Part shown: piece by piece, positions 1-64,000 of the stretch
How the letters are laid out: every line of letters starts with the position of its first letter
How positions within the stretch are numbered: position 1 is the first letter of the stretch
Assembly: GCA_947494695.1 (NCBI GenBank)
Contig: CANLWB010000005.1
Coordinates: forward strand, 186,001-250,000
Origin: an uncultured Flavobacteriaceae bacterium
Lineage (GTDB): Bacteria; Bacteroidota; Bacteroidia; Flavobacteriales; Flavobacteriaceae
Direction: 5' to 3'
DNA: 64,000 nucleotides
Position numbers and translations under genes: made by a program
The notes under the pieces: generated by a model
The model's database searches: none
Seen by the model: the letters and a program-made list of their open reading frames with translations, nothing else
Told to the model about the DNA's origin: nothing

Positions 1-258
1 AGCTTCCTTGTCTGAAGATAGAGGTGCTGTTCTTATAAGGAGTTTAGAAGGTGTAATACGTTCTAAGAACAATGCCATTCTTTCATAGGCCTGAAGGCGT
101 AAAGGCATGGCATTGACCTGTAAATCTTTTTTTAACAAAAACCGTCTGCGACCATCTTCATTTTTAGTATGTGCTTTAAAAAAGTAATAGGCAATAACAC
201 CAGTAATTAATGAAGGGATTGCAAATAAAAATAAGTCTAAAATTCTTTGTACATCCAT
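1..258 (-). CDS. N-terminal part of a small membrane-anchored protein (DUF7935-like), cut by the window edge
   Basis: Eighty-six codons run without a stop from an ATG at 258 to the window edge. Residues about 7-27 are hydrophobic (LFLFAIPSLITGVIAYYFF) and form one N-terminal membrane segment; the rest seen is basic and hydrophilic, including an LRLQAYERMALFLERI stretch. This pattern resembles a family of short flavobacterial proteins annotated as DUF7935, from memory rather than a search. It starts 8 bp after the stop of the FMN glutamate-synthase-like gene and is probably the last or a later gene of the operon that begins with the M20 amidohydrolase. The C-terminus is outside the window and no function is known. 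Confidence 0.75.
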   Translation of the reverse strand, partial: MDVQRILDLFLFAIPSLITGVIAYYFFKAHTKNEDGRRRFLLKKDLQVNAMPLRLQAYERMALFLERITPSKLLIRTAPLSSDKEA

Positions 259-266
259 AGTATATA

Positions 267-1841
267 TTAGTCGATTTGGGTTTTGTTATAATGTGCTCCC
301 AAATATAAACAATCTTTTAAATCTTGCATGCCTGTAAATGGTACAAGTGTTTTCTCATACATATATGTCTTATCCAGTTCTTTGGAGAGGTTATGGTCAT
401 CTACATTCATATCGATATCACTCATTTTAAACTGACAAGGGTGTTCATATCCAGCGGCATGGGTAATTTCTATGAGTTCTTTTTTAAAGGTTTTAAAGTA
501 CTGCGCTAATCGTTCAGATTTTAATGGAATATTGATACCATTTTGCAACCATTTGCTCTGCGTGGCAATACCAGCAGGGCATCTGTTAGTATGACATATT
601 TGTGCCTGAATACAACCAATACTCATCATGGCCTCGCGAGCTACATTGATACAATCAACCCCCATGGCAAAGGCCATGGCTGCTTTGGCTGGAAATCCAA
701 GCTTACCACTACCTATAAAAACAATACGTTCAGACAGTCCTTTGTGCTTAAAAAGCTTGTATAAATCGCTAAACCCATATACCCACGGTAAGGATACATG
801 ATCTGCGAAACTTGGAGGTGCAGCTCCGGTGCCACCTTCACCACCATCAATCGTAATAAAATCAGGGCCTTTTCCCGTTTTTAGCATGATATCTGCAAGT
901 TCTTCCCATTGATCCAGTTTCCCAATGGCGGCTTTAATACCCACAGGTAATCCGGTGGCATTGGCAATGGCTTCTATAAAATCTACCATTTCTGGAACAT
1001 TAGAAAAGGCTTTATGAGTGGGAGGAGAGAGTACATCTTTTCCCTTTTCAACACCTCTAATAGCCGCTATTTCTGACGTTATTTTAGCACCAGGAAGTAC
1101 TCCTCCTTTACCAGGTTTTGCGCCTTGTGATAGCTTTACTTCAATGGCTCTTATAAAAGGATTTTCTTCAACCATTTTCTTCATTTTCTCCATAGAGAAA
1201 CCACCATCCTTCGATCGTACGCCAAAATACCCAGTACCAAAATGAAACACAACATCCCCACCATTACTATGATAAGACGATAAGCCTCCTTCACCGGTAT
1301 TGTGATAGGCTCCCGCTATTTTAACACCTTGGTTTAATGATGATATGGCCTTGGCTGAAAGCGAACCGTAACTCATAGCAGATACATTTATAATAGAGGC
1401 CGGGCGATATGGTCTTTTGCGCTTGTTGAATTCACCAATAACCTTGGCACATGGCAAAAATGTTTTATCGATACTATTAGGGTGGTCTTTGTCAATTTTA
1501 AAAGGCATCATAGCATTATTGATAAATACATGCTGATGTTCATAAATATTGCGATCGGTACCAAAACCTTCATAGTTGTTTTCTTTTTTTGCTGAGGCAT
1601 AAATCCAACCGCGTTCAATACGATTAAAAGGTAATTCTTCCCTGTTATTGGCAACAAAGTACTGGCGCATTTCGGGGCCAATACTTTCCAGTAAATAGCG
1701 TAAATGACCAACGATAGGGAAGTTATGACTAATGGTATGTCTTTTTTGAAAGAAGATGTCCCGGATAGCAATTAACGTTAGACCCATTATGATCCAGCCC
1801 CACCAGGGGATATTTGAGAGAAAATCTAAAATGGTGTTCAT
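267..1841 (-). CDS. FMN-binding glutamate synthase family protein (GltB central-domain-like)
   Basis: The 524-residue protein has one N-terminal membrane segment (about residues 11-29). The rest is a TIM-barrel domain like the FMN-binding part of the glutamate synthase large subunit. Visible signatures are a GEGGLSSYH loop near residue 183, VKLSQGAKPGKGG, the flavin-site stretch TIDGGEGGTGAAP, and a C-x5-C-x4-C cluster (CIQAQICHTNRC, near residue 412) of the type that holds the 3Fe-4S centre in GltB. There is no glutaminase domain, so it is a stand-alone member of the family and not a full glutamate synthase. Its substrate is unknown. The ATG lies 1 bp after the stop of the upstream M20 amidohydrolase gene, so the two are almost certainly co-transcribed. 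Confidence 0.92.
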   Translation of the reverse strand: MNTILDFLSNIPWWGWIIMGLTLIAIRDIFFQKRHTISHNFPIVGHLRYLLESIGPEMRQYFVANNREELPFNRIERGWIYASAKKENNYEGFGTDRNIYEHQHVFINNAMMPFKIDKDHPNSIDKTFLPCAKVIGEFNKRKRPYRPASIINVSAMSYGSLSAKAISSLNQGVKIAGAYHNTGEGGLSSYHSNGGDVVFHFGTGYFGVRSKDGGFSMEKMKKMVEENPFIRAIEVKLSQGAKPGKGGVLPGAKITSEIAAIRGVEKGKDVLSPPTHKAFSNVPEMVDFIEAIANATGLPVGIKAAIGKLDQWEELADIMLKTGKGPDFITIDGGEGGTGAAPPSFADHVSLPWVYGFSDLYKLFKHKGLSERIVFIGSGKLGFPAKAAMAFAMGVDCINVAREAMMSIGCIQAQICHTNRCPAGIATQSKWLQNGINIPLKSERLAQYFKTFKKELIEITHAAGYEHPCQFKMSDIDMNVDDHNLSKELDKTYMYEKTLVPFTGMQDLKDCLYLGAHYNKTQID

Positions 1842-1842
1842 G

Positions 1843-3114
1843 CTAATGATTTAAATAATCTAAAGTCATATGAGTTAGTGTTTTTACCCCTAAAAGCATA
1901 CCGTTATCGTCAATTTTAAAATCGGGGGTGTGATGCGGATAAGATTCTGTGGTGCCTGGAGTCATGCCTCCAAGATAGAAATAAAACCCAGGAACTAATT
2001 CCTGAAAATAAGAGAAGTCTTCTCCTCCTGTTGTGGCTTTCATAATTTCCACATGCTTTTCGCCAGCCACTTTTTTCATGGTTGGTAGCATTTGTTCTAC
2101 AAGTTTAGGATCGTTATAGGTAATAGAGGTGTTATTTTGAAACTCGATAGTGGCAGACCCTCCGTAAGCCTTAGCAATTGTAGTTGTCATTTCGGTCATT
2201 CTGCGTTCAATATGAGCGCGCATGGCAGGGTCCAGTGTTCTAACAGTTCCGATAAGTTCGGCACTTTCGGGAATGATATTAAATCGAACACCACTGGTTA
2301 TCTTTCCAACCGTAATAACAGCTGCTTCATTAGTAAGCTGAGACTCTCGGCTAATAATGGTTTGTAATCCATCAATAATTTTGGCCGAAATCAAAATAGG
2401 GTCTACGCCAGCCCAAGGCTGAGAGCCGTGTGTTTGTTTTCCTTTTACATCGATTACAAAACGTTCTACTGAAGCCATCATGCCTCCGCTTTTATATCTA
2501 ATGGTTCCTACTGGTGTCCCGGAATTGATGTGCAGTCCAAAAATAGCATCCACCTTAGGTTTTGTTAACACACCTTCTTTAATCATAAGTTTTGCTCCAC
2601 CTTCTTCTCCCGGAGGTGGGCCTTCCTCGGCAGGCTGAAAAATAAATTTAACCGTACCATTAATTTTGTCTTTATTTTTTGATAGAATCTCTGCAACGCC
2701 CATTAAAATTGCCGTATGTGTATCGTGTCCGCAGGCATGCATAACTCCGGTTTCTTTATTTAAAAATGTGGTTTTTACTTCAGATTTAAAAGGTAAGTCA
2801 TTACGTTCTGTAACCGGTAAGGCATCAATGTCTGCGCGCAAAGCCACAACCTTTCCCGGGGTATTACCCTTTAAAATGCCAACAACTCCAGTATGGGCGA
2901 CCTCTGTTTGAACTTTTATACCTAATGATTTTAAATGTCTGGCTATTTTTTCGGCAGTTTTAAACTCACGATTTGATAGTTCTGGAAATTGGTGAAAGTG
3001 ATGTCTCCATTCAATAACCTTGCCTTCAACATCGGCAAATTGCCGTTCTAAACTAAGTTGCCCATGAAGCATACAAGTACCCAACAAAAGACATACTAAA
3101 AAGAGGTATTTCAT
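1843..3114 (-). CDS. Secreted M20-family amidohydrolase (M20D, N-acyl-amino-acid hydrolase type)
   Basis: The 423-residue protein has a signal peptide (residues 1-19, ending LHGQ) and then a peptidase M20D fold. The zinc-binding motif HACGHDTHTA (near residue 126), the catalytic/metal EEG cluster (PAEEGPPPGEEGG) and the late HHTPDF histidines are all present, so the active site looks complete. Members of this family hydrolyse N-acyl amino acids such as hippurate or amino-acid-auxin conjugates; the substrate here cannot be told from sequence. The signal peptide indicates export to the periplasm or beyond. It is the first gene of a minus-strand operon with the FMN glutamate-synthase-like protein. 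The divergent helicase gene starts 133 bp away. Confidence 0.93.
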   Translation of the reverse strand: MKYLFLVCLLLGTCMLHGQLSLERQFADVEGKVIEWRHHFHQFPELSNREFKTAEKIARHLKSLGIKVQTEVAHTGVVGILKGNTPGKVVALRADIDALPVTERNDLPFKSEVKTTFLNKETGVMHACGHDTHTAILMGVAEILSKNKDKINGTVKFIFQPAEEGPPPGEEGGAKLMIKEGVLTKPKVDAIFGLHINSGTPVGTIRYKSGGMMASVERFVIDVKGKQTHGSQPWAGVDPILISAKIIDGLQTIISRESQLTNEAAVITVGKITSGVRFNIIPESAELIGTVRTLDPAMRAHIERRMTEMTTTIAKAYGGSATIEFQNNTSITYNDPKLVEQMLPTMKKVAGEKHVEIMKATTGGEDFSYFQELVPGFYFYLGGMTPGTTESYPHHTPDFKIDDNGMLLGVKTLTHMTLDYLNH

Positions 3115-3247
3115 AATGTTTAATTAAATTTATGCTTAAAGATATTCAAAAAGAATAAGTGTGCCATAATTGTTTATAATTATTAATAAATCTACTTAAT
3201 TAAGAGCGTAACAATGGTTATTTTCACAACGTAAAATTTTATATAGT

Positions 3248-5614
3248 TTGGAAGAGTATTTAAGTCAGTTAAATGATGCACAATTAGAACCTACTATTCA
3301 GGTTGATGGGCCTATGATTGTTATTGCAGGAGCGGGTTCTGGGAAAACACGAGTACTTACATATCGTATTGCGTATATGATGAGTAAAGGGGTTGATCCT
3401 TTTAATATATTATCGCTAACCTTTACCAATAAAGCGGCTCGTGAAATGAAGGAACGTATCGCTACTATTGTGGGAACTAGCGAAGCCAAGAATCTATGGA
3501 TGGGGACGTTTCACTCGGTATTTGCCAAGATTTTAAGGATAGAAGCCGATAGATTGGGGTATCCTAGTAATTTTACGATTTATGATACACAGGATTCAGA
3601 TCGATTAATTGCTTCAATCATCAAGGAAATGAACCTGGATAAAGATATCTATAAGTATAAACAGGTACGTTCCAGGATATCTTCTTATAAAAATAGCTTA
3701 ATAACGGTTCGGGCGTATTTTCAAAATGGAGAGCTTATTGAAGCGGATACTATGGCCAGACGTCCAAGAATGGGAGATGTTTACAAGGAATATGTGGACA
3801 GGTGTTTTAAAGCGGGTGCCATGGATTTTGATGATCTTCTGCTTAAAACTAACGAACTTCTAACACGATTTCCTGAGGTTCTTGCAAAATACCAAAACCG
3901 ATTTAAATATATATTGGTAGATGAGTATCAGGATACCAACCATTCTCAATATTTAATTGTAAGAGCGCTATCCGATAAGTTTCAGAATATTTGTGTGGTT
4001 GGGGATGATGCGCAAAGTATTTATGCGTTCCGTGGTGCCAATATCAATAATATTTTGAATTTCCAGAAGGATTATGACGATGTTAAGGTGTTTAGATTGG
4101 AACAGAATTACCGTTCCACAAAAAATATTGTAAACGCTGCGAATTCAATCATTGATAAGAATGAAACGAAACTGGATAAAGTGGTTTGGACAGCTAATGA
4201 CGAAGGGGGGAAGATAAAAGTAAATCGTTCGTTAACGGATGCCGATGAAGGGCGTTATGTCGCTAGTACCATTTTTGAGACCAAAATGCAGAACCAGCTA
4301 AACAATAGCGAATTTGCAATTTTATATAGAACCAATGCACAATCCCGTTCTATTGAGGACGCTTTACGTAAACGTGACATTCCTTATAGAATTTATGGTG
4401 GTTTGTCGTTCTATCAGCGTAAGGAGATTAAAGATGTATTGTCTTATTTGCGATTGGTTATAAATCCAGCAGATGAAGAAGCTCTTAAACGTGTTATTAA
4501 TTTCCCACCTAGAGGTATTGGACAGACCACTGTTGATAGATTGATTGTGGCCGCCAATGGGTACAAACGTACCATATTTGAGGTGATGAAAAACATTGAC
4601 AAGGCCAATGTTAAAATTAACTCGGGGACAAAGAATAAACTTCAGAATTTTGTAACGCTTATAGAGAGTTATCAGGTACTAAATCAAACGGCTGATGTCT
4701 TTGAGCTAGCTGAACATGTTACTAGAACGAGCGGACTCATTAAAGAACTTAATAAAGATGGAACTCCCGAGGGTGTTACCAGAATGGAGAATATTGAGGA
4801 GCTTTTAAATGGTATGAAGGATTTTGTGGAAGGACAAAAAGAAATAGCCGATGCTACTGGTTCGCTTGCCGAATTTTTAGAGGATGTCGCTTTGGCAACC
4901 GACCTTGATAATGATAAAGAGGATTCGGATCGTGTGGCACTTATGACGATTCATTTAGCAAAAGGGCTGGAGTTTCCCTATGTTTATATTGTAGGGCTGG
5001 AAGAAGACCTATTTCCTAGTGCTATGAGTATGAATACACGTAGTGAATTGGAGGAAGAACGCCGACTGTTTTATGTGGCATTAACACGGGCAGAGAAACA
5101 GGCTTATCTAACTTATGCATTATCGCGGTACCGTTGGGGGAAACTTGTAGACTCTGAACCTAGTCGTTTTATTGAAGAAATTGACGAGCAGTATTTGGAC
5201 ATCCAGACTCCCTTGGAAGAACGTCGTTTTAATCCTATGCTTGACGCTGATATTTTTGGAGATGTTAGTCCAGAATCCACCAAGAGTATTAGTCCGGATA
5301 AAGTTAGATTTAAACCCGCCAAACAGCCTGTTCTTAAAAAGGGAGAGGGAAAGAAAACCACGGAAAAGTTTCAAGTTACAACACCTAAAAAGCTAAAACG
5401 TATGTCTGATACCGGTTCTGATACCGGAGGCAATACCAACTTATTTGATAGTAAATTAGCTGTTGGTAATGTTGTTAAACATATTCGTTTTGGAACCGGA
5501 GAAGTTAAAAAAATAGAAGGTGTAGGGGCCGATATGAAAGCCGAAATTGATTTTCAGCATGGAGGTGTTAAGAAGTTGTTATTACGTTTTGCTAAGTTAG
5601 AAGTTGTAGGGTGA
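3248..5614 (+). CDS. UvrD/PcrA-type ATP-dependent DNA helicase (superfamily 1)
   Basis: The 788-residue protein carries the full set of SF1A helicase motifs in order: Q-motif-like LNDAQ at 8-12, Walker A GAGSGKTR at 28-35, Walker B DEYQDTN near 225, motif III GDDAQSIYAFRGA, motif IV QNYRST, motif V TIHLAKGLEF and motif VI FYVALTRAE. The last 50 residues form a small SH3/tudor-like domain (VKHIRFGTGEV) as in PcrA, where this end contacts RNA polymerase. Expected role: 3'-5' unwinding in nucleotide-excision and mismatch repair and in removing stalled complexes. The start is a TTG; no in-frame ATG lies upstream, and the conserved N-terminus begins directly here. Length is typical of the family. 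Confidence 0.95.
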   Translation: MEEYLSQLNDAQLEPTIQVDGPMIVIAGAGSGKTRVLTYRIAYMMSKGVDPFNILSLTFTNKAAREMKERIATIVGTSEAKNLWMGTFHSVFAKILRIEADRLGYPSNFTIYDTQDSDRLIASIIKEMNLDKDIYKYKQVRSRISSYKNSLITVRAYFQNGELIEADTMARRPRMGDVYKEYVDRCFKAGAMDFDDLLLKTNELLTRFPEVLAKYQNRFKYILVDEYQDTNHSQYLIVRALSDKFQNICVVGDDAQSIYAFRGANINNILNFQKDYDDVKVFRLEQNYRSTKNIVNAANSIIDKNETKLDKVVWTANDEGGKIKVNRSLTDADEGRYVASTIFETKMQNQLNNSEFAILYRTNAQSRSIEDALRKRDIPYRIYGGLSFYQRKEIKDVLSYLRLVINPADEEALKRVINFPPRGIGQTTVDRLIVAANGYKRTIFEVMKNIDKANVKINSGTKNKLQNFVTLIESYQVLNQTADVFELAEHVTRTSGLIKELNKDGTPEGVTRMENIEELLNGMKDFVEGQKEIADATGSLAEFLEDVALATDLDNDKEDSDRVALMTIHLAKGLEFPYVYIVGLEEDLFPSAMSMNTRSELEEERRLFYVALTRAEKQAYLTYALSRYRWGKLVDSEPSRFIEEIDEQYLDIQTPLEERRFNPMLDADIFGDVSPESTKSISPDKVRFKPAKQPVLKKGEGKKTTEKFQVTTPKKLKRMSDTGSDTGGNTNLFDSKLAVGNVVKHIRFGTGEVKKIEGVGADMKAEIDFQHGGVKKLLLRFAKLEVVG

Positions 5615-5633
5615 TTTTAAGATCGAATAATTT

Positions 5634-6551
5634 TTATTCTTTTGACATAAATCCATTATTTAGACGGAAATTTAATACAATCCCATGAGTATCCATTAAA
5701 GTACTTTTTGTATTTTTATTGTAATTGTATAATATTCTAATATGATTGGTGATATGGAAGCCCGCTAGAAAATTCATGGAAGAATTAGTCCGGTATCCAA
5801 CACCAACTTCATATTTATTTTTATAATTAACCTTGGTATTAAAATCGGTCTGTATGGGAGCTCCCGCAACATGCTTAATGAGTACACTAGGATTAATCAT
5901 AACTTCTTCAAAACGTGTGGCAAAAAAGCGATATCCGGCATGAAGGTAATACGTACTTTTTATATTTATATTATTTTCAGAAGATAAAGAACCTCCTAGT
6001 AGATTAGGTATAGAGAAACCTATGTACATATGCTCTTTATTATAAGATACACCTGCCCCTAAAGTGGGTACAATCGTATTAATATTGTTGGCAAAGTTTG
6101 GATCGTTCTGAATTCCTAATTCTAATAGATTTTCATCATAGATCATAACACCTCCTGTTATTCCAAAAGAGAGCGCATGGGGGTTATAATCGAACCATCT
6201 ATTTCGGTCTGATTTAAAAAATAATTTATAAGAATACGCGCCAAACATACTTGTTGTGGTAGTAACTCCAACTTGATCGCTATAAACTCCTCCTCCTAGT
6301 CCTACATTTTTTAAGCCAATTGGAGAATTAACCGTTAGCCCAATATTTTTTGGACTTCCTTCTATTTTATTTAAATGGCCTCTATTGGTTATTGTAATAT
6401 CAGTATCTGGATAAAAACCTGCATGAGCTGGATTAATAATCACATTATTATAGCTGTAATTTGCAAAAACAGGGGTTTGTTGTCCAAATATAGAATGTAA
6501 GCACACTGTTGATAACATTACTGCTATCAATATTATATTTTTAATTTTCAT
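5634..6551 (-). CDS. PorP/SprF family type IX secretion system membrane protein
   Basis: The 305-residue protein has a signal peptide (ends IFGQ). It begins with the family hallmark QQTPVFANYSYNNVIINPAHAGFYPD and continues with alternating amphipathic strands typical of an outer-membrane beta barrel. PorP/SprF proteins pair with T9SS cargo carrying a type B (gliding-motility-associated, CHU_C) C-terminal domain and are thought to help hold it on the surface. The ATG lies 3 bp after the stop of the large type B cargo gene, so the two are a cargo-partner operon. It converges with the helicase gene, whose stop is 19 bp away; no clear terminator is visible in that gap. Confidence 0.93.
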   Translation of the reverse strand: MKIKNIILIAVMLSTVCLHSIFGQQTPVFANYSYNNVIINPAHAGFYPDTDITITNRGHLNKIEGSPKNIGLTVNSPIGLKNVGLGGGVYSDQVGVTTTTSMFGAYSYKLFFKSDRNRWFDYNPHALSFGITGGVMIYDENLLELGIQNDPNFANNINTIVPTLGAGVSYNKEHMYIGFSIPNLLGGSLSSENNINIKSTYYLHAGYRFFATRFEEVMINPSVLIKHVAGAPIQTDFNTKVNYKNKYEVGVGYRTNSSMNFLAGFHITNHIRILYNYNKNTKSTLMDTHGIVLNFRLNNGFMSKE

Positions 6552-6554
6552 AAA

Positions 6555-9500
6555 TTATCGTTTTAAAACAAGGAAACCTGTTTCTTTTTTCAAATGATGA
6601 GTCCCGTCAATTTTAATATGAAAGAAATAGGTACCCTCTGGTAATATATCTGCTCCTAGGTTTCTTTTTCTGTTAGCGATGCCTCTAAAAGCTTTAGAAG
6701 TATTATTATAACCGGTAGCTTCAAAAACCAAATCCCCCCATCTGTTATATATCAATACTTTATTATTAGGGTAATTATCAATACCATCTATTTCCCAATA
6801 TTCATTTATTCCATCACCATCTGGAGAAAACCCATATTTAGTTTCATCTGCTTCTAATGGGGTTACAAACACTGTTATTGTATCTTCTGCAATACAGCCC
6901 TCATCATTGGTGAAACGTAATGTATATGTTGTTGTTTCTGTTGGGTTTGCTATCGGATTTGCTATAGTAGTATGACTTAATCCTTCAGAAGGCGACCATT
7001 GTAACGTACCTGGGTTTGATGCTGAAATTATGGCATTCAATTGTGTCGCTTGCCTTTCTACGATTTCAAGATTTTCTCCTGCATCTATAGTGCATACTAT
7101 TGGATCTACACGGTCTATAACAATTTCAAAATCACATGCAGCAGTATTACCATAATCATCTGTAACAGTAATTACTAAAGTCGTATTTGCTATAAATGCA
7201 GTGCCAGCCCTAGGGCTTTGGGTAATCTCAAGATCAGAATCACAATTATCTGAAGCAGCTATACGAGTTGTATAATCAGGTAAGGTTGATCCTGTGGCTA
7301 AATTTTGATCATCTAGACAGGTTGTAATCACTGGATCTTCAACATCCGGACTCTCATTGATAGTAAATCGGCAGGTATCCGAGTTCCCTGAAGCATCCGA
7401 GACTGTCATGATGACTTCCATACCATCGGTAAAAGGACTACCGACTGCAGGGGTCTGGGTAATTCTCGGTGAGGCATCACAATTATCTGTAACGGTCATT
7501 AAACCTATATAATCTGGTACTACAGCACCACAGGATAAGGACTGATCTGCGATGCAGCTAAAAGTAGGTGGTGCGGTATCCGGACTCTCATTGATAGTAA
7601 ATCGGCAGGTATCGGAGTTCCCTGAAGCATCCGAGACTGTCATGATGACTTCCATACCATCGGTAAAAGCACTACCGGCTGCAGGGGTCTGGGTAATTCT
7701 AGGTGAGGCATCACAATTGTCTGTAACGGTCATTAAGCCTGTATAATCTGGTACTACAGCACTACAGGATGATGACTGATCTGGGATACAGCTAAAAGTA
7801 GGCGGGGAGGTATCCGGACTCTCATTGATAGTAAATCGGCAGGTATCCGAGTTCCCCGAAGCATCTGAGACCGTCATGATGATCTCCATACCATCGGTAA
7901 AAGCACTACCGACTGCAGGAGTCTGGGTAATTCTCGGTGAGGCATCACAATTGTCTGTAACGGTCATTAAGCCAGTATAATTTGGTACTACAGTACTACA
8001 GGATAAGGACTGATCTGGGATACAGCTAAAAGTAGGCGGGGAGGTATCCGGACTCTCATTGATAGTAAATCGGCAGGTATCCGAGTTCCCCGAAGCATCT
8101 GAGACCGTCATGATGATCTCCATACCATCGGTAAAAGCACTACCGACTGCAGGAGTCTGGGTAATTCTAGGGGAAGCATCACAATTGTCTGTAACTGTCA
8201 TTAAACCAGTATAATCTGGTACTACAGTACCACAGGATAATGACTGATCTGCGATGCAGCTAAAAGTAGGAGGTGCGGTATCTGGACTTTTATTGATAGT
8301 AAATCGGCAGGTATCCGAGTTCCCTGAAGCATCCGAGACCGTCATAATGACTTCCATACCATCGGTAAAAGCACTACCGACTGCAGGGTTCTGGGTAATT
8401 CTAGGGGAAGCATCACAATTGTCTGTAACGGTCATTAAACCTGTATAATCTGGTACTACAGTACCACAGGATAATGACTGATCTGCGATGCAGCTAAAAG
8501 TAGGCGGATCGGTATCTGGGTTGGCTTCAACCAAAAACGAACAAGAATTTCCGTTTCCTGAAGGGTCTTCGACAAACGCGGTGACACGAACATCTCCTGT
8601 AAAAACTGTTCCCGCAGCGGGATCCTGCCTGTATGAAACTGTTGCACTACAATTATCGGTAACACTTAGTAATGAAGAATAATCAGGTATTAAATCTCCA
8701 CAATTTAGATACTGAGTAGCAGGGCAAGTTACTATGGGGGCCTCTACATCTGGTGTTGAGGCTGTTACGTTAAAAACACAAGTATCACTATTTCCAGATT
8801 CATCTGTATATGTTACCATAATTTCAATGCCATCATAGAATGTACTACCTTCTGCTGGAGTTTGGCTCCAACGAATCGTTTCACTACAGTTATCTGCCAA
8901 ATTCATCATTGGATCTAATGCATAATTTGGTATAGTAGCACCACATGGTAATGTTAGGGAAGAGGGACAATTAAAAGTGGGAGCTTCAGTATCTGTACCG
9001 GAAGCATTGATCTGTATGCTGCACGAATTACTATTTGTCGCATCATCTGTTGCGGTAAACGTTATCGTCATGCCATCGTAAAACTTTGATCCGGGTCCTG
9101 GGTCTTGTGTAACGTCTATAGATGTATCTATATCGTCTGTCACCGTCAATAATGGTATATAGTTAGGAACAGGGTCTCCACAAGCTAACACCTGGTCTGG
9201 AGGACAAGTAATTGTTGGAGGCGTGGTATCTGAGCTAGACAACGTTGTAACATCATTGATATGGTAGATTTCACCTTGATTACCAGTAGCATCTTCCAAA
9301 AATAAATAGACATCATATGTCGTACCTGCTGTCAATGAAGAAATAACTTCGTCTATATCGGTATTCGCTATATCCATCAAAAAATTGCCACTTGTTACAG
9401 TTCCCGTTGCATTACGAATAGCATCATGATCCATGGTGCCTCCAAAATTTCCTGGTAAAATGGCGTAGTGTATGGTTCCTGTTTCTGGTCCATTAACACG

Positions 9501-11000
9501 TAGGGTAAATCCAGAAACGGTTTCATTAGTTGCTTGTGGGTATCCGGTGTTTAAAGGCATTGCATAATGGTCGCCTCCAAAAATCACATAAGCCTCTCCA
9601 GTTCTCCCTGTGCTTAAATAAGGGTTTCCAACAATAAAATCTGAAATACCATCACCATTAATATCACCACCACCGCTTACAGGTCTTCCTATATTAGAGC
9701 CTCTAAACCCTTCTATTACAAAACCATTCATTCCATTTAGAGTTGTCTCATCAATGGGATTTGGAAAACCCGTTGTACTTCCAAAAACAACAAAAGCTCT
9801 TCTGCTATTCTCATAAACCGATATAAAATCATTAATACCATCTTGGTTGACGTCTCCAATAGAAGCTGAAACCAATGCACCTGGTAAAACAAAACCATAG
9901 GTACCATCTTCAATGCTACTTAAAGGAATATGAGCAGGAAAAAGGTCTGTTGGTTCCTTTCCAAAAATAGCAGCCTTTTCCGAAAAAAAATCATCGATCC
10001 CATCATTATTAATATCGCCTAAAGTTCCAGTAAAAGCAAGAAAATCGCCCTCAGAGTGATCAACAGTAAAACCTTCAGTAACCGTCATCGTTTCCAGGTC
10101 TAATTCTGGTGGGAAAGAACGCCTGCCATAAACCAAATGAGTCCGCTCTAAAGCGGAACCAGAACTACTAGACCAATCACCTATATTAATATCATTAATC
10201 CCATCATTATTAACATCGCCTGCTGCTCCTGCTAAAAACGCTGGAATTCCTGAACGCGAATATCTTCGGATACTAAAACCGTTTACACCATTTAACCAAG
10301 AACTGTTAATAGTTGCAGGAAAATCTGTAGATTGACCAAATATAACCCATGCTGCGCTTCCTGACCTACTTAATATAAAATCACTAATGTCATCGTCATT
10401 TATATCCCCAAGGGCACCTACCTCATTTGTTGTTCTTGCTCCTTGAATGAGAAAGCCATTTATACCATCTGCATAATCCATATTAAACGCTGCATTAAAA
10501 GGCGTTGTTTTTCCGTAAATGACCATCGTGGTTCCAGAATAGACTATTGCTAAGTCGTCAATGCCGTCTCCGTTAATATCTCCTAAGCCTTCAACCGACT
10601 TCCCCATACGTGTACTCCCAACTAGTCCTTCAACAGCAAAACCATTTGTACCATTAAGCGTATTAATATCAAATGCAGCCGAAAAAGCAGTATTAGTTCC
10701 AAAAATAATATATGCCGCTCCAGCTAGATTTAACCCGTCTATGTCTGCGCTACCAACTCCAATTGCAATATCCTCTAAGCCGTCATTGTTAATATCTCCA
10801 ATAAATTTAGTTTCTGCTCCGAATTGAGATTCTGGATCAATGCCAGGAATAATAAAACCGTTTGTGCCGTTTAGAGTTGTTATATCAAAATTTGCAGGGT
10901 AAAGTTGTTGTCCCCAAATACCATTATTATATGTTAAATTTAATATAATAAGAAGTATTCCAAATTTAATCCCCCTAAGATGTTCTTTTATACTATCCAT
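6555..11000 (-). CDS. Giant secreted FG-GAP / HYR-like repeat protein with T9SS type B sorting domain
   Basis: The 1481-residue protein has four parts. After a signal peptide (ends IWGQ), residues about 33-480 hold seven FG-GAP/integrin-alpha-like repeats, each with a calcium-loop motif of DxNxDGxxD type (for example GDINGDGIDDLAI). A fibronectin-like linker follows. Then come nine HYR-like immunoglobulin-fold modules of about 78 residues, each with PxxxC and TDNC cysteines, of which modules 4-8 are nearly identical. A last Ig-like domain precedes the type B sorting signal (FSPDGDGINEYWEI to the C-terminal FLVLKR). It should be exported by T9SS and held on the surface as an adhesin-like stalk with a beta-propeller head. 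The partner PorP/SprF gene follows after 3 bp. No enzymatic domain is visible. Confidence 0.93.
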   Translation of the reverse strand: MDSIKEHLRGIKFGILLIILNLTYNNGIWGQQLYPANFDITTLNGTNGFIIPGIDPESQFGAETKFIGDINNDGLEDIAIGVGSADIDGLNLAGAAYIIFGTNTAFSAAFDINTLNGTNGFAVEGLVGSTRMGKSVEGLGDINGDGIDDLAIVYSGTTMVIYGKTTPFNAAFNMDYADGINGFLIQGARTTNEVGALGDINDDDISDFILSRSGSAAWVIFGQSTDFPATINSSWLNGVNGFSIRRYSRSGIPAFLAGAAGDVNNDGINDINIGDWSSSSGSALERTHLVYGRRSFPPELDLETMTVTEGFTVDHSEGDFLAFTGTLGDINNDGIDDFFSEKAAIFGKEPTDLFPAHIPLSSIEDGTYGFVLPGALVSASIGDVNQDGINDFISVYENSRRAFVVFGSTTGFPNPIDETTLNGMNGFVIEGFRGSNIGRPVSGGGDINGDGISDFIVGNPYLSTGRTGEAYVIFGGDHYAMPLNTGYPQATNETVSGFTLRVNGPETGTIHYAILPGNFGGTMDHDAIRNATGTVTSGNFLMDIANTDIDEVISSLTAGTTYDVYLFLEDATGNQGEIYHINDVTTLSSSDTTPPTITCPPDQVLACGDPVPNYIPLLTVTDDIDTSIDVTQDPGPGSKFYDGMTITFTATDDATNSNSCSIQINASGTDTEAPTFNCPSSLTLPCGATIPNYALDPMMNLADNCSETIRWSQTPAEGSTFYDGIEIMVTYTDESGNSDTCVFNVTASTPDVEAPIVTCPATQYLNCGDLIPDYSSLLSVTDNCSATVSYRQDPAAGTVFTGDVRVTAFVEDPSGNGNSCSFLVEANPDTDPPTFSCIADQSLSCGTVVPDYTGLMTVTDNCDASPRITQNPAVGSAFTDGMEVIMTVSDASGNSDTCRFTINKSPDTAPPTFSCIADQSLSCGTVVPDYTGLMTVTDNCDASPRITQTPAVGSAFTDGMEIIMTVSDASGNSDTCRFTINESPDTSPPTFSCIPDQSLSCSTVVPNYTGLMTVTDNCDASPRITQTPAVGSAFTDGMEIIMTVSDASGNSDTCRFTINESPDTSPPTFSCIPDQSSSCSAVVPDYTGLMTVTDNCDASPRITQTPAAGSAFTDGMEVIMTVSDASGNSDTCRFTINESPDTAPPTFSCIADQSLSCGAVVPDYIGLMTVTDNCDASPRITQTPAVGSPFTDGMEVIMTVSDASGNSDTCRFTINESPDVEDPVITTCLDDQNLATGSTLPDYTTRIAASDNCDSDLEITQSPRAGTAFIANTTLVITVTDDYGNTAACDFEIVIDRVDPIVCTIDAGENLEIVERQATQLNAIISASNPGTLQWSPSEGLSHTTIANPIANPTETTTYTLRFTNDEGCIAEDTITVFVTPLEADETKYGFSPDGDGINEYWEIDGIDNYPNNKVLIYNRWGDLVFEATGYNNTSKAFRGIANRKRNLGADILPEGTYFFHIKIDGTHHLKKETGFLVLKR
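7350..8519 (-). repeat. Five near-identical 234-bp tandem repeats coding HYR-like modules 4-8
   Basis: The 10-mer cagctaaaag recurs at 7555, 7789, 8023, 8257 and 8491, exactly 234 bp apart, and marks five in-frame 78-codon units. Neighbouring units differ by only a few bases, whereas modules 1-3 and 9 of the same gene share only the fold. The contrast points to recent unequal recombination or gene conversion and makes copy number likely to vary between strains. Confidence 0.95.
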
Positions 11001-11026
11001 AATTTAAACAATAGTTTATTGAGGGA

Positions 11027-11034
11027 CAAAGCTA
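11027..11034 (-). promoter_or_regulatory. Candidate -7 box (TAGCTTTG) for the FG-GAP/HYR gene
   Basis: On the minus strand TAGCTTTG matches the Bacteroidetes -7 consensus TAnnTTTG and lies about 27 bp before the ATG. No perfect TTG sits at the usual spacing upstream, so only the -7 half is supported. Confidence 0.4.
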
Positions 11035-11583
11035 TTAATGAAGATGTTAAGCTGAATCATTATAAATGGGGATTTTTTATTTGAATACAGTACCCTATTT
11101 TCGTGGGTGTTAAAAACGGTTTTTTTTTTCTTAATAGTTTTGTGGTGAGATTCTTTGCTTTTTATATTTCATTAAAAAATAACAAACAAAACAAGTATCA
11201 ACCCTTTAAAATCAATGAAATTATGATCTGGTGAATCACATTAATTTATTTGGCATTATTGCTATTTAAATAAACATGAAAGAACTTCTGGAAAGATTCA
11301 AGCCTATCAATGTTGTATTGAATTTGTTTTTTGAAGATTAATTTCCCTGCTTTAATTTTATGTTCAATAATTCATTTTATATTATATGCGAAGCAACATA
11401 AATACAAGAAAGTAAAATAGTGTTATTAGAGATTATTTAACGAATTCTTTTTAGATAGGAAGCAAAGAATGGAAATAGTTTTTAAGTTTTACTCTATCTA
11501 TTGCTCTGATTTTTAACGATACACGGCATCGATATCTGAGAAATATCAAGAAATATACGAATCGTTAATATTTTAAGTAAGTA
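11035..11583. other. Intergenic, no supported gene
   Basis: This AT-rich gap of about 550 bp contains only short frames; the most gene-like is a 21-codon ATG frame at 11276-11341 with no recognised relative. I see no terminator hairpin, tRNA or repeat. It separates two minus-strand transcription units, so it should hold the upstream signals of the FG-GAP/HYR gene. Confidence 0.5.
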
Positions 11584-12552
11584 TCACTTTACCATACAAA
11601 CAGAGTTTACATGCCCATCCCCATCATATTCTTTAACACTATTGTTAGGGTCTACAATCCATTTTCCATCAACGATAAACTTATAATGGTGTTTTCCCCC
11701 AGATAAGGGGATAACGTATTTCCATCCGTATTCCTTTTTATGCATTACAAATTCATGTTCGTTCCAGTCATTGAAGGATCCTGCAAGGATGACATTTTTT
11801 GCATGGGTATAACCCCGAAGCTTAAAAGTTGTATATTTTTTTATATCTATAACCGAATTATACTCATGGAATTCATTTTGTACTTTGAATGGATTATTAG
11901 GGTCCTCTATCCAGTGTCCGTCAACGATAAAGCGGTATTGATACATTCCAGGTCTAATTTTTAAGGTTAATTCCCAGCCATCATTAACCTTATTCATTTT
12001 AAAGCGTGATTCGTCCCATTTATTAAACGATCCTGCCAGAATTACTCTTTTGGCATCCTTATACCCATTTAATTTAAAATAGGCATTACCGTCTTCTTTA
12101 GGGTAGGCGGTGTACATTTTTAAATTGTATATATTGCGAAGTTTAACACCATTTTTTATTGCTTTAGAGACATTTGGGTCGTGTTTTGAAGGCTCTGCCC
12201 AATAGGCATTATTAACAACAAATTTAAACTCCCAGGAGAATTCATCGGTAAAATCGTCAATATGCTTTTTAAGTTCGTAAACGAATCCACCAACTTTTTT
12301 CATGTTCCAGTGCTCTCTGGACCATAGATTAAATTCTCCAGAAACAGCAACGCTTTCAATATTAAAATCATCGAAATCGTGAATTTGGCCAGTATGTTCT
12401 AAGGTAAACTTCGAATAATCCCGAACGTCAAAAGTAAATACCACAGAGTCACCTTGTATTTTATAACCTTTGGCCATATCGTTTTGTCCAAACGAATAAA
12501 AGCTTATAAATACAAAAACCAAATAGTTTGTATATAATATTAGTTGTTTCAC
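11584..12552 (-). CDS. Secreted protein with three CBM48/AMPK-like glycogen-binding modules
   Basis: The 322-residue protein has a signal peptide (ends YSFGQ) and three E-set modules of the isoamylase-N/AMPK glycogen-binding type, at roughly residues 55-130, 150-230 and 240-322. The second and third are clear paralogues: each has a VILAGSFN(K/D)W strand-turn, a Y(R/K)FIVDG(H/K)W strand and an (E/V)DPNN loop. The first is more divergent (VAVSGEFNLW). No catalytic domain is attached, so it is a pure carbohydrate-binding or structural protein. The start is GTG inside a GTGA overlap with the stop of the upstream aspartyl-protease-like gene, so the two are translationally coupled. The ligand is unknown; alpha-glucan is the family precedent. 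Confidence 0.88.
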   Translation of the reverse strand: MKQLILYTNYLVFVFISFYSFGQNDMAKGYKIQGDSVVFTFDVRDYSKFTLEHTGQIHDFDDFNIESVAVSGEFNLWSREHWNMKKVGGFVYELKKHIDDFTDEFSWEFKFVVNNAYWAEPSKHDPNVSKAIKNGVKLRNIYNLKMYTAYPKEDGNAYFKLNGYKDAKRVILAGSFNKWDESRFKMNKVNDGWELTLKIRPGMYQYRFIVDGHWIEDPNNPFKVQNEFHEYNSVIDIKKYTTFKLRGYTHAKNVILAGSFNDWNEHEFVMHKKEYGWKYVIPLSGGKHHYKFIVDGKWIVDPNNSVKEYDGDGHVNSVCMVK

Positions 12553-13514
12553 TCTAAACTTAATGGATAATCTATAAAATATAGTTTTTCTTTTTGATAA
12601 TTAATAATGGTTCTTTTCTGTGCAAAAAACTCGTATCCCAAAATTCCATCCAATTGAGAGCCAAAGGCCTCATTCATTTTTCCAAGATTGGTGAGAATTG
12701 TGAGCATGGGACCAAAGTACACAGTTTCACTCAATTTAACACGATGTAATTTCCCTGCCAAAACTCTTATTTTTTTGTTACCAATACCCGATAAAGTCAG
12801 TCGTCTTTTTGGGAAATAGTACTTTAAAGCTTTCTTATTGATACTCTTATTAATCTGGTTAAATTCTGCTGCCGTATCGATTCCAAGCCTAACCTTTTGA
12901 TTATTTACAGTGCCATTTACAATAATAGTATGTCTTTTTAACTTAAAGTTTAGACTGTCCGTAATTTTTTCTAAATATACGTTATTGTTCAGTGGGTTGC
13001 CAAAGCGATCAACCTTTGTTAAGGTTATTTGGTTTAAGTACAAGTCTACAAAAACTTCATAGTCTTTTAAGATGTCATAACCAATAATACCTAAAAGCCT
13101 AACTTTTTTACTCTTTTCGATATGAGATAAATCAATAACCATGGACTTTTTGTTATGAAGTCTCAAATTTTCAAGGGCAAACTTTTTGATGTTTCGTTTA
13201 TAGGGATTATCAATAGATTGAAGAATACCAGCAGTCGTTCTATTTATTCTCTGATGCGTATAAAACTTTGAAAAATGGACCTTATTTAAAACCATGACTT
13301 CAGAACCAGTGTCAATAATAAAGTTTCCTTTTTTATCTAAAAGTTCGGCTTCAACAACAATTAAATGATCAACGAGTTTAAAAGGAATTCTAGTGGTATA
13401 ATTATTTATAACTTCTGCTTTCGGAAAGAAAATAGGGGTCGTGGTAGTATTATCTGCGTGAATCAGATTCATACTAAAAGCCAGAATTAATATAAACTTT
13501 AATTGTCTTAGCAT
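12549..13514 (-). CDS. Secreted retropepsin-like aspartyl protease with two catalytic-type half-domains
   Basis: The 321-residue protein has a signal peptide (ends LIHA). It contains two copies of a retropepsin-like half: FIIDTGSEVMVLN near residue 65 followed by LGIIGYDILK, and LGIDTAAEFNQIN near residue 205 followed by LDGILGYEFF. Both halves therefore keep a D-T dyad and the hydrophobic-G motif. The second reads DTA instead of DTG, so one chain may fold like pepsin from two unequal halves. Members of this family (Asp_protease_2-like) are common in Bacteroidetes and mostly uncharacterised. It is the first gene of a two-gene operon with the CBM48-like protein, which suggests a shared envelope role. 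Confidence 0.85.
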   Translation of the reverse strand: MLRQLKFILILAFSMNLIHADNTTTTPIFFPKAEVINNYTTRIPFKLVDHLIVVEAELLDKKGNFIIDTGSEVMVLNKVHFSKFYTHQRINRTTAGILQSIDNPYKRNIKKFALENLRLHNKKSMVIDLSHIEKSKKVRLLGIIGYDILKDYEVFVDLYLNQITLTKVDRFGNPLNNNVYLEKITDSLNFKLKRHTIIVNGTVNNQKVRLGIDTAAEFNQINKSINKKALKYYFPKRRLTLSGIGNKKIRVLAGKLHRVKLSETVYFGPMLTILTNLGKMNEAFGSQLDGILGYEFFAQKRTIINYQKEKLYFIDYPLSLE

Positions 13515-13682
13515 ATTATTAAGACTAAAATAAATAGGAATTGTTACAAAATCTACTGATAAATAGCTATTTAATACAGTTTCATTTAGGGTAAAAAAAG
13601 GAGACTTAAGAAAAGGTATTTTAGGCTTTTTATACCAAAAAATAATAAGTTACCTTGCAAAAAATAATGTAAGGTAATTATT

Positions 13683-14303
13683 ATGGCCGATTTTTATAGA
13701 ATATATGAAGAAAACCCAAACCCGAGAGAGATTGATAGGGTAGTAGCGGTTCTAAAGCGAGGCGGTCTTATTATTTATCCAACAGATACGGTTTATGGTT
13801 TAGGTTGCGATATTACTAACATAAAAGCTCTTGAACGGGTTGCCAGAATTAAGGGAGTTAAACTGGAAAAGGCTAACTTTTCATTTATTTGTCATGATTT
13901 GAGTAATTTGAGTGATTACGTTAAACAAATTGATACATCTAAGTTTAAGATTTTAAAAAGAGCACTTCCTGGACCTTATACGTTTATTCTTCCCGGATCT
14001 AAAACTTTGCCCAATCCTTTTAAAAAAAGAAAAACAGTTGGAATTAGAGTACCAGATAATAATATTGCTTTAGAGATTGTAAAGCAATTAGGGAACCCTA
14101 TAATTTCAACATCCATTCGTGATGATGATGAAGTTATCGAATATACTACGGATCCTGAACTTATTCTTGAAAAATGGGATAATCTGGTCGATCTTGTTAT
14201 AGATGGTGGTTACGGAGATAATGAAGCCTCGACGGTAGTCGATTTATCAGAAGATGCCCCCAGTATTATAAGGCAAGGTAAGGGGCATTTGGAGATTTTT
14301 TAG
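13683..14303 (+). CDS. L-threonylcarbamoyladenylate synthase (Sua5/YrdC/YwlC family)
   Basis: The 206-residue protein has the YrdC fold, with KRGGLIIYPTDTVYGLGCD near residue 27, the KRxKTVGIRVPD strand, STSIR, and ASTVVDLS near the end. The enzyme makes threonylcarbamoyl-AMP from threonine, bicarbonate and ATP for the t6A37 modification of tRNA. The length fits the single-domain YrdC/TsaC type, without the C-terminal Sua5 domain. It stands alone on the plus strand between two minus-strand operons; its ATG follows a 168-bp AT-rich gap. Confidence 0.93.
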   Translation: MADFYRIYEENPNPREIDRVVAVLKRGGLIIYPTDTVYGLGCDITNIKALERVARIKGVKLEKANFSFICHDLSNLSDYVKQIDTSKFKILKRALPGPYTFILPGSKTLPNPFKKRKTVGIRVPDNNIALEIVKQLGNPIISTSIRDDDEVIEYTTDPELILEKWDNLVDLVIDGGYGDNEASTVVDLSEDAPSIIRQGKGHLEIF

Positions 14304-14496
14304 ATAAAGACCTGCTTCAAGACAGGTGTTTTTGATAGATTAATGACACCCTAGAGATATCTTAAATCCTGGAACCGCAAAGAAAAGTAACCCTTGAAAA
14401 AAAGCAGTTTCTTAAACAACTTTTGATTCTGATCCAGAATTTATTGATTCAGGAATTAATTCTCCTATAAAAGAATTTATTAAAATTGAAGAGGTA

Positions 14497-14532
14497 TAAA
14501 AAAAGCCCAACCAAAAGGTTGAGCTTTTTTTA
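14497..14532. terminator. Bidirectional rho-independent terminator
   Basis: An AGCCCAACC / GGTTGAGCT stem with one mismatch and an AAAA loop is flanked by a run of A on the left and a run of T on the right. It can serve the OmpA-family gene on the minus strand (stop at 14549) and the Sua5/YrdC gene on the plus strand. Confidence 0.8.
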
Positions 14533-14548
14533 TAATTTTTGAAGCTTA

Positions 14549-15385
14549 TTAGTTTCCAGCTTCTAAGTTTTTCATTTCTTTTTCGATCATGTCGTAGAAC
14601 TGATCGATTTTTGGAAGTACCACAACACGTGTGCGTCTGTTTGTTGCTCTGTTTTCTTTAGAGTTATTATCTACTAAAGGCACATAAGAACTACGTCCTG
14701 CTGCGATTAACTGTCCTGGGTTAACACCAAGATCTTGTAATACTCTAATAATAGAGGTAGAACGTTTAACACTTAAATCCCAGTTATCTAATAATGGAGC
14801 CTTTTTATAAGGTACATTATCTGTATGACCTTCAATCATACATTCGAAATCAGGCTTGCTGTTTACAACCTTGGCAACTTTAGCAAGTACGTCTCTTGCT
14901 TTAGAAGTTACATTATAGCTACCACTTTTAAATAATAATTTATCGGCAATAGAAATAAATACAACACCTTTTTCAACATTCACCTCAATGTCCGGGTCAT
15001 TAATACCTACTTCTCTTTTGAAGCTAGTAACTAATGCTAAAGTAACACTGTCCTTTTTAGTAAGGGCATCCTGTAAACGTGTAATTTTTAAATCTTTTTC
15101 TTTGATGCTTTCCAGAGTCTTCTCGATGTTACTTGCACCTTTAGCAGATAATACTTGTAAGTTGTCATTACTTTTTCGTAAATCTGAAATTTGCTCTTCT
15201 AAAGCCGTTGCTCTTGCAGAGGCAGAAGCTTTATCTGCGATACAAGTATTTAACTTTAAAGTTGCTGTGTTGAGTAAATCCTGAGTCTCTTTGTGTTTAG
15301 CTTCTAAATCTGCGAATTGTTTCTTAGAAACACAAGAACTAAGTAAAAGTGTCGTAGATAAACTAAATAATAAAAGTTTTTTCAT
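14549..15385 (-). CDS. OmpA-family peptidoglycan-associated lipoprotein with coiled coil
   Basis: The 278-residue protein is a lipoprotein (lipobox LLSSC, Cys18). A long coiled coil rich in Ala, Lys and Glu spans about residues 22-110, and an OmpA-like peptidoglycan-binding domain spans about residues 140-262. The domain shows LFKSGSYNVTSKA, the GHTDN loop, the LSVKRST helix and NRATNRRTRVVV. It probably ties the outer membrane to peptidoglycan. A flavobacterial promoter is well matched upstream (15435-15463) and a terminator follows, so the gene looks monocistronic and strongly expressed. Confidence 0.93.
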   Translation of the reverse strand: MKKLLLFSLSTTLLLSSCVSKKQFADLEAKHKETQDLLNTATLKLNTCIADKASASARATALEEQISDLRKSNDNLQVLSAKGASNIEKTLESIKEKDLKITRLQDALTKKDSVTLALVTSFKREVGINDPDIEVNVEKGVVFISIADKLLFKSGSYNVTSKARDVLAKVAKVVNSKPDFECMIEGHTDNVPYKKAPLLDNWDLSVKRSTSIIRVLQDLGVNPGQLIAAGRSSYVPLVDNNSKENRATNRRTRVVVLPKIDQFYDMIEKEMKNLEAGN

Positions 15386-15434
15386 AATGTGAATATGTGA
15401 AATGCTAATTAAAATTCTTTATAAATTGATTACG

Positions 15435-15463
15435 CAAAAGTATGCAAAAAACATAAAATGCAA
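15435..15463 (-). promoter_or_regulatory. Bacteroidetes-type promoter (TTG-N18-TACTTTTG) of the OmpA-family gene
   Basis: On the minus strand a TTG (15461-15463) is followed after 18 bp by TACTTTTG (15435-15442). This matches the Bacteroidetes sigma-ABfr consensus TTG-N17-20-TAnnTTTG exactly. It leaves a leader of roughly 45 nt before the ATG at 15385. Confidence 0.8.
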
Positions 15464-15492
15464 ACAATGTTAACAAAACTTTTGCGAACTAT

Positions 15493-16482
15493 TTATAAAC
15501 TACTGTAATTGTTTTTCCTATTTACGAAATAATCAAATACTATGGATGTTCTTTGAAAATATTTTATTTTATTTCTTGTAGTTCGTCGTTGTTTTAATAG
15601 TCTTGGCAGGTTAAGATAGAATGAAAGATGAGCTTTTATTATTGAAAACATATGTTTTGGCTTAAATTCTAACAAAAACTTAATCCCTGCAATACCATCT
15701 AAAAAGAGTCTAACTATTATTAAAAATAATACGATGCCTTTAGCATTTTTAGTTAAGGTATATAGGCTGTTTCTAAAGTTTAAATATGTTTTTTTGGGGT
15801 TTATACTGCTAAGGGTAGCTCCACCTACATGATAAACCTGGGATGTGCCAATATATTTTATTTGATATCCCGCGTTTTTTGTTCTCCAACACAGATCAAT
15901 TTCTTCCATATGGGCAAAAAAATGTTCATCGAAACCATGAATGTCATTAAATACATGGCTCCTTATAAAAAAACACGCCCCGGATGCCCAGAATATTTCA
16001 AGAGCATCATTATACTGTCCCGTATCTCGTTCCAGTGTATTAAAAATACGTCCTCTACAATAAGGATATCCATATTTGTCAATAAACCCTCCGGCTGCAC
16101 CTGCGTATTCGAAATAATCTTTTCTTTTATAATCCAGTAACTTAGGCTGGATAATAGCCGTTTTCGGTTCGTTCTTAAATGTTTCAATAATAGGGGTAAG
16201 CCAGTTGGCAGAAACTTCTACATCACTGTTTAACAGGCAAAATATGTCAGTTTCTATATGTTTTAACGCATCATTATACCCTTTGGCATAACCACCATTT
16301 TCTTTATTTTGAATCGTTCTAATAAACGGATATTTGGTGTTTAAAAAAGAAACCGAATCATCAGTAGAGGCATTATCTACAACATATATAGTCGCTTCTT
16401 TTGAATGTTCTATTACAGAAGGTAAAAACGCTTCCAATAGTTTTTTTCCGTTCCAATTTAATATGACAATAGCTATTTCCAA
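15493..16482 (-). CDS. Family 2 glycosyltransferase (rhamnosyltransferase-like)
   Basis: The 329-residue protein begins with the GT-A nucleotide-sugar fold (IAIVILNWNGKKLLEAFLPSV), has YVVDNASTDDS, the acidic metal motif LLNSDVEV near residue 104, and a WASGACFFIRSHVF / MEEIDLCWR acceptor region. The C-terminus holds a hydrophobic segment (about residues 250-275) and a basic tail, suggesting membrane association. This is the dTDP-rhamnosyl-transferase-like branch of GT2; donor and acceptor are not determined. The start is TTG; the GT2 fold begins at once, so no longer form is expected. It lies upstream of the OmpA-family gene on the same strand but that gene has its own promoter. Confidence 0.9.
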   Translation of the reverse strand: MEIAIVILNWNGKKLLEAFLPSVIEHSKEATIYVVDNASTDDSVSFLNTKYPFIRTIQNKENGGYAKGYNDALKHIETDIFCLLNSDVEVSANWLTPIIETFKNEPKTAIIQPKLLDYKRKDYFEYAGAAGGFIDKYGYPYCRGRIFNTLERDTGQYNDALEIFWASGACFFIRSHVFNDIHGFDEHFFAHMEEIDLCWRTKNAGYQIKYIGTSQVYHVGGATLSSINPKKTYLNFRNSLYTLTKNAKGIVLFLIIVRLFLDGIAGIKFLLEFKPKHMFSIIKAHLSFYLNLPRLLKQRRTTRNKIKYFQRTSIVFDYFVNRKNNYSSL

Positions 16483-16550
16483 AGGTATATATAAAGATTA
16501 GTTTTTAAATTAATTTTTAGACTATATGCGTCCTAATTCTAAGCGGCTAT

Positions 16551-16997
16551 TCAATTTATATAATGAGGAAGTTCTCTTAGAAAATTATAGCGTTGGTTTT
16601 CAAAATCCATTTGGCAATAATAATGATTTAATCCGTTAGTAACCATTAAATAGGTGGCGTTTAATTCCAGATTATAACGTGCTATTTGATCGAATGTACT
16701 CTGATTAATAGTAACTCTGGGCGCCTTACATTCCACAATAAGATGTATACTCCCATCGGGTTTGAATATCACAATATCATACCGTTTTCTTAGTGAATTC
16801 ACAATAAGTTCTTTCTCAACATTGATTAAAGACTTTGGATATCCTTTGGTATCTATTAAATATTGAACACAGTTTTGACGTACCCATTCTTCGGGTTGTA
16901 AAATCACAAATTTTTTCCGAATGCTATCGAAAATAGAAACTTTATTTTCTTTATTTTTGAATCGAAACGAAAACTTCGGAAAATTGAGTTCTTGCAT
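16551..16997 (-). CDS. Stand-alone HsdR-N-terminal-like PD-(D/E)XK domain protein
   Basis: The chosen ATG at 16997 gives 148 residues starting MQELNFPKF, the usual start of this flavobacterial family; the frame stays open to 17084 but the extra residues look non-coding. The core YDIVIFKPDG...LIVECKAP supplies the D-x(n)-E-x-K residues of a PD-(D/E)XK nuclease fold as found at the N-terminus of type I restriction HsdR subunits. There is no helicase domain and no hsdM or hsdS nearby, so this is not a restriction system. It is divergent from holA (about 145 bp apart). The protein is conserved in Bacteroidetes; its function is not known. Confidence 0.85.
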   Translation of the reverse strand: MQELNFPKFSFRFKNKENKVSIFDSIRKKFVILQPEEWVRQNCVQYLIDTKGYPKSLINVEKELIVNSLRKRYDIVIFKPDGSIHLIVECKAPRVTINQSTFDQIARYNLELNATYLMVTNGLNHYYCQMDFENQRYNFLRELPHYIN

Positions 16998-17141
16998 TAA
17001 GGTCAACTGATTTTTTTCAAAGTTAAGCTTCAAAACCAAAAAAACACAATGAACGGGTTTAAATATTTTAATCCTAAACGCCATTGAAGTATCTGTTGTA
17101 TTTTGGAATTTATAGATTACAATTTGAAAATTTAAGTTAGT

Positions 17142-18149
17142 TTGGACGAAGTCAAACAGTTAGTTAGCGATATAAAAAATAAAAACCTGAAGCCCATTTA
17201 CTTTTTAATGGGGGAAGAACCTTATTATATTGATAAGATCTCCGATTTTATAGAAAATTCGGTTCTTGCAGAAGAGGAACGTGGTTTTAATCAAATGATA
17301 TTATATGGAAGAGATGTTTCGGTAGATGATATTGTTAGTAATGCCAAGCGCTATCCTATGATGGCAGAACATCAGGTGGTTATTGTTAAAGAAGCTCAGG
17401 AACTATCGCGTACTATTGAAAAACTGGCTCCTTACGCCGAAAACCCTCAAACTACGACGGTGCTGGTCGTAAACTACAAGTATAAAAAGATAGATAAACG
17501 TAAAGCACTCTATAAAACCTTGAAAAAAACTGGTGTTGTATATGAGAGTAAAAAGCTTTATGAAAATCAGGTAGCCGATTGGATTCGTAGGGTACTGTCT
17601 CCTAAAAACTATTCCATTTCCCCAAAAGCAGCCCAAATGCTTGTTGAATTTTTGGGAACAGATTTGAGTAAAATAAATAATGAACTGGAAAAACTTCAAA
17701 TTATTTTACCTGAGGGAACTCAAATTACCCCAGAACATATTGAAGAGAATATTGGTATTAGTAAAGATTTCAATAATTTTGAGTTGCGAAAGGCGATTGG
17801 AGAAAAAAATGTTATTAAGGCACATAGAATCGTCAATTATTTTGCAGAAAACCCAAAGGATAATCCTATTGTAGTTACCGTGTCTTTGTTGTTTAGTTTT
17901 TTTTCACAATTACTTCATTTTCACGGATTAAAAGACAAGTCACCGCGATCTGTGGCATCTGCGCTAAAGGTAAACCCATATTTTGTAAATGATTATATCA
18001 CAGCAGCAAAGCATTACCCGATGCGTAAGGTTAGTCACGTTGTTTCAACGCTTAGAACATTCGATGTTAAAAGTAAAGGTGTAGGGGCAAATGCAGTTTC
18101 TCAGGGCGATTTATTAAAAGAATTATTGGTGAGAATATTATCTAATTAA
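17142..18149 (+). CDS. holA: DNA polymerase III subunit delta
   Basis: The 335-residue protein shows the HolA layout: an N-terminal AAA+-like domain without a functional P-loop (YFLMGEEPYYIDKISDFI), a central helical domain with ISPKAAQMLVEFLGTDLSKINNELEKL, and a C-terminal collar domain. Delta opens the beta sliding clamp within the clamp-loader complex. The start is TTG (TTG GAC GAA), directly before the conserved N-terminus. The stop is 2 bp before the ung start, so holA and ung form an operon. Confidence 0.93.
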   Translation: MDEVKQLVSDIKNKNLKPIYFLMGEEPYYIDKISDFIENSVLAEEERGFNQMILYGRDVSVDDIVSNAKRYPMMAEHQVVIVKEAQELSRTIEKLAPYAENPQTTTVLVVNYKYKKIDKRKALYKTLKKTGVVYESKKLYENQVADWIRRVLSPKNYSISPKAAQMLVEFLGTDLSKINNELEKLQIILPEGTQITPEHIEENIGISKDFNNFELRKAIGEKNVIKAHRIVNYFAENPKDNPIVVTVSLLFSFFSQLLHFHGLKDKSPRSVASALKVNPYFVNDYITAAKHYPMRKVSHVVSTLRTFDVKSKGVGANAVSQGDLLKELLVRILSN

Positions 18150-18151
18150 AA

Positions 18152-18817
18152 ATGAGCGTAGACATTCACGAAAGCTGGAAACCCTATTTAAAAGATGAGT
18201 TTAATAAACCTTATTTTAAGGATTTAATAAGCTTTGTAAGGTTTGAATATAAATCGCAAACCTGTTACCCTCCAGGAAAACAAATTTTTAATGCCTTTAA
18301 CCATTGTCATTTTGATGATGTAAAAGTGGTTATTATAGGTCAGGATCCATATCATGGAGAGAGACAGGCTAACGGATTATGTTTTTCTGTAAACGATGGA
18401 ATTACGCATCCGCCTTCATTAATCAATATTTTTAAAGAGATTGAAACAGATTTAGGAATTCAGTACCCACAAAGCGGTAATTTAATGCGTTGGGCAGACC
18501 AGGGGGTTTTATTACTCAATGCTACGCTTACTGTAAGAGCACATCAGGCGGGGAGTCATCAAAATAGGGGGTGGGAAACGTTTACTGACGCTGTCATTAA
18601 AATTATTAGTGAACACAAAGAAAACATTATTTTTCTCCTCTGGGGAGGGTACGCTAAAAAGAAAGCAGGGTTAGTGAACGCCAATAAGCATAATATATTA
18701 AGCTCGGGGCATCCTTCCCCGTTAAGTGCCAATAGAGGTTACTGGTTTGGTAATAAGCATTTTAGCAAAACTAACTCCCTGTTGGAGCAAGCGGCTTTGT
18801 CTCCTGTCCAATGGTAA
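18152..18817 (+). CDS. ung: Uracil-DNA glycosylase, family 1
   Basis: The 221-residue protein has both diagnostic family 1 motifs: the water-activating loop GQDPYHGERQANGLCFSV (near residue 64) and the minor-groove intercalation loop GHPSPLSANRG (near residue 188). It removes uracil from DNA in base-excision repair. The length is typical. It follows holA by 2 bp. Its last 47 bp overlap the 3' end of a convergent small membrane-protein gene. Confidence 0.95.
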   Translation: MSVDIHESWKPYLKDEFNKPYFKDLISFVRFEYKSQTCYPPGKQIFNAFNHCHFDDVKVVIIGQDPYHGERQANGLCFSVNDGITHPPSLINIFKEIETDLGIQYPQSGNLMRWADQGVLLLNATLTVRAHQAGSHQNRGWETFTDAVIKIISEHKENIIFLLWGGYAKKKAGLVNANKHNILSSGHPSPLSANRGYWFGNKHFSKTNSLLEQAALSPVQW

Positions 18818-18947
18818 TATGAGGCTTCAGTACAACTGGCTTTCTAGCTTTTTTATCAATTTTATCGATTTTATTAGAACTAAATTTTAGCAATAATAAG
18901 TTTACGATAACCAGTATTGTGAGAGCGATTGAGATGTTAAGTATCAT
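18771..18947 (-). CDS. Small single-pass membrane protein, unknown
   Basis: The 58-residue frame starting at the ATG at 18947 has one strong membrane helix (about residues 4-21, IALTILVIVNLLLL). A short lysine-rich segment (KIDKIDKKARKP) and a proline-containing tail follow. The hydrophobic helix followed by a basic stretch is what a real N-out, C-in protein would show. An upstream in-frame ATG at 18980 would add 11 residues. The gene overlaps the end of ung in the opposite direction by 47 bp. No family is recognised. Confidence 0.55.
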   Translation of the reverse strand: MILNISIALTILVIVNLLLLKFSSNKIDKIDKKARKPVVLKPHITIGQETKPLAPTGS

Positions 18948-19108
18948 AATGTAGGGGTTATAATTGTCGGCAAAATACAAATTTTATCGATAAAATACAA
19001 GTCGACTTCTTTTACAGTGCGAATTTACTAAATAAAGTACTTCTAAGATATACGTAGATATACGTATTTTTGGATTTTTAGTAATATAATAATCCGGACT
19101 TAAGATGT

Positions 19109-19964
19109 TTATGCATTTCGCAAGATTTTAAGGGCTTTTTTATCAAGTACATGTTTATAAATCATGACGGAAATCGTTTTTTATTTAAAATAAGCTTCAC
19201 TCATACATATATACCCATAATTTCCAATCTATTCTGCGTTTTACCCCATGAGTTTTTGACTTTATAATAGGTCATGCCATTTGGGTCTTTTAATGGTCCT
19301 GTGATATGTATTAAGTGATCATCTGTTGAAGTTAAGTTCATAAATTCTGTTTTTCGATATTTTTGAGTGATTTCTTTTTCTTTAAATCCTTTGGTAAGCG
19401 CATGTTTAGGATCGATATCTTCTTTTGGAATAATGGCCAGACCATGCTTAGCGGAAAATGTTTTCTCACTAACATCACAGTCCAATTTAATGGTAAACCC
19501 ATTTTCTAATGCCCTATTTACTATAGTAACAGGTTCGTCTAAGCTAAAGTCTTTTTAAGCGTATCGATTCATTTGGAATGATTGTGTTTTGTGATACCTT
19601 CTTTTACACCTGTATAGCTTATGTTTGGTACACAACCGTATTCTGAAATACTGTTTATAACATCATGAGTCAATCCGCCTTCGCTAAACTGTATTTTGCC
19701 CTGTTTCATTATATAGCTCCAGGATTTATTTATATAGGTATGTCTTACGTTATACATTTCAGATAAATTAATGATCTCCCCAGTTAAGACGTTTATTTCA
19801 CTTTCTAGAAATGACCATGTAGAAAAGCTCCAACATATACCAGTGTTTTCTTGACTAGTAATTTAAGTAGTACCAGGATCAATAATGGTCTTGAATTCAT
19901 AAGTTTGATAAGATCCAAGAATTGAAAATAAGATAAAAATAGGGGCAAATAATTTATTTTTTAT
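19109..19964 (-). pseudogene. Decayed papain-like C1 peptidase (aminopeptidase C / bleomycin-hydrolase type)
   Basis: Reading the minus strand from 19964, a signal-peptide-like sequence begins with ATA where ATG is expected. The frame then meets an in-frame TAA (near 19870). The active-site cysteine motif TGICWSFSTWSFLES follows, then SEGGLTHDVINS and KHNHSK, and then a stop near 19569. The expected central region of roughly 100 residues is missing. The frame resumes at DEPVTIVNRALENGF, CDVSEKTFSAKHGLA, the catalytic-His TDDHLIHITG and VKNSWG (Asn). After a frameshift near 19225 it reads YICMSEAYFK, a stop, then KTISVMIY to a final stop at 19109. Lost start, several stops, a deletion and a frameshift show that the gene is dead, while the catalytic Cys, His and Asn are still readable. 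Confidence 0.88.
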
Positions 19965-19995
19965 AAGGAAATAAGTGATTTATTGAAATAAAATT

Positions 19996-20003
19996 TATTT
20001 TTG
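19996..20003 (+). promoter_or_regulatory. Candidate -7 box (TATTTTTG) of menB
   Basis: TATTTTTG matches TAnnTTTG. It covers the TTG at 20001 that could otherwise be taken as the menB start, which argues for one of the ATGs at 20013 or 20019 and a very short leader. No TTG lies at consensus -33 spacing. Confidence 0.4.
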
Positions 20004-20012
20004 ACTAAAATA

Positions 20013-20858
20013 ATGAAAATGAATAAGGAAAATTGGGTAATAGCCAAGGAATACGAGGATATTACATATAAAAAATGTAACGGTGTGGCGCGTATAGCCT
20101 TTAACCGGCCGGATATTCGAAATGCGTTTAGACCAAAAACGACTAGCGAGTTGTATGATGCTTTTTATGATGCCAATGAAGATACTAGTATAGGTGTCGT
20201 ATTGTTGTCGGCAGAAGGACCTTCTTCTAAAGATGGTGTATATTCGTTTTGTAGCGGAGGCGATCAAAAGGCCAGAGGACATCAAGGATATGTAGGTGAA
20301 GATGGCTACCATCGTTTAAATATATTAGAAGTTCAGCGTTTAATACGATTCATGCCTAAGGCAGTGATAGCCGTGGTGCCGGGATGGGCCGTTGGAGGTG
20401 GACATAGCCTACATGTGGTATGCGATTTAACCCTGGCAAGTAAGGAACATGCGATTTTTAAACAAACAGATGCCGATGTGACCAGCTTTGATGGCGGGTA
20501 TGGTTCTGCTTACTTAGCAAAGATGGTTGGACAAAAAAAAGCTCGTGAAATATTCTTTTTAGGTAGAAATTATTCGGCACAAGAAGCCTTCGAAATGGGG
20601 ATGGTAAATGCTGTAGTACCTCATGATGAATTGGAAACAACAGCCTATGAATGGGCTCAGGAAATATTAGCAAAGTCACCAACTTCTATAAAAATGCTCA
20701 AATTTGCTATGAATTTGACAGATGATGGCATGGTGGGGCAACAGGTTTTTGCTGGTGAAGCTACACGCTTAGCATACATGACAGACGAAGCTATTGAGGG
20801 TAGAAATGCATTTCTTGAGAAACGCAAACCTAATTTTACTAAAAAATGGATTCCCTAA
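20013..20858 (+). CDS. menB: 1,4-dihydroxy-2-naphthoyl-CoA synthase
   Basis: About 281 residues from the first ATG (20013; 20019 is also possible). The crotonase-fold signatures are ARIAFNRPDIRNAFRPKT, the oxyanion-hole SFCSGGDQKARG (near residue 80), the PGWAVGGGHSLHVVCD loop, and the MenB-specific DADVTSFDGGYGSAYLA. It closes the second ring of the menaquinone naphthoquinone from o-succinylbenzoyl-CoA. The stop is directly followed by the menA ATG. The gene heads the menaquinone run menB-menA-menC-menE; menF, menD and menH are not in this window. Confidence 0.95.
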   Translation: MKMNKENWVIAKEYEDITYKKCNGVARIAFNRPDIRNAFRPKTTSELYDAFYDANEDTSIGVVLLSAEGPSSKDGVYSFCSGGDQKARGHQGYVGEDGYHRLNILEVQRLIRFMPKAVIAVVPGWAVGGGHSLHVVCDLTLASKEHAIFKQTDADVTSFDGGYGSAYLAKMVGQKKAREIFFLGRNYSAQEAFEMGMVNAVVPHDELETTAYEWAQEILAKSPTSIKMLKFAMNLTDDGMVGQQVFAGEATRLAYMTDEAIEGRNAFLEKRKPNFTKKWIP

Positions 20859-21761
20859 ATGAATAAAGTCTCTCTTTGGATTACCACCATGCGCTTACGA
20901 ACATTGCCTCTATCTGTATCGGGCATTATTTTAGCATCATGTTTGGCAGAATATAATGGATGTTTTGAATGGAAAATAGGTGTTCTTGCAATTTTAACCA
21001 CTCTAAGTTTACAAATCCTTTCGAACCTTGCCAATGATTATGGTGATGGAGTGAAGGGAACCGATAATGAAGATAGAATTGGTCCTGAGCGAGCAATTCA
21101 ATCCGGGAAAATAACTCCCGATGATATGTTTAATGCTATAAAGATTAATGTCTTAATTTCTATAGGATTGGCATTTCTGCTTATTTTTACAGCATTTGGA
21201 GTGAAGCATTTTTTACTGACTTTGTTATTCTTTATGTTAGGGATTGCTTCGGTAGTAGGAGCCATTAAATATACGGTTGGAAATAATCCATACGGATACA
21301 GAGGGCTTGGTGATGTGTTTGTATTGGTGTTTTTTGGTTTGGTAAGCGTTATAGGGTGTTACGTGCTGTATGCAAAGACCATAGATCATGTCGTCTTTCT
21401 TCCGGCATTTACCATTGGTTTACTAAGCACAGGGGTGCTCAACCTGAACAATATGAGAGATATTGTATCTGATGAAAAATCCAACAAGATAACCTTAGCG
21501 GTAAAGATGGGAAGCAAAAATGCAAAAATTTACCATCAAACATTAATTGGATTGGCCATTGTGTTATCTGCATTATTTGGGATACTATATTATACATCGC
21601 CTTATAATTTAATTTTTGTTATAGCATATATTCCTTTGTTTATTCACATAAAAAAAGTCCGCAATAATACAGACCCTAAATTACTGGACCCGGAACTAAA
21701 AAAATTGGCTTTAACAACCGTGTTATTAGCATTACTTATGGGAATTGGGCATTTATTATAA
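20859..21761 (+). CDS. menA: 1,4-dihydroxy-2-naphthoate polyprenyltransferase
   Basis: The 300-residue integral membrane protein has about eight hydrophobic segments and the UbiA-type prenyl-diphosphate site: NLANDYGDGVKGTDNEDR (the first Asp-rich motif, near residue 52) and NLNNMRDIVSDEKSNK (the second, near residue 190). It attaches the isoprenoid tail to DHNA, forming demethylmenaquinone at the inner membrane. It starts immediately after the menB stop codon. A decayed gene, not a men gene, follows 26 bp after its stop. Confidence 0.95.
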   Translation: MNKVSLWITTMRLRTLPLSVSGIILASCLAEYNGCFEWKIGVLAILTTLSLQILSNLANDYGDGVKGTDNEDRIGPERAIQSGKITPDDMFNAIKINVLISIGLAFLLIFTAFGVKHFLLTLLFFMLGIASVVGAIKYTVGNNPYGYRGLGDVFVLVFFGLVSVIGCYVLYAKTIDHVVFLPAFTIGLLSTGVLNLNNMRDIVSDEKSNKITLAVKMGSKNAKIYHQTLIGLAIVLSALFGILYYTSPYNLIFVIAYIPLFIHIKKVRNNTDPKLLDPELKKLALTTVLLALLMGIGHLL

Positions 21762-21787
21762 ACGTTTCAAACTAATTCCATTTACAT

Positions 21788-23159
21788 ATGAAAAAAGTAC
21801 TTTATAGCGTGATATTCCTGGTGATGACCATGAGCTTGGCTCAAAACGCTTCAAGTTTAAAAGTCCAGGAAGTACTGAATTTAGAGATGAAGTAAGGTCT
21901 GGTTCTGTAAAAAAGAAAGATTTCAAGGAAATCTTTCTTTTGGAAATACAATAAAGGTTTTTACCGTGCTTTCTCCTTCTAAAAAATAACGCATATTATA
22001 TTGTCATGAATTTGATATAGATAATAAGTCTTATAAAAAAACAGAATTGTTTAAAGCCAATGTTGAGAAGAATCAAAGTATATTCTCTGGAGGGAATAAA
22101 CGAGAAACAGGTTTTGCGATGTCTCCAAATGGTCAATATTTTGTTGTTTCTACTGATGATATTAAGAAGAATTCAAACTCGTATACGGCTCATGTCTATG
22201 ATTCAGAAATATTGCGTTTAATTTATAAAAAGGCATATCAAAAAAGTGTTGAAAAATTTTATGAAGCGAATGATTTGTCTATTGATGATGAAAAAAATGT
22301 TTATACACTTGGTAAGTTATTTTTAGACGGTAGATCTCAAAAAAAGGCAGGGAAAGCTAATTATGATTTTTTATTAAATAAAATTTCGAGCTCAAATGTT
22401 CAAACAATCAAAATTGATGTCAAAAATGAAGAGACGCATATTAGGTCTTTAAGTATCTCAAATATAAATAATAAAATACACCTATTTGGTTTTTATTCGG
22501 AAGAAGGAGTAGGAAAAATAAAAGGGGGATCATTCTTTGATGTAGATACCGAGAATATGCTCATAACGGTAAACAAGTTCTTTGAGCTTCCAGATTTAGT
22601 ATATAAAGACCTGTGTGTTGAAAATAAAATAGAAAGACAAAAGGAGAAAGAGTTATCCGATTACTATGTGGATTATACAATGAATGATAATCATGGGAAT
22701 ACTTATATATTGGCTGAAGAGTTTTATGTAACAACTCAATTTGTAACGTATGGGATGAACGGTGGTGGTAGTTCGGTTTCTACTCCTCATTATGGTAATT
22801 TACTTGTTTTAAAACTTGATAAAGAAGGAAATCTTGAATGGGGAAGAGGGATTTTCAAGCATGCTAACAGGCCATCATATAATGCCTTTGTTAAAAATGA
22901 TAAACTACATATTGTTTTAAATTCTGGAAAAACTTTCACCGAAATGGATGATGGTAGAGTAAAAGTTTCAAAAGATTTGTTTGAATCTACATCATTATAC
23001 GATATTGCTTTTAGTGAGAAGGGAGAAGTAAATTACAATAAAAAACAGGATAATAAAAAACATACAATTTACAGACCATATTATGGTATTTATGATGAGA
23101 ACCGTTTCATTACTATAGGTGAACGAGGTGGGAAAAAGCGATTTTTAATTCTCAATTAA
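21788..23159 (+). pseudogene. Secreted protein of unknown function broken near its N-terminus
   Basis: An ATG at 21788 opens a clear signal peptide (MKKVLYSVIFLVMTMSLAQ). The protein-like reading then jumps frame near 21847 (RFKFKSPGSTEFRDEV) and again near 21930 (LSFGNTIKVFTVLSPSKK). It hits a TAA at 21987-21989 and continues in that last frame as FDIDNKSYKKTELF and onward without interruption to 23159. The long open part (from about 22047, 370 residues) has only a TTG as possible start and no signal peptide. It contains repeated strand-like segments typical of a beta-propeller-like sensor protein (SPNGQYFVVSTDD, GNLLVLKLDKEGNLEWGRGI), but no named family. An original protein of about 455 residues is inferred. 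It sits inside the menaquinone cluster with no link to the pathway. Confidence 0.75.
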
Positions 23160-23191
23160 AAACAGTATTTTTCTAACTAAATTTTAAAAGA

Positions 23192-23869
23192 ATGAAGATC
23201 ACATTTTACGGTCATGCAAGCTTAGGAATTCAGGTTAATGATGTTCACATCCTTGTCGATCCATTTATTTCAGGAAACCCCAAAGCATCCCATATAAATT
23301 TAGAAGCACTTAAAGCCGATTATATCTTAATCACCCATGCGCATCAAGATCATATTTTAGATGTTGAGGCCATTGCTAAGCGCACAGGAGCAGTTTTGGT
23401 TTCGAATTATGAGATTATATTACATTTCGAAAAGTTGGGTCTTGAAGGACACCCCATGAATCACGGAGGTTCCTGGAGCTTCGATTTTGGAACTGTGAAA
23501 TATGTGAATGCTATTCATACGTCATCTTTTCCCGATGGAAGTTATGGCGGACAACCGGGAGGTTTTGTGATTGAAGGTGAACATAAAAATATTTATATAG
23601 CCGGAGATACCGCTTTAACCTTCGATATGAAACTCATTCCGCTTCAAACGAAGCTGGATTTAGCCATTTTACCCATAGGGAATAATTTCACGATGGGAGT
23701 TGATGATGCGATTCTTGCCAGTGATTTTGTTGAATGCGATAAAGTTTTAGGCATTCATTATGATACGTTTGGTTATATTGAAATAGATCATACTGAAGCA
23801 AAACAGAAGTTTTTCGAAAAAGGAAAAGACTTAATGCTTCTGGAAATTGGCGATTTTATTGAGTTATAG
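23192..23869 (+). CDS. Metal-dependent hydrolase, UPF0173 (MBL fold)
   Basis: The 225-residue metallo-beta-lactamase-fold protein begins MKITFYGHASLGIQV and has the HxHxDH motif as THAHQDHILD (near residue 49), further ligand sites in MNHGGSW, AGDTALT and GIHYDTFGYIEID. UPF0173 members bind two metals; their substrate is not established. The stop is directly followed by the menC ATG, so the gene is part of the men operon; this association recurs in flavobacteria as far as I recall. Confidence 0.92.
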   Translation: MKITFYGHASLGIQVNDVHILVDPFISGNPKASHINLEALKADYILITHAHQDHILDVEAIAKRTGAVLVSNYEIILHFEKLGLEGHPMNHGGSWSFDFGTVKYVNAIHTSSFPDGSYGGQPGGFVIEGEHKNIYIAGDTALTFDMKLIPLQTKLDLAILPIGNNFTMGVDDAILASDFVECDKVLGIHYDTFGYIEIDHTEAKQKFFEKGKDLMLLEIGDFIEL

Positions 23870-24907
23870 ATGATACAGGCATCTTATAAAAAGTACATCT
23901 TAAATTTTAAACAGGCCAGTGGAACATCTCGGGGTATTTTAAGAACTAAGGAAACCTGGTTTCTGATTTTAAAATCGGAGAGCAAAGAAGGAATAGGGGA
24001 GTGTGGCGTATTTAGAGGGCTTTCGGTAGATGATAGACCAGATTATGAAACAAAGCTTCAATGGCTTTGTGAGCATATTAATGATGATTTGGACAATCTA
24101 TTATCTGAGTTGACCGAGTTCCCAAGTATACAATTTGGTTTAGAAATTGCTTTAAAGTCTCTGGAGTCCCATGATCGGTTCGACTTATATCCATCAAAAT
24201 TTACTGAAAATGAAGATGCTATCCCAATAAATGGGCTTATCTGGATGGGAACCAAAGCGTTTATGAAAGCGCAGATATCAGAAAAGATATCTAATGGCTT
24301 TACCTGTATTAAAATGAAAATTGGAGCTCTCGATTTTGATACTGAAATCGATCTTTTAAAATCCATTCGTAAAGAATTTACCTCTAGAGATATTGAATTA
24401 CGGGTTGATGCCAATGGTGCGTTTTCACCTTCGGAAGCTTTAGAAAAGCTCAAGGTATTGTCAGAGTTCGATTTACACTCCATAGAACAACCTATAAAAC
24501 AGGGACAAATGGAGGCTATGTCGGAATTATGTCGTGTTACCCCCCTGCCCATAGCATTAGATGAAGAATTAATAGGGGTGTATTCTGTAACAAATAAACG
24601 CAACATGTTACAAACTATAAATCCACAATATATTATTTTAAAACCGAGTTTGGTTGGCGGATTTAAAGGGAGTGATGAGTGGATTGAGATTGCAGAAGAA
24701 AACCAAATACAATGGTGGATTACCAGTGCACTAGAAAGTAATATCGGGCTTAATGCAATTGCCCAGTATACGTACAATAAGCAAAATAAGATGCCTCAAG
24801 GCTTGGGAACCGGTGCCTTGTTTACCAATAATTTTGATTCCCCTTTACAGGTTAAAAAAGGGACATTACAGTATAACAGTAATTTAAAGTGGAACGTAAA
24901 TTTATAA
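23870..24907 (+). CDS. menC: o-Succinylbenzoate synthase
   Basis: The 345-residue enolase-superfamily protein has the K-x-K catalytic motif (CIKMKIGALDFD, near residue 147) and the three acidic metal ligands in LRVDANGAF, SIEQPI and ALDEEL. The second catalytic lysine is in IILKPSLVGGF. MenC dehydrates SHCHC to o-succinylbenzoate. Its ATG touches the stop of the UPF0173 gene, and the CPBP protease gene begins 3 bp after its stop. Gene order and overlap support a single men transcript. Confidence 0.93.
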   Translation: MIQASYKKYILNFKQASGTSRGILRTKETWFLILKSESKEGIGECGVFRGLSVDDRPDYETKLQWLCEHINDDLDNLLSELTEFPSIQFGLEIALKSLESHDRFDLYPSKFTENEDAIPINGLIWMGTKAFMKAQISEKISNGFTCIKMKIGALDFDTEIDLLKSIRKEFTSRDIELRVDANGAFSPSEALEKLKVLSEFDLHSIEQPIKQGQMEAMSELCRVTPLPIALDEELIGVYSVTNKRNMLQTINPQYIILKPSLVGGFKGSDEWIEIAEENQIQWWITSALESNIGLNAIAQYTYNKQNKMPQGLGTGALFTNNFDSPLQVKKGTLQYNSNLKWNVNL

Positions 24908-24910
24908 AAT

Positions 24911-25894
24911 ATGTATATAGCTCAGGCTTATAAAGGATTACACGATTTTTGGAGATATATTATTGGAGTGATCATGGCCATTGCAGGTGTCTTTATTTTC
25001 TCCGTACCTCATGCTATTGCTATTGGAGTAGAAACAGTAAATGGAAATATTGATGCTTCCAAAATGAATGATGCGAGTTATATTATGTCTTTGTTTGAGC
25101 CTAATATAAATCTTGTGTTCGTATTGTTACCCTTTGTGGGGGGCTTGATAGCTCTTTTTCTGGCCATAAAACTTATACATAAACAATCTTTTAAGGATGT
25201 AACAACCACTCGAAAAAAAATAGATTGGAGTCGGGTTTGGTTTATTTTTATACTTTGGGGAGTCATCTCAAGTAGTTTTGTGCTGATTCACTATTATTTT
25301 ATGCCCGAAGACTTTGTGGTCAATTTTAAATTAAGGCCTTTTTTAATACTATGCGTCATAGGAATTGTATTAATTCCAATACAGACCAGCTTTGAAGAAT
25401 ATGTATTCAGGGGGTATTTAATGCAAGGCATTGGAATTGTTGCAAAGAATAAGTGGCTTCCATTAATTTTAACCTCTTTGGTTTTTGGATTACTTCATAT
25501 TATGAATCCCGAAGTTGAGAAACTGGGGTATGTTATCATGGTTTACTATATAGGAACTGGTTTAATGCTTGGGATAATGACGTTAATGGATGAGGGGATG
25601 GAACTGGCTTTGGGATTCCATGCCGCTAATAATTTATTTACGGCACTTTTAGTCACAGCAGATTGGACGGCCTTCCAGACACATTCCATATTCAAGGATA
25701 TTTCAGATCCTGAAAATATTAGCTTGTTGGAAATATTTGTACCCGTATTTGTCGTATTTCCAATATTACTTTTTATCCTTTCCAGAAAGTATAAATGGAG
25801 CAATTGGAAAGATAAACTTTTTGGAGCTGTTATAGAGCCTCTAAAAGAAAATTATAAACTTATTGAGGATATAGGAAATGATACCGAATCATAA
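24911..25894 (+). CDS. CPBP-family intramembrane metalloprotease (Abi/Rce1-like)
   Basis: The 327-residue membrane protein has about eight hydrophobic segments and the CPBP catalytic motifs in order: EEYVFRGYLMQ (the EExxxR pair, near residue 161), FGLLHIMNP (FxxxH) and GFHAANN (HxxxN). These residues form the active site of Rce1-like intramembrane proteases. Substrates are unknown; some relatives take part in bacteriocin self-immunity or protein maturation. The last 17 bp overlap the menE start, so it is translationally embedded in the menaquinone operon. Confidence 0.9.
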   Translation: MYIAQAYKGLHDFWRYIIGVIMAIAGVFIFSVPHAIAIGVETVNGNIDASKMNDASYIMSLFEPNINLVFVLLPFVGGLIALFLAIKLIHKQSFKDVTTTRKKIDWSRVWFIFILWGVISSSFVLIHYYFMPEDFVVNFKLRPFLILCVIGIVLIPIQTSFEEYVFRGYLMQGIGIVAKNKWLPLILTSLVFGLLHIMNPEVEKLGYVIMVYYIGTGLMLGIMTLMDEGMELALGFHAANNLFTALLVTADWTAFQTHSIFKDISDPENISLLEIFVPVFVVFPILLFILSRKYKWSNWKDKLFGAVIEPLKENYKLIEDIGNDTES

Positions 25895-26972
25895 TAAAGT
25901 TCATAACAGGTTTAAATTACATGGGGCTCATTATTCATATGAGGATCTCATGGAAGTGGCTTACAGCTTTGTAAAGGAAGGCGCCGATTATGAAAGACTG
26001 TTGGGGGAATTTCTTCTGGATTGGTTGGATAACAATGATTTTATTATCATTAAAACATCGGGCTCAACAGGCAAACCTAAGCCTGTTTCCATTAAAAAAC
26101 AGGCCATGGTTAACTCTGCCATTGCTACTGGTGATTTTTTTAATTTAAAACCGGGAGATAAAGCACTACATTGTTTACCATCAAGTTTTGTGGCTGGAAA
26201 AATGATGTTGGTTAGAGCCATGATTTTAGGATTAGAATTAGATCTGGTAGAACCTACTTTACAACCTCATATCAATGAAAAGGTGTATTACGATTTTTGT
26301 GCTATGATTCCTCTACAACTTCAAAATTCATTGAACCGCTGTGATCGTATAAAAACAATAATAGTTGGAGGTGCAGCCGTTTCAAATGCATTAAAAAAGG
26401 AAACGAAGGGTTTAAGTTCTAATATTTATGAAACCTATGGCATGACAGAAACAGTAACACATATAGCCATAAAACCAATTAATACCGTATCTCAGGCAAA
26501 TAAAGAAGGGTGTGCGCAAGAGCGTGCTTGTTTTAAAACATTGCCCAACGTTTCCATATCTCAAGATGAACGTGGGTGTTTAGTTATCCATGCTCCAAAA
26601 CTTTCAAAGGAAAATATTGTGACGAATGATATTGTTGAATGTTTTTCGGAAAACGAGTTCGAATGGTTGGGGCGATACGATAATGTTATAAATTCTGGAG
26701 GCCTCAAATTATTCCCGGAAAAGATAGAGGCCAAACTTCAGGATAAAATCAAAGAACGCTTTTTTATCGCTTCAAGACCCCATCATAACTTGGGGGAGCA
26801 ACTTATTTTAGTTATTGAAAGTAACTCGGGAGCTATCAATGAATCTATCTTTATAGGCATGGACAAATTAGAAAAACCAAAGAAGATCTATGCTATTGAT
26901 CGATTTGAGGAAACCCTATCGGGTAAAATTCAACGTAAAAAGACATTAGAGCGGTTAAATTTATTGGGTTAA
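25878..26972 (+). CDS. menE: o-Succinylbenzoate-CoA ligase (short AMP-binding enzyme)
   Basis: The 364-residue adenylate-forming enzyme has the P-loop-like KTSGSTGKPKPV (near residue 55), YETYGMTETVTHIA, the hinge aspartate in EWLGRYDNVINSGGLK and the C-terminal catalytic lysine in LSGKIQRKK. It activates o-succinylbenzoate to its CoA ester for MenB. It is much shorter than the MenE of Bacillus (about 480 residues), a feature shared with other Bacteroidetes forms. The start overlaps the CPBP gene by 17 bp. The sppA gene follows after 47 bp. Confidence 0.92.
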   Translation: MIPNHNKVHNRFKLHGAHYSYEDLMEVAYSFVKEGADYERLLGEFLLDWLDNNDFIIIKTSGSTGKPKPVSIKKQAMVNSAIATGDFFNLKPGDKALHCLPSSFVAGKMMLVRAMILGLELDLVEPTLQPHINEKVYYDFCAMIPLQLQNSLNRCDRIKTIIVGGAAVSNALKKETKGLSSNIYETYGMTETVTHIAIKPINTVSQANKEGCAQERACFKTLPNVSISQDERGCLVIHAPKLSKENIVTNDIVECFSENEFEWLGRYDNVINSGGLKLFPEKIEAKLQDKIKERFFIASRPHHNLGEQLILVIESNSGAINESIFIGMDKLEKPKKIYAIDRFEETLSGKIQRKKTLERLNLLG

Positions 26973-27019
26973 GTTGTAACTTTGTAATCCTTTTAAATAC
27001 AAATAAGAAAAAGAAATTT

Positions 27020-28783
27020 ATGGATTTTATTAAGCGCGTTTTATCAACAGTCACTGGAATTATTCTATTTTGTATTATTTGCTTTTTTGGCTTGTTCTTA
27101 ATAGGGTTACTATTTGGTTCTTCGGCAGAGGAGACGGTATATGTAAAAGACAATTCTGTTTTAGAGTTAACCCTGGATTTTCCCATAAACGACTATGCCG
27201 ATAGAACAGAGTTCGAAGAATATCCTTTTTTAGATGAAGATAGAAAGAACGGCTTATTCAATATTATTGATGCTATACATTATGCTGCAACCGATAGTAA
27301 GATTAAGGGAATTTCTATAGATAGAAACTTTGTTATGGCAGGGATTTCTCAAATTAAAGCCATGAGAGATGCGCTTTTAAAGTTTAAAGAGTCAGGAAAA
27401 TTTATAGTGGCCTATGCGGATATTTATACGCAAAAAGATTATTACCTAAGTTCTGTAGCCGATACCATCTATTTAAACCCTGCGGGAATGATGGAGTTTA
27501 AAGGACTTTATTCAGAGCGCCTATATTTTAAGGATTTTCAGGAAAAATCCGGTATAAAAATGGAGGTGGTAAGATTTGGGAAATACAAAAGTGCAGTTGA
27601 GCCATTTTTGGCAAATGAAATGAGCGATGAGAATAGAGAGCAAATTTCTGTGTATTTAAACGGACTTTGGAGAGAAATAAAAGAGGACATTTCTAAGAGT
27701 AGAGATATAACGCCAGAACGTCTTAATGTGATCGCAGATAGTTTGTTGGGGAGAAATGCTAAACTGGCTAAAACATCACAACTCGTAGATAAAATTGCTT
27801 ATTATGACGAATATGTTTCAGACATGAAAAAGGCCACGGGTATTGCTGAAAATAAAGATTTGTCATCTATTTTAGTCGAGGATTATGCGATCTATACGGC
27901 TGATAAATTAAAGACCAATAAAAGCAAGAACAAGATTGCCGTTATATATGCCGAAGGTGATATTATTTATGGCGAGGGAGATAAAGAGACCATTGGGCAA
28001 GGCGTAATGGGGGCTTCTTTTGAGGAAGCTCGGGAAGATGATAAGATCAAAGCTATCGTACTGCGAATAAATTCCCCAGGAGGAAGTGCCCTGGCTAGCG
28101 AGTTAATTTGGAGAGAAATAGAACTCACCAAAGATGTCAAACCGGTGATTGTATCTATGGGAGATGTGGCGGCTTCAGGAGGGTATTATATCGCTTGTAA
28201 CGCCGATAAAATAATTGCAGAACCAACCACCATTACAGGGAGTATAGGCGTTTTTGGAATGTTGCCCAATGGCAAGGGACTTGTGGATCATATGGGGATT
28301 AATGCAGAACAAGTTGCAACGAATAAAAATACAGTAAGTTATAGTTTCTTTGAACCTTTAAATGAAGAACAACGTGCCTTTATAAAAGAAGGTATTGTAG
28401 ATATTTACGAGCTGTTTACCAGCCGCGTGGCAGAAGGACGCAATATGAAACAAGATGATGTTAAGGCGATTGCACAAGGACGCGTTTGGACTGGAGTAGA
28501 TGCTTTAAATAATGGTTTGGTAGATGAACTAGGAGGTCTAGATTTAGCACTTCAACGCGCACAAGAAGCAGCAAATATTGAAGATTACAAAATAGAAGAA
28601 CTTCCAGTTTATAAAAAAGATTTAGATGAAATGCTAGAAGATTTAGGCTTGGTTAAAGCCAAAGAAGCCATCTTAAAAGACGAATTGGGAGAAGAGAGCT
28701 ATAACATCTTAAAAGAAATAAAAACAATACGGAAAAGAAAGGGCATTCAGTTATTGTTCCCTTATAGTTTGGAGATTAAATAA
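27020..28783 (+). CDS. sppA: Signal peptide peptidase SppA, 67K type
   Basis: The 587-residue protein has an N-terminal membrane helix (about residues 10-33) and two tandem ClpP-like S49 domains. The general-base lysine lies in GKYKSAVEPF (residues 187-196) and the nucleophile is Ser386 in DVAASGGYY, so the two catalytic residues come from different halves as in E. coli SppA. It degrades cleaved signal peptides in the inner membrane. A TAACTTTG box at 26977-26984 (TAnnTTTG type) may give it a promoter of its own after menE, and a strong terminator follows. Confidence 0.95.
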   Translation: MDFIKRVLSTVTGIILFCIICFFGLFLIGLLFGSSAEETVYVKDNSVLELTLDFPINDYADRTEFEEYPFLDEDRKNGLFNIIDAIHYAATDSKIKGISIDRNFVMAGISQIKAMRDALLKFKESGKFIVAYADIYTQKDYYLSSVADTIYLNPAGMMEFKGLYSERLYFKDFQEKSGIKMEVVRFGKYKSAVEPFLANEMSDENREQISVYLNGLWREIKEDISKSRDITPERLNVIADSLLGRNAKLAKTSQLVDKIAYYDEYVSDMKKATGIAENKDLSSILVEDYAIYTADKLKTNKSKNKIAVIYAEGDIIYGEGDKETIGQGVMGASFEEAREDDKIKAIVLRINSPGGSALASELIWREIELTKDVKPVIVSMGDVAASGGYYIACNADKIIAEPTTITGSIGVFGMLPNGKGLVDHMGINAEQVATNKNTVSYSFFEPLNEEQRAFIKEGIVDIYELFTSRVAEGRNMKQDDVKAIAQGRVWTGVDALNNGLVDELGGLDLALQRAQEAANIEDYKIEELPVYKKDLDEMLEDLGLVKAKEAILKDELGEESYNILKEIKTIRKRKGIQLLFPYSLEIK

Positions 28784-28805
28784 GGTGTAAAAAATACATA
28801 CTAAT

Positions 28806-28836
28806 AAAGGATAAGCATTTGTTTATCCTTTTTTTA
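28806..28836 (+). terminator. Rho-independent terminator after sppA
   Basis: A perfect 9-bp stem (AAAGGATAA / TTATCCTTT) with an 8-nt loop is followed by a T run. It ends the men-sppA region and separates it from the vWA gene. Confidence 0.85.
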
Positions 28837-28841
28837 TATTC

Positions 28842-28869
28842 ACTCATTCAAAAGGAGACTTCACTCATT
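28842..28869 (+). promoter_or_regulatory. Direct repeat ACTCATT-N14-ACTCATT upstream of the vWA gene
   Basis: Two identical 7-mers start at 28842 and 28863, exactly 21 bp apart, 67 bp before the ATG (measured from the second copy). The same 21-bp spacing is found before the next three secreted-protein genes. Two-turn direct repeats of this kind are how LytTR-type response regulators bind; the regulator itself is not in the window. Confidence 0.6.
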
Positions 28870-28929
28870 TGTGTTTTTATAACAAGCAGGTTGAACCTAG
28901 TTTTACATTAAACTTTAAACCCATAAATT

Positions 28930-31272
28930 ATGAAAACACTTATAAAAATCACCTTCGTATTATTAATCGCTATGTCTGTTAAGGCACAAGAGCGCTTAAT
29001 CTCAGGGAAAGTTACTTCTTCAAGTGATGCTTTACCATTACCAGGAGCATCTGTTAGTATTAAAGGCACAGGAATTGGTGTTTCGACCAATTTCGATGGA
29101 CTGTATCAAATAAAAGTGAAGTCAACCGATGTCCTTGTTTTTAGCTACGTGGGTTTTATAACTCTGGAAAAAAAAGTAGAAAACCTGAACACTATTTCTG
29201 TAATACTTGAGGAAGATACAGCTCAATTAGAAGAAGTCATTATTATGGGATATGGGACACGAAAAAGAAGTATGGTGACAGGAAGTGTTTCATCCGTTAG
29301 AGCTCCTACAGCGTCACAAATAAAAAGAAGAAAGACAAAGGCTTATCAAAATAAATTGGCAAAGCAAATTGAATCAAATTCGGTACAGCAGAATTTGCAG
29401 GGACAGGTTGAAGGATTGCTGGTATCTCAAGACACATCGGTTCCCAAAACCAATACAAAAATTAGAATTAGGGGTATGGCCGCAATCCCTAAACATAAAG
29501 AACCATTGGTTATTGTTGATGGTGAAGTTGCTCCTTATAAAGACATAGAACACATGAACCCAAAGGATATTAAGGGGATCGATATATTAAAGGAAGCAAC
29601 ATCGGCCACCATTTATGGAAGTCGAGGTGAAAACGGTGTTATTTTAATCAATACAAAAAAGACTAAAACCGATACCAATAAAGAACTGCTCTATATTGTT
29701 GATGGTGCCCCTATAAAAAGGGAGAACAACCACATTATAGAAAATCTGAAGGCGTCTGATATTGACAGCAAAACGGTATATAACAAATCTGATGCTAAGG
29801 AAAAGTTCGGAAAAATTGCAAAAAATGGTTGTATCGTACTTACAACGCATCAGGGAAACTTTAGAGTACAAAATAATGAAAGCTATACGGTTATAAATGA
29901 GAATAGTTTTGAAAGAACTTCTCTTGCTCCTTTATCTACCTTTTCTATTGACGTAGATAAAGCGTCCTATAGCAACGTTAGAAGAATGATAAACCATGGT
30001 CAGACTATAGAACCAGATGCTGTTAAAATTGAAGAAATGGTTAACTATTTTAACTATGAATATCCGCAACCTACAGGAGATCATCCGTTTTCCATAAATA
30101 CGGAAGTATCCAGGACCCCATGGCATCATGACACCAAAATCGTTAGAATTGGTTTACAGGGAAAGGAATACAAATATAATGAGTTGCCAGCCTCGAATCT
30201 AACATTTTTAATAGATGTTTCAGGGTCTATGGGATCTCACAATAAACTCCCTCTTTTAAAATCGGCATTTAAACTTTTGGTTAATCAATTACGAGAACAA
30301 GATAAAGTTTCTATCGTAGTATATGCCGGGGCAGCGGGAGTCGTTTTGGAACCGACTTCCGGAAAGCATAAAGAAAAGATATTAAATGCGCTTGATAACT
30401 TAAATTCAGGAGGGTCCACAGCTGGAGGAGCAGGTATAAAATTAGCCTACAAATTGGCAGAGAAGCATTTCAAAAAGAAAGGAAACAATAGGGTGATTTT
30501 GGCTACAGATGGCGATTTTAATGTTGGGGCATCAAGTAATAAGGCCATGGAAACCTTAATTGAGGAAAAGCGTAAGTCTGGCGTGTTTTTATCGGTTTTA
30601 GGGTTTGGTTATGGAAACTATAAAGATTCAAAATTAGAAACTTTAGCAGACAAAGGAAATGGGAACCACGCTTATATTGATAACATGCAGGAAGCCCAAA
30701 AGGTTTTTGGAAAAGAGTTTGGAGGTACGTTGTTTACTATCGCAAAAGATGTAAAAATTCAAATAGAGTTTAACCCGAATAAGGTACAAGCATATAGATT
30801 GATTGGTTATGAGAATAGAATGCTTAAAGCAGAAGATTTTGTAGACGATACAAAAGATGCGGGTGAATTGGGAAGTGGACATACGGTAACGGCACTATAT
30901 GAAGTGATTCCAAATGGAGTTAAAAGTGATTATCTTAAGGATATTGCTGATTTAAAGTATACCAGAACAGATAAGGTTGAGACATATTCTGATGAGTTAT
31001 TCACTGTGAAATTCAGATATAAAAAACCAGACGGAGATAAAAGTATAGAAATGATTCATGTTCAGAAAGATGTCATGTCTGAGGCCTCTGTAGATTTAAA
31101 ATTTGCATCCGCAGTGGCGTTATTCGGTATGCAATTGAGACAGTCTCAATATGATAATAATTCTAAACCAGAGGATGTTATTGCGCTAGCGAATACGGGC
31201 AGAGGAGAAGATAAGGAAGGATATAGAGCAGAATTTATACGACTGGTGTCTTCTTATGAAAGTTTAAGATAA
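28930..31272 (+). CDS. Secreted vWA protein with SusC-like carboxypeptidase-regulatory and plug-like N-terminus
   Basis: The 780-residue protein has a signal peptide (ends SVKAQ), then a CarboxypepD_reg-like domain (residues about 23-95, VTSSSDALPLPGASVSIKGT). A TonB-plug-like segment (about 150-250, NLQGQVEGLLVSQ...IRIRGMAA...VDGEVAP...GSRGENGVILI) follows, with a shorter second plug-like echo (LLYIVDGAPIKRENN). Then come the vWA-associated N-domain (STFSIDVDKASYSNVRRMI), a vWA domain with a full MIDAS motif DVSGSMGS from residue 429, and a YfbK-like C-terminal domain (DUF3520). There is no barrel, so it is not a transporter. It resembles the YfbK/BatA-like surface proteins of Bacteroidetes. 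Its 3' end is duplicated downstream. Confidence 0.9.
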   Translation: MKTLIKITFVLLIAMSVKAQERLISGKVTSSSDALPLPGASVSIKGTGIGVSTNFDGLYQIKVKSTDVLVFSYVGFITLEKKVENLNTISVILEEDTAQLEEVIIMGYGTRKRSMVTGSVSSVRAPTASQIKRRKTKAYQNKLAKQIESNSVQQNLQGQVEGLLVSQDTSVPKTNTKIRIRGMAAIPKHKEPLVIVDGEVAPYKDIEHMNPKDIKGIDILKEATSATIYGSRGENGVILINTKKTKTDTNKELLYIVDGAPIKRENNHIIENLKASDIDSKTVYNKSDAKEKFGKIAKNGCIVLTTHQGNFRVQNNESYTVINENSFERTSLAPLSTFSIDVDKASYSNVRRMINHGQTIEPDAVKIEEMVNYFNYEYPQPTGDHPFSINTEVSRTPWHHDTKIVRIGLQGKEYKYNELPASNLTFLIDVSGSMGSHNKLPLLKSAFKLLVNQLREQDKVSIVVYAGAAGVVLEPTSGKHKEKILNALDNLNSGGSTAGGAGIKLAYKLAEKHFKKKGNNRVILATDGDFNVGASSNKAMETLIEEKRKSGVFLSVLGFGYGNYKDSKLETLADKGNGNHAYIDNMQEAQKVFGKEFGGTLFTIAKDVKIQIEFNPNKVQAYRLIGYENRMLKAEDFVDDTKDAGELGSGHTVTALYEVIPNGVKSDYLKDIADLKYTRTDKVETYSDELFTVKFRYKKPDGDKSIEMIHVQKDVMSEASVDLKFASAVALFGMQLRQSQYDNNSKPEDVIALANTGRGEDKEGYRAEFIRLVSSYESLR

Positions 31273-31302
31273 AATGAGTTACGATGGATAATCAAAAAAG
31301 CC

Positions 31303-31330
31303 ATTGACCCTTATTTTCGGATCACTCACC
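31303..31330 (+). promoter_or_regulatory. Direct repeat ATTGACC-N14-ACTCACC upstream of small secreted gene 1
   Basis: The half-sites start at 31303 and 31324 (21 bp apart); the second is 93 bp before the ATG. Both the half-sites and the TTATTTTCGG spacer are kept in the duplicated copy. Confidence 0.55.
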
Positions 31331-31416
31331 ATGTAAATCAATACTTACACCATTTATATTTTGAAAATTAAAGACTACAATATAATTTAATTGGAAATTT
31401 AACCCCCTATTTAATT

Positions 31417-31803
31417 ATGAAAAAAAGAATAACCTTAGTTATGGCTTTGTTAAGTATTGGTGTCTTAACGGCTAATGAGTCTAGTCCGGTATCTAGTAAC
31501 TCAACAAATTCAAATTCAAAAATAACCGTTAGCTTAAACACCGGTGCTATTAGTATTACTATCGTAGATAATGTGTTAATGATTAACGAAGATATCCCTG
31601 GTAGTGCGCAGAGCTTTATTATTTATAATACCTATGGAGTGCAGGTAAAATCGGGTTCTGGATTATCTGTAGATATACATGGTCTAGAATCTGGAAGTTA
31701 CCTTCTGCAAGTACATACAAATGATGGAATTGTTTCCTTTGGCTTTACAAAACCGCAGATATGCTGTGACATACCAGAGCCGCCGTCCGATCCAGTCGAG
31801 TAA
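31417..31803 (+). CDS. Small secreted protein: signal peptide plus T9SS type A-like C-terminal domain, copy 1
   Basis: The 128-residue protein has a signal peptide (about residues 1-20, ending in TANES), a short Ser/Asn-rich linker, and an 80-residue segment built like a T9SS Por-secretion tail. The segment shows VDNVLMINE, SFIIYNTYGVQV, the LSVDIHGLESGSYLLQV core and a final strand. Instead of the usual lysine/arginine end it closes with ICCDIPEPP. There is no separate passenger domain, so the sorting domain is nearly the whole protein. It is a paralogue of the next gene (tandem duplication) and its C-terminal domain is related to that of the LRR protein downstream. Function unknown. Confidence 0.8.
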   Translation: MKKRITLVMALLSIGVLTANESSPVSSNSTNSNSKITVSLNTGAISITIVDNVLMINEDIPGSAQSFIIYNTYGVQVKSGSGLSVDIHGLESGSYLLQVHTNDGIVSFGFTKPQICCDIPEPPSDPVE

Positions 31804-31825
31804 CCTCCTATTATAGTGTAAAAAA

Positions 31826-31858
31826 ATATCGAGAGCTAAACACTCTCGATATTTTTTT
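31826..31858 (+). terminator. Rho-independent terminator of small secreted gene 1
   Basis: A 10-bp perfect stem (ATATCGAGAG / CTCTCGATAT) with a 7-nt loop is followed by a T run. Confidence 0.9.
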
Positions 31859-31992
31859 GCTTGAAATCGAATCTTAAAAGACAAATGCATGATGTTTATA
31901 ATTAACGCTATGATATATTGTCTGATTATTAGGTGTTTGCATTGTTTTTTAGTGCTTGAATTAGGAATACTGGTATCTGTAAAAGTTATTAG

Positions 31993-32090
31993 GCTAGCGA
32001 ATACGGGTAGAGGAGAAGATAAGATAAGGAGGGATACAATACAGAGCAGAATGTATACAACTGGCGTCTTCTTATGAAAATTTAAGATAA
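31993..32090 (+). pseudogene. Duplicated remnant of the 3' end of the vWA gene
   Basis: The stretch repeats 31185-31272, the last 29 codons of the vWA gene (LANTGRGEDK, then the final SSYE-LR codons). It carries a 10-bp net insertion and a shifted frame. It has no start and is a relic of the duplication, not a gene. Confidence 0.85.
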
Positions 32091-32121
32091 AATGAGTTAC
32101 GATGGGTAATCAATAAAAGCC

Positions 32122-32149
32122 ATTGACCCTTATTTTCGGACCACTCACC
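32122..32149 (+). promoter_or_regulatory. Direct repeat ATTGACC-N14-ACTCACC upstream of small secreted gene 2
   Basis: The half-sites start at 32122 and 32143 (21 bp apart), 93 bp before the ATG, the same geometry as in unit 1. Confidence 0.55.
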
Positions 32150-32235
32150 ATGTATATGAATACTTACACCATTTATATTTTGAAAACTAAAGATTACAAT
32201 ATAATTTAATTAGAAATTTAACCCCCTATTTAATT

Positions 32236-32613
32236 ATGAAAAAAAGAACAACCTTAGTTATGGCCTTGTTAAGTATTGGTATCTTAACAGCTAACGAATC
32301 TGTTGAAGACAGAACGACTACACCTACAAAATCGATTTTACAAACAGCTACTAATTCTAACAATAGTGCTGTTAGTGCTGTCATTGTAGATGATGTATTG
32401 ATTATTACAGAAGAAACTCCAGGAACTGTAATGAGTTTTACTGTCTATAAAGAAGGGAATCAGGTGTTAAAGGCCTCTGGAACATCTGCTGATGTAAGTG
32501 ATCTACCCGTTGGATTGTACCGTGTAAACGTATATACAACTAGTGGAGTTGTTTCATTAATAGTTTTAAAGGATGGGATATGCTGTGATGTCCCAAAGCC
32601 ACCACTCGATTAG
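32236..32613 (+). CDS. Small secreted protein: signal peptide plus T9SS type A-like C-terminal domain, copy 2
   Basis: The 125-residue paralogue of the gene at 31417 has a nearly identical signal peptide (KKRTTLVMALLSIGILTANES) but a more diverged linker. The C-terminal domain (VDDVLIITEETPG, MSFTVYKEGNQVL, DVSDLPVGLYRVNVYT, GVVSLIVLK) keeps the fold pattern of the type A sorting tail. It also ends with a Cys-Cys-Asp segment (ICCDVPKPP). Conservation of this unusual end in two diverging copies suggests it matters. It lies 0.43 kb downstream of copy 1 with its own upstream direct repeat and terminator, so each unit is an independent transcription unit. Confidence 0.8.
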   Translation: MKKRTTLVMALLSIGILTANESVEDRTTTPTKSILQTATNSNNSAVSAVIVDDVLIITEETPGTVMSFTVYKEGNQVLKASGTSADVSDLPVGLYRVNVYTTSGVVSLIVLKDGICCDVPKPPLD

Positions 32614-32673
32614 GTTGAGTAGTCTTATATGCTAATGTGAAATGAACTATTGCGTAAACTGCGTAAAGGTTAA

Positions 32674-32706
32674 AAATCGAGAGCTTACCGCTCTCGATTT
32701 TTTTTG
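32674..32706 (+). terminator. Rho-independent terminator of small secreted gene 2
   Basis: An 11-bp perfect stem (AAATCGAGAGC / GCTCTCGATTT) with a 5-nt loop is followed by a T run; the stem core is shared with the terminator of copy 1. Confidence 0.9.
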
Positions 32707-32852
32707 TTCCAAATTGGAGTTCCAAAGACAGATGACGTCGTTTTTATAATGAACACTATAATACCTTTGTTGATTATTAGGTTTTTAGATTGTTTTTAGG
32801 TGCTATTGTATTAAATACCTTATGTTTATTTGTTAAAATCTTACAAAATTTA

Positions 32853-32880
32853 ATTTACCCATTATTTCGATTCATTTACC
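32853..32880 (+). promoter_or_regulatory. Direct repeat ATTTACC-N14-ATTTACC upstream of the LRR gene
   Basis: Two identical 7-mers start at 32853 and 32874 (21 bp apart), 91 bp before the ATG. The spacer (ATTATTTCG) resembles that of the two upstream units. Confidence 0.55.
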
Positions 32881-32964
32881 ATATAAATTCATGACTACAC
32901 CATATTTTCTTTAGAAAGTAAATGCAGTGATATACTTTCATTGAAAATTTAAACCCAAATTATC

Positions 32965-34005
32965 ATGAAAAAAAAATTAACCTTTATTACAGCTTTGTTA
33001 AGTTTTATTAGTTTAACAGCACAAGATTTTATTGTAGACAATATTGGCTACAATATTGTTGATTCACAAACAGTTAAAATAGCACCAATAGGAACAAGAG
33101 AATGTCCAAAAGGTCATGTTACCATACCTGATATTGTTAGTTATAATGCTATCGATTATAGAGTTACAGAAATAGGTGTTGATGCGTTCGCAGGATGTAG
33201 TTCTTTAACCTCAATTAGCATTCCAAACTCTGTTACTCATATTAATGACCTCGCTTTTGCGCGATGCTCTGGATTAACGAATATAAGTATTCCAAATTCA
33301 GTAACTCGTATAGGTGGATCTGCGTTCTGGAAATGTCATAATTTAAAGACTATTGACATTCCCGATACCGTGACCGATATTGGAAATTTTGCATTTCTTG
33401 AGTGTTTCGAATTAGAGGAAATAGACCTTCCTAATTCTTTAGAATTTATTGCAAGTGGAATTTTTTTCGATTGTAAAAAATTAAAATCTATAGATATTCC
33501 AAATTCGGTAACAGCAATTTGGGAAGTTGCATTCGAAAATTGTAAGAGCCTGGAAACTGTCAATATACCAAGTTCTGTTACTTCAATTGGGCAAGGAGCC
33601 TTTAGTCAATGCATAGGACTAGAAACAATATCTATTGATATTAAGACACCACTTGCTATAAATGAAGACGTTTTTGAAAAGGTGTATCTTTCTGCGGTTA
33701 CATTAAAGGTTCCCGAGAATAGTGTCAACGCTTATAATACAGCTCCAGTATGGAAGCGTTTTATGATTAATGGTGGAGTTCGTTCTAATAATGTTGTTAC
33801 GACAAAACTGTTACAAAATGAATTAAATGTAATAGAAAACACAGCGGGAACTATTAAAGGTTTTAGCGTTTTTAACTTACAGGGAGAACTGTTAAAAACC
33901 AGTATTGATAAATCCGTTGACATGTCTGATTTGGATGCGAACATTTACGTAGTAAAGATAAATACAGATGCAGGCGTGATTACCAAAAAAATTGTAAAAC
34001 AATAA
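32965..34005 (+). CDS. Secreted BspA-type leucine-rich-repeat protein with T9SS type A sorting domain
   Basis: The 346-residue protein has a signal peptide (ends SLTAQ) and about seven 23-residue LRR_5/BspA repeats between residues 60 and 230. The repeat pattern is IPNSVTxIGxxAFxxCxxLxxIxI. A short linker follows and then a T9SS Por-secretion tail (VIENTAGTIKGFSVFNLQGELL, VDMSDLDANIYVVKI, ending IVKQ). BspA-type repeats bind host or matrix proteins in other Bacteroidetes; the ligand here is unknown. Its signal peptide, upstream region and sorting tail are related to the two small genes before it, so all three probably share an ancestor and a regulator. Confidence 0.9.
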   Translation: MKKKLTFITALLSFISLTAQDFIVDNIGYNIVDSQTVKIAPIGTRECPKGHVTIPDIVSYNAIDYRVTEIGVDAFAGCSSLTSISIPNSVTHINDLAFARCSGLTNISIPNSVTRIGGSAFWKCHNLKTIDIPDTVTDIGNFAFLECFELEEIDLPNSLEFIASGIFFDCKKLKSIDIPNSVTAIWEVAFENCKSLETVNIPSSVTSIGQGAFSQCIGLETISIDIKTPLAINEDVFEKVYLSAVTLKVPENSVNAYNTAPVWKRFMINGGVRSNNVVTTKLLQNELNVIENTAGTIKGFSVFNLQGELLKTSIDKSVDMSDLDANIYVVKINTDAGVITKKIVKQ

Positions 34006-34067
34006 GAATTATACAATTTTTATTAAAATACGGTTTGAAAAGTATTTGTTTTGAGCTGTTATTGTAT

Positions 34068-34092
34068 AGTGCCCGCCTTTCAGGCGGGCACT
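34068..34092. repeat. GC-rich perfect inverted repeat
   Basis: An 11-bp perfect stem (AGTGCCCGCCT / AGGCGGGCACT) with a 3-nt loop stands out in an AT-rich gap between convergent genes. No T run follows, so it is not a classical terminator, though it could stop transcription or stabilise the LRR mRNA 3' end. It could also be a member of a dispersed palindrome family. Confidence 0.7.
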
Positions 34093-34185
34093 TAACGAAA
34101 AATTTTATCCAGTTATAAGTTGGTATTTTACATTGTAGGAGATTTTTCATTTTCTCAAGGATGATACTATTTAAAAATCCTCAAT

Positions 34186-34608
34186 TTATTTCTGCATCTT
34201 AAAATAATAATCCAGAGAGTTTTTCCCCGAACCATAGAATAAGAAAAAACCACAAACTAATAAGATTACTATAGCTAGTATTAAGTTATTGGTATTCATC
34301 TCACCGGCAAAGTTTATAGCAATAGCACCAATTAAAATAGGCAGTTGAGCAATAACTACCCACCTTGTTAAGAGCCCGAAAGCAATTAAGATACCACCTA
34401 TAAAATGCGCAGGAGCCACATAATGAATGACCATCATACCTCCGGCCAAGTTCTGAATGGGTTTAAATAATTCCATTAACATGGCACTATCGGACATAAA
34501 ACTAATGCCTTTAATAAATAAAAAGACACCAAGAGCGATACGGAGCAAATCAAGTGGTAAATACGTATGTGCATTGGCCCACTTATTAAGTGTTTTTATT
34601 GTTCCCAT
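34186..34608 (-). CDS. DoxX-family membrane protein
   Basis: The 140-residue protein has four hydrophobic segments and the DoxX hallmarks LRIALGVFLFIKGI near the N-terminus and HFIGGILIAFGLLTRW in the third segment. DoxX proteins are small inner-membrane proteins linked to oxidative-stress or sulfur metabolism in other bacteria; the role here is unknown. It stands between convergent LRR gene and the 664-residue membrane protein, with about 245 bp to the latter. Confidence 0.88.
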   Translation of the reverse strand: MGTIKTLNKWANAHTYLPLDLLRIALGVFLFIKGISFMSDSAMLMELFKPIQNLAGGMMVIHYVAPAHFIGGILIAFGLLTRWVVIAQLPILIGAIAINFAGEMNTNNLILAIVILLVCGFFLFYGSGKNSLDYYFKMQK

Positions 34609-34853
34609 GATTAAAAAAATTGATTATTATATCAATTAAGATACAGAATTTTTATGAGAAAATAAAGTGTGTAATTATGGCAATACTTTAAAAATCAAAG
34701 TTATACCTGTAATTGTAGTTGCGTTTTGTTCGAAATAAACCATAAAGTTTGACCGTTGCTTTCGTGTAAGTCTTGAATGTGTTCCAATACACACTAAGTA
34801 CTAAAGCCATTTTACTCTCTTGTAATTCTAGAGTGGATTATTAAGAATTCATA

Positions 34854-36848
34854 CTAAAACCGTTTTTTAAAGACAACATCCTCTTCAAAATTGTAAACAC
34901 GCCAGGTACCATGTTGTTCATCTTTGGTGTACTTTCCGGTAATTTTTAGTTTACCGTTTCTATAATATTCTTTATAATCTCCGTGCTTTAAGCCATCCTT
35001 TAATTCAACAGAGTACCTAACTTTTCCGTTGCGATACTTTTTTATAAACTCTTTAGCCGTTAAATCGGAAGGAAAAATTTCAGGAATATTAAAAATGGTT
35101 TTTTCATTAAGATTGTCCTCATTAATTTCGATAGTTTGAGGTCTAATTTGAGCTTGAACGGGAATACTATTATCTGTAAACGTATATTTTGCCTTCACAG
35201 TCTCCGGATCTTCATAATCAATAACAATTTTACTTTCAAAAAGATTATCCATAGCAGTTAGCTGAATACCAATTTGAGGGAAACAAACAAAATAATCTTT
35301 GTTGGTCTTTAATTGTTTCTTTGTATTAAAATCAACAAAGTTATATGCGCTATTGTAAAGATTAGGCGTATTTATATATGTGAAAATGCTACATTGATTA
35401 TTGAAAGAATCGTTAAAATCCTTAAACGGTTCGAACGTATCCAGGGTTTCATCATTAGTGTAGCTATTTATAATACTTTTTAAGGTATTGGGGTGATTGC
35501 TAAACACCACGTAATCATCTATTATGGTGAAATAAGGTTTGTCAATGTCCTTAAATAAATTCCCAATAAGAATTTTAAAAAAGCCCTTAATGGACATGAA
35601 ATTAATAGGATACCCCTTGTAATTTACTTCTTTAAACTTCACTGGACTTCGTTTTCTAATTTGTGTTAGTATAAAATCCAGATTCTCTTTGGCATCATCA
35701 CGATCACTTGTTTTTAAAACCACAGCGACATCTTTTTTCGATTGCGATACCGAAGAATGCATTTGAAGTAAGGCTATTTCATCGTCAATCCAACTAAAAA
35801 AGTGTTGTTTTAAATCGATCTTTAAAAAGTTCTCTACTTGTTCAATGCCATCTAAATAGCTCTTAAACTGATCGGGGCTTTCCTTTAAAATAGATTCAAA
35901 GTTCGTATAGAATTCGTTAAAGCTATCAAATGAAAAACTAAAATATACAGCCGTTTGTTTTGGAGCTACCTCACTAATACTCCGACTGCTTTTTCCAGAT
36001 CGTTTTAAGGCTTTTAAATATGCACTAGCTTTATCGTTATAATTCGTAACGCCATTGGCAACGATGGTATTTTCATCTAAGTCAAAACTAAACCCACTAA
36101 ACTCCAAGCTATTGCTTAAACTTTTACCAAGATATCCGGAATCTGTAGAAAATACTTTGATGAAATCGTCCAGGTATTCATATTGGAAATACAATCGGAA
36201 CATGTCATTATCGGCCACTTCCTTGCTTACCTCCATATAATTAAAGTCTCGCCCAATTACCGGTTCCAGATATTGATCTATGGAAGCTTCAACAAGCGAG
36301 TGTTTGTAGGACACGATCATTTGATTCTTGATAAAGCTCAAGTGAAGTGTTTCTCGCGTTGTCTTATCGTATACCTCAGTAATTTGGTGCTCATGATATT
36401 TGCGTTTACTTACCTTGTAATTATCATTAACAATACTGTTTAAATGGTCTTTGAGAATATTGAGTTTTGCTATTTTTTGTAAATCAATAACATATAAAAA
36501 ATCGTATTTTCTAGGCGCATAGATGTGTGCAGATATGAGTATTTCTCTGTTTCCAATTCTATTAAAAGTACTTTCCTCTTGTTTGAAAATGGTGTCCAGG
36601 GTGTTTAGACTTTCAGAAAGTTTATTAAAATAGGCATTGGTGTTTAAATGTTTCCACACATCACTTTTACTTATAGTGTTCCAGTTGTCAATGGGCTTCT
36701 GACTTTCAATAATATAAACCGCATCGTTAGGAACTAAATATATGGATTTAATATGGTCATTATCATCAAAATAAAAGGTATAAAATAGATATAGCATAGC
36801 GCTAAACACAAACAAGATAATTAAGCGTAGAATATTCTTCTTTTTCAT
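34854..36848 (-). CDS. Membrane-anchored DUF3352-like protein with C-terminal MORN-type repeats
   Basis: The 664-residue protein has one N-terminal membrane helix (about residues 7-26). A large region resembling DUF3352 comes next (VPNDAVYIIESQKPIDNWNTISKSDVWKHL near residue 38, and a DDYVVFSNHPNTLKSII strand-helix). The last 70 residues hold two to three MORN-variant/YwqK-like repeats (FIKKYRNGKVRY, KHGDYKEYYRNGKLKITGKY, QHGTWRVYNF). The bulk should face the periplasm. It lies 33 bp downstream of the acyl-CoA carboxylase gene on the same strand and may be co-transcribed with it. No biochemical role is known. Confidence 0.8.
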   Translation of the reverse strand: MKKKNILRLIILFVFSAMLYLFYTFYFDDNDHIKSIYLVPNDAVYIIESQKPIDNWNTISKSDVWKHLNTNAYFNKLSESLNTLDTIFKQEESTFNRIGNREILISAHIYAPRKYDFLYVIDLQKIAKLNILKDHLNSIVNDNYKVSKRKYHEHQITEVYDKTTRETLHLSFIKNQMIVSYKHSLVEASIDQYLEPVIGRDFNYMEVSKEVADNDMFRLYFQYEYLDDFIKVFSTDSGYLGKSLSNSLEFSGFSFDLDENTIVANGVTNYNDKASAYLKALKRSGKSSRSISEVAPKQTAVYFSFSFDSFNEFYTNFESILKESPDQFKSYLDGIEQVENFLKIDLKQHFFSWIDDEIALLQMHSSVSQSKKDVAVVLKTSDRDDAKENLDFILTQIRKRSPVKFKEVNYKGYPINFMSIKGFFKILIGNLFKDIDKPYFTIIDDYVVFSNHPNTLKSIINSYTNDETLDTFEPFKDFNDSFNNQCSIFTYINTPNLYNSAYNFVDFNTKKQLKTNKDYFVCFPQIGIQLTAMDNLFESKIVIDYEDPETVKAKYTFTDNSIPVQAQIRPQTIEINEDNLNEKTIFNIPEIFPSDLTAKEFIKKYRNGKVRYSVELKDGLKHGDYKEYYRNGKLKITGKYTKDEQHGTWRVYNFEEDVVFKKRF

Positions 36849-36881
36849 GGTGTTAATAAATTTGGGGTTGACAATATGCTG

Positions 36882-38510
36882 TTAAACTTGTAATACTCCT
36901 AAGTTAAACTGTTTTTCAATAGGAGCGTGATTGGCTGCTTCAATACCCATGCTAATCCATGTTCTGGTATCTAGAGGATCGATAATGGCATCGGTCCATA
37001 TACGAGCCGCAGCATAGTATGGGGATACCTGATTATCGTATCTATCTTTTATGTTGTTAAAAAGTTCCGTTTCTTTTTCCGGTGTAATTTTTTCTCCGCT
37101 TTTTTCTAAAGAAGCCTTTTCAATTTGCAGTAATACTTTTGCTGCCGAATTACCACTCATAACTGCCAGCTCTGCACTTGGCCATGCCACAATTAGTCTG
37201 GGGTCATAAGCTTTACCACACATGGCGTAATTGCCTGCTCCATAGCTGTTTCCAATAATGATGGTAAATTTCGGAACAACCGAATTACTAACTGCATTTA
37301 CCATTTTAGCACCATCTTTTATAATACCGCTATGCTCACTTTTGCTGCCAACCATAAAACCAGTGACATCCTGTAAGAACACCAATGGAATTTTTTTCTG
37401 GTTGCAATTTGCAATGAAACGCGTGGCTTTATCCGCACTGTCATTATATATAACACCGCCAAACTGCATTTCACCCTTTTTGGTTTTTACCAGTTTTCGC
37501 TGATTGGCCACAATGCCAACCGCCCAACCATCTATCCTGGCATAACAGGTAATAATGGTTTGTCCGTAACCAGCCTTGTATTCATCGAATTCAGAATCGT
37601 CCACCAATCGTTTTATAATATCGAACATATCATATTGATCTGCTCTGGATTTAGGTAAGATACCATAAATGTCTTTCTGATTTTCTTTTGGTTTTTTAGC
37701 ATCAGTTCTGTTAAAACCAGCTTTATCATGATCGCCAATCTTATCAATAATATTTTTAATCGTATCTAAGGCATCTTTATCATGCTTAGCCTTATAATCG
37801 GTAACCCCAGAGATTTCGCAGTGTGTTGTAGCTCCTCCTAAGGTTTCATTGTCTATACTTTCACCAATGGCAGCCTTAACCAGGTAGCTGCCGGCAAGAA
37901 AGATACTTCCGGTTTTGTCAACAATAAGAGCTTCATCACTCATAATAGGCAGGTAAGCGCCTCCTGCAACACAGCTTCCCATAACGGCAGCAATTTGGGT
38001 AATTCCCATACTACTCATTACAGCATTGTTTCTAAAAATACGTCCAAAATGTTCCTTATCTGGAAAAATTTCATCCTGCATGGGTAAATAAACCCCCGCA
38101 GAATCCACCAGGTAAATAATGGGTAGTTTATTCTCAATAGCTATTTCCTGTGCGCGTAAGTTTTTTTTTCCGGTTATTGGAAACCACGCACCAGCCTTTA
38201 CAGTGGCATCGTTTGCCACGACGATACATTGTTTTCCTTTAATACGTCCAATTTTCACAACAACACCGCCAGAAGGGCATCCACCATGTTCAGCGTACAT
38301 ACCTTCACCGGCAAAAGCTGCAATTTCAATAGATTTAGATTTACGGTCCAACAGGTAATCAATACGTTCCCTAGCCGTCATTTTTCCCTTAGAATGATGC
38401 TTCTCTATTCTGGAATTACCACCACCAAGTTTAACCTTAGCAAGACGTTTATTTAATTCTGAAAGTAAAAGTTTATTATGATCTTCGTTCTTATTGAAGT
38501 TAATATCCAT
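36882..38510 (-). CDS. Acyl-CoA carboxylase beta (carboxyltransferase) subunit
   Basis: From the ATG at 38510 the protein has 542 residues and the two crotonase-like halves of a biotin-dependent carboxyltransferase: KMTARERIDYLLD, ANDATVKAGAW, PIIYLVDSAGVYLP, GGAYLPIMSDEALIV in the first half, and QDVTGFMVGS, GNSYGAGNYAMCGKAYDPR in the second. It most resembles methylcrotonoyl/propionyl-CoA carboxylase beta chains. The frame extends to a TTG at 38540, but that stretch overlaps a TACTTTAG promoter-like box and the family starts at MDINFNKNEDHN. No alpha/biotin subunit lies next to it in the window. Confidence 0.93.
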   Translation of the reverse strand: MDINFNKNEDHNKLLLSELNKRLAKVKLGGGNSRIEKHHSKGKMTARERIDYLLDRKSKSIEIAAFAGEGMYAEHGGCPSGGVVVKIGRIKGKQCIVVANDATVKAGAWFPITGKKNLRAQEIAIENKLPIIYLVDSAGVYLPMQDEIFPDKEHFGRIFRNNAVMSSMGITQIAAVMGSCVAGGAYLPIMSDEALIVDKTGSIFLAGSYLVKAAIGESIDNETLGGATTHCEISGVTDYKAKHDKDALDTIKNIIDKIGDHDKAGFNRTDAKKPKENQKDIYGILPKSRADQYDMFDIIKRLVDDSEFDEYKAGYGQTIITCYARIDGWAVGIVANQRKLVKTKKGEMQFGGVIYNDSADKATRFIANCNQKKIPLVFLQDVTGFMVGSKSEHSGIIKDGAKMVNAVSNSVVPKFTIIIGNSYGAGNYAMCGKAYDPRLIVAWPSAELAVMSGNSAAKVLLQIEKASLEKSGEKITPEKETELFNNIKDRYDNQVSPYYAAARIWTDAIIDPLDTRTWISMGIEAANHAPIEKQFNLGVLQV

Positions 38511-38621
38511 ATTTTGGTTTAGTTTGTCGCTAAAGTACAAAAGTTGGAATTTCTGTAAAAACTCGAATTCGAATAATTAAGTTATGTTAACAAAATGATA
38601 AAATATATTACATGGAAATAG

Positions 38622-38633
38622 TTTCCTTGGAAA
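38622..38633. promoter_or_regulatory. Candidate MarR operator TTTCC-TT-GGAAA before the flavin reductase gene
   Basis: The 5-bp inverted arms with a 2-bp centre lie 45 bp before the ATG at 38678. Nearly the same site stands 50 bp before the first pirin gene, with the MarR-family gene in between. Confidence 0.5.
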
Positions 38634-38677
38634 ATAAAATATATTGCGCTATATTTGCTGTATATAAAAAACAAAAC

Positions 38678-39208
38678 ATGAAAAATATTATTGCCTTTGC
38701 AGGAACAAATAGTAAAAAATCTATAAATAAAGACTTGGTCGCTTATACCTCGAGTTTGCTAGAGGATGTTAATACAAATCTATTGGATTTGAATGATTTC
38801 GAATTGCCCATCTACGGTATAGATTATGAGGTAGAGCATGGTATACCAGATAATGCGCATAAGTTCTTAGAAGCTATTAAGTCATCAGACGGCATTATTT
38901 TATCACTTGCAGAACATAACGGTGCATATGCAACGGTATTTAAAAATTTGTTTGATTGGATGTCAAGAATTGACGGAAAACTATGGAGTGAAAAACCCAT
39001 GCTACTCATGGCAACATCTCCTGGAGGAAGAGGAGGAGCAACGGTTTTAGAGATTGCAAAAGGACGTTTTGCTTATATGGGAGGTCATGTTGTTGAAGAT
39101 TTTGCTTTTCCTTCATTTAACGATAATTTTTCTGAAGGAAAGATTACTAACGAAGCACTGGACTCTAATTTAAAAAGTAAGGTAGCATCGTTTCAAAAAC
39201 AGTTGTAG
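38678..39208 (+). CDS. NADPH-dependent FMN reductase-family oxidoreductase
   Basis: The ATG at 38678 gives 176 residues starting MKNIIAFAGTNSKKSINKDL, the flavodoxin-like FMN phosphate-binding loop; the frame is open to 38612 but the extra 22 residues overlap the putative operator. Further family motifs are LPIYG, SLAEHNGAYATVFKNLFDWMSR and SPGGRGGATVL (near residue 111). It is a quinone/azo/FMN reductase-type enzyme of the cytoplasm. With the MarR regulator and two pirins it forms a probable electrophile- or quinone-responsive set. Confidence 0.9.
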   Translation: MKNIIAFAGTNSKKSINKDLVAYTSSLLEDVNTNLLDLNDFELPIYGIDYEVEHGIPDNAHKFLEAIKSSDGIILSLAEHNGAYATVFKNLFDWMSRIDGKLWSEKPMLLMATSPGGRGGATVLEIAKGRFAYMGGHVVEDFAFPSFNDNFSEGKITNEALDSNLKSKVASFQKQL

Positions 39209-39364
39209 TGGAAGGCTGTGGAAAGTTTAGAGCATAGTTAATGGTAAAATAAGATTTGAAAATTCCCTGCATATTGATTATTTGCTGCGGTACACGGGGA
39301 TTTGAGATACAGGGCTTAAATGTTAAGCACTGAATACTGAACATTGGATAAAAAAATAAAATAT

Positions 39365-39802
39365 ATGGGAGATTTCTCTAAAGATATCAATTCAAAATTT
39401 CCAAATAACAGAATTAAAGCTTTGCTGAATATTATTTATACGGCGAGTTGGATAAACAGTTATCAGAATGATTTCTTCAAACCATATGGAATCTCCCCTC
39501 AACAATATAATATTTTAAGAATATTAAATGGAGCCAAGGAACCTTTAAAAGTACAGACTATTAAAGATAGGATGTTAGAACGGTCTCCTAATGCCACAAG
39601 ATTAATGGATAAATTGTGTGCCAAGGACTGCATTAAGCGTTTGACTTCAGAACATGATAGACGTGTTGTGAAAATTGTGATTACAGATGAAGGTAGAAAG
39701 CTTCTAAAGGCTATACCTAATACGATTAACAAGGATTTATTGAAGAATTTAACCGAAGAAGAAGCAGAGCAATTAAGTAATCTGCTAGATAAAATGCGAT
39801 AG
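39365..39802 (+). CDS. MarR-family transcriptional regulator
   Basis: The 145-residue winged-helix protein has the recognition region ISPQQYNILRILNGAKEPLKVQTIKDRM and the wing ERSPNATRLMDKLCAKDCIKR...DRRVVKIVITDEGRKLL. The ATG at 39365 is preferred over a TTG at 39344 that lies in a heptamer-type repeat. It sits between the flavin reductase and the pirins, and TTTCCwTGGAAA palindromes precede both, so it is the natural candidate to repress them. The inducer is unknown. Confidence 0.92.
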   Translation: MGDFSKDINSKFPNNRIKALLNIIYTASWINSYQNDFFKPYGISPQQYNILRILNGAKEPLKVQTIKDRMLERSPNATRLMDKLCAKDCIKRLTSEHDRRVVKIVITDEGRKLLKAIPNTINKDLLKNLTEEEAEQLSNLLDKMR

Positions 39803-39824
39803 TCGTATTTTTTTGAATACATAT

Positions 39825-39836
39825 TTTCCATGGAAA
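39825..39836. promoter_or_regulatory. Candidate MarR operator TTTCCATGGAAA before the pirin genes
   Basis: A perfect 12-bp palindrome lies 22 bp after the MarR stop and 50 bp before the first pirin ATG. Confidence 0.55.
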
Positions 39837-39885
39837 GTAAATTTTAAATTTCGATAGAAATAAAATCACTTAAAACTTTAGAATA

Positions 39886-40758
39886 ATGAAATCAAATACT
39901 ATAAAACATGTTGGGCGTAGTGATTATGTGAATATGGGACCTATAAGGTTGAGACAACCCCTGCCAGGGGCAAACATCGATATGGTAGACCCATTTATTC
40001 TATTACACCATTATGGACCTTATGAAATTTCGGAAGGCAATAACCCTTTCGATTTGGGACCACATCCACATAGAGGGTTCGAACCAATAACCTTTTTAAT
40101 CCAGGGCGAACAACTACACAGAGATTCTTTAGGAAACGAAAGTGTTGTGAAATCTGGGGATGTACAATGGACTACAGCAGGAAGAGGTATTATACATGCC
40201 GAGGCACCTACTAAGTCATTTGTTAGAGAAGGGGGAGTGCTGGAAGGTATTCAATTGTGGCTAAATTTACCCGCAGAAAAGAAAATGATTCCAGCCAATT
40301 ATCAGCACGAAAGCAACGGTGATTTTAAAGTAGTAACATCCAAGGATAGAAAGGTTAATGTACAGGTTATTGCAGGAGCGTTGGAAGGGGCTTATGGAAG
40401 AATAAAAACGCAAACCCCTGTAAACGCTTTTATGATAGACATACAAAACGAAGGTGAACATACTATAGAAATTCCTAAGACGCATCAATCCATGATTTAT
40501 CTATTAGATGGAGATGTTACGATTAACAACACCCATAGGTTAGCCTTGGATGACGATCAAATCATTCATTTTAATCAGGATGGAGCAGGGTTTTCAATTA
40601 AAGGGCATGCATCAAGTAAATTACTATGTCTTTCAGGAGAACCATTTAATGAAAAGGTGGCAACTTACGGTCCATATGTTATGAATACTCAAACAGAAAT
40701 TATGGAAGCCATGCGTGACTACCAAATGGGTAAGATGGGGTTTCTTCCAGCAAACTAA
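39886..40758 (+). CDS. Pirin-family protein 1 (bicupin)
   Basis: The 290-residue protein has the N-terminal pirin cupin with metal ligands in DLGPHPHRGFEPITFLIQGE (His-x-His near residue 63) and QWTTAGRGIIHAE (His and Glu near residue 105). A C-terminal cupin (AFMIDIQNEGEHTIEIP) lacks a metal site. Bacterial pirins of this type can act as quercetinases or redox-sensing regulators; the activity here is undetermined. It follows the putative MarR operator and is followed by a second pirin. Confidence 0.92.
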   Translation: MKSNTIKHVGRSDYVNMGPIRLRQPLPGANIDMVDPFILLHHYGPYEISEGNNPFDLGPHPHRGFEPITFLIQGEQLHRDSLGNESVVKSGDVQWTTAGRGIIHAEAPTKSFVREGGVLEGIQLWLNLPAEKKMIPANYQHESNGDFKVVTSKDRKVNVQVIAGALEGAYGRIKTQTPVNAFMIDIQNEGEHTIEIPKTHQSMIYLLDGDVTINNTHRLALDDDQIIHFNQDGAGFSIKGHASSKLLCLSGEPFNEKVATYGPYVMNTQTEIMEAMRDYQMGKMGFLPAN

Positions 40759-40812
40759 CAAAAATCACGATTCTGTCTCATTATAAACTTAAAACAAGAA
40801 AGCGAGGACACT

Positions 40813-41532
40813 ATGAAAAGCGTAATTCACAAAGGAGACACCAGAGGCTATGCAGATCACGGTTGGTTAAAATCTCACCATACCTTTAGTTTTGCTGGCT
40901 ATCAAGATGCTAAACGCATGAATTTTGGCGCACTTCGCGTACTTAATGATGATGTTGTACAACCAAAAATGGGTTTTGGTACGCATCCGCATCAAAACAT
41001 GGAAATTATTTCCATTCCATTAAAAGGAGCGCTGTCACATAAAGATAGTATGGGAAACAAACGTGCGATTGAAGTTGATGAAATACAGGTTATGAGTGCG
41101 GGAACCGGCATAACACATTCTGAGTTTAATGATAGTCAAACCGAGGAAACCAATTTTTTACAGCTTTGGATTATCCCTGAAGACATTGGTGTTACCCCGA
41201 ACTATGAGCAAAGAAAGTTTGAGGCCTCAGAACGAAAAAATAGTCTTCAAACGGTAGTAGCTCCAAAAGATAAACTAGAAGGTGATGCACTTCCTATAAG
41301 TCAGCAAGCCTACATATATAGAACCGATCTGGATGTTGGTGAATCTAAAATCTTATCTGTAAAACATGAAAACAATGGTCTATATCTTTTTGTTGTAGAA
41401 GGAGCTATTACATTGGGAGATATAACTTTGGGCAACAGAGATGCTATTGGTATTTGGGATACAGATCGTATAGAAATATCATCAAATGGAGATTCAAAAG
41501 TGATTATCATTGAAGTTCCTATGACCTTCTAA
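40813..41532 (+). CDS. Pirin-family protein 2 (YhhW-like)
   Basis: The 239-residue bicupin starts with the YhhW pattern GWLKSHHTFSFAGYQD and has the metal-site HPHQNMEIISIPLKG and GTGITHSEFND (His/Glu ligands). YhhW-type pirins degrade quercetin in vitro. It is shorter than, and only distantly related to, the first pirin, so the pair is not a recent duplication. The 54-bp gap suggests co-transcription, and a terminator-like hairpin follows. Confidence 0.92.
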   Translation: MKSVIHKGDTRGYADHGWLKSHHTFSFAGYQDAKRMNFGALRVLNDDVVQPKMGFGTHPHQNMEIISIPLKGALSHKDSMGNKRAIEVDEIQVMSAGTGITHSEFNDSQTEETNFLQLWIIPEDIGVTPNYEQRKFEASERKNSLQTVVAPKDKLEGDALPISQQAYIYRTDLDVGESKILSVKHENNGLYLFVVEGAITLGDITLGNRDAIGIWDTDRIEISSNGDSKVIIIEVPMTF

Positions 41533-41552
41533 TATTTGAATCATGAATAATT

Positions 41553-41612
41553 AAAGGTTTAAAAGCTTAAATCACTTCATAACAGACGTTGACAGCTTTT
41601 AAACCTTTTTTC
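41553..41612 (+). terminator. Terminator-like hairpin with a 15-bp perfect stem
   Basis: AAAGGTTTAAAAGCT (41553-41567) pairs perfectly with AGCTTTTAAACCTTT (41594-41608), followed by a T run. The loop is unusually large (26 nt). It ends the pirin transcript. Confidence 0.75.
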
Positions 41613-41667
41613 TTGTATTGTAAGTAATATCAGTTCATTACGACCATAGTACTTAAAATGACTTGCT

Positions 41668-42747
41668 ATGAAACTGTATATTCATCCAATCCTTTTTACA
41701 TTATTCCTTATCATGGGGTGTAGTAGTAGTACACCGATAGAAAGTCAGGTGGACGACAATACGGTTGAACCTCCAACCAATGGAGATACAAACACCTGGT
41801 TGCTACCAATTTCTCAAGTAAGAGATGGAGGTCCCGGCAGAGACGGTATCCCATCGATTAATGATCCTGAATTTATAGATGTTAGCGAAGCGCCAGGGAT
41901 TTTAAGAGACGAAGTGCGAGTTGTTGGGATTAAAATTGGAAGTACAGTAAGGGCTTATCCACACTATATATTAGATTGGCATGAAGTTGTAAATGATGAT
42001 ATTAAAAGCACTTCGGTAGCTATTACCTACTGCCCGTTAACCGGATCGGCCATTGCATGGAATAGACGAATAAATGGAAGAAAAACATCGTTTGGAGTAT
42101 CGGGTTTGCTTTATAATAATAATGTAATCCCTTTTGATAGGACAACCAATAGTAATTGGTCACAATTAGGTTTACAATGTGTAAACGGGACCTTAATTGG
42201 CGAAACACCAGAAGTTATGACGCTTGTTGAGACCAATTGGTTTATTTGGAAAGCGATGTTCCCCGAAACCACTATTTTAAGCACGAACACGGGGTTCGAC
42301 AGGACCTATGGAGTCTATCCCTACGGCGATTATATCACCAATAATAATGCATTGATATTTCCTTTAACAAAAGACGACAGACGATTACCAAGAAAGGAAC
42401 GCGTGCATGCCATTGTAGACGAAAATCAGTCTAAAGTGTACCGATTTAACACTTTTGGAGGCGGAAAAGCCATTAAGGACACTTTTAATGGTAAAAATAT
42501 TTTGTTGGTTGGAGGTAACGAGACGATTGTTTCTTTTGAGTTGAATTCTGAAAATACATTGAGCTTCAAATATATTTTTAATACTAGTGAAGCTTATTTT
42601 GAGGATAGCGCAGGTACCGTATATAATGTCTTTGGACAGGCTATTTCCGGGCCAGGAAAAGGAAAACGTCTTAAGGCAACCAACTCTTTTATAGCGTATT
42701 GGTTCTCCATAGGGGCATTTTATCCCAATCCCGAAATTTTTGAGTAA
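41668..42747 (+). CDS. DUF3179 domain lipoprotein
   Basis: The 359-residue protein is a lipoprotein (lipobox IMGCSS, Cys18) with an acidic linker and a DUF3179 domain: GIPSINDPEF, YPHYILDWHEVVND, VAITYCPLTGSAIAWNR (conserved Cys near residue 122), FGVSGLLYNNNVIPFDR, and DRTYGVYPYGDY. The family is widespread in marine bacteria and archaea and has no established function. It appears to be a single-gene unit; the preceding hairpin isolates it from the pirins. Confidence 0.9.
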   Translation: MKLYIHPILFTLFLIMGCSSSTPIESQVDDNTVEPPTNGDTNTWLLPISQVRDGGPGRDGIPSINDPEFIDVSEAPGILRDEVRVVGIKIGSTVRAYPHYILDWHEVVNDDIKSTSVAITYCPLTGSAIAWNRRINGRKTSFGVSGLLYNNNVIPFDRTTNSNWSQLGLQCVNGTLIGETPEVMTLVETNWFIWKAMFPETTILSTNTGFDRTYGVYPYGDYITNNNALIFPLTKDDRRLPRKERVHAIVDENQSKVYRFNTFGGGKAIKDTFNGKNILLVGGNETIVSFELNSENTLSFKYIFNTSEAYFEDSAGTVYNVFGQAISGPGKGKRLKATNSFIAYWFSIGAFYPNPEIFE

Positions 42748-42835
42748 TTATATGCTACGTCTCGATACTCAAATGATTAGGTATTGTAGGGTTTATAATG
42801 ATTGGAAGTAAGTTGCTAATACCAATACCGTTTTT

Positions 42836-43588
42836 TTAATTTATACGTTTTACTTTAATAGTTTCTTCAACGTCTTCCACTTTCATCATGTAGCCATCTG
42901 TCGTTTTATAAATCTCAACTTCAGGCATATAGTCATAGGTATACATATAATCGTATTCTGCTTGTTTCCACATCTGCCCATTTCTAAGTTTAAATACTGT
43001 GTCACCTTCCCAGCCTCTAAACTCTCCGTCAATTTGAGATGTTATTAGAGGTTCAACGAACTTAGAATTATTACCGAATGTGTCATATAGACTATTACGG
43101 GCTTTATAAATTGGTACATTCTCTAATTTGTCGTCGTTGTCAAGATGAAGGTTAATTATTGGCAAAAGAATACATACTATTTCTTTGGGTGATAAAAAAA
43201 GGGCTTCGTTGTAAATCAGATAGTCCGGAAAACTGGTCTTTATTTTAATTTTTATATCTGCAAAACCCACATCCTTAGTAAGTTTTATTCTAAGATCTGC
43301 AAAACCCTCACTAATATTTACTTTAAAATCTTTGAATTTGCTATTGGAAATAATAACATCTGCAGAACGCCTTGAAGGCGTAAAGCCAACTGTGAAATCT
43401 GGAAAAGACACATTTTCACCTATTTCAACGCTTAAATCCTCAAAGTTAATATCGTCTGATATATTTACATCCAAATTGGCGAAGGGCTCTCCTTTACTAG
43501 CATTAGCGACGTATTGGCCATATGAGGGAGTACAGACCAGGGTTACTAGTAATACAGTCAGAGCTTCAATTAATTTTAATTTATTCAT
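42836..43588 (-). CDS. Secreted protein with short beta-solenoid-like repeats, unknown
   Basis: The 250-residue protein has a signal peptide (ends PSYGQ). Residues about 35-125 are built from six or seven short units of 11-16 residues with the pattern F-x-D-(L/F/I)-x-(V/I)-x-(I/L), such as FANLDVNIS, FEDLSVEIG, FPDFTVGFT, FKDFKVNIS, FADLRIKLT and FADIKIKIK. This alternation suggests a small beta-solenoid or stacked hairpins. The last 60 residues (GWEGDTVFKLRNGQMWKQ, MKVEDVEETIKVKRI) resemble a tail module seen in other secreted bacterial proteins. No named family is recognised. Confidence 0.75.
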   Translation of the reverse strand: MNKLKLIEALTVLLVTLVCTPSYGQYVANASKGEPFANLDVNISDDINFEDLSVEIGENVSFPDFTVGFTPSRRSADVIISNSKFKDFKVNISEGFADLRIKLTKDVGFADIKIKIKTSFPDYLIYNEALFLSPKEIVCILLPIINLHLDNDDKLENVPIYKARNSLYDTFGNNSKFVEPLITSQIDGEFRGWEGDTVFKLRNGQMWKQAEYDYMYTYDYMPEVEIYKTTDGYMMKVEDVEETIKVKRIN

Positions 43589-44175
43589 TATAACTATAAA
43601 TTTGTGAAAGGTATATGTTGTAAATAAGAATATCCTCTACTTTTTTTTAGGTTTTTTTTAAAGTGAAATCACATTATTTAATCATTGTAATTTCAAAACC
43701 CTTTATAAGTTACCAATTAATATGCCAGAATTGTAATACCCATAAAAATTTGAGTTTTTATGATTTTATGGAGAATATTTGTAAAAGAGCTGTGCTTTTA
43801 GATTTTTAATATTAAAACCAGATTTGAGGATATGTAGTACCAGACTTAATTGTAGTGGACTTATTTATTTTATCTAAAAAACCATTAAAAGTAAAACTAA
43901 GACGAAATAGTATATGAGATAACAGTTAAATACCTGGATTAAATTTGTTAATCAGGGTTTGGATTAAAAATGAGATAACAAGTTTATTCATTTTTCCGAA
44001 AGTAAAGATTACGTTCGAATACCAATTAAGCCTGTATTAACGTCTTAAAATAATAAAATGAGATTTTTAAATAATTAATTTTTAATCCCCTAAGTTAATT
44101 TTGTTTTTGTGAGAAGCAATTTCAAAAAATATCCGATATTTGCGTTCTGACTAACTATCAAAATGAATAAAGAAT
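43589..44175. other. Intergenic, no supported gene
   Basis: About 590 AT-rich bases between divergent genes contain only short frames and no hairpin, repeat or RNA gene that I can support. Upstream signals of both neighbours must lie here. Confidence 0.5.
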
Positions 44176-44358
44176 ATGGCAATGAACAAAAACGCTGTGT
44201 TGGGATGGGCCACATGGATAATGATTTTTATGGGACTGGCATTAATTGGATTGGGAGCTTTTAGATATGATGATGTAGCAGGTTGGGGATTTGCTGCTGT
44301 GGGAATCGGTTTTTTTGCTATCGCCTGGGTGTTTAACGCCTTGAAAGGTAGAGTCTAA
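44176..44358 (+). CDS. CAL67264-family small membrane protein
   Basis: The 60-residue protein has two membrane helices (about residues 9-27 and 37-54) with the conserved ends MNKNAVLGWATWIMIF and WGFAAVGIGF. It matches, from memory, the small Bacteroidetes family named after Gramella protein CAL67264, which commonly stands directly before ettA as it does here (66 bp). A second ATG two codons in could also be the start. Function unknown. Confidence 0.8.
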   Translation: MAMNKNAVLGWATWIMIFMGLALIGLGAFRYDDVAGWGFAAVGIGFFAIAWVFNALKGRV

Positions 44359-44424
44359 TGATGTCTAAAATCTTCGTACAATTTCAATTATAAAAGTCTA
44401 ACGATCTTAAAGTAAAAACAGTCA

Positions 44425-46116
44425 ATGAGCGACGATAAAAAAGTAATTTTTTCCATGTCTGGTGTAACCAAGACATTTCAGGGTGCTAATACACCGGTAC
44501 TTAAAAATATTTATTTGAGTTTCTTTTATGGAGCCAAAATAGGGATATTGGGACTTAATGGTTCTGGTAAATCAACCTTATTAAAAATTATTGCGGGAGT
44601 TGATAAAAACTATCAGGGTGATGTTGTGTTCTCACAAGATTACTCGGTAGGATATCTGGAACAGGAACCAAAACTTGATGATTCTAAGACTGTTATCGAA
44701 GTGGTGCGTGAAGGTGCAGCCGAAACGGTTGCTATTCTTGACGAATATAATAAGATTAATGATATGTTTGGTTTGGAAGAGGTGTATTCCGATCCTGATA
44801 AAATGGAAAAACTTATGGCACGTCAGGCCGAGCTTCAGGATCAAATTGATGCTTCGAATGCCTGGGAACTGGACACCAAGTTGGAAATCGCTATGGATGC
44901 ATTGCGCACGCCAGATGGCGATAAGAAAATTAGTGTGCTTTCTGGAGGAGAAAAACGTCGTGTAGCATTGTGCCGTTTGCTTTTACAGGAACCAGATGTA
45001 TTATTATTGGATGAGCCTACAAACCACCTGGATGCAGAATCTGTACATTGGTTAGAGCATCATTTAGCACAGTATAAAGGAACCGTTATCGCCGTAACAC
45101 ACGATAGATACTTTTTAGATAATGTAGCTGGTTGGATTCTAGAATTAGACCGTGGAGAAGGCATTCCCTGGAAAGGAAATTATTCATCCTGGTTGGACCA
45201 AAAAGCAAAGCGATTAGCACAAGAAAACAAAGCGGCATCAAAACGTCAAAAAACTTTAGAACGTGAGTTAGAATGGGTAAGACAAGGAGCAAAAGGCCGT
45301 CAGACCAAACAAAAAGCACGTTTAAAAAACTACGATAAGCTCATGAGTCAGGATCAAAAACAACTTGACGAAAAGCTTGAAATCTACATTCCAAATGGTC
45401 CGCGATTGGGAACTAATGTTATCGAAGCTAGTGGTGTGAGCAAGGGATACGACGATAAGCTATTGTACGACGATTTAAACTTTAACTTGCCCCAGGCTGG
45501 AATTGTTGGGGTAATTGGACCAAATGGTGCTGGAAAAACGACCATTTTCAGAATGATTATGGGAGAGGAAACACCAGATAAAGGCGCCTTTAAAGTGGGC
45601 GATACCGCTAAGATTGCTTATGTGGACCAGAGCCATTCAGACATCGACACAGAGAAGACCATTTGGCAAAACTTTAGTGACGAGCAGGAATTGGTGATGA
45701 TGGGAGGAAAACAAGTTAATTCTCGCGCCTATTTAAGCCGTTTTAACTTTTCTGGTAGTGAGCAAAACAAGAAGGTTAAACTGCTATCTGGAGGTGAAAG
45801 AAACCGTTTGCATTTAGCCATGACACTTAAGGAAGAGGGGAACGTCTTACTTTTAGATGAGCCAACTAACGACTTGGATGTAAATACATTAAGAGCCTTA
45901 GAAGAAGGTCTGGAGAATTTTGCCGGTTGTGCCGTGGTTATATCTCACGACAGGTGGTTCTTAGATAGAATATGTACTCATATTTTAGCTTTTGAAGGAG
46001 ATTCTCAAGTATACTTCTTCGAAGGAGGCTTTAGTGAATATGAAGAAAACAAAAAGAAACGCTTAGGTGGTGATTTAATACCAAAACGAATAAAATATAA
46101 GAAACTAGTAAGATAA
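44425..46116 (+). CDS. ettA: Energy-dependent translational throttle protein EttA (ABC-F ATPase)
   Basis: The 563-residue protein has two ABC domains without membrane segments. Walker A motifs are GLNGSGKST (near residue 47) and GPNGAGKTT (near residue 370), signature motifs LSGGEKRRVAL and LSGGERNRLHL, and Walker B LLLDEPTNHLD and LLLDEPTNDLD. Between them lie the inserted arm (after SVGYLEQEP) and the basic P-site linker RQGAKGRQTKQKAR. It binds the ribosomal E site and gates the first elongation step according to ATP/ADP ratio. Length and motifs are typical. Confidence 0.95.
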   Translation: MSDDKKVIFSMSGVTKTFQGANTPVLKNIYLSFFYGAKIGILGLNGSGKSTLLKIIAGVDKNYQGDVVFSQDYSVGYLEQEPKLDDSKTVIEVVREGAAETVAILDEYNKINDMFGLEEVYSDPDKMEKLMARQAELQDQIDASNAWELDTKLEIAMDALRTPDGDKKISVLSGGEKRRVALCRLLLQEPDVLLLDEPTNHLDAESVHWLEHHLAQYKGTVIAVTHDRYFLDNVAGWILELDRGEGIPWKGNYSSWLDQKAKRLAQENKAASKRQKTLERELEWVRQGAKGRQTKQKARLKNYDKLMSQDQKQLDEKLEIYIPNGPRLGTNVIEASGVSKGYDDKLLYDDLNFNLPQAGIVGVIGPNGAGKTTIFRMIMGEETPDKGAFKVGDTAKIAYVDQSHSDIDTEKTIWQNFSDEQELVMMGGKQVNSRAYLSRFNFSGSEQNKKVKLLSGGERNRLHLAMTLKEEGNVLLLDEPTNDLDVNTLRALEEGLENFAGCAVVISHDRWFLDRICTHILAFEGDSQVYFFEGGFSEYEENKKKRLGGDLIPKRIKYKKLVR

Positions 46117-46366
46117 ATTAGTGAAAGAAGGTCTAAAAAGGATTATTTAGAGGGTGTTGTATGGATGCGTCTCTTATAGATTAGATCTTTTATTAAATCT
46201 GACATATTTTTATAAGATTTTAGAAAAGTGACCAAACATACAGCATGATTGGTCGCTTTGAATTTGCTTGCTGATCGAGATAGAAAGCCGTTTCACTCAA
46301 GACCAGGCCTTTGGACTCCACTTAGATAATACGACGTTAAAATTTGAAAGCTATTTAGGCCTTTTT

Positions 46367-46597
46367 TTATTCGTTGTTGTCGTACATATGACCTTCAGTA
46401 AAGTCTTTGTATTGTTCATCTTCATCGGGCATGTTTGTATCCATCTCATTGAGTTTTTCATTCTCTTTTTTTAATTTATAGGATTTTATAACCCCTAAAA
46501 TTAATAGAATAGAAAAGAAAACGACGACGGTGATTAGCACCATGACTATACTCGATTGATTTACAAGAGAAAAGGAAGTTAAGTAGTTATATAGCAT
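46367..46597 (-). CDS. Small single-pass membrane protein with acidic tail
   Basis: The 76-residue protein has one long membrane helix (about residues 18-38, VMVLITVVVFFSILLILGV), then a basic stretch (KSYKLKKENEKL) and a very acidic cytoplasmic tail (MPDEDEQYKDF). The ordered hydrophobic-basic-acidic design and its isolated position, convergent with ettA, support a real gene, but no family is recognised. Confidence 0.6.
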   Translation of the reverse strand: MLYNYLTSFSLVNQSSIVMVLITVVVFFSILLILGVIKSYKLKKENEKLNEMDTNMPDEDEQYKDFTEGHMYDNNE

Positions 46598-46904
46598 GTA
46601 CTTATGTTATAATTAAATCAAATATAAGATAAATTATTTACTAAGCAATTTAATAAAAAAATTACACACTAAAATAGTAGAGTTATTTAAAAAAGATGTA
46701 ACGTTTTGGTAATATTTGATACCTATTAAATGAGCATTATTGTTGAAGAATCCATTTTTCGAATTTATTGAGGTTTAGACCTAATAAAAGTATAACTTAA
46801 GAATAAAGTCCTAAAAACAAAACAATTGTTTGTTTTCAGAATTGTATTTTTTTAACGAAATTGCTAATCAAAACATTATAAAACTTTAAAAACACTCTAA
46901 CCTT

Positions 46905-48251
46905 ATGTCTGACGATTTTGATTTATTGGAAACCAATTCTAACGAGAAAGCAGAAAAAGTAGATGTCAATTGGGGTAAGGCCATTGATACTATGAAATCT
47001 AAATTATCTCAGGAAGATGACCCGGAGGTGCGGCAAAAAATATTGAATGCCACACTAGATGACGTGGTTCATATGGCAGAAAAAGATAGAACGACGCTTT
47101 TAGATGCTATTAAAGACTTAACCGATTATCAAGATGAAGTAGGCATCATTTTTGAAAAATTCTCTTCGCTTAATGCTACCGAGCAAAAGGTTATTGATGA
47201 TGCTCAAAAAGCTTTAGAGCGGGCTAAAATAGAGTTGGAAGATGCCGAAGCGAAACCAGACACATGGTGGAATAATCTCTGGGGAAGAAAAAGCAAAATA
47301 AAAAAAGCTCAGGACGATCTTAAGGTTGCTGAAAAAACACGTGCTGCCGCAGATAATAAGGCAAAAGCGATGTTTCAGGAGCGTATAGAGAGTGCGGACG
47401 TACAGACCTTGTTAAGTGAATTATCGTATAAATCTCAGGCAGCAGTTGGTAGATTGAAGAATAGGGAGGTTGAGATTAAAGAAGTGGAAGATAAATTACA
47501 GGACGCCATTGTTGAAGCAACGAAGAATCATACCAAAGCCCTAGAAAAGAAGAAGGAAGTAGAGGCTAAACTCGAAGAGCATTATGCTTTGTTAAAACAG
47601 GCACGTCAGGAACTTGAAGACATTGCCGATAAACAATCTGCTGAATATGCCCAGGCCATTGGTAAAGTAACCAAGTTAGAGCAAAAAGTAGAGGAGTTAG
47701 AAGGCCTCAAGAATGCCTATACCACATTGGCGGCTAGTAAAGATAGTTTTGTTCACAAACACAACTTAACCATTAAGGTATTAACTTCACTTCGTAGCAA
47801 TTTGCAAACGCATCGTGCTAAACTAAAGAGTGATACAGAAGAACGTTTAAAGTATTATGATGGTTATGTTGTGGCCTTAAAAGCAAGAACAGATCAGGAG
47901 TTTGCTGCAATTCTGGAACACCTAGGAGTTAAAACCGATGAACATATTGGTGAAACGTTGGCGTCTATGCATACAGCAAGTGCCAAGGCACGTCAGGATA
48001 TGATGGATAATATTCCTGTTCATGAAAAGGTCATGCAAGGTGTTTATAGCAGTTATGCCGAAGCTTTACAGGAAATTCGAGCAAAGGATAGCGACATTCA
48101 GAAGAATTTTGCCGAGCGTTACGGCATCGATATGAAAGAGATTTTTGAAGATTACTATAAAGTCGATCCAAACAAAGCTTCGGGAGACGATGCAGATACT
48201 CCAGGAGATAGCCCTAAACCAGAAACCGGAGATGACGACTTATTATCTTAA
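46905..48251 (+). CDS. Soluble coiled-coil protein, first gene of an uncharacterised cluster
   Basis: The 448-residue protein has no signal peptide or membrane helix. Residues about 95-290 form a nearly continuous charged coiled coil (KALERAKIELEDAEAK, KVTKLEQKVEELEGL), broken by a tryptophan-rich WWNNLWGRK kink near residue 128. A helical C-domain follows (VHEKVMQGVYSSYAEALQEI) and the tail is acidic and proline-rich (ending DDDLLS). The layout recalls all-helical TelA/YaaN-type proteins but I cannot show homology. It is the first of seven co-directional genes up to 56543, including an AAA+ ATPase; a scaffold or remodelling target of that ATPase is a possible role (inference). Confidence 0.85.
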   Translation: MSDDFDLLETNSNEKAEKVDVNWGKAIDTMKSKLSQEDDPEVRQKILNATLDDVVHMAEKDRTTLLDAIKDLTDYQDEVGIIFEKFSSLNATEQKVIDDAQKALERAKIELEDAEAKPDTWWNNLWGRKSKIKKAQDDLKVAEKTRAAADNKAKAMFQERIESADVQTLLSELSYKSQAAVGRLKNREVEIKEVEDKLQDAIVEATKNHTKALEKKKEVEAKLEEHYALLKQARQELEDIADKQSAEYAQAIGKVTKLEQKVEELEGLKNAYTTLAASKDSFVHKHNLTIKVLTSLRSNLQTHRAKLKSDTEERLKYYDGYVVALKARTDQEFAAILEHLGVKTDEHIGETLASMHTASAKARQDMMDNIPVHEKVMQGVYSSYAEALQEIRAKDSDIQKNFAERYGIDMKEIFEDYYKVDPNKASGDDADTPGDSPKPETGDDDLLS

Positions 48252-48493
48252 TTAAAAACCGTATTGCCAGGAAGCAATTTGTTCATGGAGCAAATCTGAA
48301 ATGTAGCTTATATTGATGGTAATTAAAAGATAGATCTAAAATGTTTCCGCGTTAGGGATTGAACGGTTTGTTTGAGGGCCTTGAAAAGAGTGCGTAGTGA
48401 AAGCCCGGCATACCTCGAGTATAAACAAAGGGTAGACAACGCCCATAATACTTAAATAGAATACCAGTAAATCGATAGCCATGGTTTACCGAT

Positions 48494-48521
48494 AACTGAG
48501 ATTGAATACTTAATACTAAAA
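48494..48521 (+). repeat. Heptanucleotide repeats abutting a start codon
   Basis: Four degenerate 7-mers (aactgag, attgaat, acttaat, actaaaa) end exactly at the ATG at 48522. The unit type is the same as at 49721. Confidence 0.6.
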
Positions 48522-49577
48522 ATGTCCATAAACCATATTGTAACTCCATTAGATTCGGCGGTTCTCGATTCCAAAGAACACTATGTCTTCTACCATAAAA
48601 TGATTGATTTTGCATTTAAAGAACTCATTGTTGCCGTACAGCAACACGGGCTATGTAATGATCAGGAGGTTCGTTTGTTTAAACAATATTGCGATTTGTT
48701 ATTGTACTCGATAGAAGCCATGCGAATTAAATATATGTACGATGAAGAGGACCATATGAAGATAGATTTAACGTATTCGGGATTCCCAAACTATTTGGAA
48801 TTTAGGTATTTATTTAATGATTTGGAGTTGCGAGATGATTATCTTAATAAACTTACGCCAATACAGGATTTAAAGGAGGAGTTCTTAGATACTTTAATGC
48901 GCAAAAAAAAGCCTGTTAAAAGGAGTAAATTGTTTCAAGCGGCATCTATAGTGTATTATTCGTCTGTTAAGAAAGAGTATATTTTTAATCGTTTTGTACA
49001 GGGTAAAATTATGGATGCTGTAGATGATTCTCATGGTAAATTACTTACCAGTTGGAGTTTCTATGATGTAGCCCTTAACAGACCGTTTATTTGCTTTATG
49101 TACTTTAATTATGAAGGTAATGAAATAGACGACTACAAAGCAGATATCTATGAGGTTTTAAAGGCAACGGCAGACCGGAAGATGAGCTTGGATACTATGG
49201 CTTATGCGATAGACAGGAAGCTTCCAAAGGTATTCCCGAAACTGATAAGAAGAGTTGATCTGGGGCCCATACACAATGTGTTTGCAAAAGACGAAAATCG
49301 TGTAACACATTCAATTTTAGAAGGTATTGGGAAGAAAGAAATTCCATTAGAGTCTTACGCCATCTCTCTAGAAATAGACGAGGTAGCCTCTAGAAGTGAA
49401 TTTAAAGAGGGTGGTTTTTTCTCGAAGCAGATTTTACAAAAATGGAACGACATTTTTAAAAGAAAATATGTGTTTGCACCCCATCGTATTATACAACTGC
49501 TGCATAATAAAACACCTGATATTATGGACGATTTGGAAAAACACCCGATTGAACTGGCAGGGCTAAAAATGAAGTGA
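48522..49577 (+). CDS. Unknown soluble protein of the AAA+ cluster
   Basis: The 351-residue protein has no signal peptide and no hydrophobic helix. It appears mostly helical, with several Tyr/Phe-rich segments (KQYCDLLLYSIEAMRIKYMYDEED, SIVYYSSVKKEYIFNRFV). I recognise no catalytic motif and no named family. It lies between the coiled-coil gene and the AAA+ gene on the same strand, with heptamer repeats bordering both gaps. Conserved neighbours would be needed to define its job; a physical partner of the AAA+ protein is the simplest guess (inference). Confidence 0.82.
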   Translation: MSINHIVTPLDSAVLDSKEHYVFYHKMIDFAFKELIVAVQQHGLCNDQEVRLFKQYCDLLLYSIEAMRIKYMYDEEDHMKIDLTYSGFPNYLEFRYLFNDLELRDDYLNKLTPIQDLKEEFLDTLMRKKKPVKRSKLFQAASIVYYSSVKKEYIFNRFVQGKIMDAVDDSHGKLLTSWSFYDVALNRPFICFMYFNYEGNEIDDYKADIYEVLKATADRKMSLDTMAYAIDRKLPKVFPKLIRRVDLGPIHNVFAKDENRVTHSILEGIGKKEIPLESYAISLEIDEVASRSEFKEGGFFSKQILQKWNDIFKRKYVFAPHRIIQLLHNKTPDIMDDLEKHPIELAGLKMK

Positions 49578-49720
49578 AAGAGGATTAGGACTTAAATTTT
49601 GAATATGAAAACAACAAGTTTAACTATAGGTAAATAATTTAACGGGATTGGTGTATAGCTTTAGTTCATAATTCTGAGCACTGAAAACTCAAAGCGGTTT
49701 TCTAAACGATACGCACCGGA

Positions 49721-49769
49721 ACTTAATACTTAATACTTAGTACTGAATACTTAATACTGAATAGTGAAC
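49721..49769 (+). repeat. Seven tandem heptanucleotide units (ACTTAAT type) before the AAA+ gene
   Basis: Units are acttaat, acttaat, acttagt, actgaat, acttaat, actgaat and agtgaac; a further degenerate unit (ataacat) leads in phase to the ATG at 49777. Related arrays are at 48494, 53896 and, inverted, at 53681 and 54456. Confidence 0.85.
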
Positions 49770-49776
49770 ATAACAT

Positions 49777-51750
49777 ATGGAACATAACTCAACATTTCCA
49801 ATAAAAACAACCGAACTTGATATGCTTCGCGATGAGGCATCATCCTATTTAAAAAGTGTACAGTGGGAGCAGGGTCAGCGTGCCAAAACCATGGACAAAG
49901 AGGCCAAAGATGAATCCATATTATTGTATTTATCGCGTGCGAATACTGGAAGTAAAGCCGTCGAAATAACATCGGTATCTAAAACCATTTTAGCCTTAAA
50001 AAAAAGGTTATTACCAGATTCTATAGCCATTCCTGTCTATTTAAATCAGACGTTGTATGCCGTACAAGAAGGGCTTACTCTGGGAATTTGGATTAAGGAT
50101 AGCTATTATGATGCTTCAGGATTATCAAGTTTGAACGAAAACAAAACAGCATTAGACACTCATGGCAAACGTGAATTTGAAAGCAAAATGCATACGGCCA
50201 CAGCATTTATGCTATTTGCTACAGCTTATAAAATATTAAATGACTTAAAGCCTTATGCTTCGGATGATTTAAGTGTTATGAAACAGAAATTTGCCGGTAT
50301 TCCAGAGGTCTCTCTTTTGTCTCCTATAAAGGGTATATCGTGCAATCTGTTTTACTTTGACAAGTATTTAGGACATCCCGAAATTATTAAATCGGATAAA
50401 GATGTTATCGATTTTACGGTCGTGTATTTTGAATCGCTTATTGACGAAATTCAATTGAGAAAAGGGAACTTGGAATATACTGAAACCATTGAAGATAGAA
50501 CCTATAAGCTCGAGAATTCAGAATTCGCAGTTTCTGGCTGGAATAATGTGTTTGAAGGAACTGCAAAGAGTGTTGAGTTTAATAAAATAAAATTCGAACA
50601 GATTGTTGGAAATAGGGATGCAAAGCATTTTGCACGCCGTTTAACAGAACGCATGTTAAGCTACGATTTCACTGCAAAAAAGAATCCGTTTCAGGAACTA
50701 GGTGGATTTATGCCTGTTTTTATGGGCTATGGTATTCCGGGAACAGGGAAAAGTATGCTTATTGCGGCTATAGCTACCCGACTTAAAGAACATTGTGATG
50801 CCTTAGACATTCCGTTTTTGTTTCACCCCATGCCAGATACGCTTATAAGCACGTTTCAGGGGGGGTCGGCCGAAAAAATGGTGGAATGGATGAAGCCATT
50901 ACAGGACCCAACAAAATTGATTTTTGCACCGATTGACGATGCCGAGAATAATTTACAAGAGCGTACAGCCCAAGGCGTTTCTGCTGGAGTAAAAGAAGTT
51001 ATCGGCGTGTTTTTAAGATATACAGAAGGTGCTTACGCTGTAAACTATGGAAATAGCTCTATTGGACTTTTTACGAATTTACCCGAAATGCTCGATAAGG
51101 CTGTAATTTCAAGAGTTCAGGGTCGTTTTAAGATTGATGGAGCGCGAACATCACATGATTTTTTAGACCAGGATTACTTGTGGTGGCGTAAATTAGAGGA
51201 AACCATGCCACAGTTTGTAAATATGAAAAACCCTGGAGATTATAATTATCTCCAGGATCAAGGGGTGGCCAGAAACATGGGTGAAATTCTTAATGTTATA
51301 AATAAACCAACCGAAGCGCGTGTGCATGAGGTTTACGATAGCATAGAAAAAGAGTTTAAAACCAACGAGCACCTGTTCTATGCTAATCTTTATAAAGCGA
51401 TACAAAAGGTATTTCCGTTCTTTTCGTCTCGGGATGTTAGGAATATTCAAAGTACAGTATCCCTAAGGTTAACAGATTTCAACTTGGAGAAAGACTGGTT
51501 CGAGAATCCTGAAATTTATTTCAAACAAGATTATGAAACCAAGTTTAACATGCTACAAGAGTTAATGCGAGCCAATATGAAAGGTTTAGACTTTTCGGAA
51601 ATTAGAAGGCAAGAAGTCGTAAGATACATAGACAATGTCGCAACTATTGCCGATACCGATTTTAAGCGTAAGGTCGATACCAGAGTAAACCAATTGCATG
51701 TAGAACGAGAAGCAAGACATAATTTTGAGAATGACAACGAATCGTATTAA
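49777..51750 (+). CDS. AAA+ ATPase of an uncharacterised cluster
   Basis: The 657-residue protein has an uncharacterised N-domain of about 290 residues and one AAA+ module. Walker A is GIPGTGKS (residues 319-326); STFQGGSAEKM matches the pore-loop position of classical AAA unfoldases. Walker B reads IFAPIDDAE (Asp387, Asp388), so aspartate replaces the usual catalytic glutamate. A sensor-1-like GLFTNLPEM and an arginine-finger-like VISRVQGRF (Arg446) follow. The C-terminal 200 residues are helical and charged. No membrane segment is seen. The gene overlaps the NUDIX gene by 20 bp. A remodelling ATPase acting on another cluster protein is inferred. Confidence 0.88.
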   Translation: MEHNSTFPIKTTELDMLRDEASSYLKSVQWEQGQRAKTMDKEAKDESILLYLSRANTGSKAVEITSVSKTILALKKRLLPDSIAIPVYLNQTLYAVQEGLTLGIWIKDSYYDASGLSSLNENKTALDTHGKREFESKMHTATAFMLFATAYKILNDLKPYASDDLSVMKQKFAGIPEVSLLSPIKGISCNLFYFDKYLGHPEIIKSDKDVIDFTVVYFESLIDEIQLRKGNLEYTETIEDRTYKLENSEFAVSGWNNVFEGTAKSVEFNKIKFEQIVGNRDAKHFARRLTERMLSYDFTAKKNPFQELGGFMPVFMGYGIPGTGKSMLIAAIATRLKEHCDALDIPFLFHPMPDTLISTFQGGSAEKMVEWMKPLQDPTKLIFAPIDDAENNLQERTAQGVSAGVKEVIGVFLRYTEGAYAVNYGNSSIGLFTNLPEMLDKAVISRVQGRFKIDGARTSHDFLDQDYLWWRKLEETMPQFVNMKNPGDYNYLQDQGVARNMGEILNVINKPTEARVHEVYDSIEKEFKTNEHLFYANLYKAIQKVFPFFSSRDVRNIQSTVSLRLTDFNLEKDWFENPEIYFKQDYETKFNMLQELMRANMKGLDFSEIRRQEVVRYIDNVATIADTDFKRKVDTRVNQLHVEREARHNFENDNESY

Positions 51751-52324
51751 AAACATAGTAAGTAAACTACTTTCTGATAATTATTACATCCTAAAGAAAC
51801 TCACGTTCGACTATCTTATGACAGATGGTAGGTGGGTAACGCAAGAGCGGGAAGTTTACGATAGAGGAGACGGAGCAGGAATTCTGCTTTATAACATAGA
51901 AAAACAAACGATCATTCTAACCAAACAATTTAGAATGCCTACCTATATTAATGATAATGCAGATGGCTTTTTAGTGGAGATTTGCGCAGGAATGCTGGAT
52001 AAGGATAATCCGGAGGCCTGTATTATTAGGGAAACAGAAGAAGAAGTAGGATATAGAATAAAAGAGGTTAAAAAAGTGTATGAGGCCTATTCGTCGCCTG
52101 GTGTGATGACCGAAAAGATGTATTTCTTTATTGGCGCGTATACCGATGATATGAAAGTTAGTCATGGTGGTGGATTGGAGAGTGAACATGAGGATATTGA
52201 GGTTCTGGAATTACCGTTTTCTGATGCCGTTAAAATGCTTAAGAACGGAGAGATTCATGACACTCGAACGATTGTATTATTACAGTATGCCATAATACAT
52301 GAGCTATTGAAGGATGGACATTGA
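51731..52324 (+). CDS. NUDIX hydrolase, GDP-mannose pyrophosphatase (NudK)-like
   Basis: From the ATG at 51731 the protein has 197 residues (a TTG at 51725 is less likely, as the family starts near this ATG). The Nudix box is complete: G-MLDKDNPEACIIRETEEEVGY carries the G-x5-E-x7-REUxEExGU pattern near residue 80. Upstream QEREVYDRGDGAGILLYN and FRMPTYINDNADGF are typical of the NudK/ADP-sugar pyrophosphatase branch. The expected reaction is hydrolysis of GDP-mannose or a related nucleoside diphosphate sugar. It overlaps the AAA+ gene by 20 bp, which ties it to the cluster. Confidence 0.9.
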   Translation: MTTNRIKNIVSKLLSDNYYILKKLTFDYLMTDGRWVTQEREVYDRGDGAGILLYNIEKQTIILTKQFRMPTYINDNADGFLVEICAGMLDKDNPEACIIRETEEEVGYRIKEVKKVYEAYSSPGVMTEKMYFFIGAYTDDMKVSHGGGLESEHEDIEVLELPFSDAVKMLKNGEIHDTRTIVLLQYAIIHELLKDGH

Positions 52325-52419
52325 ACGCCTGCCTGTCAAATGCTTAGGTAGTTGAAGAACTAAACGTATAAATTAATAACAATAAACAATGAGATTCCCG
52401 TTTTGTGGGCATGTGGACT

Positions 52420-53655
52420 ATGGACAAATTAATAGAAGCCAATTTATATAGAGGTGAGCTTATTCCGGTAAGTGGTAAACTGGTGGATCGGTATAATGAG
52501 TGTCTTAAGAAACTCGGATTCACCGAAACAAACCTAACAACATTTCATATAGATGGAATGGGGTGGAGTCCTGAAGTTGCAGAAGAGAAGAAGGAAGTAC
52601 ATTATTTAAACAATGGAGATGCTAATGCTCATGGCATTATAATTTCTCCGCTTCAAAAAGGAAAACCGGTATATACCCCTTTTCATACGTTCGATAGAGA
52701 TATGATGCTTCATGTTTTTAAAACCTATGGAGAGAAAATAAAGGACATTACTAGAGATTGTGCTATTTGTTTGGATTTCGATCAGGGAATAGATGCCTTT
52801 TATGAGCCTTTAGATGTGTTAAGATACGAGACTATTACCATAAGTTTTCACCTGATAAATAAATTAAGAAAAGTACAGAAAAAACAACTGGAACTTATCG
52901 AAATTTTTAATAGAGACAGCAATTTTATTGATGAAAGTATTCATGAACAAATCCTGACTTCTGCCAAAACCCATGGCGATCTTCGCCATAGAGATTTAGA
53001 ATTACCACCTATTCAATTTACAACAGACTCCTTTTATACCAAGGCGTTTAAAGGCGTTTATGTATTAAGGGATTTTATTACGCCTATTTTGGTTTTTGAA
53101 GATGAAACATGGTATAAAGAAGCTATTAAAGACACCAATTATCAGGTGCTTATTTATCATATCAGTCAGCCAGAATTGATGCCTAAATTACGAGATCATG
53201 TCATTATAGAATATAATTTGGAAACTGCTGTGAAAACAGAACGTTACGAGCGTATTAAGAAGTTTGAAATCACACAATATCTAAAAAACACACAACACCC
53301 GATAAAAGATATTTTAGAGAATCCGATTCTTTATAAAAGTTATCTTAATAAATTGGATATAGAGTCTCGCAAGAAGGTGATGAGTGTAGAACGTTATTTG
53401 GAAAAATTAGAAACCAGTAATCAATATAAAATAGCAGATGTCGTAGATACAAAGTTATTCGAAGCCCTGCACAAACCCCATTCATCTCTGGAAGGGAAGC
53501 ATCAGGATTTAATTTGGAAGTTGTTGGTGAATGTGTCTCCCAAAGATGTGCTATACTGGTATTGGTATGATAAAGAAGATTTTTACCAAAACTTTGAGTC
53601 CTGGGATGACTCTTTTAAGGCATGGGTTATCGAAACGATTAGTAACAATATTTAA
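52420..53655 (+). CDS. DUF6638-like protein of the AAA+ cluster
   Basis: From the ATG at 52420 the protein has 411 residues (MDKLIEANLYRGE); ATG 52411 and GTG 52405 are in frame upstream. It is soluble, with no signal peptide, and begins with an NLYRGELIPVSGKLVDRYNECL region, followed by alternating strand and helix segments (CAICLDFDQGIDAFYEPLDVLRYETITISFHL) and a tryptophan/tyrosine-rich C-terminus (VLYWYWYDKEDFY). From memory this matches DUF6638, a Bacteroidetes family without known function. It stands 95 bp after the NUDIX gene on the same strand. Confidence 0.8.
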   Translation: MDKLIEANLYRGELIPVSGKLVDRYNECLKKLGFTETNLTTFHIDGMGWSPEVAEEKKEVHYLNNGDANAHGIIISPLQKGKPVYTPFHTFDRDMMLHVFKTYGEKIKDITRDCAICLDFDQGIDAFYEPLDVLRYETITISFHLINKLRKVQKKQLELIEIFNRDSNFIDESIHEQILTSAKTHGDLRHRDLELPPIQFTTDSFYTKAFKGVYVLRDFITPILVFEDETWYKEAIKDTNYQVLIYHISQPELMPKLRDHVIIEYNLETAVKTERYERIKKFEITQYLKNTQHPIKDILENPILYKSYLNKLDIESRKKVMSVERYLEKLETSNQYKIADVVDTKLFEALHKPHSSLEGKHQDLIWKLLVNVSPKDVLYWYWYDKEDFYQNFESWDDSFKAWVIETISNNI

Positions 53656-53680
53656 GGATTGTAGACTCATCAAGTGGGGA

Positions 53681-53711
53681 GTTAGAGGCTTGGTGCTTGA
53701 AGTATAAAGTT
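53681..53711 (-). repeat. Inverted-orientation heptamer-type repeat
   Basis: gttagaggcttggtgcttgaagtataaagtt contains, on the minus strand, the aactttatacttc and ctctaac pieces that recur in forward orientation at 53894-53919. The two copies flank a 32-codon frame at 53742-53840. Confidence 0.55.
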
Positions 53712-53741
53712 CCGTTTATGAATTAAAAATATCGTTGAACT

Positions 53742-53840
53742 ATGAAATTAAAGTTTAAAGATTTAATTATTTGCAAAGAGGACATGAATATTCTGGCTCA
53801 GAAATTTCCAAAGGAAGTGCTTTATAAGTTATCTTCATAA
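53742..53840 (+). CDS. Possible 32-residue peptide
   Basis: An ATG frame (MKLKFKDLIICKEDMNILAQ, to ...YKLSS) fills part of the 267-bp gap between the DUF6638-like gene and the small membrane protein. It has reasonable composition but no known relative, and its length alone is not significant. It may be a relic or a real small protein. Confidence 0.25.
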   Translation: MKLKFKDLIICKEDMNILAQKFPKEVLYKLSS

Positions 53841-53895
53841 TTGGATGGAAAAATAAATGGTATTTAACATGTATGAGTGATGGGGGGCTAGCCTC

Positions 53896-53916
53896 TAACT
53901 TCATACTTCAAACTTT
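53896..53916 (+). repeat. Three heptanucleotide units before a start codon
   Basis: taacttc, atacttc and aaacttt lie 6 bp before the ATG at 53923, the same position relative to a gene as the arrays at 48494 and 49721. Confidence 0.6.
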
Positions 53917-53922
53917 ATAAAC

Positions 53923-54444
53923 ATGGGACTAGATTTAATAATTTTTATCGCTGCCATATTTTTTGGGGCCTTTTTGTACTGGAGGGAGTCCCGAAGCAAC
54001 AGGCTATATCGGTTTTTCAATAAGGTTCTTAATTCGAAAGCGTTACAGATGAAGCCAGAGAACAAGAAGGGGTTTGTTTATCAACAAACGTTTCTGGCAC
54101 GCTTAATTTTTATTGGTGTTTTGTTTTTAATAGGTATTGTTATTACTCGTTTTTTAATTCCTATAGACATTACGACCATTTCAATGTTTGCTTCTATGAT
54201 TGTTGGAACTCTTATTGGGACTTACCTGGCAAACGTTATATTTAAATCGGGTGACCTTATTGAAGAGAAATCAGAATCCCTAGAAGACCTTGTACAGGAT
54301 ACTATTGAAAAAGGAAAGGACTTCATTGAAGATATAAAAACCAAAGATTTGGAAAAGGAAGTCGAAGTAAAAGACGAAAATGAAGCTCCGGAAGGAGAGC
54401 AAAAAAGTGCCAGAGAGCGGTTGAAGGATAAGGGCTTGTTGTAA
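53923..54444 (+). CDS. Membrane protein of the AAA+ cluster with charged cytoplasmic tail
   Basis: The 173-residue protein has three hydrophobic segments (about residues 3-20, 54-74 and 80-105: LIFIGVLFLIGIVITRFLI, SMFASMIVGTLIGTYLANVIF). A helical tail rich in Glu and Lys (DLVQDTIEKGKDFIEDIKTKDLEKEVE) ends DKGLL. The tail could form a coiled coil. No family is recognised. Its place before the second membrane protein suggests a membrane module for the soluble proteins upstream (inference). Confidence 0.8.
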   Translation: MGLDLIIFIAAIFFGAFLYWRESRSNRLYRFFNKVLNSKALQMKPENKKGFVYQQTFLARLIFIGVLFLIGIVITRFLIPIDITTISMFASMIVGTLIGTYLANVIFKSGDLIEEKSESLEDLVQDTIEKGKDFIEDIKTKDLEKEVEVKDENEAPEGEQKSARERLKDKGLL

Positions 54445-54455
54445 TCGTGAATTGT

Positions 54456-54499
54456 ATTGAGTATTAAGTGCTAAGTATTAAGTATTGAGTATATTAAGT
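54456..54499 (-). repeat. Heptanucleotide repeat array, inverted orientation
   Basis: attgagt, attaagt, gctaagt, attaagt, attgagt and a partial unit are the complements of the ACTTAAT-type units seen upstream. The array starts 12 bp after the stop of the small membrane protein gene. Confidence 0.8.
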
Positions 54500-54827
54500 G
54501 AGCGGAAGGCGATGATGGTATTTAGAGGGCGTCGTATGGTTTTGTCTATGTTTGGGTTCTGGGATTTCGGATTTGTTTGTTACGATTATTGTTGAGTTGT
54601 AATACTTTTGCGAATAATTAGAGTAAAGACTATCAAAACTCATCTTGACTTTTTGTTTTTAACCGAAAATGAGATGAAATTTGTTCAGATGAGTTCAATA
54701 GAAAAAAATAAAATTATATTACAAGATTTGAGTTATAACATGAGATTGATTTTGATGAAGGGGTGTCCCTTTAATTAAACATATTTAATTCTCAGCATTC
54801 TTAAAATGTACAAAACAAAGCATAAAA
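54500..54827. other. Long leader or intergenic region before the last cluster gene
   Basis: The gap holds a TACTTTTG box (54603-54610) identical to the -7 element of the OmpA-family promoter. It also holds a 9-bp perfect inverted repeat AACTCATCT (54637-54645) / AGATGAGTT (54687-54695) with a 41-nt loop. A TTG-started 56-codon frame (54608-54778) crosses the region but has no relative I recognise and I do not call it a gene. If the box is a promoter the leader is about 210 nt. Confidence 0.45.
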
Positions 54828-56543
54828 ATGATTAAAAATTACTGGAACAGAGGAAAACGTCAAAAGATTAAAACCATAATCATTGGGTCGATCTTACTCA
54901 TTTTATTATTTGTTTTAAGAGACGATTACCAACCTGCTTTACTATTTGTTAGAAAATTTATTTTCGTCATTTTACTAAGTACCATAGTTTTGGTCATTGG
55001 TTTGAGAAAGTTCCGAAGATCGGCAAATACCTTTACACGTTTATTAATCTTAGGTATCATGTTGGCTTTCTTCTTCGTATTATATGGGGTCGGGTGGCAT
55101 TTTAAAATGTACGACTATATGAAAACTTATAATGTTTTTAATAGTCTCAATAGAATTGAAATTAATGAATTGCCGTTAACTCAAAACGAAAGGATCCAGC
55201 CACTTAGAAACGTATTCTCTATGGCCAATGAAAGTGTGGGAGAAACCAAAGATGTCTCATTACCACATCTGGTACGAGTTGGGGAAGAGAATAAGTGGAC
55301 CATGGCCATTCAACCCACAGAAAAGTATGTATGGCAGGGTATGACGGATAACACAGAAGAAGTGTTCTCGGTATCTAGTACTACACCATTTCCCAGGTTT
55401 TCTAATGAAAATAGGATTCCTGTAACCTTTTCAATAGGGGAGTCGTTAAAGTTTAGTAGAAACACTTATAACGCTGTTGTACAGAGATTTAATCTCTTTC
55501 AGTTGTTCACCATGGAACCTAGTGATACGTACTACATGAAAAATGACGACGGACATTGGGTAGAAGTCGTGAGCTTAATAAAATGGAAAGGTTTTTTATT
55601 TCCATATCCAACTTTTGGGGGTGTTATGGTTATTGACAGTGGGGCGCATGATTTTAGCGATTATATCGAACGTATTTTAATAGGAAAGGGAACATATATA
55701 GATCCGAAGGATATGAAAAACCATCCGTATCTAACAAAACAAAATACACTGGCTGAAAAAGTATCACGTTTACAGGCAGAGTCTTTAAAGTTTTTAGGTG
55801 GATTTAGTGATCCTTTGCCCTGGAATATGGAAACGGCAGTGAAGATTCCGAATTTACCAGACGATCAAAATAAACAACCGTTTGTAACAGATTTTGATTT
55901 TTCTGAAACGAATGTTGATGCTTATAGTGGCTTATACCATTGGTTTGGTCTCGAACCAGTAGGAGACGAACGAACCAGTTTAACCTTTAGTGTTTTTATT
56001 CCTGCAGATGGTACCGATAAGGTATATTATTACGATCACGCATCTAAAAAACAGGGATATGCGGGTGTATCGGCTATGCCATTAAAAGTTATTGAATCTC
56101 GGAAGGAGTTCGATTGGTCGGTAAATAAGCCCGTTGAATTTAGACCTTATATTAAAGATATTGCTGGAAGGAAGCGCATGTTCTTCTTGGGAACAATATC
56201 GGCTGTTAGAGAAGGTTCTGAAAATTTTGATGGGTCCGCCACACCAGATTTAGCCCTTATTGATAGCGAATATCGAGATGTGGTTTGGATTGATGTGAAG
56301 CACCCAAGTCAATGGGATAAGACGGTTTATGATCAATTAAACGAAGCGTGGAGAGCCAGCGAAGGCATTGGGTACTACTTTATAGAAAAAACCAGAAAAA
56401 TAGATATTTCTGAAACGACTAAAGATTCTATTCCTATTGTTCCTGAAGAATATATTCTTATGGAGCCAGAGTTAGATGATAATGATGATGAGATTGAAAG
56501 ACTTCAGCGGAAAATAGATTCTTTAAAGGCTATTGGTAAATAA
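54828..56543 (+). CDS. Membrane protein with large extracytoplasmic domain, last gene of the AAA+ cluster
   Basis: The 571-residue protein has three N-terminal hydrophobic segments (about residues 16-33, 38-57 and 71-92). A soluble region of about 400 residues follows, rich in aromatic strand motifs (GLYHWFGLEP, VYYYDHASKKQGYAGVSAMPLKVIE, RMFFLGTISAVREGS). A short acidic coiled coil closes it (ELDDNDDEIERLQRKIDSLKA). The odd number of membrane segments leaves the topology of the big domain open. No known fold is recognised. It is separated from the rest of the cluster by 383 bp and may have its own promoter. Confidence 0.82.
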   Translation: MIKNYWNRGKRQKIKTIIIGSILLILLFVLRDDYQPALLFVRKFIFVILLSTIVLVIGLRKFRRSANTFTRLLILGIMLAFFFVLYGVGWHFKMYDYMKTYNVFNSLNRIEINELPLTQNERIQPLRNVFSMANESVGETKDVSLPHLVRVGEENKWTMAIQPTEKYVWQGMTDNTEEVFSVSSTTPFPRFSNENRIPVTFSIGESLKFSRNTYNAVVQRFNLFQLFTMEPSDTYYMKNDDGHWVEVVSLIKWKGFLFPYPTFGGVMVIDSGAHDFSDYIERILIGKGTYIDPKDMKNHPYLTKQNTLAEKVSRLQAESLKFLGGFSDPLPWNMETAVKIPNLPDDQNKQPFVTDFDFSETNVDAYSGLYHWFGLEPVGDERTSLTFSVFIPADGTDKVYYYDHASKKQGYAGVSAMPLKVIESRKEFDWSVNKPVEFRPYIKDIAGRKRMFFLGTISAVREGSENFDGSATPDLALIDSEYRDVVWIDVKHPSQWDKTVYDQLNEAWRASEGIGYYFIEKTRKIDISETTKDSIPIVPEEYILMEPELDDNDDEIERLQRKIDSLKAIGK

Positions 56544-56933
56544 ATGAGTAAGCCTAAGTGGATTAAAAATACTTACTGGTCTTCTGAATATTTAAATATA
56601 GCGCTAGTGCTAAGTTTAGGGTTTCTAATTGAAGACTGTTCCCTGCATACAGGTATCTCGTTTCCTTCTATTATAATTTTAAAAGAATTTTCGTACTTCA
56701 TGAGTTTACCTTGATACACTGCATTCTTGGTGAAATTCTTACATGTGTTTTTAACACTGACATAGGTTTTCTTAATCGAAATTAGTATGAAGTCTATAGG
56801 TAATATCGGTGTTTACAGAATAATTGTTTAGTTTAAGTCAAGTCCATATATCCCTATGTTCAGTTTTAATAATTAAGAGAACTGATTGGAAATACGTTAT
56901 TTTACGACAAAGTAATTCTAATTAAAATAGCTT
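56544..56933. other. Intergenic with degenerate reading frames
   Basis: On the minus strand an open frame of about 80 codons (56813 down to 56573; contains KLMKYENSFKIIIEGNEIPV) has no start codon at its upper end. On the plus strand a 56-codon ATG frame (56544-56714) begins at the stop of the preceding gene. They overlap, so at most one was coding. Neither has a relative I recognise; the minus-strand frame reads more like protein and may be a relic. Confidence 0.35.
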
Positions 56934-58202
56934 ATGAAATTTTTAATAAACAAAAACGCTCTAATTTTGTTGTTCGCATGTATGCTAATCATTAATAGTT
57001 GTAGTAAAAACAATAATAATCCGGAAGAACCGGAACCAACCCCTGTTGAAGTAGAAGATACGCCAACAGCAGCAAACGATGTTCTAACGGTGGATGAAGA
57101 TAGTAGTGCAGGTACAAATAATCAAATAGATGTTTCTAAAAATGATGATATAGGGGAGAATGGGGGAGATGATGATGATTACAGTTTATCTGCTAATGCA
57201 AGTCATGGTAATGTGACCGAGGTTAGCGATGGTGTGTTTGAATATATACCCGTTGCAGATTTTAATGGTATAGATAGTTTTACTTATACGATTACAGATT
57301 CTGATGGAGATAGTGATGATGCCACAGTAGACATTACGGTAAATAGGGTTCTTTCTGCCGAAGATTTTAATAATATAGATCCCAATTTCCCTTCTTTTGT
57401 ATCCATTACCAATACAACGCCAGATAATAAAAAATGGGTTAAATTAGAAAGTATGTCAGATGAATTTGAAGTTTGGGATAGTTCAAAATGGTTCAAATCT
57501 ACCTGGGATTATAATGAGCCTGTTTCTGTAACCCAATCGAATAATAATTCTGGAGTAGCAGATGGGAATTTATGGATTAAAGCCACATTGGGTAGTGGAG
57601 ATAGATGGTTTGAAACCGCTAGAATTCATTCTATTGCAGAAACAAGTTACCCAATGTATACTGAAGCAAGAATTAAAACAGCACATATTTCGGCCTATAA
57701 TACGTATTGGTTAAATAATGGAGATAGTTTTAATAGAGATGAGATTGATATTATAGAAAATAATTCGAATCCCTCATGTGGTTGTCAACCAGATTTCCCA
57801 AATCAAATGAATTCACAATATTTTCAGGCAGATGAAAATGAAACACCAGAGGTTATTAGACAACATGGAAACTTCTTGCGGTCTAATTTATCTCCAGTAA
57901 ACCCGTTAAGGAATGTAGGTTGGAATGAAGATTATCATACCTACGGTGTTTGGTGGAAAGATTCTAAAAATATTCAGTTCTATTTAGATGGTGAGCCAGC
58001 AGGAAGTGTTGTGGTTGGGGAACATTTAGATGGACAAACTTACAATAGGGAGTTTACAAGAGAATTGGAAATCATTTTTGATTTATGGACAAATGAGGCG
58101 GCATGGCTAGGTGGACTTCCTCCAAAATCTGATTTAGGAGATGATACGATAAATACAATGCGTGTCGATTGGGTTAGAACCTGGAAGCTAGAAGACGAAT
58201 AG
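56934..58202 (+). CDS. GH16 glycoside hydrolase lipoprotein (agarase/porphyranase-like) with cadherin-like domain
   Basis: The 422-residue protein is a lipoprotein (lipobox IINSC, Cys23) with an acidic linker. A cadherin-like/VCBS-type domain covers about residues 45-140 (AANDVLTVDEDSS, FEYIPVADFNGIDSFTYTITDSDGD), and a GH16 beta-jelly-roll covers about residues 160-420. The catalytic motif is DEIDIIEN (E-x-D-x-x-E, near residue 270); WDSSKWFKSTW, MYTEARIKTAH, TYGVWWKDSKNIQFYLDGE and the terminal MRVDWVRTWK are typical of the agarase/porphyranase side of GH16. It should act at the cell surface on a galactan. Exact specificity is not determined, and no SusC/SusD pair or sulfatase is adjacent. 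Confidence 0.88.
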   Translation: MKFLINKNALILLFACMLIINSCSKNNNNPEEPEPTPVEVEDTPTAANDVLTVDEDSSAGTNNQIDVSKNDDIGENGGDDDDYSLSANASHGNVTEVSDGVFEYIPVADFNGIDSFTYTITDSDGDSDDATVDITVNRVLSAEDFNNIDPNFPSFVSITNTTPDNKKWVKLESMSDEFEVWDSSKWFKSTWDYNEPVSVTQSNNNSGVADGNLWIKATLGSGDRWFETARIHSIAETSYPMYTEARIKTAHISAYNTYWLNNGDSFNRDEIDIIENNSNPSCGCQPDFPNQMNSQYFQADENETPEVIRQHGNFLRSNLSPVNPLRNVGWNEDYHTYGVWWKDSKNIQFYLDGEPAGSVVVGEHLDGQTYNREFTRELEIIFDLWTNEAAWLGGLPPKSDLGDDTINTMRVDWVRTWKLEDE

Positions 58203-58223
58203 GCTTTTCCTGAATTTAATGAG

Positions 58224-58256
58224 CAGCCGGAGGATAAAAATTTCCGGCTGTTTTTG
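58224..58256 (+). terminator. Rho-independent terminator after the GH16 gene
   Basis: A perfect 8-bp stem CAGCCGGA / TCCGGCTG with an 11-nt loop is followed by TTTTTG. Confidence 0.85.
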
Positions 58257-58422
58257 TTTAAATTTAGTACACATTCTATGGAGTGGTTCGAACTAGCATT
58301 TAGTTATTTATTCTGCTATAAATAGACCACATGAACAGGTTATTCAATGCCGCATGGAGACCTTAAGCGTTCTCGAAAAATTAAGCTTTGTGAGCATTAC
58401 TAAATGATAATAACAGTATCTA

Positions 58423-58848
58423 TCAAGATTTAGACTTTTGTTTCGTGAATGTCTTAGTAATGACCACATCTTCATTTGAAGACTTTTCCTGAATTTCTAA
58501 TACTAAAGTCGTTAAATTCAATGTTTTTATTTCATAAATATGTGTTTCAGAATCTTGATGCTCAAAAAGTGTATTACCCTTTATGTGGTATGAATTTGTA
58601 TGTGAGGAAAATGTGCAGGGCATGGTTCCTGGTTCGTACTTTAGCATAGTCATGTCTTCGTCGGTGAAATTAACACTATGGTTTTCTTCACACTCAGTTA
58701 AACGCTGTATGGCATCATTTTTAATAACGGTTTCGATTTTCCAGGAACCAATAATTAATTTAGAGCTAATTTGAACTGCAGAGTTAACCTGACTACAAGA
58801 AAAAGTAAGACAAGCAGAGGTTAAGAGGGTAGGTATTAATGTTCTCAT
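58423..58848 (-). CDS. Small lipocalin-like lipoprotein
   Basis: The 141-residue protein has a signal sequence with a lipobox-like TFSCSQ (Cys18). A lipocalin-like barrel pattern follows: IIGSWKIETVIKND, then alternating strands (SYHIKGNTLFEHQ, HIYEIKTLNLTTLVLEI) to a basic end. The G-x-W start is the common motif of the lipocalin-like families (DUF4923/Lipocalin_5 type) in Bacteroidetes. Ligand and role are unknown. It is a lone minus-strand gene. Confidence 0.78.
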   Translation of the reverse strand: MRTLIPTLLTSACLTFSCSQVNSAVQISSKLIIGSWKIETVIKNDAIQRLTECEENHSVNFTDEDMTMLKYEPGTMPCTFSSHTNSYHIKGNTLFEHQDSETHIYEIKTLNLTTLVLEIQEKSSNEDVVITKTFTKQKSKS

Positions 58849-58972
58849 TATAGAGTTGGATTATATTTGGTACCAAATAAATAAATTATCCCAAATAAAT
58901 TAACAGGCTTGGTACTTTAATTCCAAACAAATGTTTTTTGTCGATATTTTCTGCGACATATAGATATTCTGG

Positions 58973-59923
58973 CTAAAGGACAAGCTCCATTTTTATGTCA
59001 CTTCGTTTATAAGGTGTATCTAACTCCAATGGTTTTTCAACAAATCCATATTTTCTATATATATAAATAGCATTTTCAAGAGTTCTGTTAGAATATAATA
59101 TCAGTTTAGGTAGATCCATATCTCTCGCAAAATCAATACAATACTGCATGAGTTTTTGTCCAATTTTAAATCCGCGATGCTTCGGCGAAACGGCCATTTT
59201 TGTTAATTCAAAAAGGCCATCATTTCCAATAGGCATTAGAGCCACAGTGCCTACAATCTCATCATTTAACCTGGCAAAAAATATATGTCCACCTTTACTA
59301 ATGATATAATCTTCAGGTTTACTCAAAACTTCTTCATCATAAGGCTCTACATGAAAAAAGGTTTTCAACCATTCTATATTAAGTTCATAAAATAGTTTGG
59401 CATGTTGTTTTTCAAAAGGTATAATTTCAAGGGCTTTGGTTGAATTCATTTCGACGTTATTTATTATGGTACTGCTAAATCTTTTAGTTTTAAATCTATT
59501 TTCCAAAATGTTTATGTGTTCTATCAGGGAGGACGAGTTGGCTTGAGTAAATTCTTTAATAACTAAATCGATACTCTTCCAAATAGGCGTTAATTTTTTT
59601 AAGATGCTATACCCCTTATCTGAAAGGAAAATTATCTTCTTTCGCTTATCTACGGCATCAACGGTGTATGTAATTAACCCTTTGCTGTTTAGCTTATTTA
59701 AAGCCTGTGTAACGGCAGGTTGTGTAAACTGTAGGGCGTTTTGAATTTCAGAATTGGTTACACCATTTTTATTAACAATAATCTTAAAAAAAGGGAAGAG
59801 GTGTGGGTCGAAATCTACGTTAAAATGATTGTATACTAATTGGGTTTCTTTCATCATATATTCACTAACCCTTTTGAGGCGAGACCCGAGCCCTAATTCA
59901 CCATACCCACGTAATGCGTCCAT
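58973..59923 (-). CDS. MarR-type regulator fused to a GNAT N-acetyltransferase
   Basis: The 316-residue protein has a MarR winged helix (about residues 20-140; VTNSEIQNALQFTQPAVTQALNKLNSKGLI and wing DKRKKIIFLSDKG). A GNAT domain follows (about residues 165-316) with the acetyl-CoA loop KMAVSPKHRGFKIGQKLMQYC and YRKYGF near the end. The fusion is an established family in Bacteroidetes, and either the DNA target or the acetylated substrate is unknown. It lies 66 bp downstream of the formimidoylglutamase gene on the same strand. Confidence 0.92.
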   Translation of the reverse strand: MDALRGYGELGLGSRLKRVSEYMMKETQLVYNHFNVDFDPHLFPFFKIIVNKNGVTNSEIQNALQFTQPAVTQALNKLNSKGLITYTVDAVDKRKKIIFLSDKGYSILKKLTPIWKSIDLVIKEFTQANSSSLIEHINILENRFKTKRFSSTIINNVEMNSTKALEIIPFEKQHAKLFYELNIEWLKTFFHVEPYDEEVLSKPEDYIISKGGHIFFARLNDEIVGTVALMPIGNDGLFELTKMAVSPKHRGFKIGQKLMQYCIDFARDMDLPKLILYSNRTLENAIYIYRKYGFVEKPLELDTPYKRSDIKMELVL

Positions 59924-59989
59924 AATATTGTTATTTATATAAGTACTTATGCAAATATAGTTATTTTCTAGAATATTTAAAAATGGGCC

Positions 59990-61000
59990 CTAAGCTCTTA
60001 TAAAATCGGTAACCAAATAGGAGATAAGTTTCCCAACCATGGCTTCGGTTTTTTTACGAGGTGAAGCCTCGCAAATATGCAAATAACATGCGTTGTCATG
60101 CCTTGCAAAATAATTTAAAAAGTATCTGGTTTTATTTGCACTAAATCCACTTGGAGTCATTGCACTAGAAGGTATATTTTCAATAGCATCACAATCAATT
60201 TCAATGCCAAATGGTGCTTTAGAAATATGGGTTAGCGCTCGTTTTAATTCGTCTTCAAACGCAATCTCCATTCGTATTTCCATGGATTCGAAAGTGTTGA
60301 ATTGTATGGTCTTAAATTTGTCTAACGTTTTAAATAACTTATCCGAAGTATAGTTTTCATGAAGTCCGAATACAAAATAGTTCTTCAAAAAGCCTTCAGC
60401 ATAAGCATAACTAAATCCGTTTCCGCTATGGCGTCCTTCTTCAGGCCTAAAATCGGAATGCGCGTCAAAATTTATTACATTAATGGGTTTGTTTAAAGCT
60501 AATGAAGTCCCTTTAATATTACCATAAGAATTATTGTGCCCGCCACCGATAATGATTGGTTTTTTTCCGGCCATAACTATTTGGCTAATGATGTATGTCA
60601 CATGACCATCAATTTCAGAAACAAGTTTTCTGGCTTTAACCATATCCTTTTTCTTTTCTGTGTCAAACTCCGATAGCTTCTTTAGTTCCGAGCCAAAGTC
60701 AAGATGCCCCAGAATAAGAACTTGATCTGCCTTGGTATATGGATTACTTTGAATATTAAGTAACGCTTTTAAGGTGGCCTCCCAGGCTTTTGAGGTTCCT
60801 GTATTTCCATGGTTTGCATAAACTCCAATGTCTTCTGGTAAGCCTATAATAACAAAAGAGACATCCAAATTTTTAAGTTGTTCGTATATATTGGAAATGC
60901 TGGTTAAGATTTTAACATGTTGACCAAATTTGGATTCACCTGGACGTTTTTTTACTAATTTATTTCGTAGAGATTCTTTTAATAAAACAAGTTTATCCAT
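59990..61000 (-). CDS. hutG: Formimidoylglutamase-like ureohydrolase (arginase family)
   Basis: The 336-residue protein has the arginase-fold metal site: GGGHNNSYGN (near residue 152), NFDAHSDFR (the D-x-H-x-D ligands, near residue 177) and EIDCDAIENIPSSA (the late two aspartates). The N-terminal part (RPGESKFGQHV, GLPEDIGVYANHGNTGT) is of the HutG type. The expected reaction is hydrolysis of N-formimidoyl-L-glutamate to glutamate and formamide in histidine breakdown, but no other hut gene is in the window, so the substrate is inferred from family only. Confidence 0.85.
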   Translation of the reverse strand: MDKLVLLKESLRNKLVKKRPGESKFGQHVKILTSISNIYEQLKNLDVSFVIIGLPEDIGVYANHGNTGTSKAWEATLKALLNIQSNPYTKADQVLILGHLDFGSELKKLSEFDTEKKKDMVKARKLVSEIDGHVTYIISQIVMAGKKPIIIGGGHNNSYGNIKGTSLALNKPINVINFDAHSDFRPEEGRHSGNGFSYAYAEGFLKNYFVFGLHENYTSDKLFKTLDKFKTIQFNTFESMEIRMEIAFEDELKRALTHISKAPFGIEIDCDAIENIPSSAMTPSGFSANKTRYFLNYFARHDNACYLHICEASPRKKTEAMVGKLISYLVTDFIRA

Positions 61001-61124
61001 ATTTAAAAAAATAAATTTTAAGGCTTAAAAATACAGCATAAATTTATTTGAAGCATTAAAATAAATTAAAACTAATTTAAATATATTTCAGCATTAAATT
61101 AACACAAGTAAAAAACAAGTAATT

Positions 61125-62009
61125 ATGGAAAACAATAAGAATAATAAGATACTAAAGATTGCCTTGGGGGCAGCGTTAGTTTTGTTTTTAGCGACTGGTT
61201 TTTATACAATTAACCTGTATAGAAGCAGCAATCAGGTTCAAAAAGATTTAACCGAAGAAAAGCAATTGGTTATGAACGATTTAAACGCCATGGCAAAGCA
61301 ATATGACGAAGCCATTAGTGAAAATGACGTTGCCAATAAAAATCTATTAGATGCTAGAGGACGTATTCAGGGCCTAATAGATTCTTTAAAAATATCTGAA
61401 ACGAACGTGAGAAGTTTATGGAGATATAAAAAGAAATACCAGTCTTTACAAAAAGAAATGGACGTCTTATTAGCTCAAAATGATTCTTTAAGAGTAGAAA
61501 ATTCATATTTAGCAACATCTTTAGATAGTACACGGGTACGTTTAGAAGAGCGTACGATGTTTACAGACTCTTTATTAGTACAAAACAACGCTTTGGCAGA
61601 AGTTGTAGAAAATGCCTCTGTATTATCTACTGTAGGTTTAAAAGGTTTTGGTGTTATAGAAAGAACATCAGGTAAATTAATACCAACAGAAAGAGCAACT
61701 CGTACAGATAAAATTAGAGTATGCTTCACGGTTGCCAAAAATAACTTAGTTCAATCTGGAGATCAGGAATTATACGTACAGGTTATTGATCCTAAGAACA
61801 ACACTTTAGGATTAAACCAACAAGTTCAGTTTAATGATAAGACATTGAGCTACAGTATTATTAGTAAATTCAATTATGAGAACTCTAACCTTAATATTTG
61901 CGAATTTGTAGCATCTAAAGGTAAAAATAGTTTTGAAAAAGGACGTTACATTGTGAATGTCTTCAATGAAAGAAACTTAGTGTCGAGTTCTGAATTTACT
62001 TTGAAGTAA
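61125..62009 (+). CDS. Membrane-anchored coiled-coil protein, unknown
   Basis: The 294-residue protein has one membrane helix (about residues 10-28, LKIALGAALVLFLATGFYTI). A long coiled coil follows (about 35-165, with DSLRVENSYLATSLDSTRVRLEERT). The C-terminal 120 residues form a beta-rich domain (IRVCFTVAKNNLVQSGDQELYVQVIDP, GRYIVNVFNERNLV) that probably lies in the periplasm. It recurs in flavobacteria as a hypothetical protein. It is divergent from hutG by 124 bp and is followed by a terminator, so it is probably monocistronic. Confidence 0.85.
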   Translation: MENNKNNKILKIALGAALVLFLATGFYTINLYRSSNQVQKDLTEEKQLVMNDLNAMAKQYDEAISENDVANKNLLDARGRIQGLIDSLKISETNVRSLWRYKKKYQSLQKEMDVLLAQNDSLRVENSYLATSLDSTRVRLEERTMFTDSLLVQNNALAEVVENASVLSTVGLKGFGVIERTSGKLIPTERATRTDKIRVCFTVAKNNLVQSGDQELYVQVIDPKNNTLGLNQQVQFNDKTLSYSIISKFNYENSNLNICEFVASKGKNSFEKGRYIVNVFNERNLVSSSEFTLK

Positions 62010-62035
62010 ATTTCAAAAAACCAAACAAATAAGAG

Positions 62036-62064
62036 AGTCTCAAGTTTTACTTGAGGCTTTTTTT
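62036..62064 (+). terminator. Rho-independent terminator
   Basis: A stem with core CTCAAGT / ACTTGAG, extended by further pairs to about 10 bp, has a 3-nt loop and is followed by a T run. It lies 27 bp after the stop at 62009. Confidence 0.85.
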
Positions 62065-62460
62065 ATGATCAAGAGGAAGTAAAATACTATAATTTTATGG
62101 TGGTGACTCTTATTTCTATAAACATATTAATATCAAATACATCAATGCTCTGTTGGTTTTAAGAAATTTCATGAGTCATTTTACAGAGCAGGCTCTCGGT
62201 CTATACATTGAGACTATAGACTTTAAATCTATATTGGTTTGTTTCCAAAATTTCATAACATAAAACCGATTAGTTATAAGTAAATAGTGCAGCTAAACAA
62301 TTTTATTTGCAAATTGTAGATTAATTCACAGATAATCCTTAGAAGGTACTATATTAGAATTCAGAGATTTACTACTAGATATAAAGACACATATTATTAA
62401 CACCTAATTTGATGACTAAGTTTTTTTAAGTGCATTAGAGCAGGTTAAAGGCCATTACCA
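62065..62460. other. Intergenic, no supported gene
   Basis: About 400 AT-rich bases before the Crp/Fnr gene have only short frames. I see no clear promoter match, repeat or structured RNA. Confidence 0.5.
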
Positions 62461-63036
62461 ATGAACCCCAATGTGGTATTCATAAATTCATTCTTAGACG
62501 TCTCAGAAGAAACTTTTGAGAAACTGGCTAGTATTGCCACGTTTAGAAAAATAGAAAAGGGTGTTCAGGTGGATAAATCGGGAGAAATTCCGAGTAAAAT
62601 TTACATGCTTATTTCTGGAATTATGAGAGCATATCTTAGTTCTGAGGAAGGCAAAGAGTATAATAAAAGCTTTTTTTTACCATTTAGTTTTGTAGGTGCA
62701 CTTACTGGATTAATAAAAGGAAAACCATCCAAACTTACCTATGAAGCCATTACAGCATGTAAGGTATACGAAGTGAATTATGATGACATTATGCAACTTT
62801 GCAGAGAAGATGTTCATGTTAGTAATTTATATAATAAGGTGTTGGAACGGGTTTTTATTAAATATGAAGAACGTCAACTTGATCTAATCTCTATGGATGC
62901 TAAAGAACGATATATTAAATTACGAAGAAAAATACCGGGAATTGATGACCTAATTCCTCAGTATCATATAGCCTCTTATTTGAGTATTACACCAGTGCAG
63001 CTAAGTAGGATACGAAAAAAAATTGATCAAAATTAA
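62461..63036 (+). CDS. Crp/Fnr-family transcriptional regulator
   Basis: The 191-residue protein has a cyclic-nucleotide-binding-type beta-roll (about residues 15-120; KIEKGVQVDKSGEIPSKIYMLISGIMRAYL, GKEYNKSFFLPFSFVGA). A C-terminal helix-turn-helix is short (PQYHIASYLSITPVQLSRIRKKI). The beta-roll lacks the arginine-containing phosphate-binding signature of true cAMP receptors, as usual in Bacteroidetes members. There is no N-terminal cysteine cluster, so it is not an Fnr-type iron-sulfur sensor. Targets are unknown. Confidence 0.9.
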   Translation: MNPNVVFINSFLDVSEETFEKLASIATFRKIEKGVQVDKSGEIPSKIYMLISGIMRAYLSSEEGKEYNKSFFLPFSFVGALTGLIKGKPSKLTYEAITACKVYEVNYDDIMQLCREDVHVSNLYNKVLERVFIKYEERQLDLISMDAKERYIKLRRKIPGIDDLIPQYHIASYLSITPVQLSRIRKKIDQN

Positions 63037-63135
63037 CATTTGTTAACCCTAGATACTAGGTTAAATCATATATTTGAGAATATTTCCTTTTATTGTAAAT
63101 TATTAGGAATTATAGCTAACTAACCAACCAAAGAG

Positions 63136-63167
63136 AAAAACAGGTAATATACTTACCTGTTTTTTTT
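63136..63167. terminator. Bidirectional rho-independent terminator between convergent genes
   Basis: A perfect stem AAAAACAGGTAA / TTACCTGTTTTT with a 5-nt loop lies between the Crp/Fnr gene (plus) and fumC (minus), with A and T runs on the two sides. Confidence 0.88.
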
Positions 63168-63213
63168 ATGTTTAGTTTTCGAAAAAACATATAATCAAGT
63201 TAACACTAGTAGG

Positions 63214-64000
63214 TTATTTTAAACTCCCTACCATGTTTTCGGGTTTAACCCAGGCATCGTAGTCTTCGGCTGTTACATACCCTAAATTAATAGCTTCTTC
63301 TTTTAGCGTTGTTCCATTTTTATGGGCCGTATTTGCTATTTCGGCAGCCTTATAGTACCCAATTTTAGTATTTAGGGCTGTTACCAGCATTAAGGAGTTA
63401 TTTAATAGTTTCGTAATAACTTCATTATTAGGCTCAATACCTATAGCGCAATTAACATTAAAACTTACGCAGGCGTCTCCAATTAGTTGAGCCGATTGTA
63501 AAACGTTTGCCGCCATAACGGGTTTAAACACATTTAATTCATAATGTCCTTGTAAACCACCAACTGAAACCGCAACATCATTACCCATAACTTGTGCACA
63601 AACCATGGTTAGTGCCTCACATTGGGTTGGGTTCACTTTTCCAGGCATAATAGAACTTCCAGGTTCGTTAGCCGGAATTATAATTTCTCCAATACCTGAA
63701 CGTGGTCCAGAGGCCATCATTCTAATATCATTTGCGATCTTATTCAAGGAAACAGCTAATTGTTTTAATGCGCCATGTGTTTCTACCAAGGCATCATGCG
63801 CAGCCAGTGCTTCAAATTTATTGGGAGCAGTTACAAAAGGTAAATTCGTAAACTCGGCGATATAACCTGCAACACGTTCACTGTAGCCTTCCGGAGTATT
63901 TAATCCGGTTCCAACGGCTGTACCACCTAACGCTAGTTCACTCAAATGTGGTAATGTATTTTCAAGAGCATTTATACCATGGTTTAATTGCGCAACATAC
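63214..64000 (-). CDS. fumC: Class II fumarate hydratase, C-terminal part (gene runs off the window)
   Basis: The frame is open from the stop at 63214 to the window edge, about 262 codons of an enzyme of about 465. It shows the superfamily signature [17 protein letters not shown], together with [18 protein letters not shown] and the C-terminal [31 protein letters not shown] typical of FumC. The enzyme interconverts fumarate and malate in the TCA cycle and needs no iron-sulfur cluster. The start is outside the window. A shared terminator separates it from the Crp/Fnr gene. Confidence 0.93.

Follow-up and report, generated by a model that had tools for sequence, protein, structure and literature searches.

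Four soluble proteins, a coiled-coil protein (cc), an alpha/beta protein (hel), an AAA+ ATPase and a DUF6638 protein, are conserved as a unit in two bacterial groups distant from each other. In the window, i.e. the whole analysed stretch of 64,000 nucleotides, their genes are accompanied by those of two family-specific membrane partners (tm3 and tmS) and by a NUDIX hydrolase gene, which is an optional guest or neighbour and not a core member. We favour, with a probability of roughly one in three, the reading that the module encodes a membrane-anchored AAA+ machine that would thread and remodel cc and serve envelope maintenance or stress.

Gene organization of the locus

All seven plus-strand genes that a preliminary description had placed in a row were confirmed at their coordinates (Table 1), and the 20-bp overlap between the NUDIX and ATPase genes holds for the NUDIX start at ATG 51731. 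The AAA, NUDIX and DUF6638 labels were borne out by Pfam matches (1.8e-8, 5.6e-11 and 6.8e-29, respectively), the last one being to PF20343 with 101.4 bits against a gathering cut-off of 27; cc, hel, tm3 and tmS gave no match above the Pfam cut-offs. Hydropathy analysis predicted three membrane helices in each of tm3 and tmS, in agreement with the two membrane proteins expected among the seven, and none in the cc, hel, AAA+, NUDIX and DUF6638 proteins. The 351-aa protein had been regarded as simply helical, a view that had to be abandoned, since AlphaFold2 gave a confident mixed alpha/beta fold (pLDDT 86.5, pTM 0.85). No PDB fold matched this model at E<=0.001 (best E 0.064), and the best hit among viral models (E 6.7e-3 at probability 0.14, TM ~0.1) gave no assignment, which leaves hel without a known family or significant fold match in Pfam, PDB and the viral models. 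The DUF6638 sequence found no match in PDB.

The intergenic gaps in the window reach 383 bp and exceed the medians of the relatives (46.5 to 166.5 bp for all gaps except that between the AAA+ and DUF6638 genes); three of them contain copies of a short intergenic repeat. Sigma-70-like promoters were not in excess (36 observed versus 40.1 expected by chance), and no Rfam family was detected in the window at threshold.

Table 1 Genes of the locus and sequence motifs of the ATPase (window coordinates)
Feature	Coordinates	Strand	Description
cc	46905..48251	+	448 aa; soluble coiled-coil protein; core gene 1
hel	48522..49577	+	351 aa; alpha/beta protein; core gene 2
AAA+ ATPase	49777..51750	+	657 aa; core gene 3
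Walker A GYGIPGTGKS	50725..50754	+	residues 317-326; GxGxPGTGK[ST] in 197/197 aligned sequences
Pore-loop position F-Q-G	50854..50862	+	residues 360-362; F 113, Y 84, Q 197, G 196 of 197
Walker B I-D-D	50932..50940	+	residues 386-388; Asp replaces usual Glu in 197/197
R446 and R450	51112..51126	+	arginine-finger candidates; each in 197/197
NUDIX hydrolase	51725..52324 (ORF); in-frame ATG 51731	+	199 aa (ORF); 197 aa from ATG 51731
DUF6638 protein	52405..53655 (ORF, GTG 52405); ATG 52423	+	416 aa (ORF); 410 aa from ATG 52423; core gene 4
tm3	53923..54444	+	173 aa; three-helix membrane protein, charged C-terminal tail; family-specific partner
tmS	54828..56543	+	571 aa; three membrane helices at the N terminus followed by a soluble domain of ~475 residues; family-specific partner

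Conservation of the module within the family and beyond

Comparison of neighbourhoods across other genomes demonstrated that the genes are kept together, so the refuting condition set by the preliminary description, a scattering of the genes in other genomes, turned out in its favour. Of 112 loci in other genomes belonging to the family, 103 combine the cc, hel, AAA+, DUF6638, tm3 and tmS genes, a clustering far above chance. The ATPase was the search query and is present by construction in all 112 family loci and all 84 proteobacterial ones; cc was detected in 108 of the family loci, hel in 109, DUF6638 in 110, tm3 in 106 and tmS in 105. Nine family loci are without some of the six genes: four of them (L098, L137, L143 and L154) are cut by contig ends, L137 within the ATPase gene, and for the other five (L136, L167, L168, L170 and L171) such a cut is not obvious.

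The cc, hel, AAA+ and DUF6638 genes lie in identical order in Alpha- and Gammaproteobacteria, where this four-gene core was traced in the 84 loci (cc in 83, hel in 84, DUF6638 in 81, besides the AAA+ query in 84). Profiles built from the family recognized the proteobacterial proteins at E<1e-3 in 72 loci for cc, 84 for hel, 84 for AAA+ and 81 for DUF6638, and profile-profile alignment of the two groups gave 1.4e-13, 8e-27, 2.6e-64 and 9.5e-43, respectively. The proposal of a single seven-gene system thus stands for six genes and falls for the optional NUDIX gene; likewise, the membrane proteins are module members in this family, and outside it the cross-phylum core comprises four genes.

Among 397 genomes of the family 114 have the ATPase, in one case with only part of its gene. 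A sample of 190 genomes of one class, centred on a carrier which is itself one of the positives, contained the AAA+ gene in three genomes and DUF6638 in the same three, ~1.1 kb apart at most; in 296 genomes of the phylum DUF6638 was present in four, all of them with the ATPase. The species-genome collection holds at least 559 confirmed ATPase relatives, the best 80 of which are nearly all alphaproteobacterial.

The locus is mostly fixed on the chromosome and the cluster is stably inherited: EttA lies upstream in 72 of the 112 family loci and the downstream genes are recurrent. Distance correlations among the six genes (65 loci) ranged from 0.63 to 0.82, versus 0.46 to 0.71 with the adjacent EttA; for the ATPase the values with EttA (0.71) and with cc (0.72) are about equal.

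The ATPase and its relation to classic AAA+ proteins

Searches of PDB with the ATPase profile returned VCP-like proteins (5.6e-10), Vps4 (9.4e-7) and katanin (2.7e-5) as well as CDC48 and proteasomal Rpt subunits. Like these classic AAA+ proteins the module ATPase has a Walker A motif, an aromatic pore-loop residue, a TN/SN sensor-1, whose Asn is invariant in the 197 aligned sequences, and two arginines. The F-Q-G triplet, by its position relative to classic AAA+ proteins, is presumably pore loop 1. A canonical Walker B motif carries Glu where the module ATPase has its second Asp; this hDD in place of hDE (197 of 197) and a private N-terminal region of ~270 residues distinguish it from the classic proteins. 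Judged by these residues, the ATPase is placed in the classic (CDC48/Vps4) AAA+ clade, with the Asp-Asp of Walker B as a departure, and bears, at sequence level, the hallmarks of a peptide-threading AAA+ motor.

Such a motor could also be a quality-control unfoldase that pulls out or unfolds clients in the inner membrane or envelope, e.g. tmS or, in Proteobacteria, proteins of the DUF1523 and DUF2333 families, with cc as an adaptor or chaperone. We consider this rather doubtful. In its favour, the ATPase is a classic AAA+ protein whose pore-loop residue is aromatic, its closest PDB relatives are unfoldases (CDC48 and Rpt among them), and the clients could vary by lineage as the membrane partners do. 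Against this, none of the seven proteins matched a protease family, and cc is the slowest-evolving of the six genes, as would be expected rather of a constrained structural substrate.

The neighbourhood of an AAA+ motor and a helical coiled-coil protein is shared with the ESCRT-III/Vps4 and Cdv systems. Membership in ESCRT-III is unsupported: in the Pfam search at E<=1 cc did not match Snf7, and neither MIT nor Vps4_C was matched by the ATPase. To our knowledge, neither hel nor DUF6638 has a counterpart among ESCRT proteins.

A relationship to the IetAS anti-phage defence system was weighed as well and appears quite improbable. The PADLOC model of IetA matches the ATPase (E 2.2e-5) and the presence of the ATPase in 114 of 397 family genomes is patchy, yet the likeness is confined to the AAA core (residues 318-456), no subtilase-type IetS protease occurs among the seven proteins, and membership in IetAS is unsupported. 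The mostly fixed chromosomal site described above is not what a mobile defence island would show, and a search of 50,697 phage records found no relative at E<=0.001.

The coiled-coil protein

The AlphaFold2 model of cc is all-helical and weak (pLDDT 63); a conserved aromatic segment occupies residues 118-131 (PDTWWNNLWGRKSK). Nothing in PDB matched this model at E<=0.001 (best E 6.2e-3), and the sub-threshold matches, some with a Foldseek probability of 0.9-1.0, were generic coiled coils, SMC arms and F-BAR domains.

Two known families of envelope proteins deserve consideration, as cc might be a diverged TelA or PspA and the module a TelA-like or PspA-like system of envelope or toxic-oxyanion resistance. 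TelA (PF05816) resembles cc in length and helical layout, and a low-score, non-significant alignment of the combined cc profile with 20 TelA proteins is collinear and pairs their W-x-x-L-x-G segments. In hhalign the proteobacterial and combined cc alignments reached 10.6% and 13.3% against these TelA proteins in local mode and 32.1% and 26.7% in global mode. None of the scores is significant, the family cc alone gave 2.3% (local) and 0.0% (global), comparison with the first three TelA proteins stayed below 1%, and HMMER in both directions yielded best E values of 0.016 and 0.6; for pairs of TelA proteins used as controls the values were 96.8% and 41.2%. Against six PspA proteins hhalign gave 4.1%, 3.7% and 11.6%, a comparison of limited sensitivity because single-sequence control pairs of distant PspA proteins themselves reached only 28.0% and 29.1%. 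Neither PF05816 nor PF04012 was matched by cc in the Pfam search, and the genome of the window contains no match to either family. Kinship with TelA or with PspA was thus not established by these alignments, and a resistance system of this type seems unlikely. One genome (G799) has both TelA and the module, located on different contigs.

Combinations of coiled-coil, AAA+ and membrane proteins like that of the module have been described in gene neighbourhoods where PspA or Snf7 occurs with two-domain or beta-propeller-fused AAA+ proteins (PMC11237479). The module differs from them in that the passages of that paper on such neighbourhoods contain no mention of DUF6638, and in the unestablished relation of cc to PspA.

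Membrane partners

The ~475-residue domain of tmS is predicted to be periplasmic by positive-inside reasoning; searched by sequence, tmS gave a single PDB match, a protein bearing the name lactoylglutathione lyase (E 0.002), and no relatives in plasmids. No relative of tm3 or tmS was found in the 84 proteobacterial loci, most of which carry other membrane partners: relatives of DUF1523 (PF07509) occur in 64 of them, relatives of DUF2333 (PF10095) in 13 and a two-helix protein of 88 aa in 58. The Vibrio and Psychromonas loci, which speak against a membrane-anchored machine, showed no membrane partner, and an mfd-like gene comes next after DUF6638 there. No homology of tm3 or tmS to DUF1523, DUF2333 or the 88-aa protein was detected; the membrane proteins of the different lineages being mutually non-homologous, a shared membrane role is assigned to them by position only.

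The NUDIX gene

The NUDIX protein belongs to the YffH/AdpP-NudK subfamily (TIGR00052, 159.9 bits, cut-off 79.55) and falls slightly under the cut-off of the NudK equivalog (230.7 versus 234). Its gene is present in 52 of the 112 family loci, always in the slot between the AAA+ and DUF6638 genes; it was not found in the other 60 (L137, ending inside the ATPase gene, among them) or in any of the 84 proteobacterial loci. At one locus (L288) it still occupies the site and the six core genes are absent, another (L287) has a 55%-identical NUDIX, and elsewhere the slot is taken by amidohydrolase and CheB-CheR-PAS genes.

The hydrolase had been pictured as a nucleotide-sugar hydrolase attached to the ATPase, i.e. 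a working part which would supply or remove a nucleotide-sugar or ADP-ribose signal for it. The overlap with the ATPase gene in the window and the constant slot would suit such a role, as would the layout in Pseudomonas fluorescens MFE01, where, as far as PMC5256989 describes that region, a DUF2333 gene and a NUDIX gene lie one gene apart. We rejected it as scarcely credible, given the optional presence of the gene, its absence from the 84 proteobacterial loci, its core-free occurrence in L288, the copy in L287 and the acceptance of other genes in the same slot.

Proposed mechanism and comparison with published systems

That the ATPase remodels a coiled-coil or membrane assembly, as the preliminary description held, is reasonable to infer. 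In the membrane-anchored machine that we favour, cc would assemble at the cytoplasmic face of the inner membrane as the substrate of the motor, with hel and DUF6638 as putative adaptors. Two proteins, tm3 with its putatively cytoplasmic tail and tmS with its predicted periplasmic domain, would serve as anchors and link the assembly to the envelope. Pulling on cc, driven by ATP, would then lead to disassembly or remodelling of the scaffold, as Vps4 does with ESCRT-III, and this remodelling might serve envelope maintenance or stress. It is possible, and put forward only tentatively, that the module represents an unrecognised membrane-remodelling or envelope machine independent of both ESCRT-III/Vps4 and PspA, in which an Asp-Asp AAA+ subfamily threads a cc polymer, two new proteins act as adaptors and individual lineages supply membrane receptors of their own.

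Neither a description of the module nor a described parent system turned up in literature searches, in line with the earlier statement that it is not a named defence, secretion or tellurite-resistance operon. DUF6638 as a core protein and DUF1523 and DUF2333 as proteobacterial neighbours are named families without explanation, and the excerpts returned by literature searches give no published function for any of the three. SMc02733 of Sinorhizobium meliloti may, we presume, be one of the module's genes, a weak lead with a tentative mapping that was kept out of the argument above. It is suggested because shmR, as quoted from PMC2848241, is SMc02726, and a hemoglobin-type TonB receptor is encoded only a few genes away from the module in strain Ak57. 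The portion of PMC3687685 concerned places a ChvI-bound DNA fragment within SMc02733.

The module unites DUF6638 and two unnamed families, and through gene position also DUF1523 and DUF2333, in one conserved motor system. Its ATPase is common enough for study (114 of 397 family genomes and at least 559 relatives) but not universal (three of the 190 sampled genomes of one class, counting the carrier at the centre of the sample), and the motor is assayable. If cc is the substrate of this motor, the module would be a further independent case of AAA+-driven scaffold remodelling at the bacterial membrane.

Gene organization and conservation in the family

All seven plus-strand open reading frames of the preliminary description were found where it had placed them, in the order cc (coiled-coil protein of 448 amino acids), hel (351 amino acids), AAA+ ATPase, NUDIX hydrolase of the YffH/AdpP-NudK subfamily, DUF6638 protein, tm3 (three-helix membrane protein) and tmS (large membrane protein); the gene upstream of the cluster encodes EttA. 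Pfam recognized AAA, NUDIX and DUF6638, and gave no match above cut-off for cc, hel, tm3 and tmS. Positive-inside reasoning predicts a cytoplasmic charged tail for tm3 and a periplasmic large domain for tmS. A short repeat (ACTTAATACTTAATACTTAGTACTGAATACTTAATAC and relatives) lies in three gaps of the cluster and may contribute to their being longer than in relatives.

Coordinates of features in the window and in fetched loci
Sequence	Coordinates	Feature	Remarks
Window	41668-42747	gene with DUF3179 match	strong, 1.3e-83
Window	46905-56543 (+)	seven-gene cluster	
Window	48503-48520	intergenic repeat	
Window	49721-49763	intergenic repeat	
Window	54454-54492	intergenic repeat	inverted; 37 nt, 89% complementary
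Window	56934-58202	lipoprotein gene, bacterial Ig/cadherin-like domains	adjoins cluster
L070	7243-7551	free-standing GIY-YIG nuclease gene	example of guest
L110	7514-7900	PF05635 gene	example of guest
L174, L177 (Vibrio megaplasmids)	13130-16591	gene annotated mfd (transcription-repair coupling factor)	after module
L288 (genome G340)	3130-8987	four tandem lipoprotein relatives	in the place of the six-gene module elsewhere

With the window's ATPase as query, matches were obtained in 119 of 397 Flavobacteriaceae genomes; 114 are real relatives of 68-100% identity (113 near full length, one partial) and the remaining five are weak and restricted to the AAA core. Outside the family the same query gave weak core matches only, in 18/148 genomes of the order sample and 3/198 of the phylum sample. 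Stretches of up to 20 kb were fetched around 112 of the 114 real ATPases (the window itself and the partial one excluded), and cc was present in 108, hel in 109, DUF6638 in 110, tm3 in 106, tmS in 105 and NUDIX in 52 of them, in the same order and on the same strand as in the window. Of the genes taken for one cluster in the preliminary description, those other than NUDIX do stay together: all six co-occur in 103/112 loci (in two of these, L134 and L135, the end of the contig truncates one of the genes). Contig ends cut four of the nine incomplete loci (L098, L137, L143 and L154); the other five (L136, L167, L168, L170 and L171) are not obviously cut. Across 65 loci, distance correlations were 0.63-0.82 among the six genes and 0.46-0.71 with EttA, the ATPase-EttA value of 0.71 being as high as several within the six. 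The slowest of the six is cc (mean distance 0.13), followed by AAA (0.15), tmS (0.23), hel (0.29), DUF6638 (0.30) and tm3 (0.39).

Chromosomal site

EttA lies upstream in 72/112 family loci, a count that omits a weak, downstream 73rd match in L168. Recurrent downstream neighbours are relatives of the window's MarR-GNAT gene (46 loci) and of its arginase-family gene (44), both named from Pfam matches of the window's copies. Nineteen loci from ATPase-less genomes contained none of the six core genes at E<=1e-3, and 11 of them retain one or more right-flank genes after EttA within the fetched stretch (the right flank was not seen in the other eight); in L302 the arginase-family gene is less than 100 bp from EttA. 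The six-gene set therefore behaves as a block that a single chromosomal site either carries or lacks.

NUDIX and other guest genes

Whenever present, NUDIX lies between AAA and DUF6638. The preliminary description had regarded it as an attached part, which is not supported: it was not found in 60/112 family loci, has no relatives in the 84 proteobacterial loci described below, and occurs without the core in L288 of the ATPase-less genome G340, where EttA is followed by a NUDIX gene 78% identical to the window's and by none of the six core genes. Another core-less locus, L287, carries a NUDIX of 55% identity. The NUDIX gene is a guest, although one observation points the other way: in Pseudomonas fluorescens MFE01 a DUF2333 gene is reported close to a NUDIX gene (PMC5256989). 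The AAA-DUF6638 gap also houses unrelated genes: four loci have a gene for an amidohydrolase-type protein there, and one locus has a gene for a CheB-CheR-PAS protein.

The lipoprotein gene downstream of the window's cluster has four relatives in L288, arranged in tandem between NUDIX and the right-flank genes; one of the four was scanned and matches glycosyl hydrolase family 16. A 23S rRNA-intervening-sequence four-helix-bundle gene (PF05635, Avd-related) recurs in the hel-AAA or DUF6638-tm3 gap of 17/112 family loci, and a GIY-YIG nuclease gene in the DUF6638-tm3 or AAA-DUF6638 gap of 6/112 (one representative of each scanned). The CheB-CheR-multi-PAS protein (1490 amino acids, L122 of genome G072) is encoded on the module's strand in a gap of about 9 kb, and all six core genes are present despite this insertion.

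Four-gene core beyond the phylum

In tblastn searches of plasmid records DUF6638 had ten matching records, with query coverage of 80% or more in each, and the ATPase also had ten, with coverage of 77-88%, in Sinorhizobium, Rhizobium, Shinella and Vibrio; a further 20 Burkholderia records matched the AAA core. Three annotated plasmid stretches have two unnamed genes (359-382 codons) before the ATPase and DUF6638 after it; in Sinorhizobium the ATPase and DUF6638 genes are separated by genes for an endonuclease-domain protein and a transposase. In a single-class sample of 190 genomes chosen around a carrier, DUF6638 was found in three genomes, the central carrier among them, and the ATPase in exactly these three; the two genes are at most about 1.1 kb apart.

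An ATPase profile built from both groups found at least 559 relatives among 84,980 species genomes; the best 80, almost all from Alphaproteobacteria with Psychromonas and Halomonas in addition, were kept and joined by four plasmid loci. These 84 loci have the order cc-hel-AAA-DUF6638: hel and AAA (the query) are present in all 84, cc in 83 and DUF6638 in 81. Of the four missing genes, three would fall on contigs shorter than 8 kb; the exception is DUF6638 in L186. Family-only profiles matched cc in 72, hel in 84, AAA in 84 and DUF6638 in 81 of them, and NUDIX, tm3 and tmS in none (E<1e-3). Profile-profile alignment agrees with homology of the four genes between the groups.

Motor and partner proteins

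Conservation, order and co-occurrence of the module are matters of observation, as are its motor motifs. All 197 aligned ATPases (113 family, 84 proteobacterial) share the Walker A motif GxGxPGTGK[ST], the sensor-1 Asn and two arginines, and in each an aromatic residue followed by Q (and then by G in 196) occupies a position which we take to be pore loop 1. Classic AAA+ proteins have an hDE Walker B motif, whereas that of the module's ATPase is hDD in 197/197. The solved relatives found by profile, matching over the AAA core, are CDC48/VCP, Rpt subunits, Vps4, Pch2 and katanin.

The cc model consists of long helices of low confidence (pLDDT 63, 40 aligned sequences), and Foldseek returned generic coiled coils only, none at E<=0.001. 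A tryptophan-rich turn, which reads TWWNNLWGRK in the family, is the clearest motif of cc; among 191 sequences from the two groups the second W is conserved in 172, G in 188 and K/R at residue 131 in 174. The hel protein is well predicted (pLDDT 86.5, 39 sequences): its N-terminal part is helical, and its C-terminal domain is alpha/beta with long strands. It had no match at E<=0.001 among PDB and viral models. Tests for kinship of cc with PspA or TelA did not establish any, and membership of the module in ESCRT-III or IetAS is unsupported. The window's genome has no Pfam match to PspA or TelA; several other carriers match one or both.

Membrane partners differ by lineage. Relatives of DUF1523 occur in 64/84 proteobacterial loci, an 88-residue two-helix protein in 58/84, and relatives of DUF2333, after DUF6638, in 13/84, all loci of Rhizobiaceae type (names from Pfam scans of four DUF1523 proteins and one DUF2333 protein). 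Gene order was mapped for seven of the DUF1523 loci, including those of Roseobacter, Ruegeria, Hellea, Roseibium and Halomonas, and there the partner genes come after DUF6638. Vibrio and Psychromonas loci have an mfd-like gene after DUF6638 (that of Psychromonas, L191, in the same place as in Vibrio), and no membrane partner was seen there. Profile-profile alignment detected no homology of DUF1523, DUF2333 or the 88-residue protein to tm3 or tmS, and DUF1523 and DUF2333 are not homologous to each other. The main rival to threading of the coiled-coil protein is that the ATPase would act as an unfoldase on the membrane partners.

Proposed function

DUF6638 was not found in the literature searched, the available parts of which give no function for DUF1523 or for DUF2333 (PMC5256989), and a survey of PspA neighbourhoods describes, in its available part, other AAA+ associations (PMC11237479). 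Within that literature the module is therefore an undescribed one of the general kind of AAA+ remodelling machines. As to its substrate, location and purpose, we infer as most likely that a classic AAA+ motor would thread the cc protein at the inner membrane, where hel and DUF6638 would serve as adaptors and the membrane proteins particular to each lineage would be its anchors or sensors.
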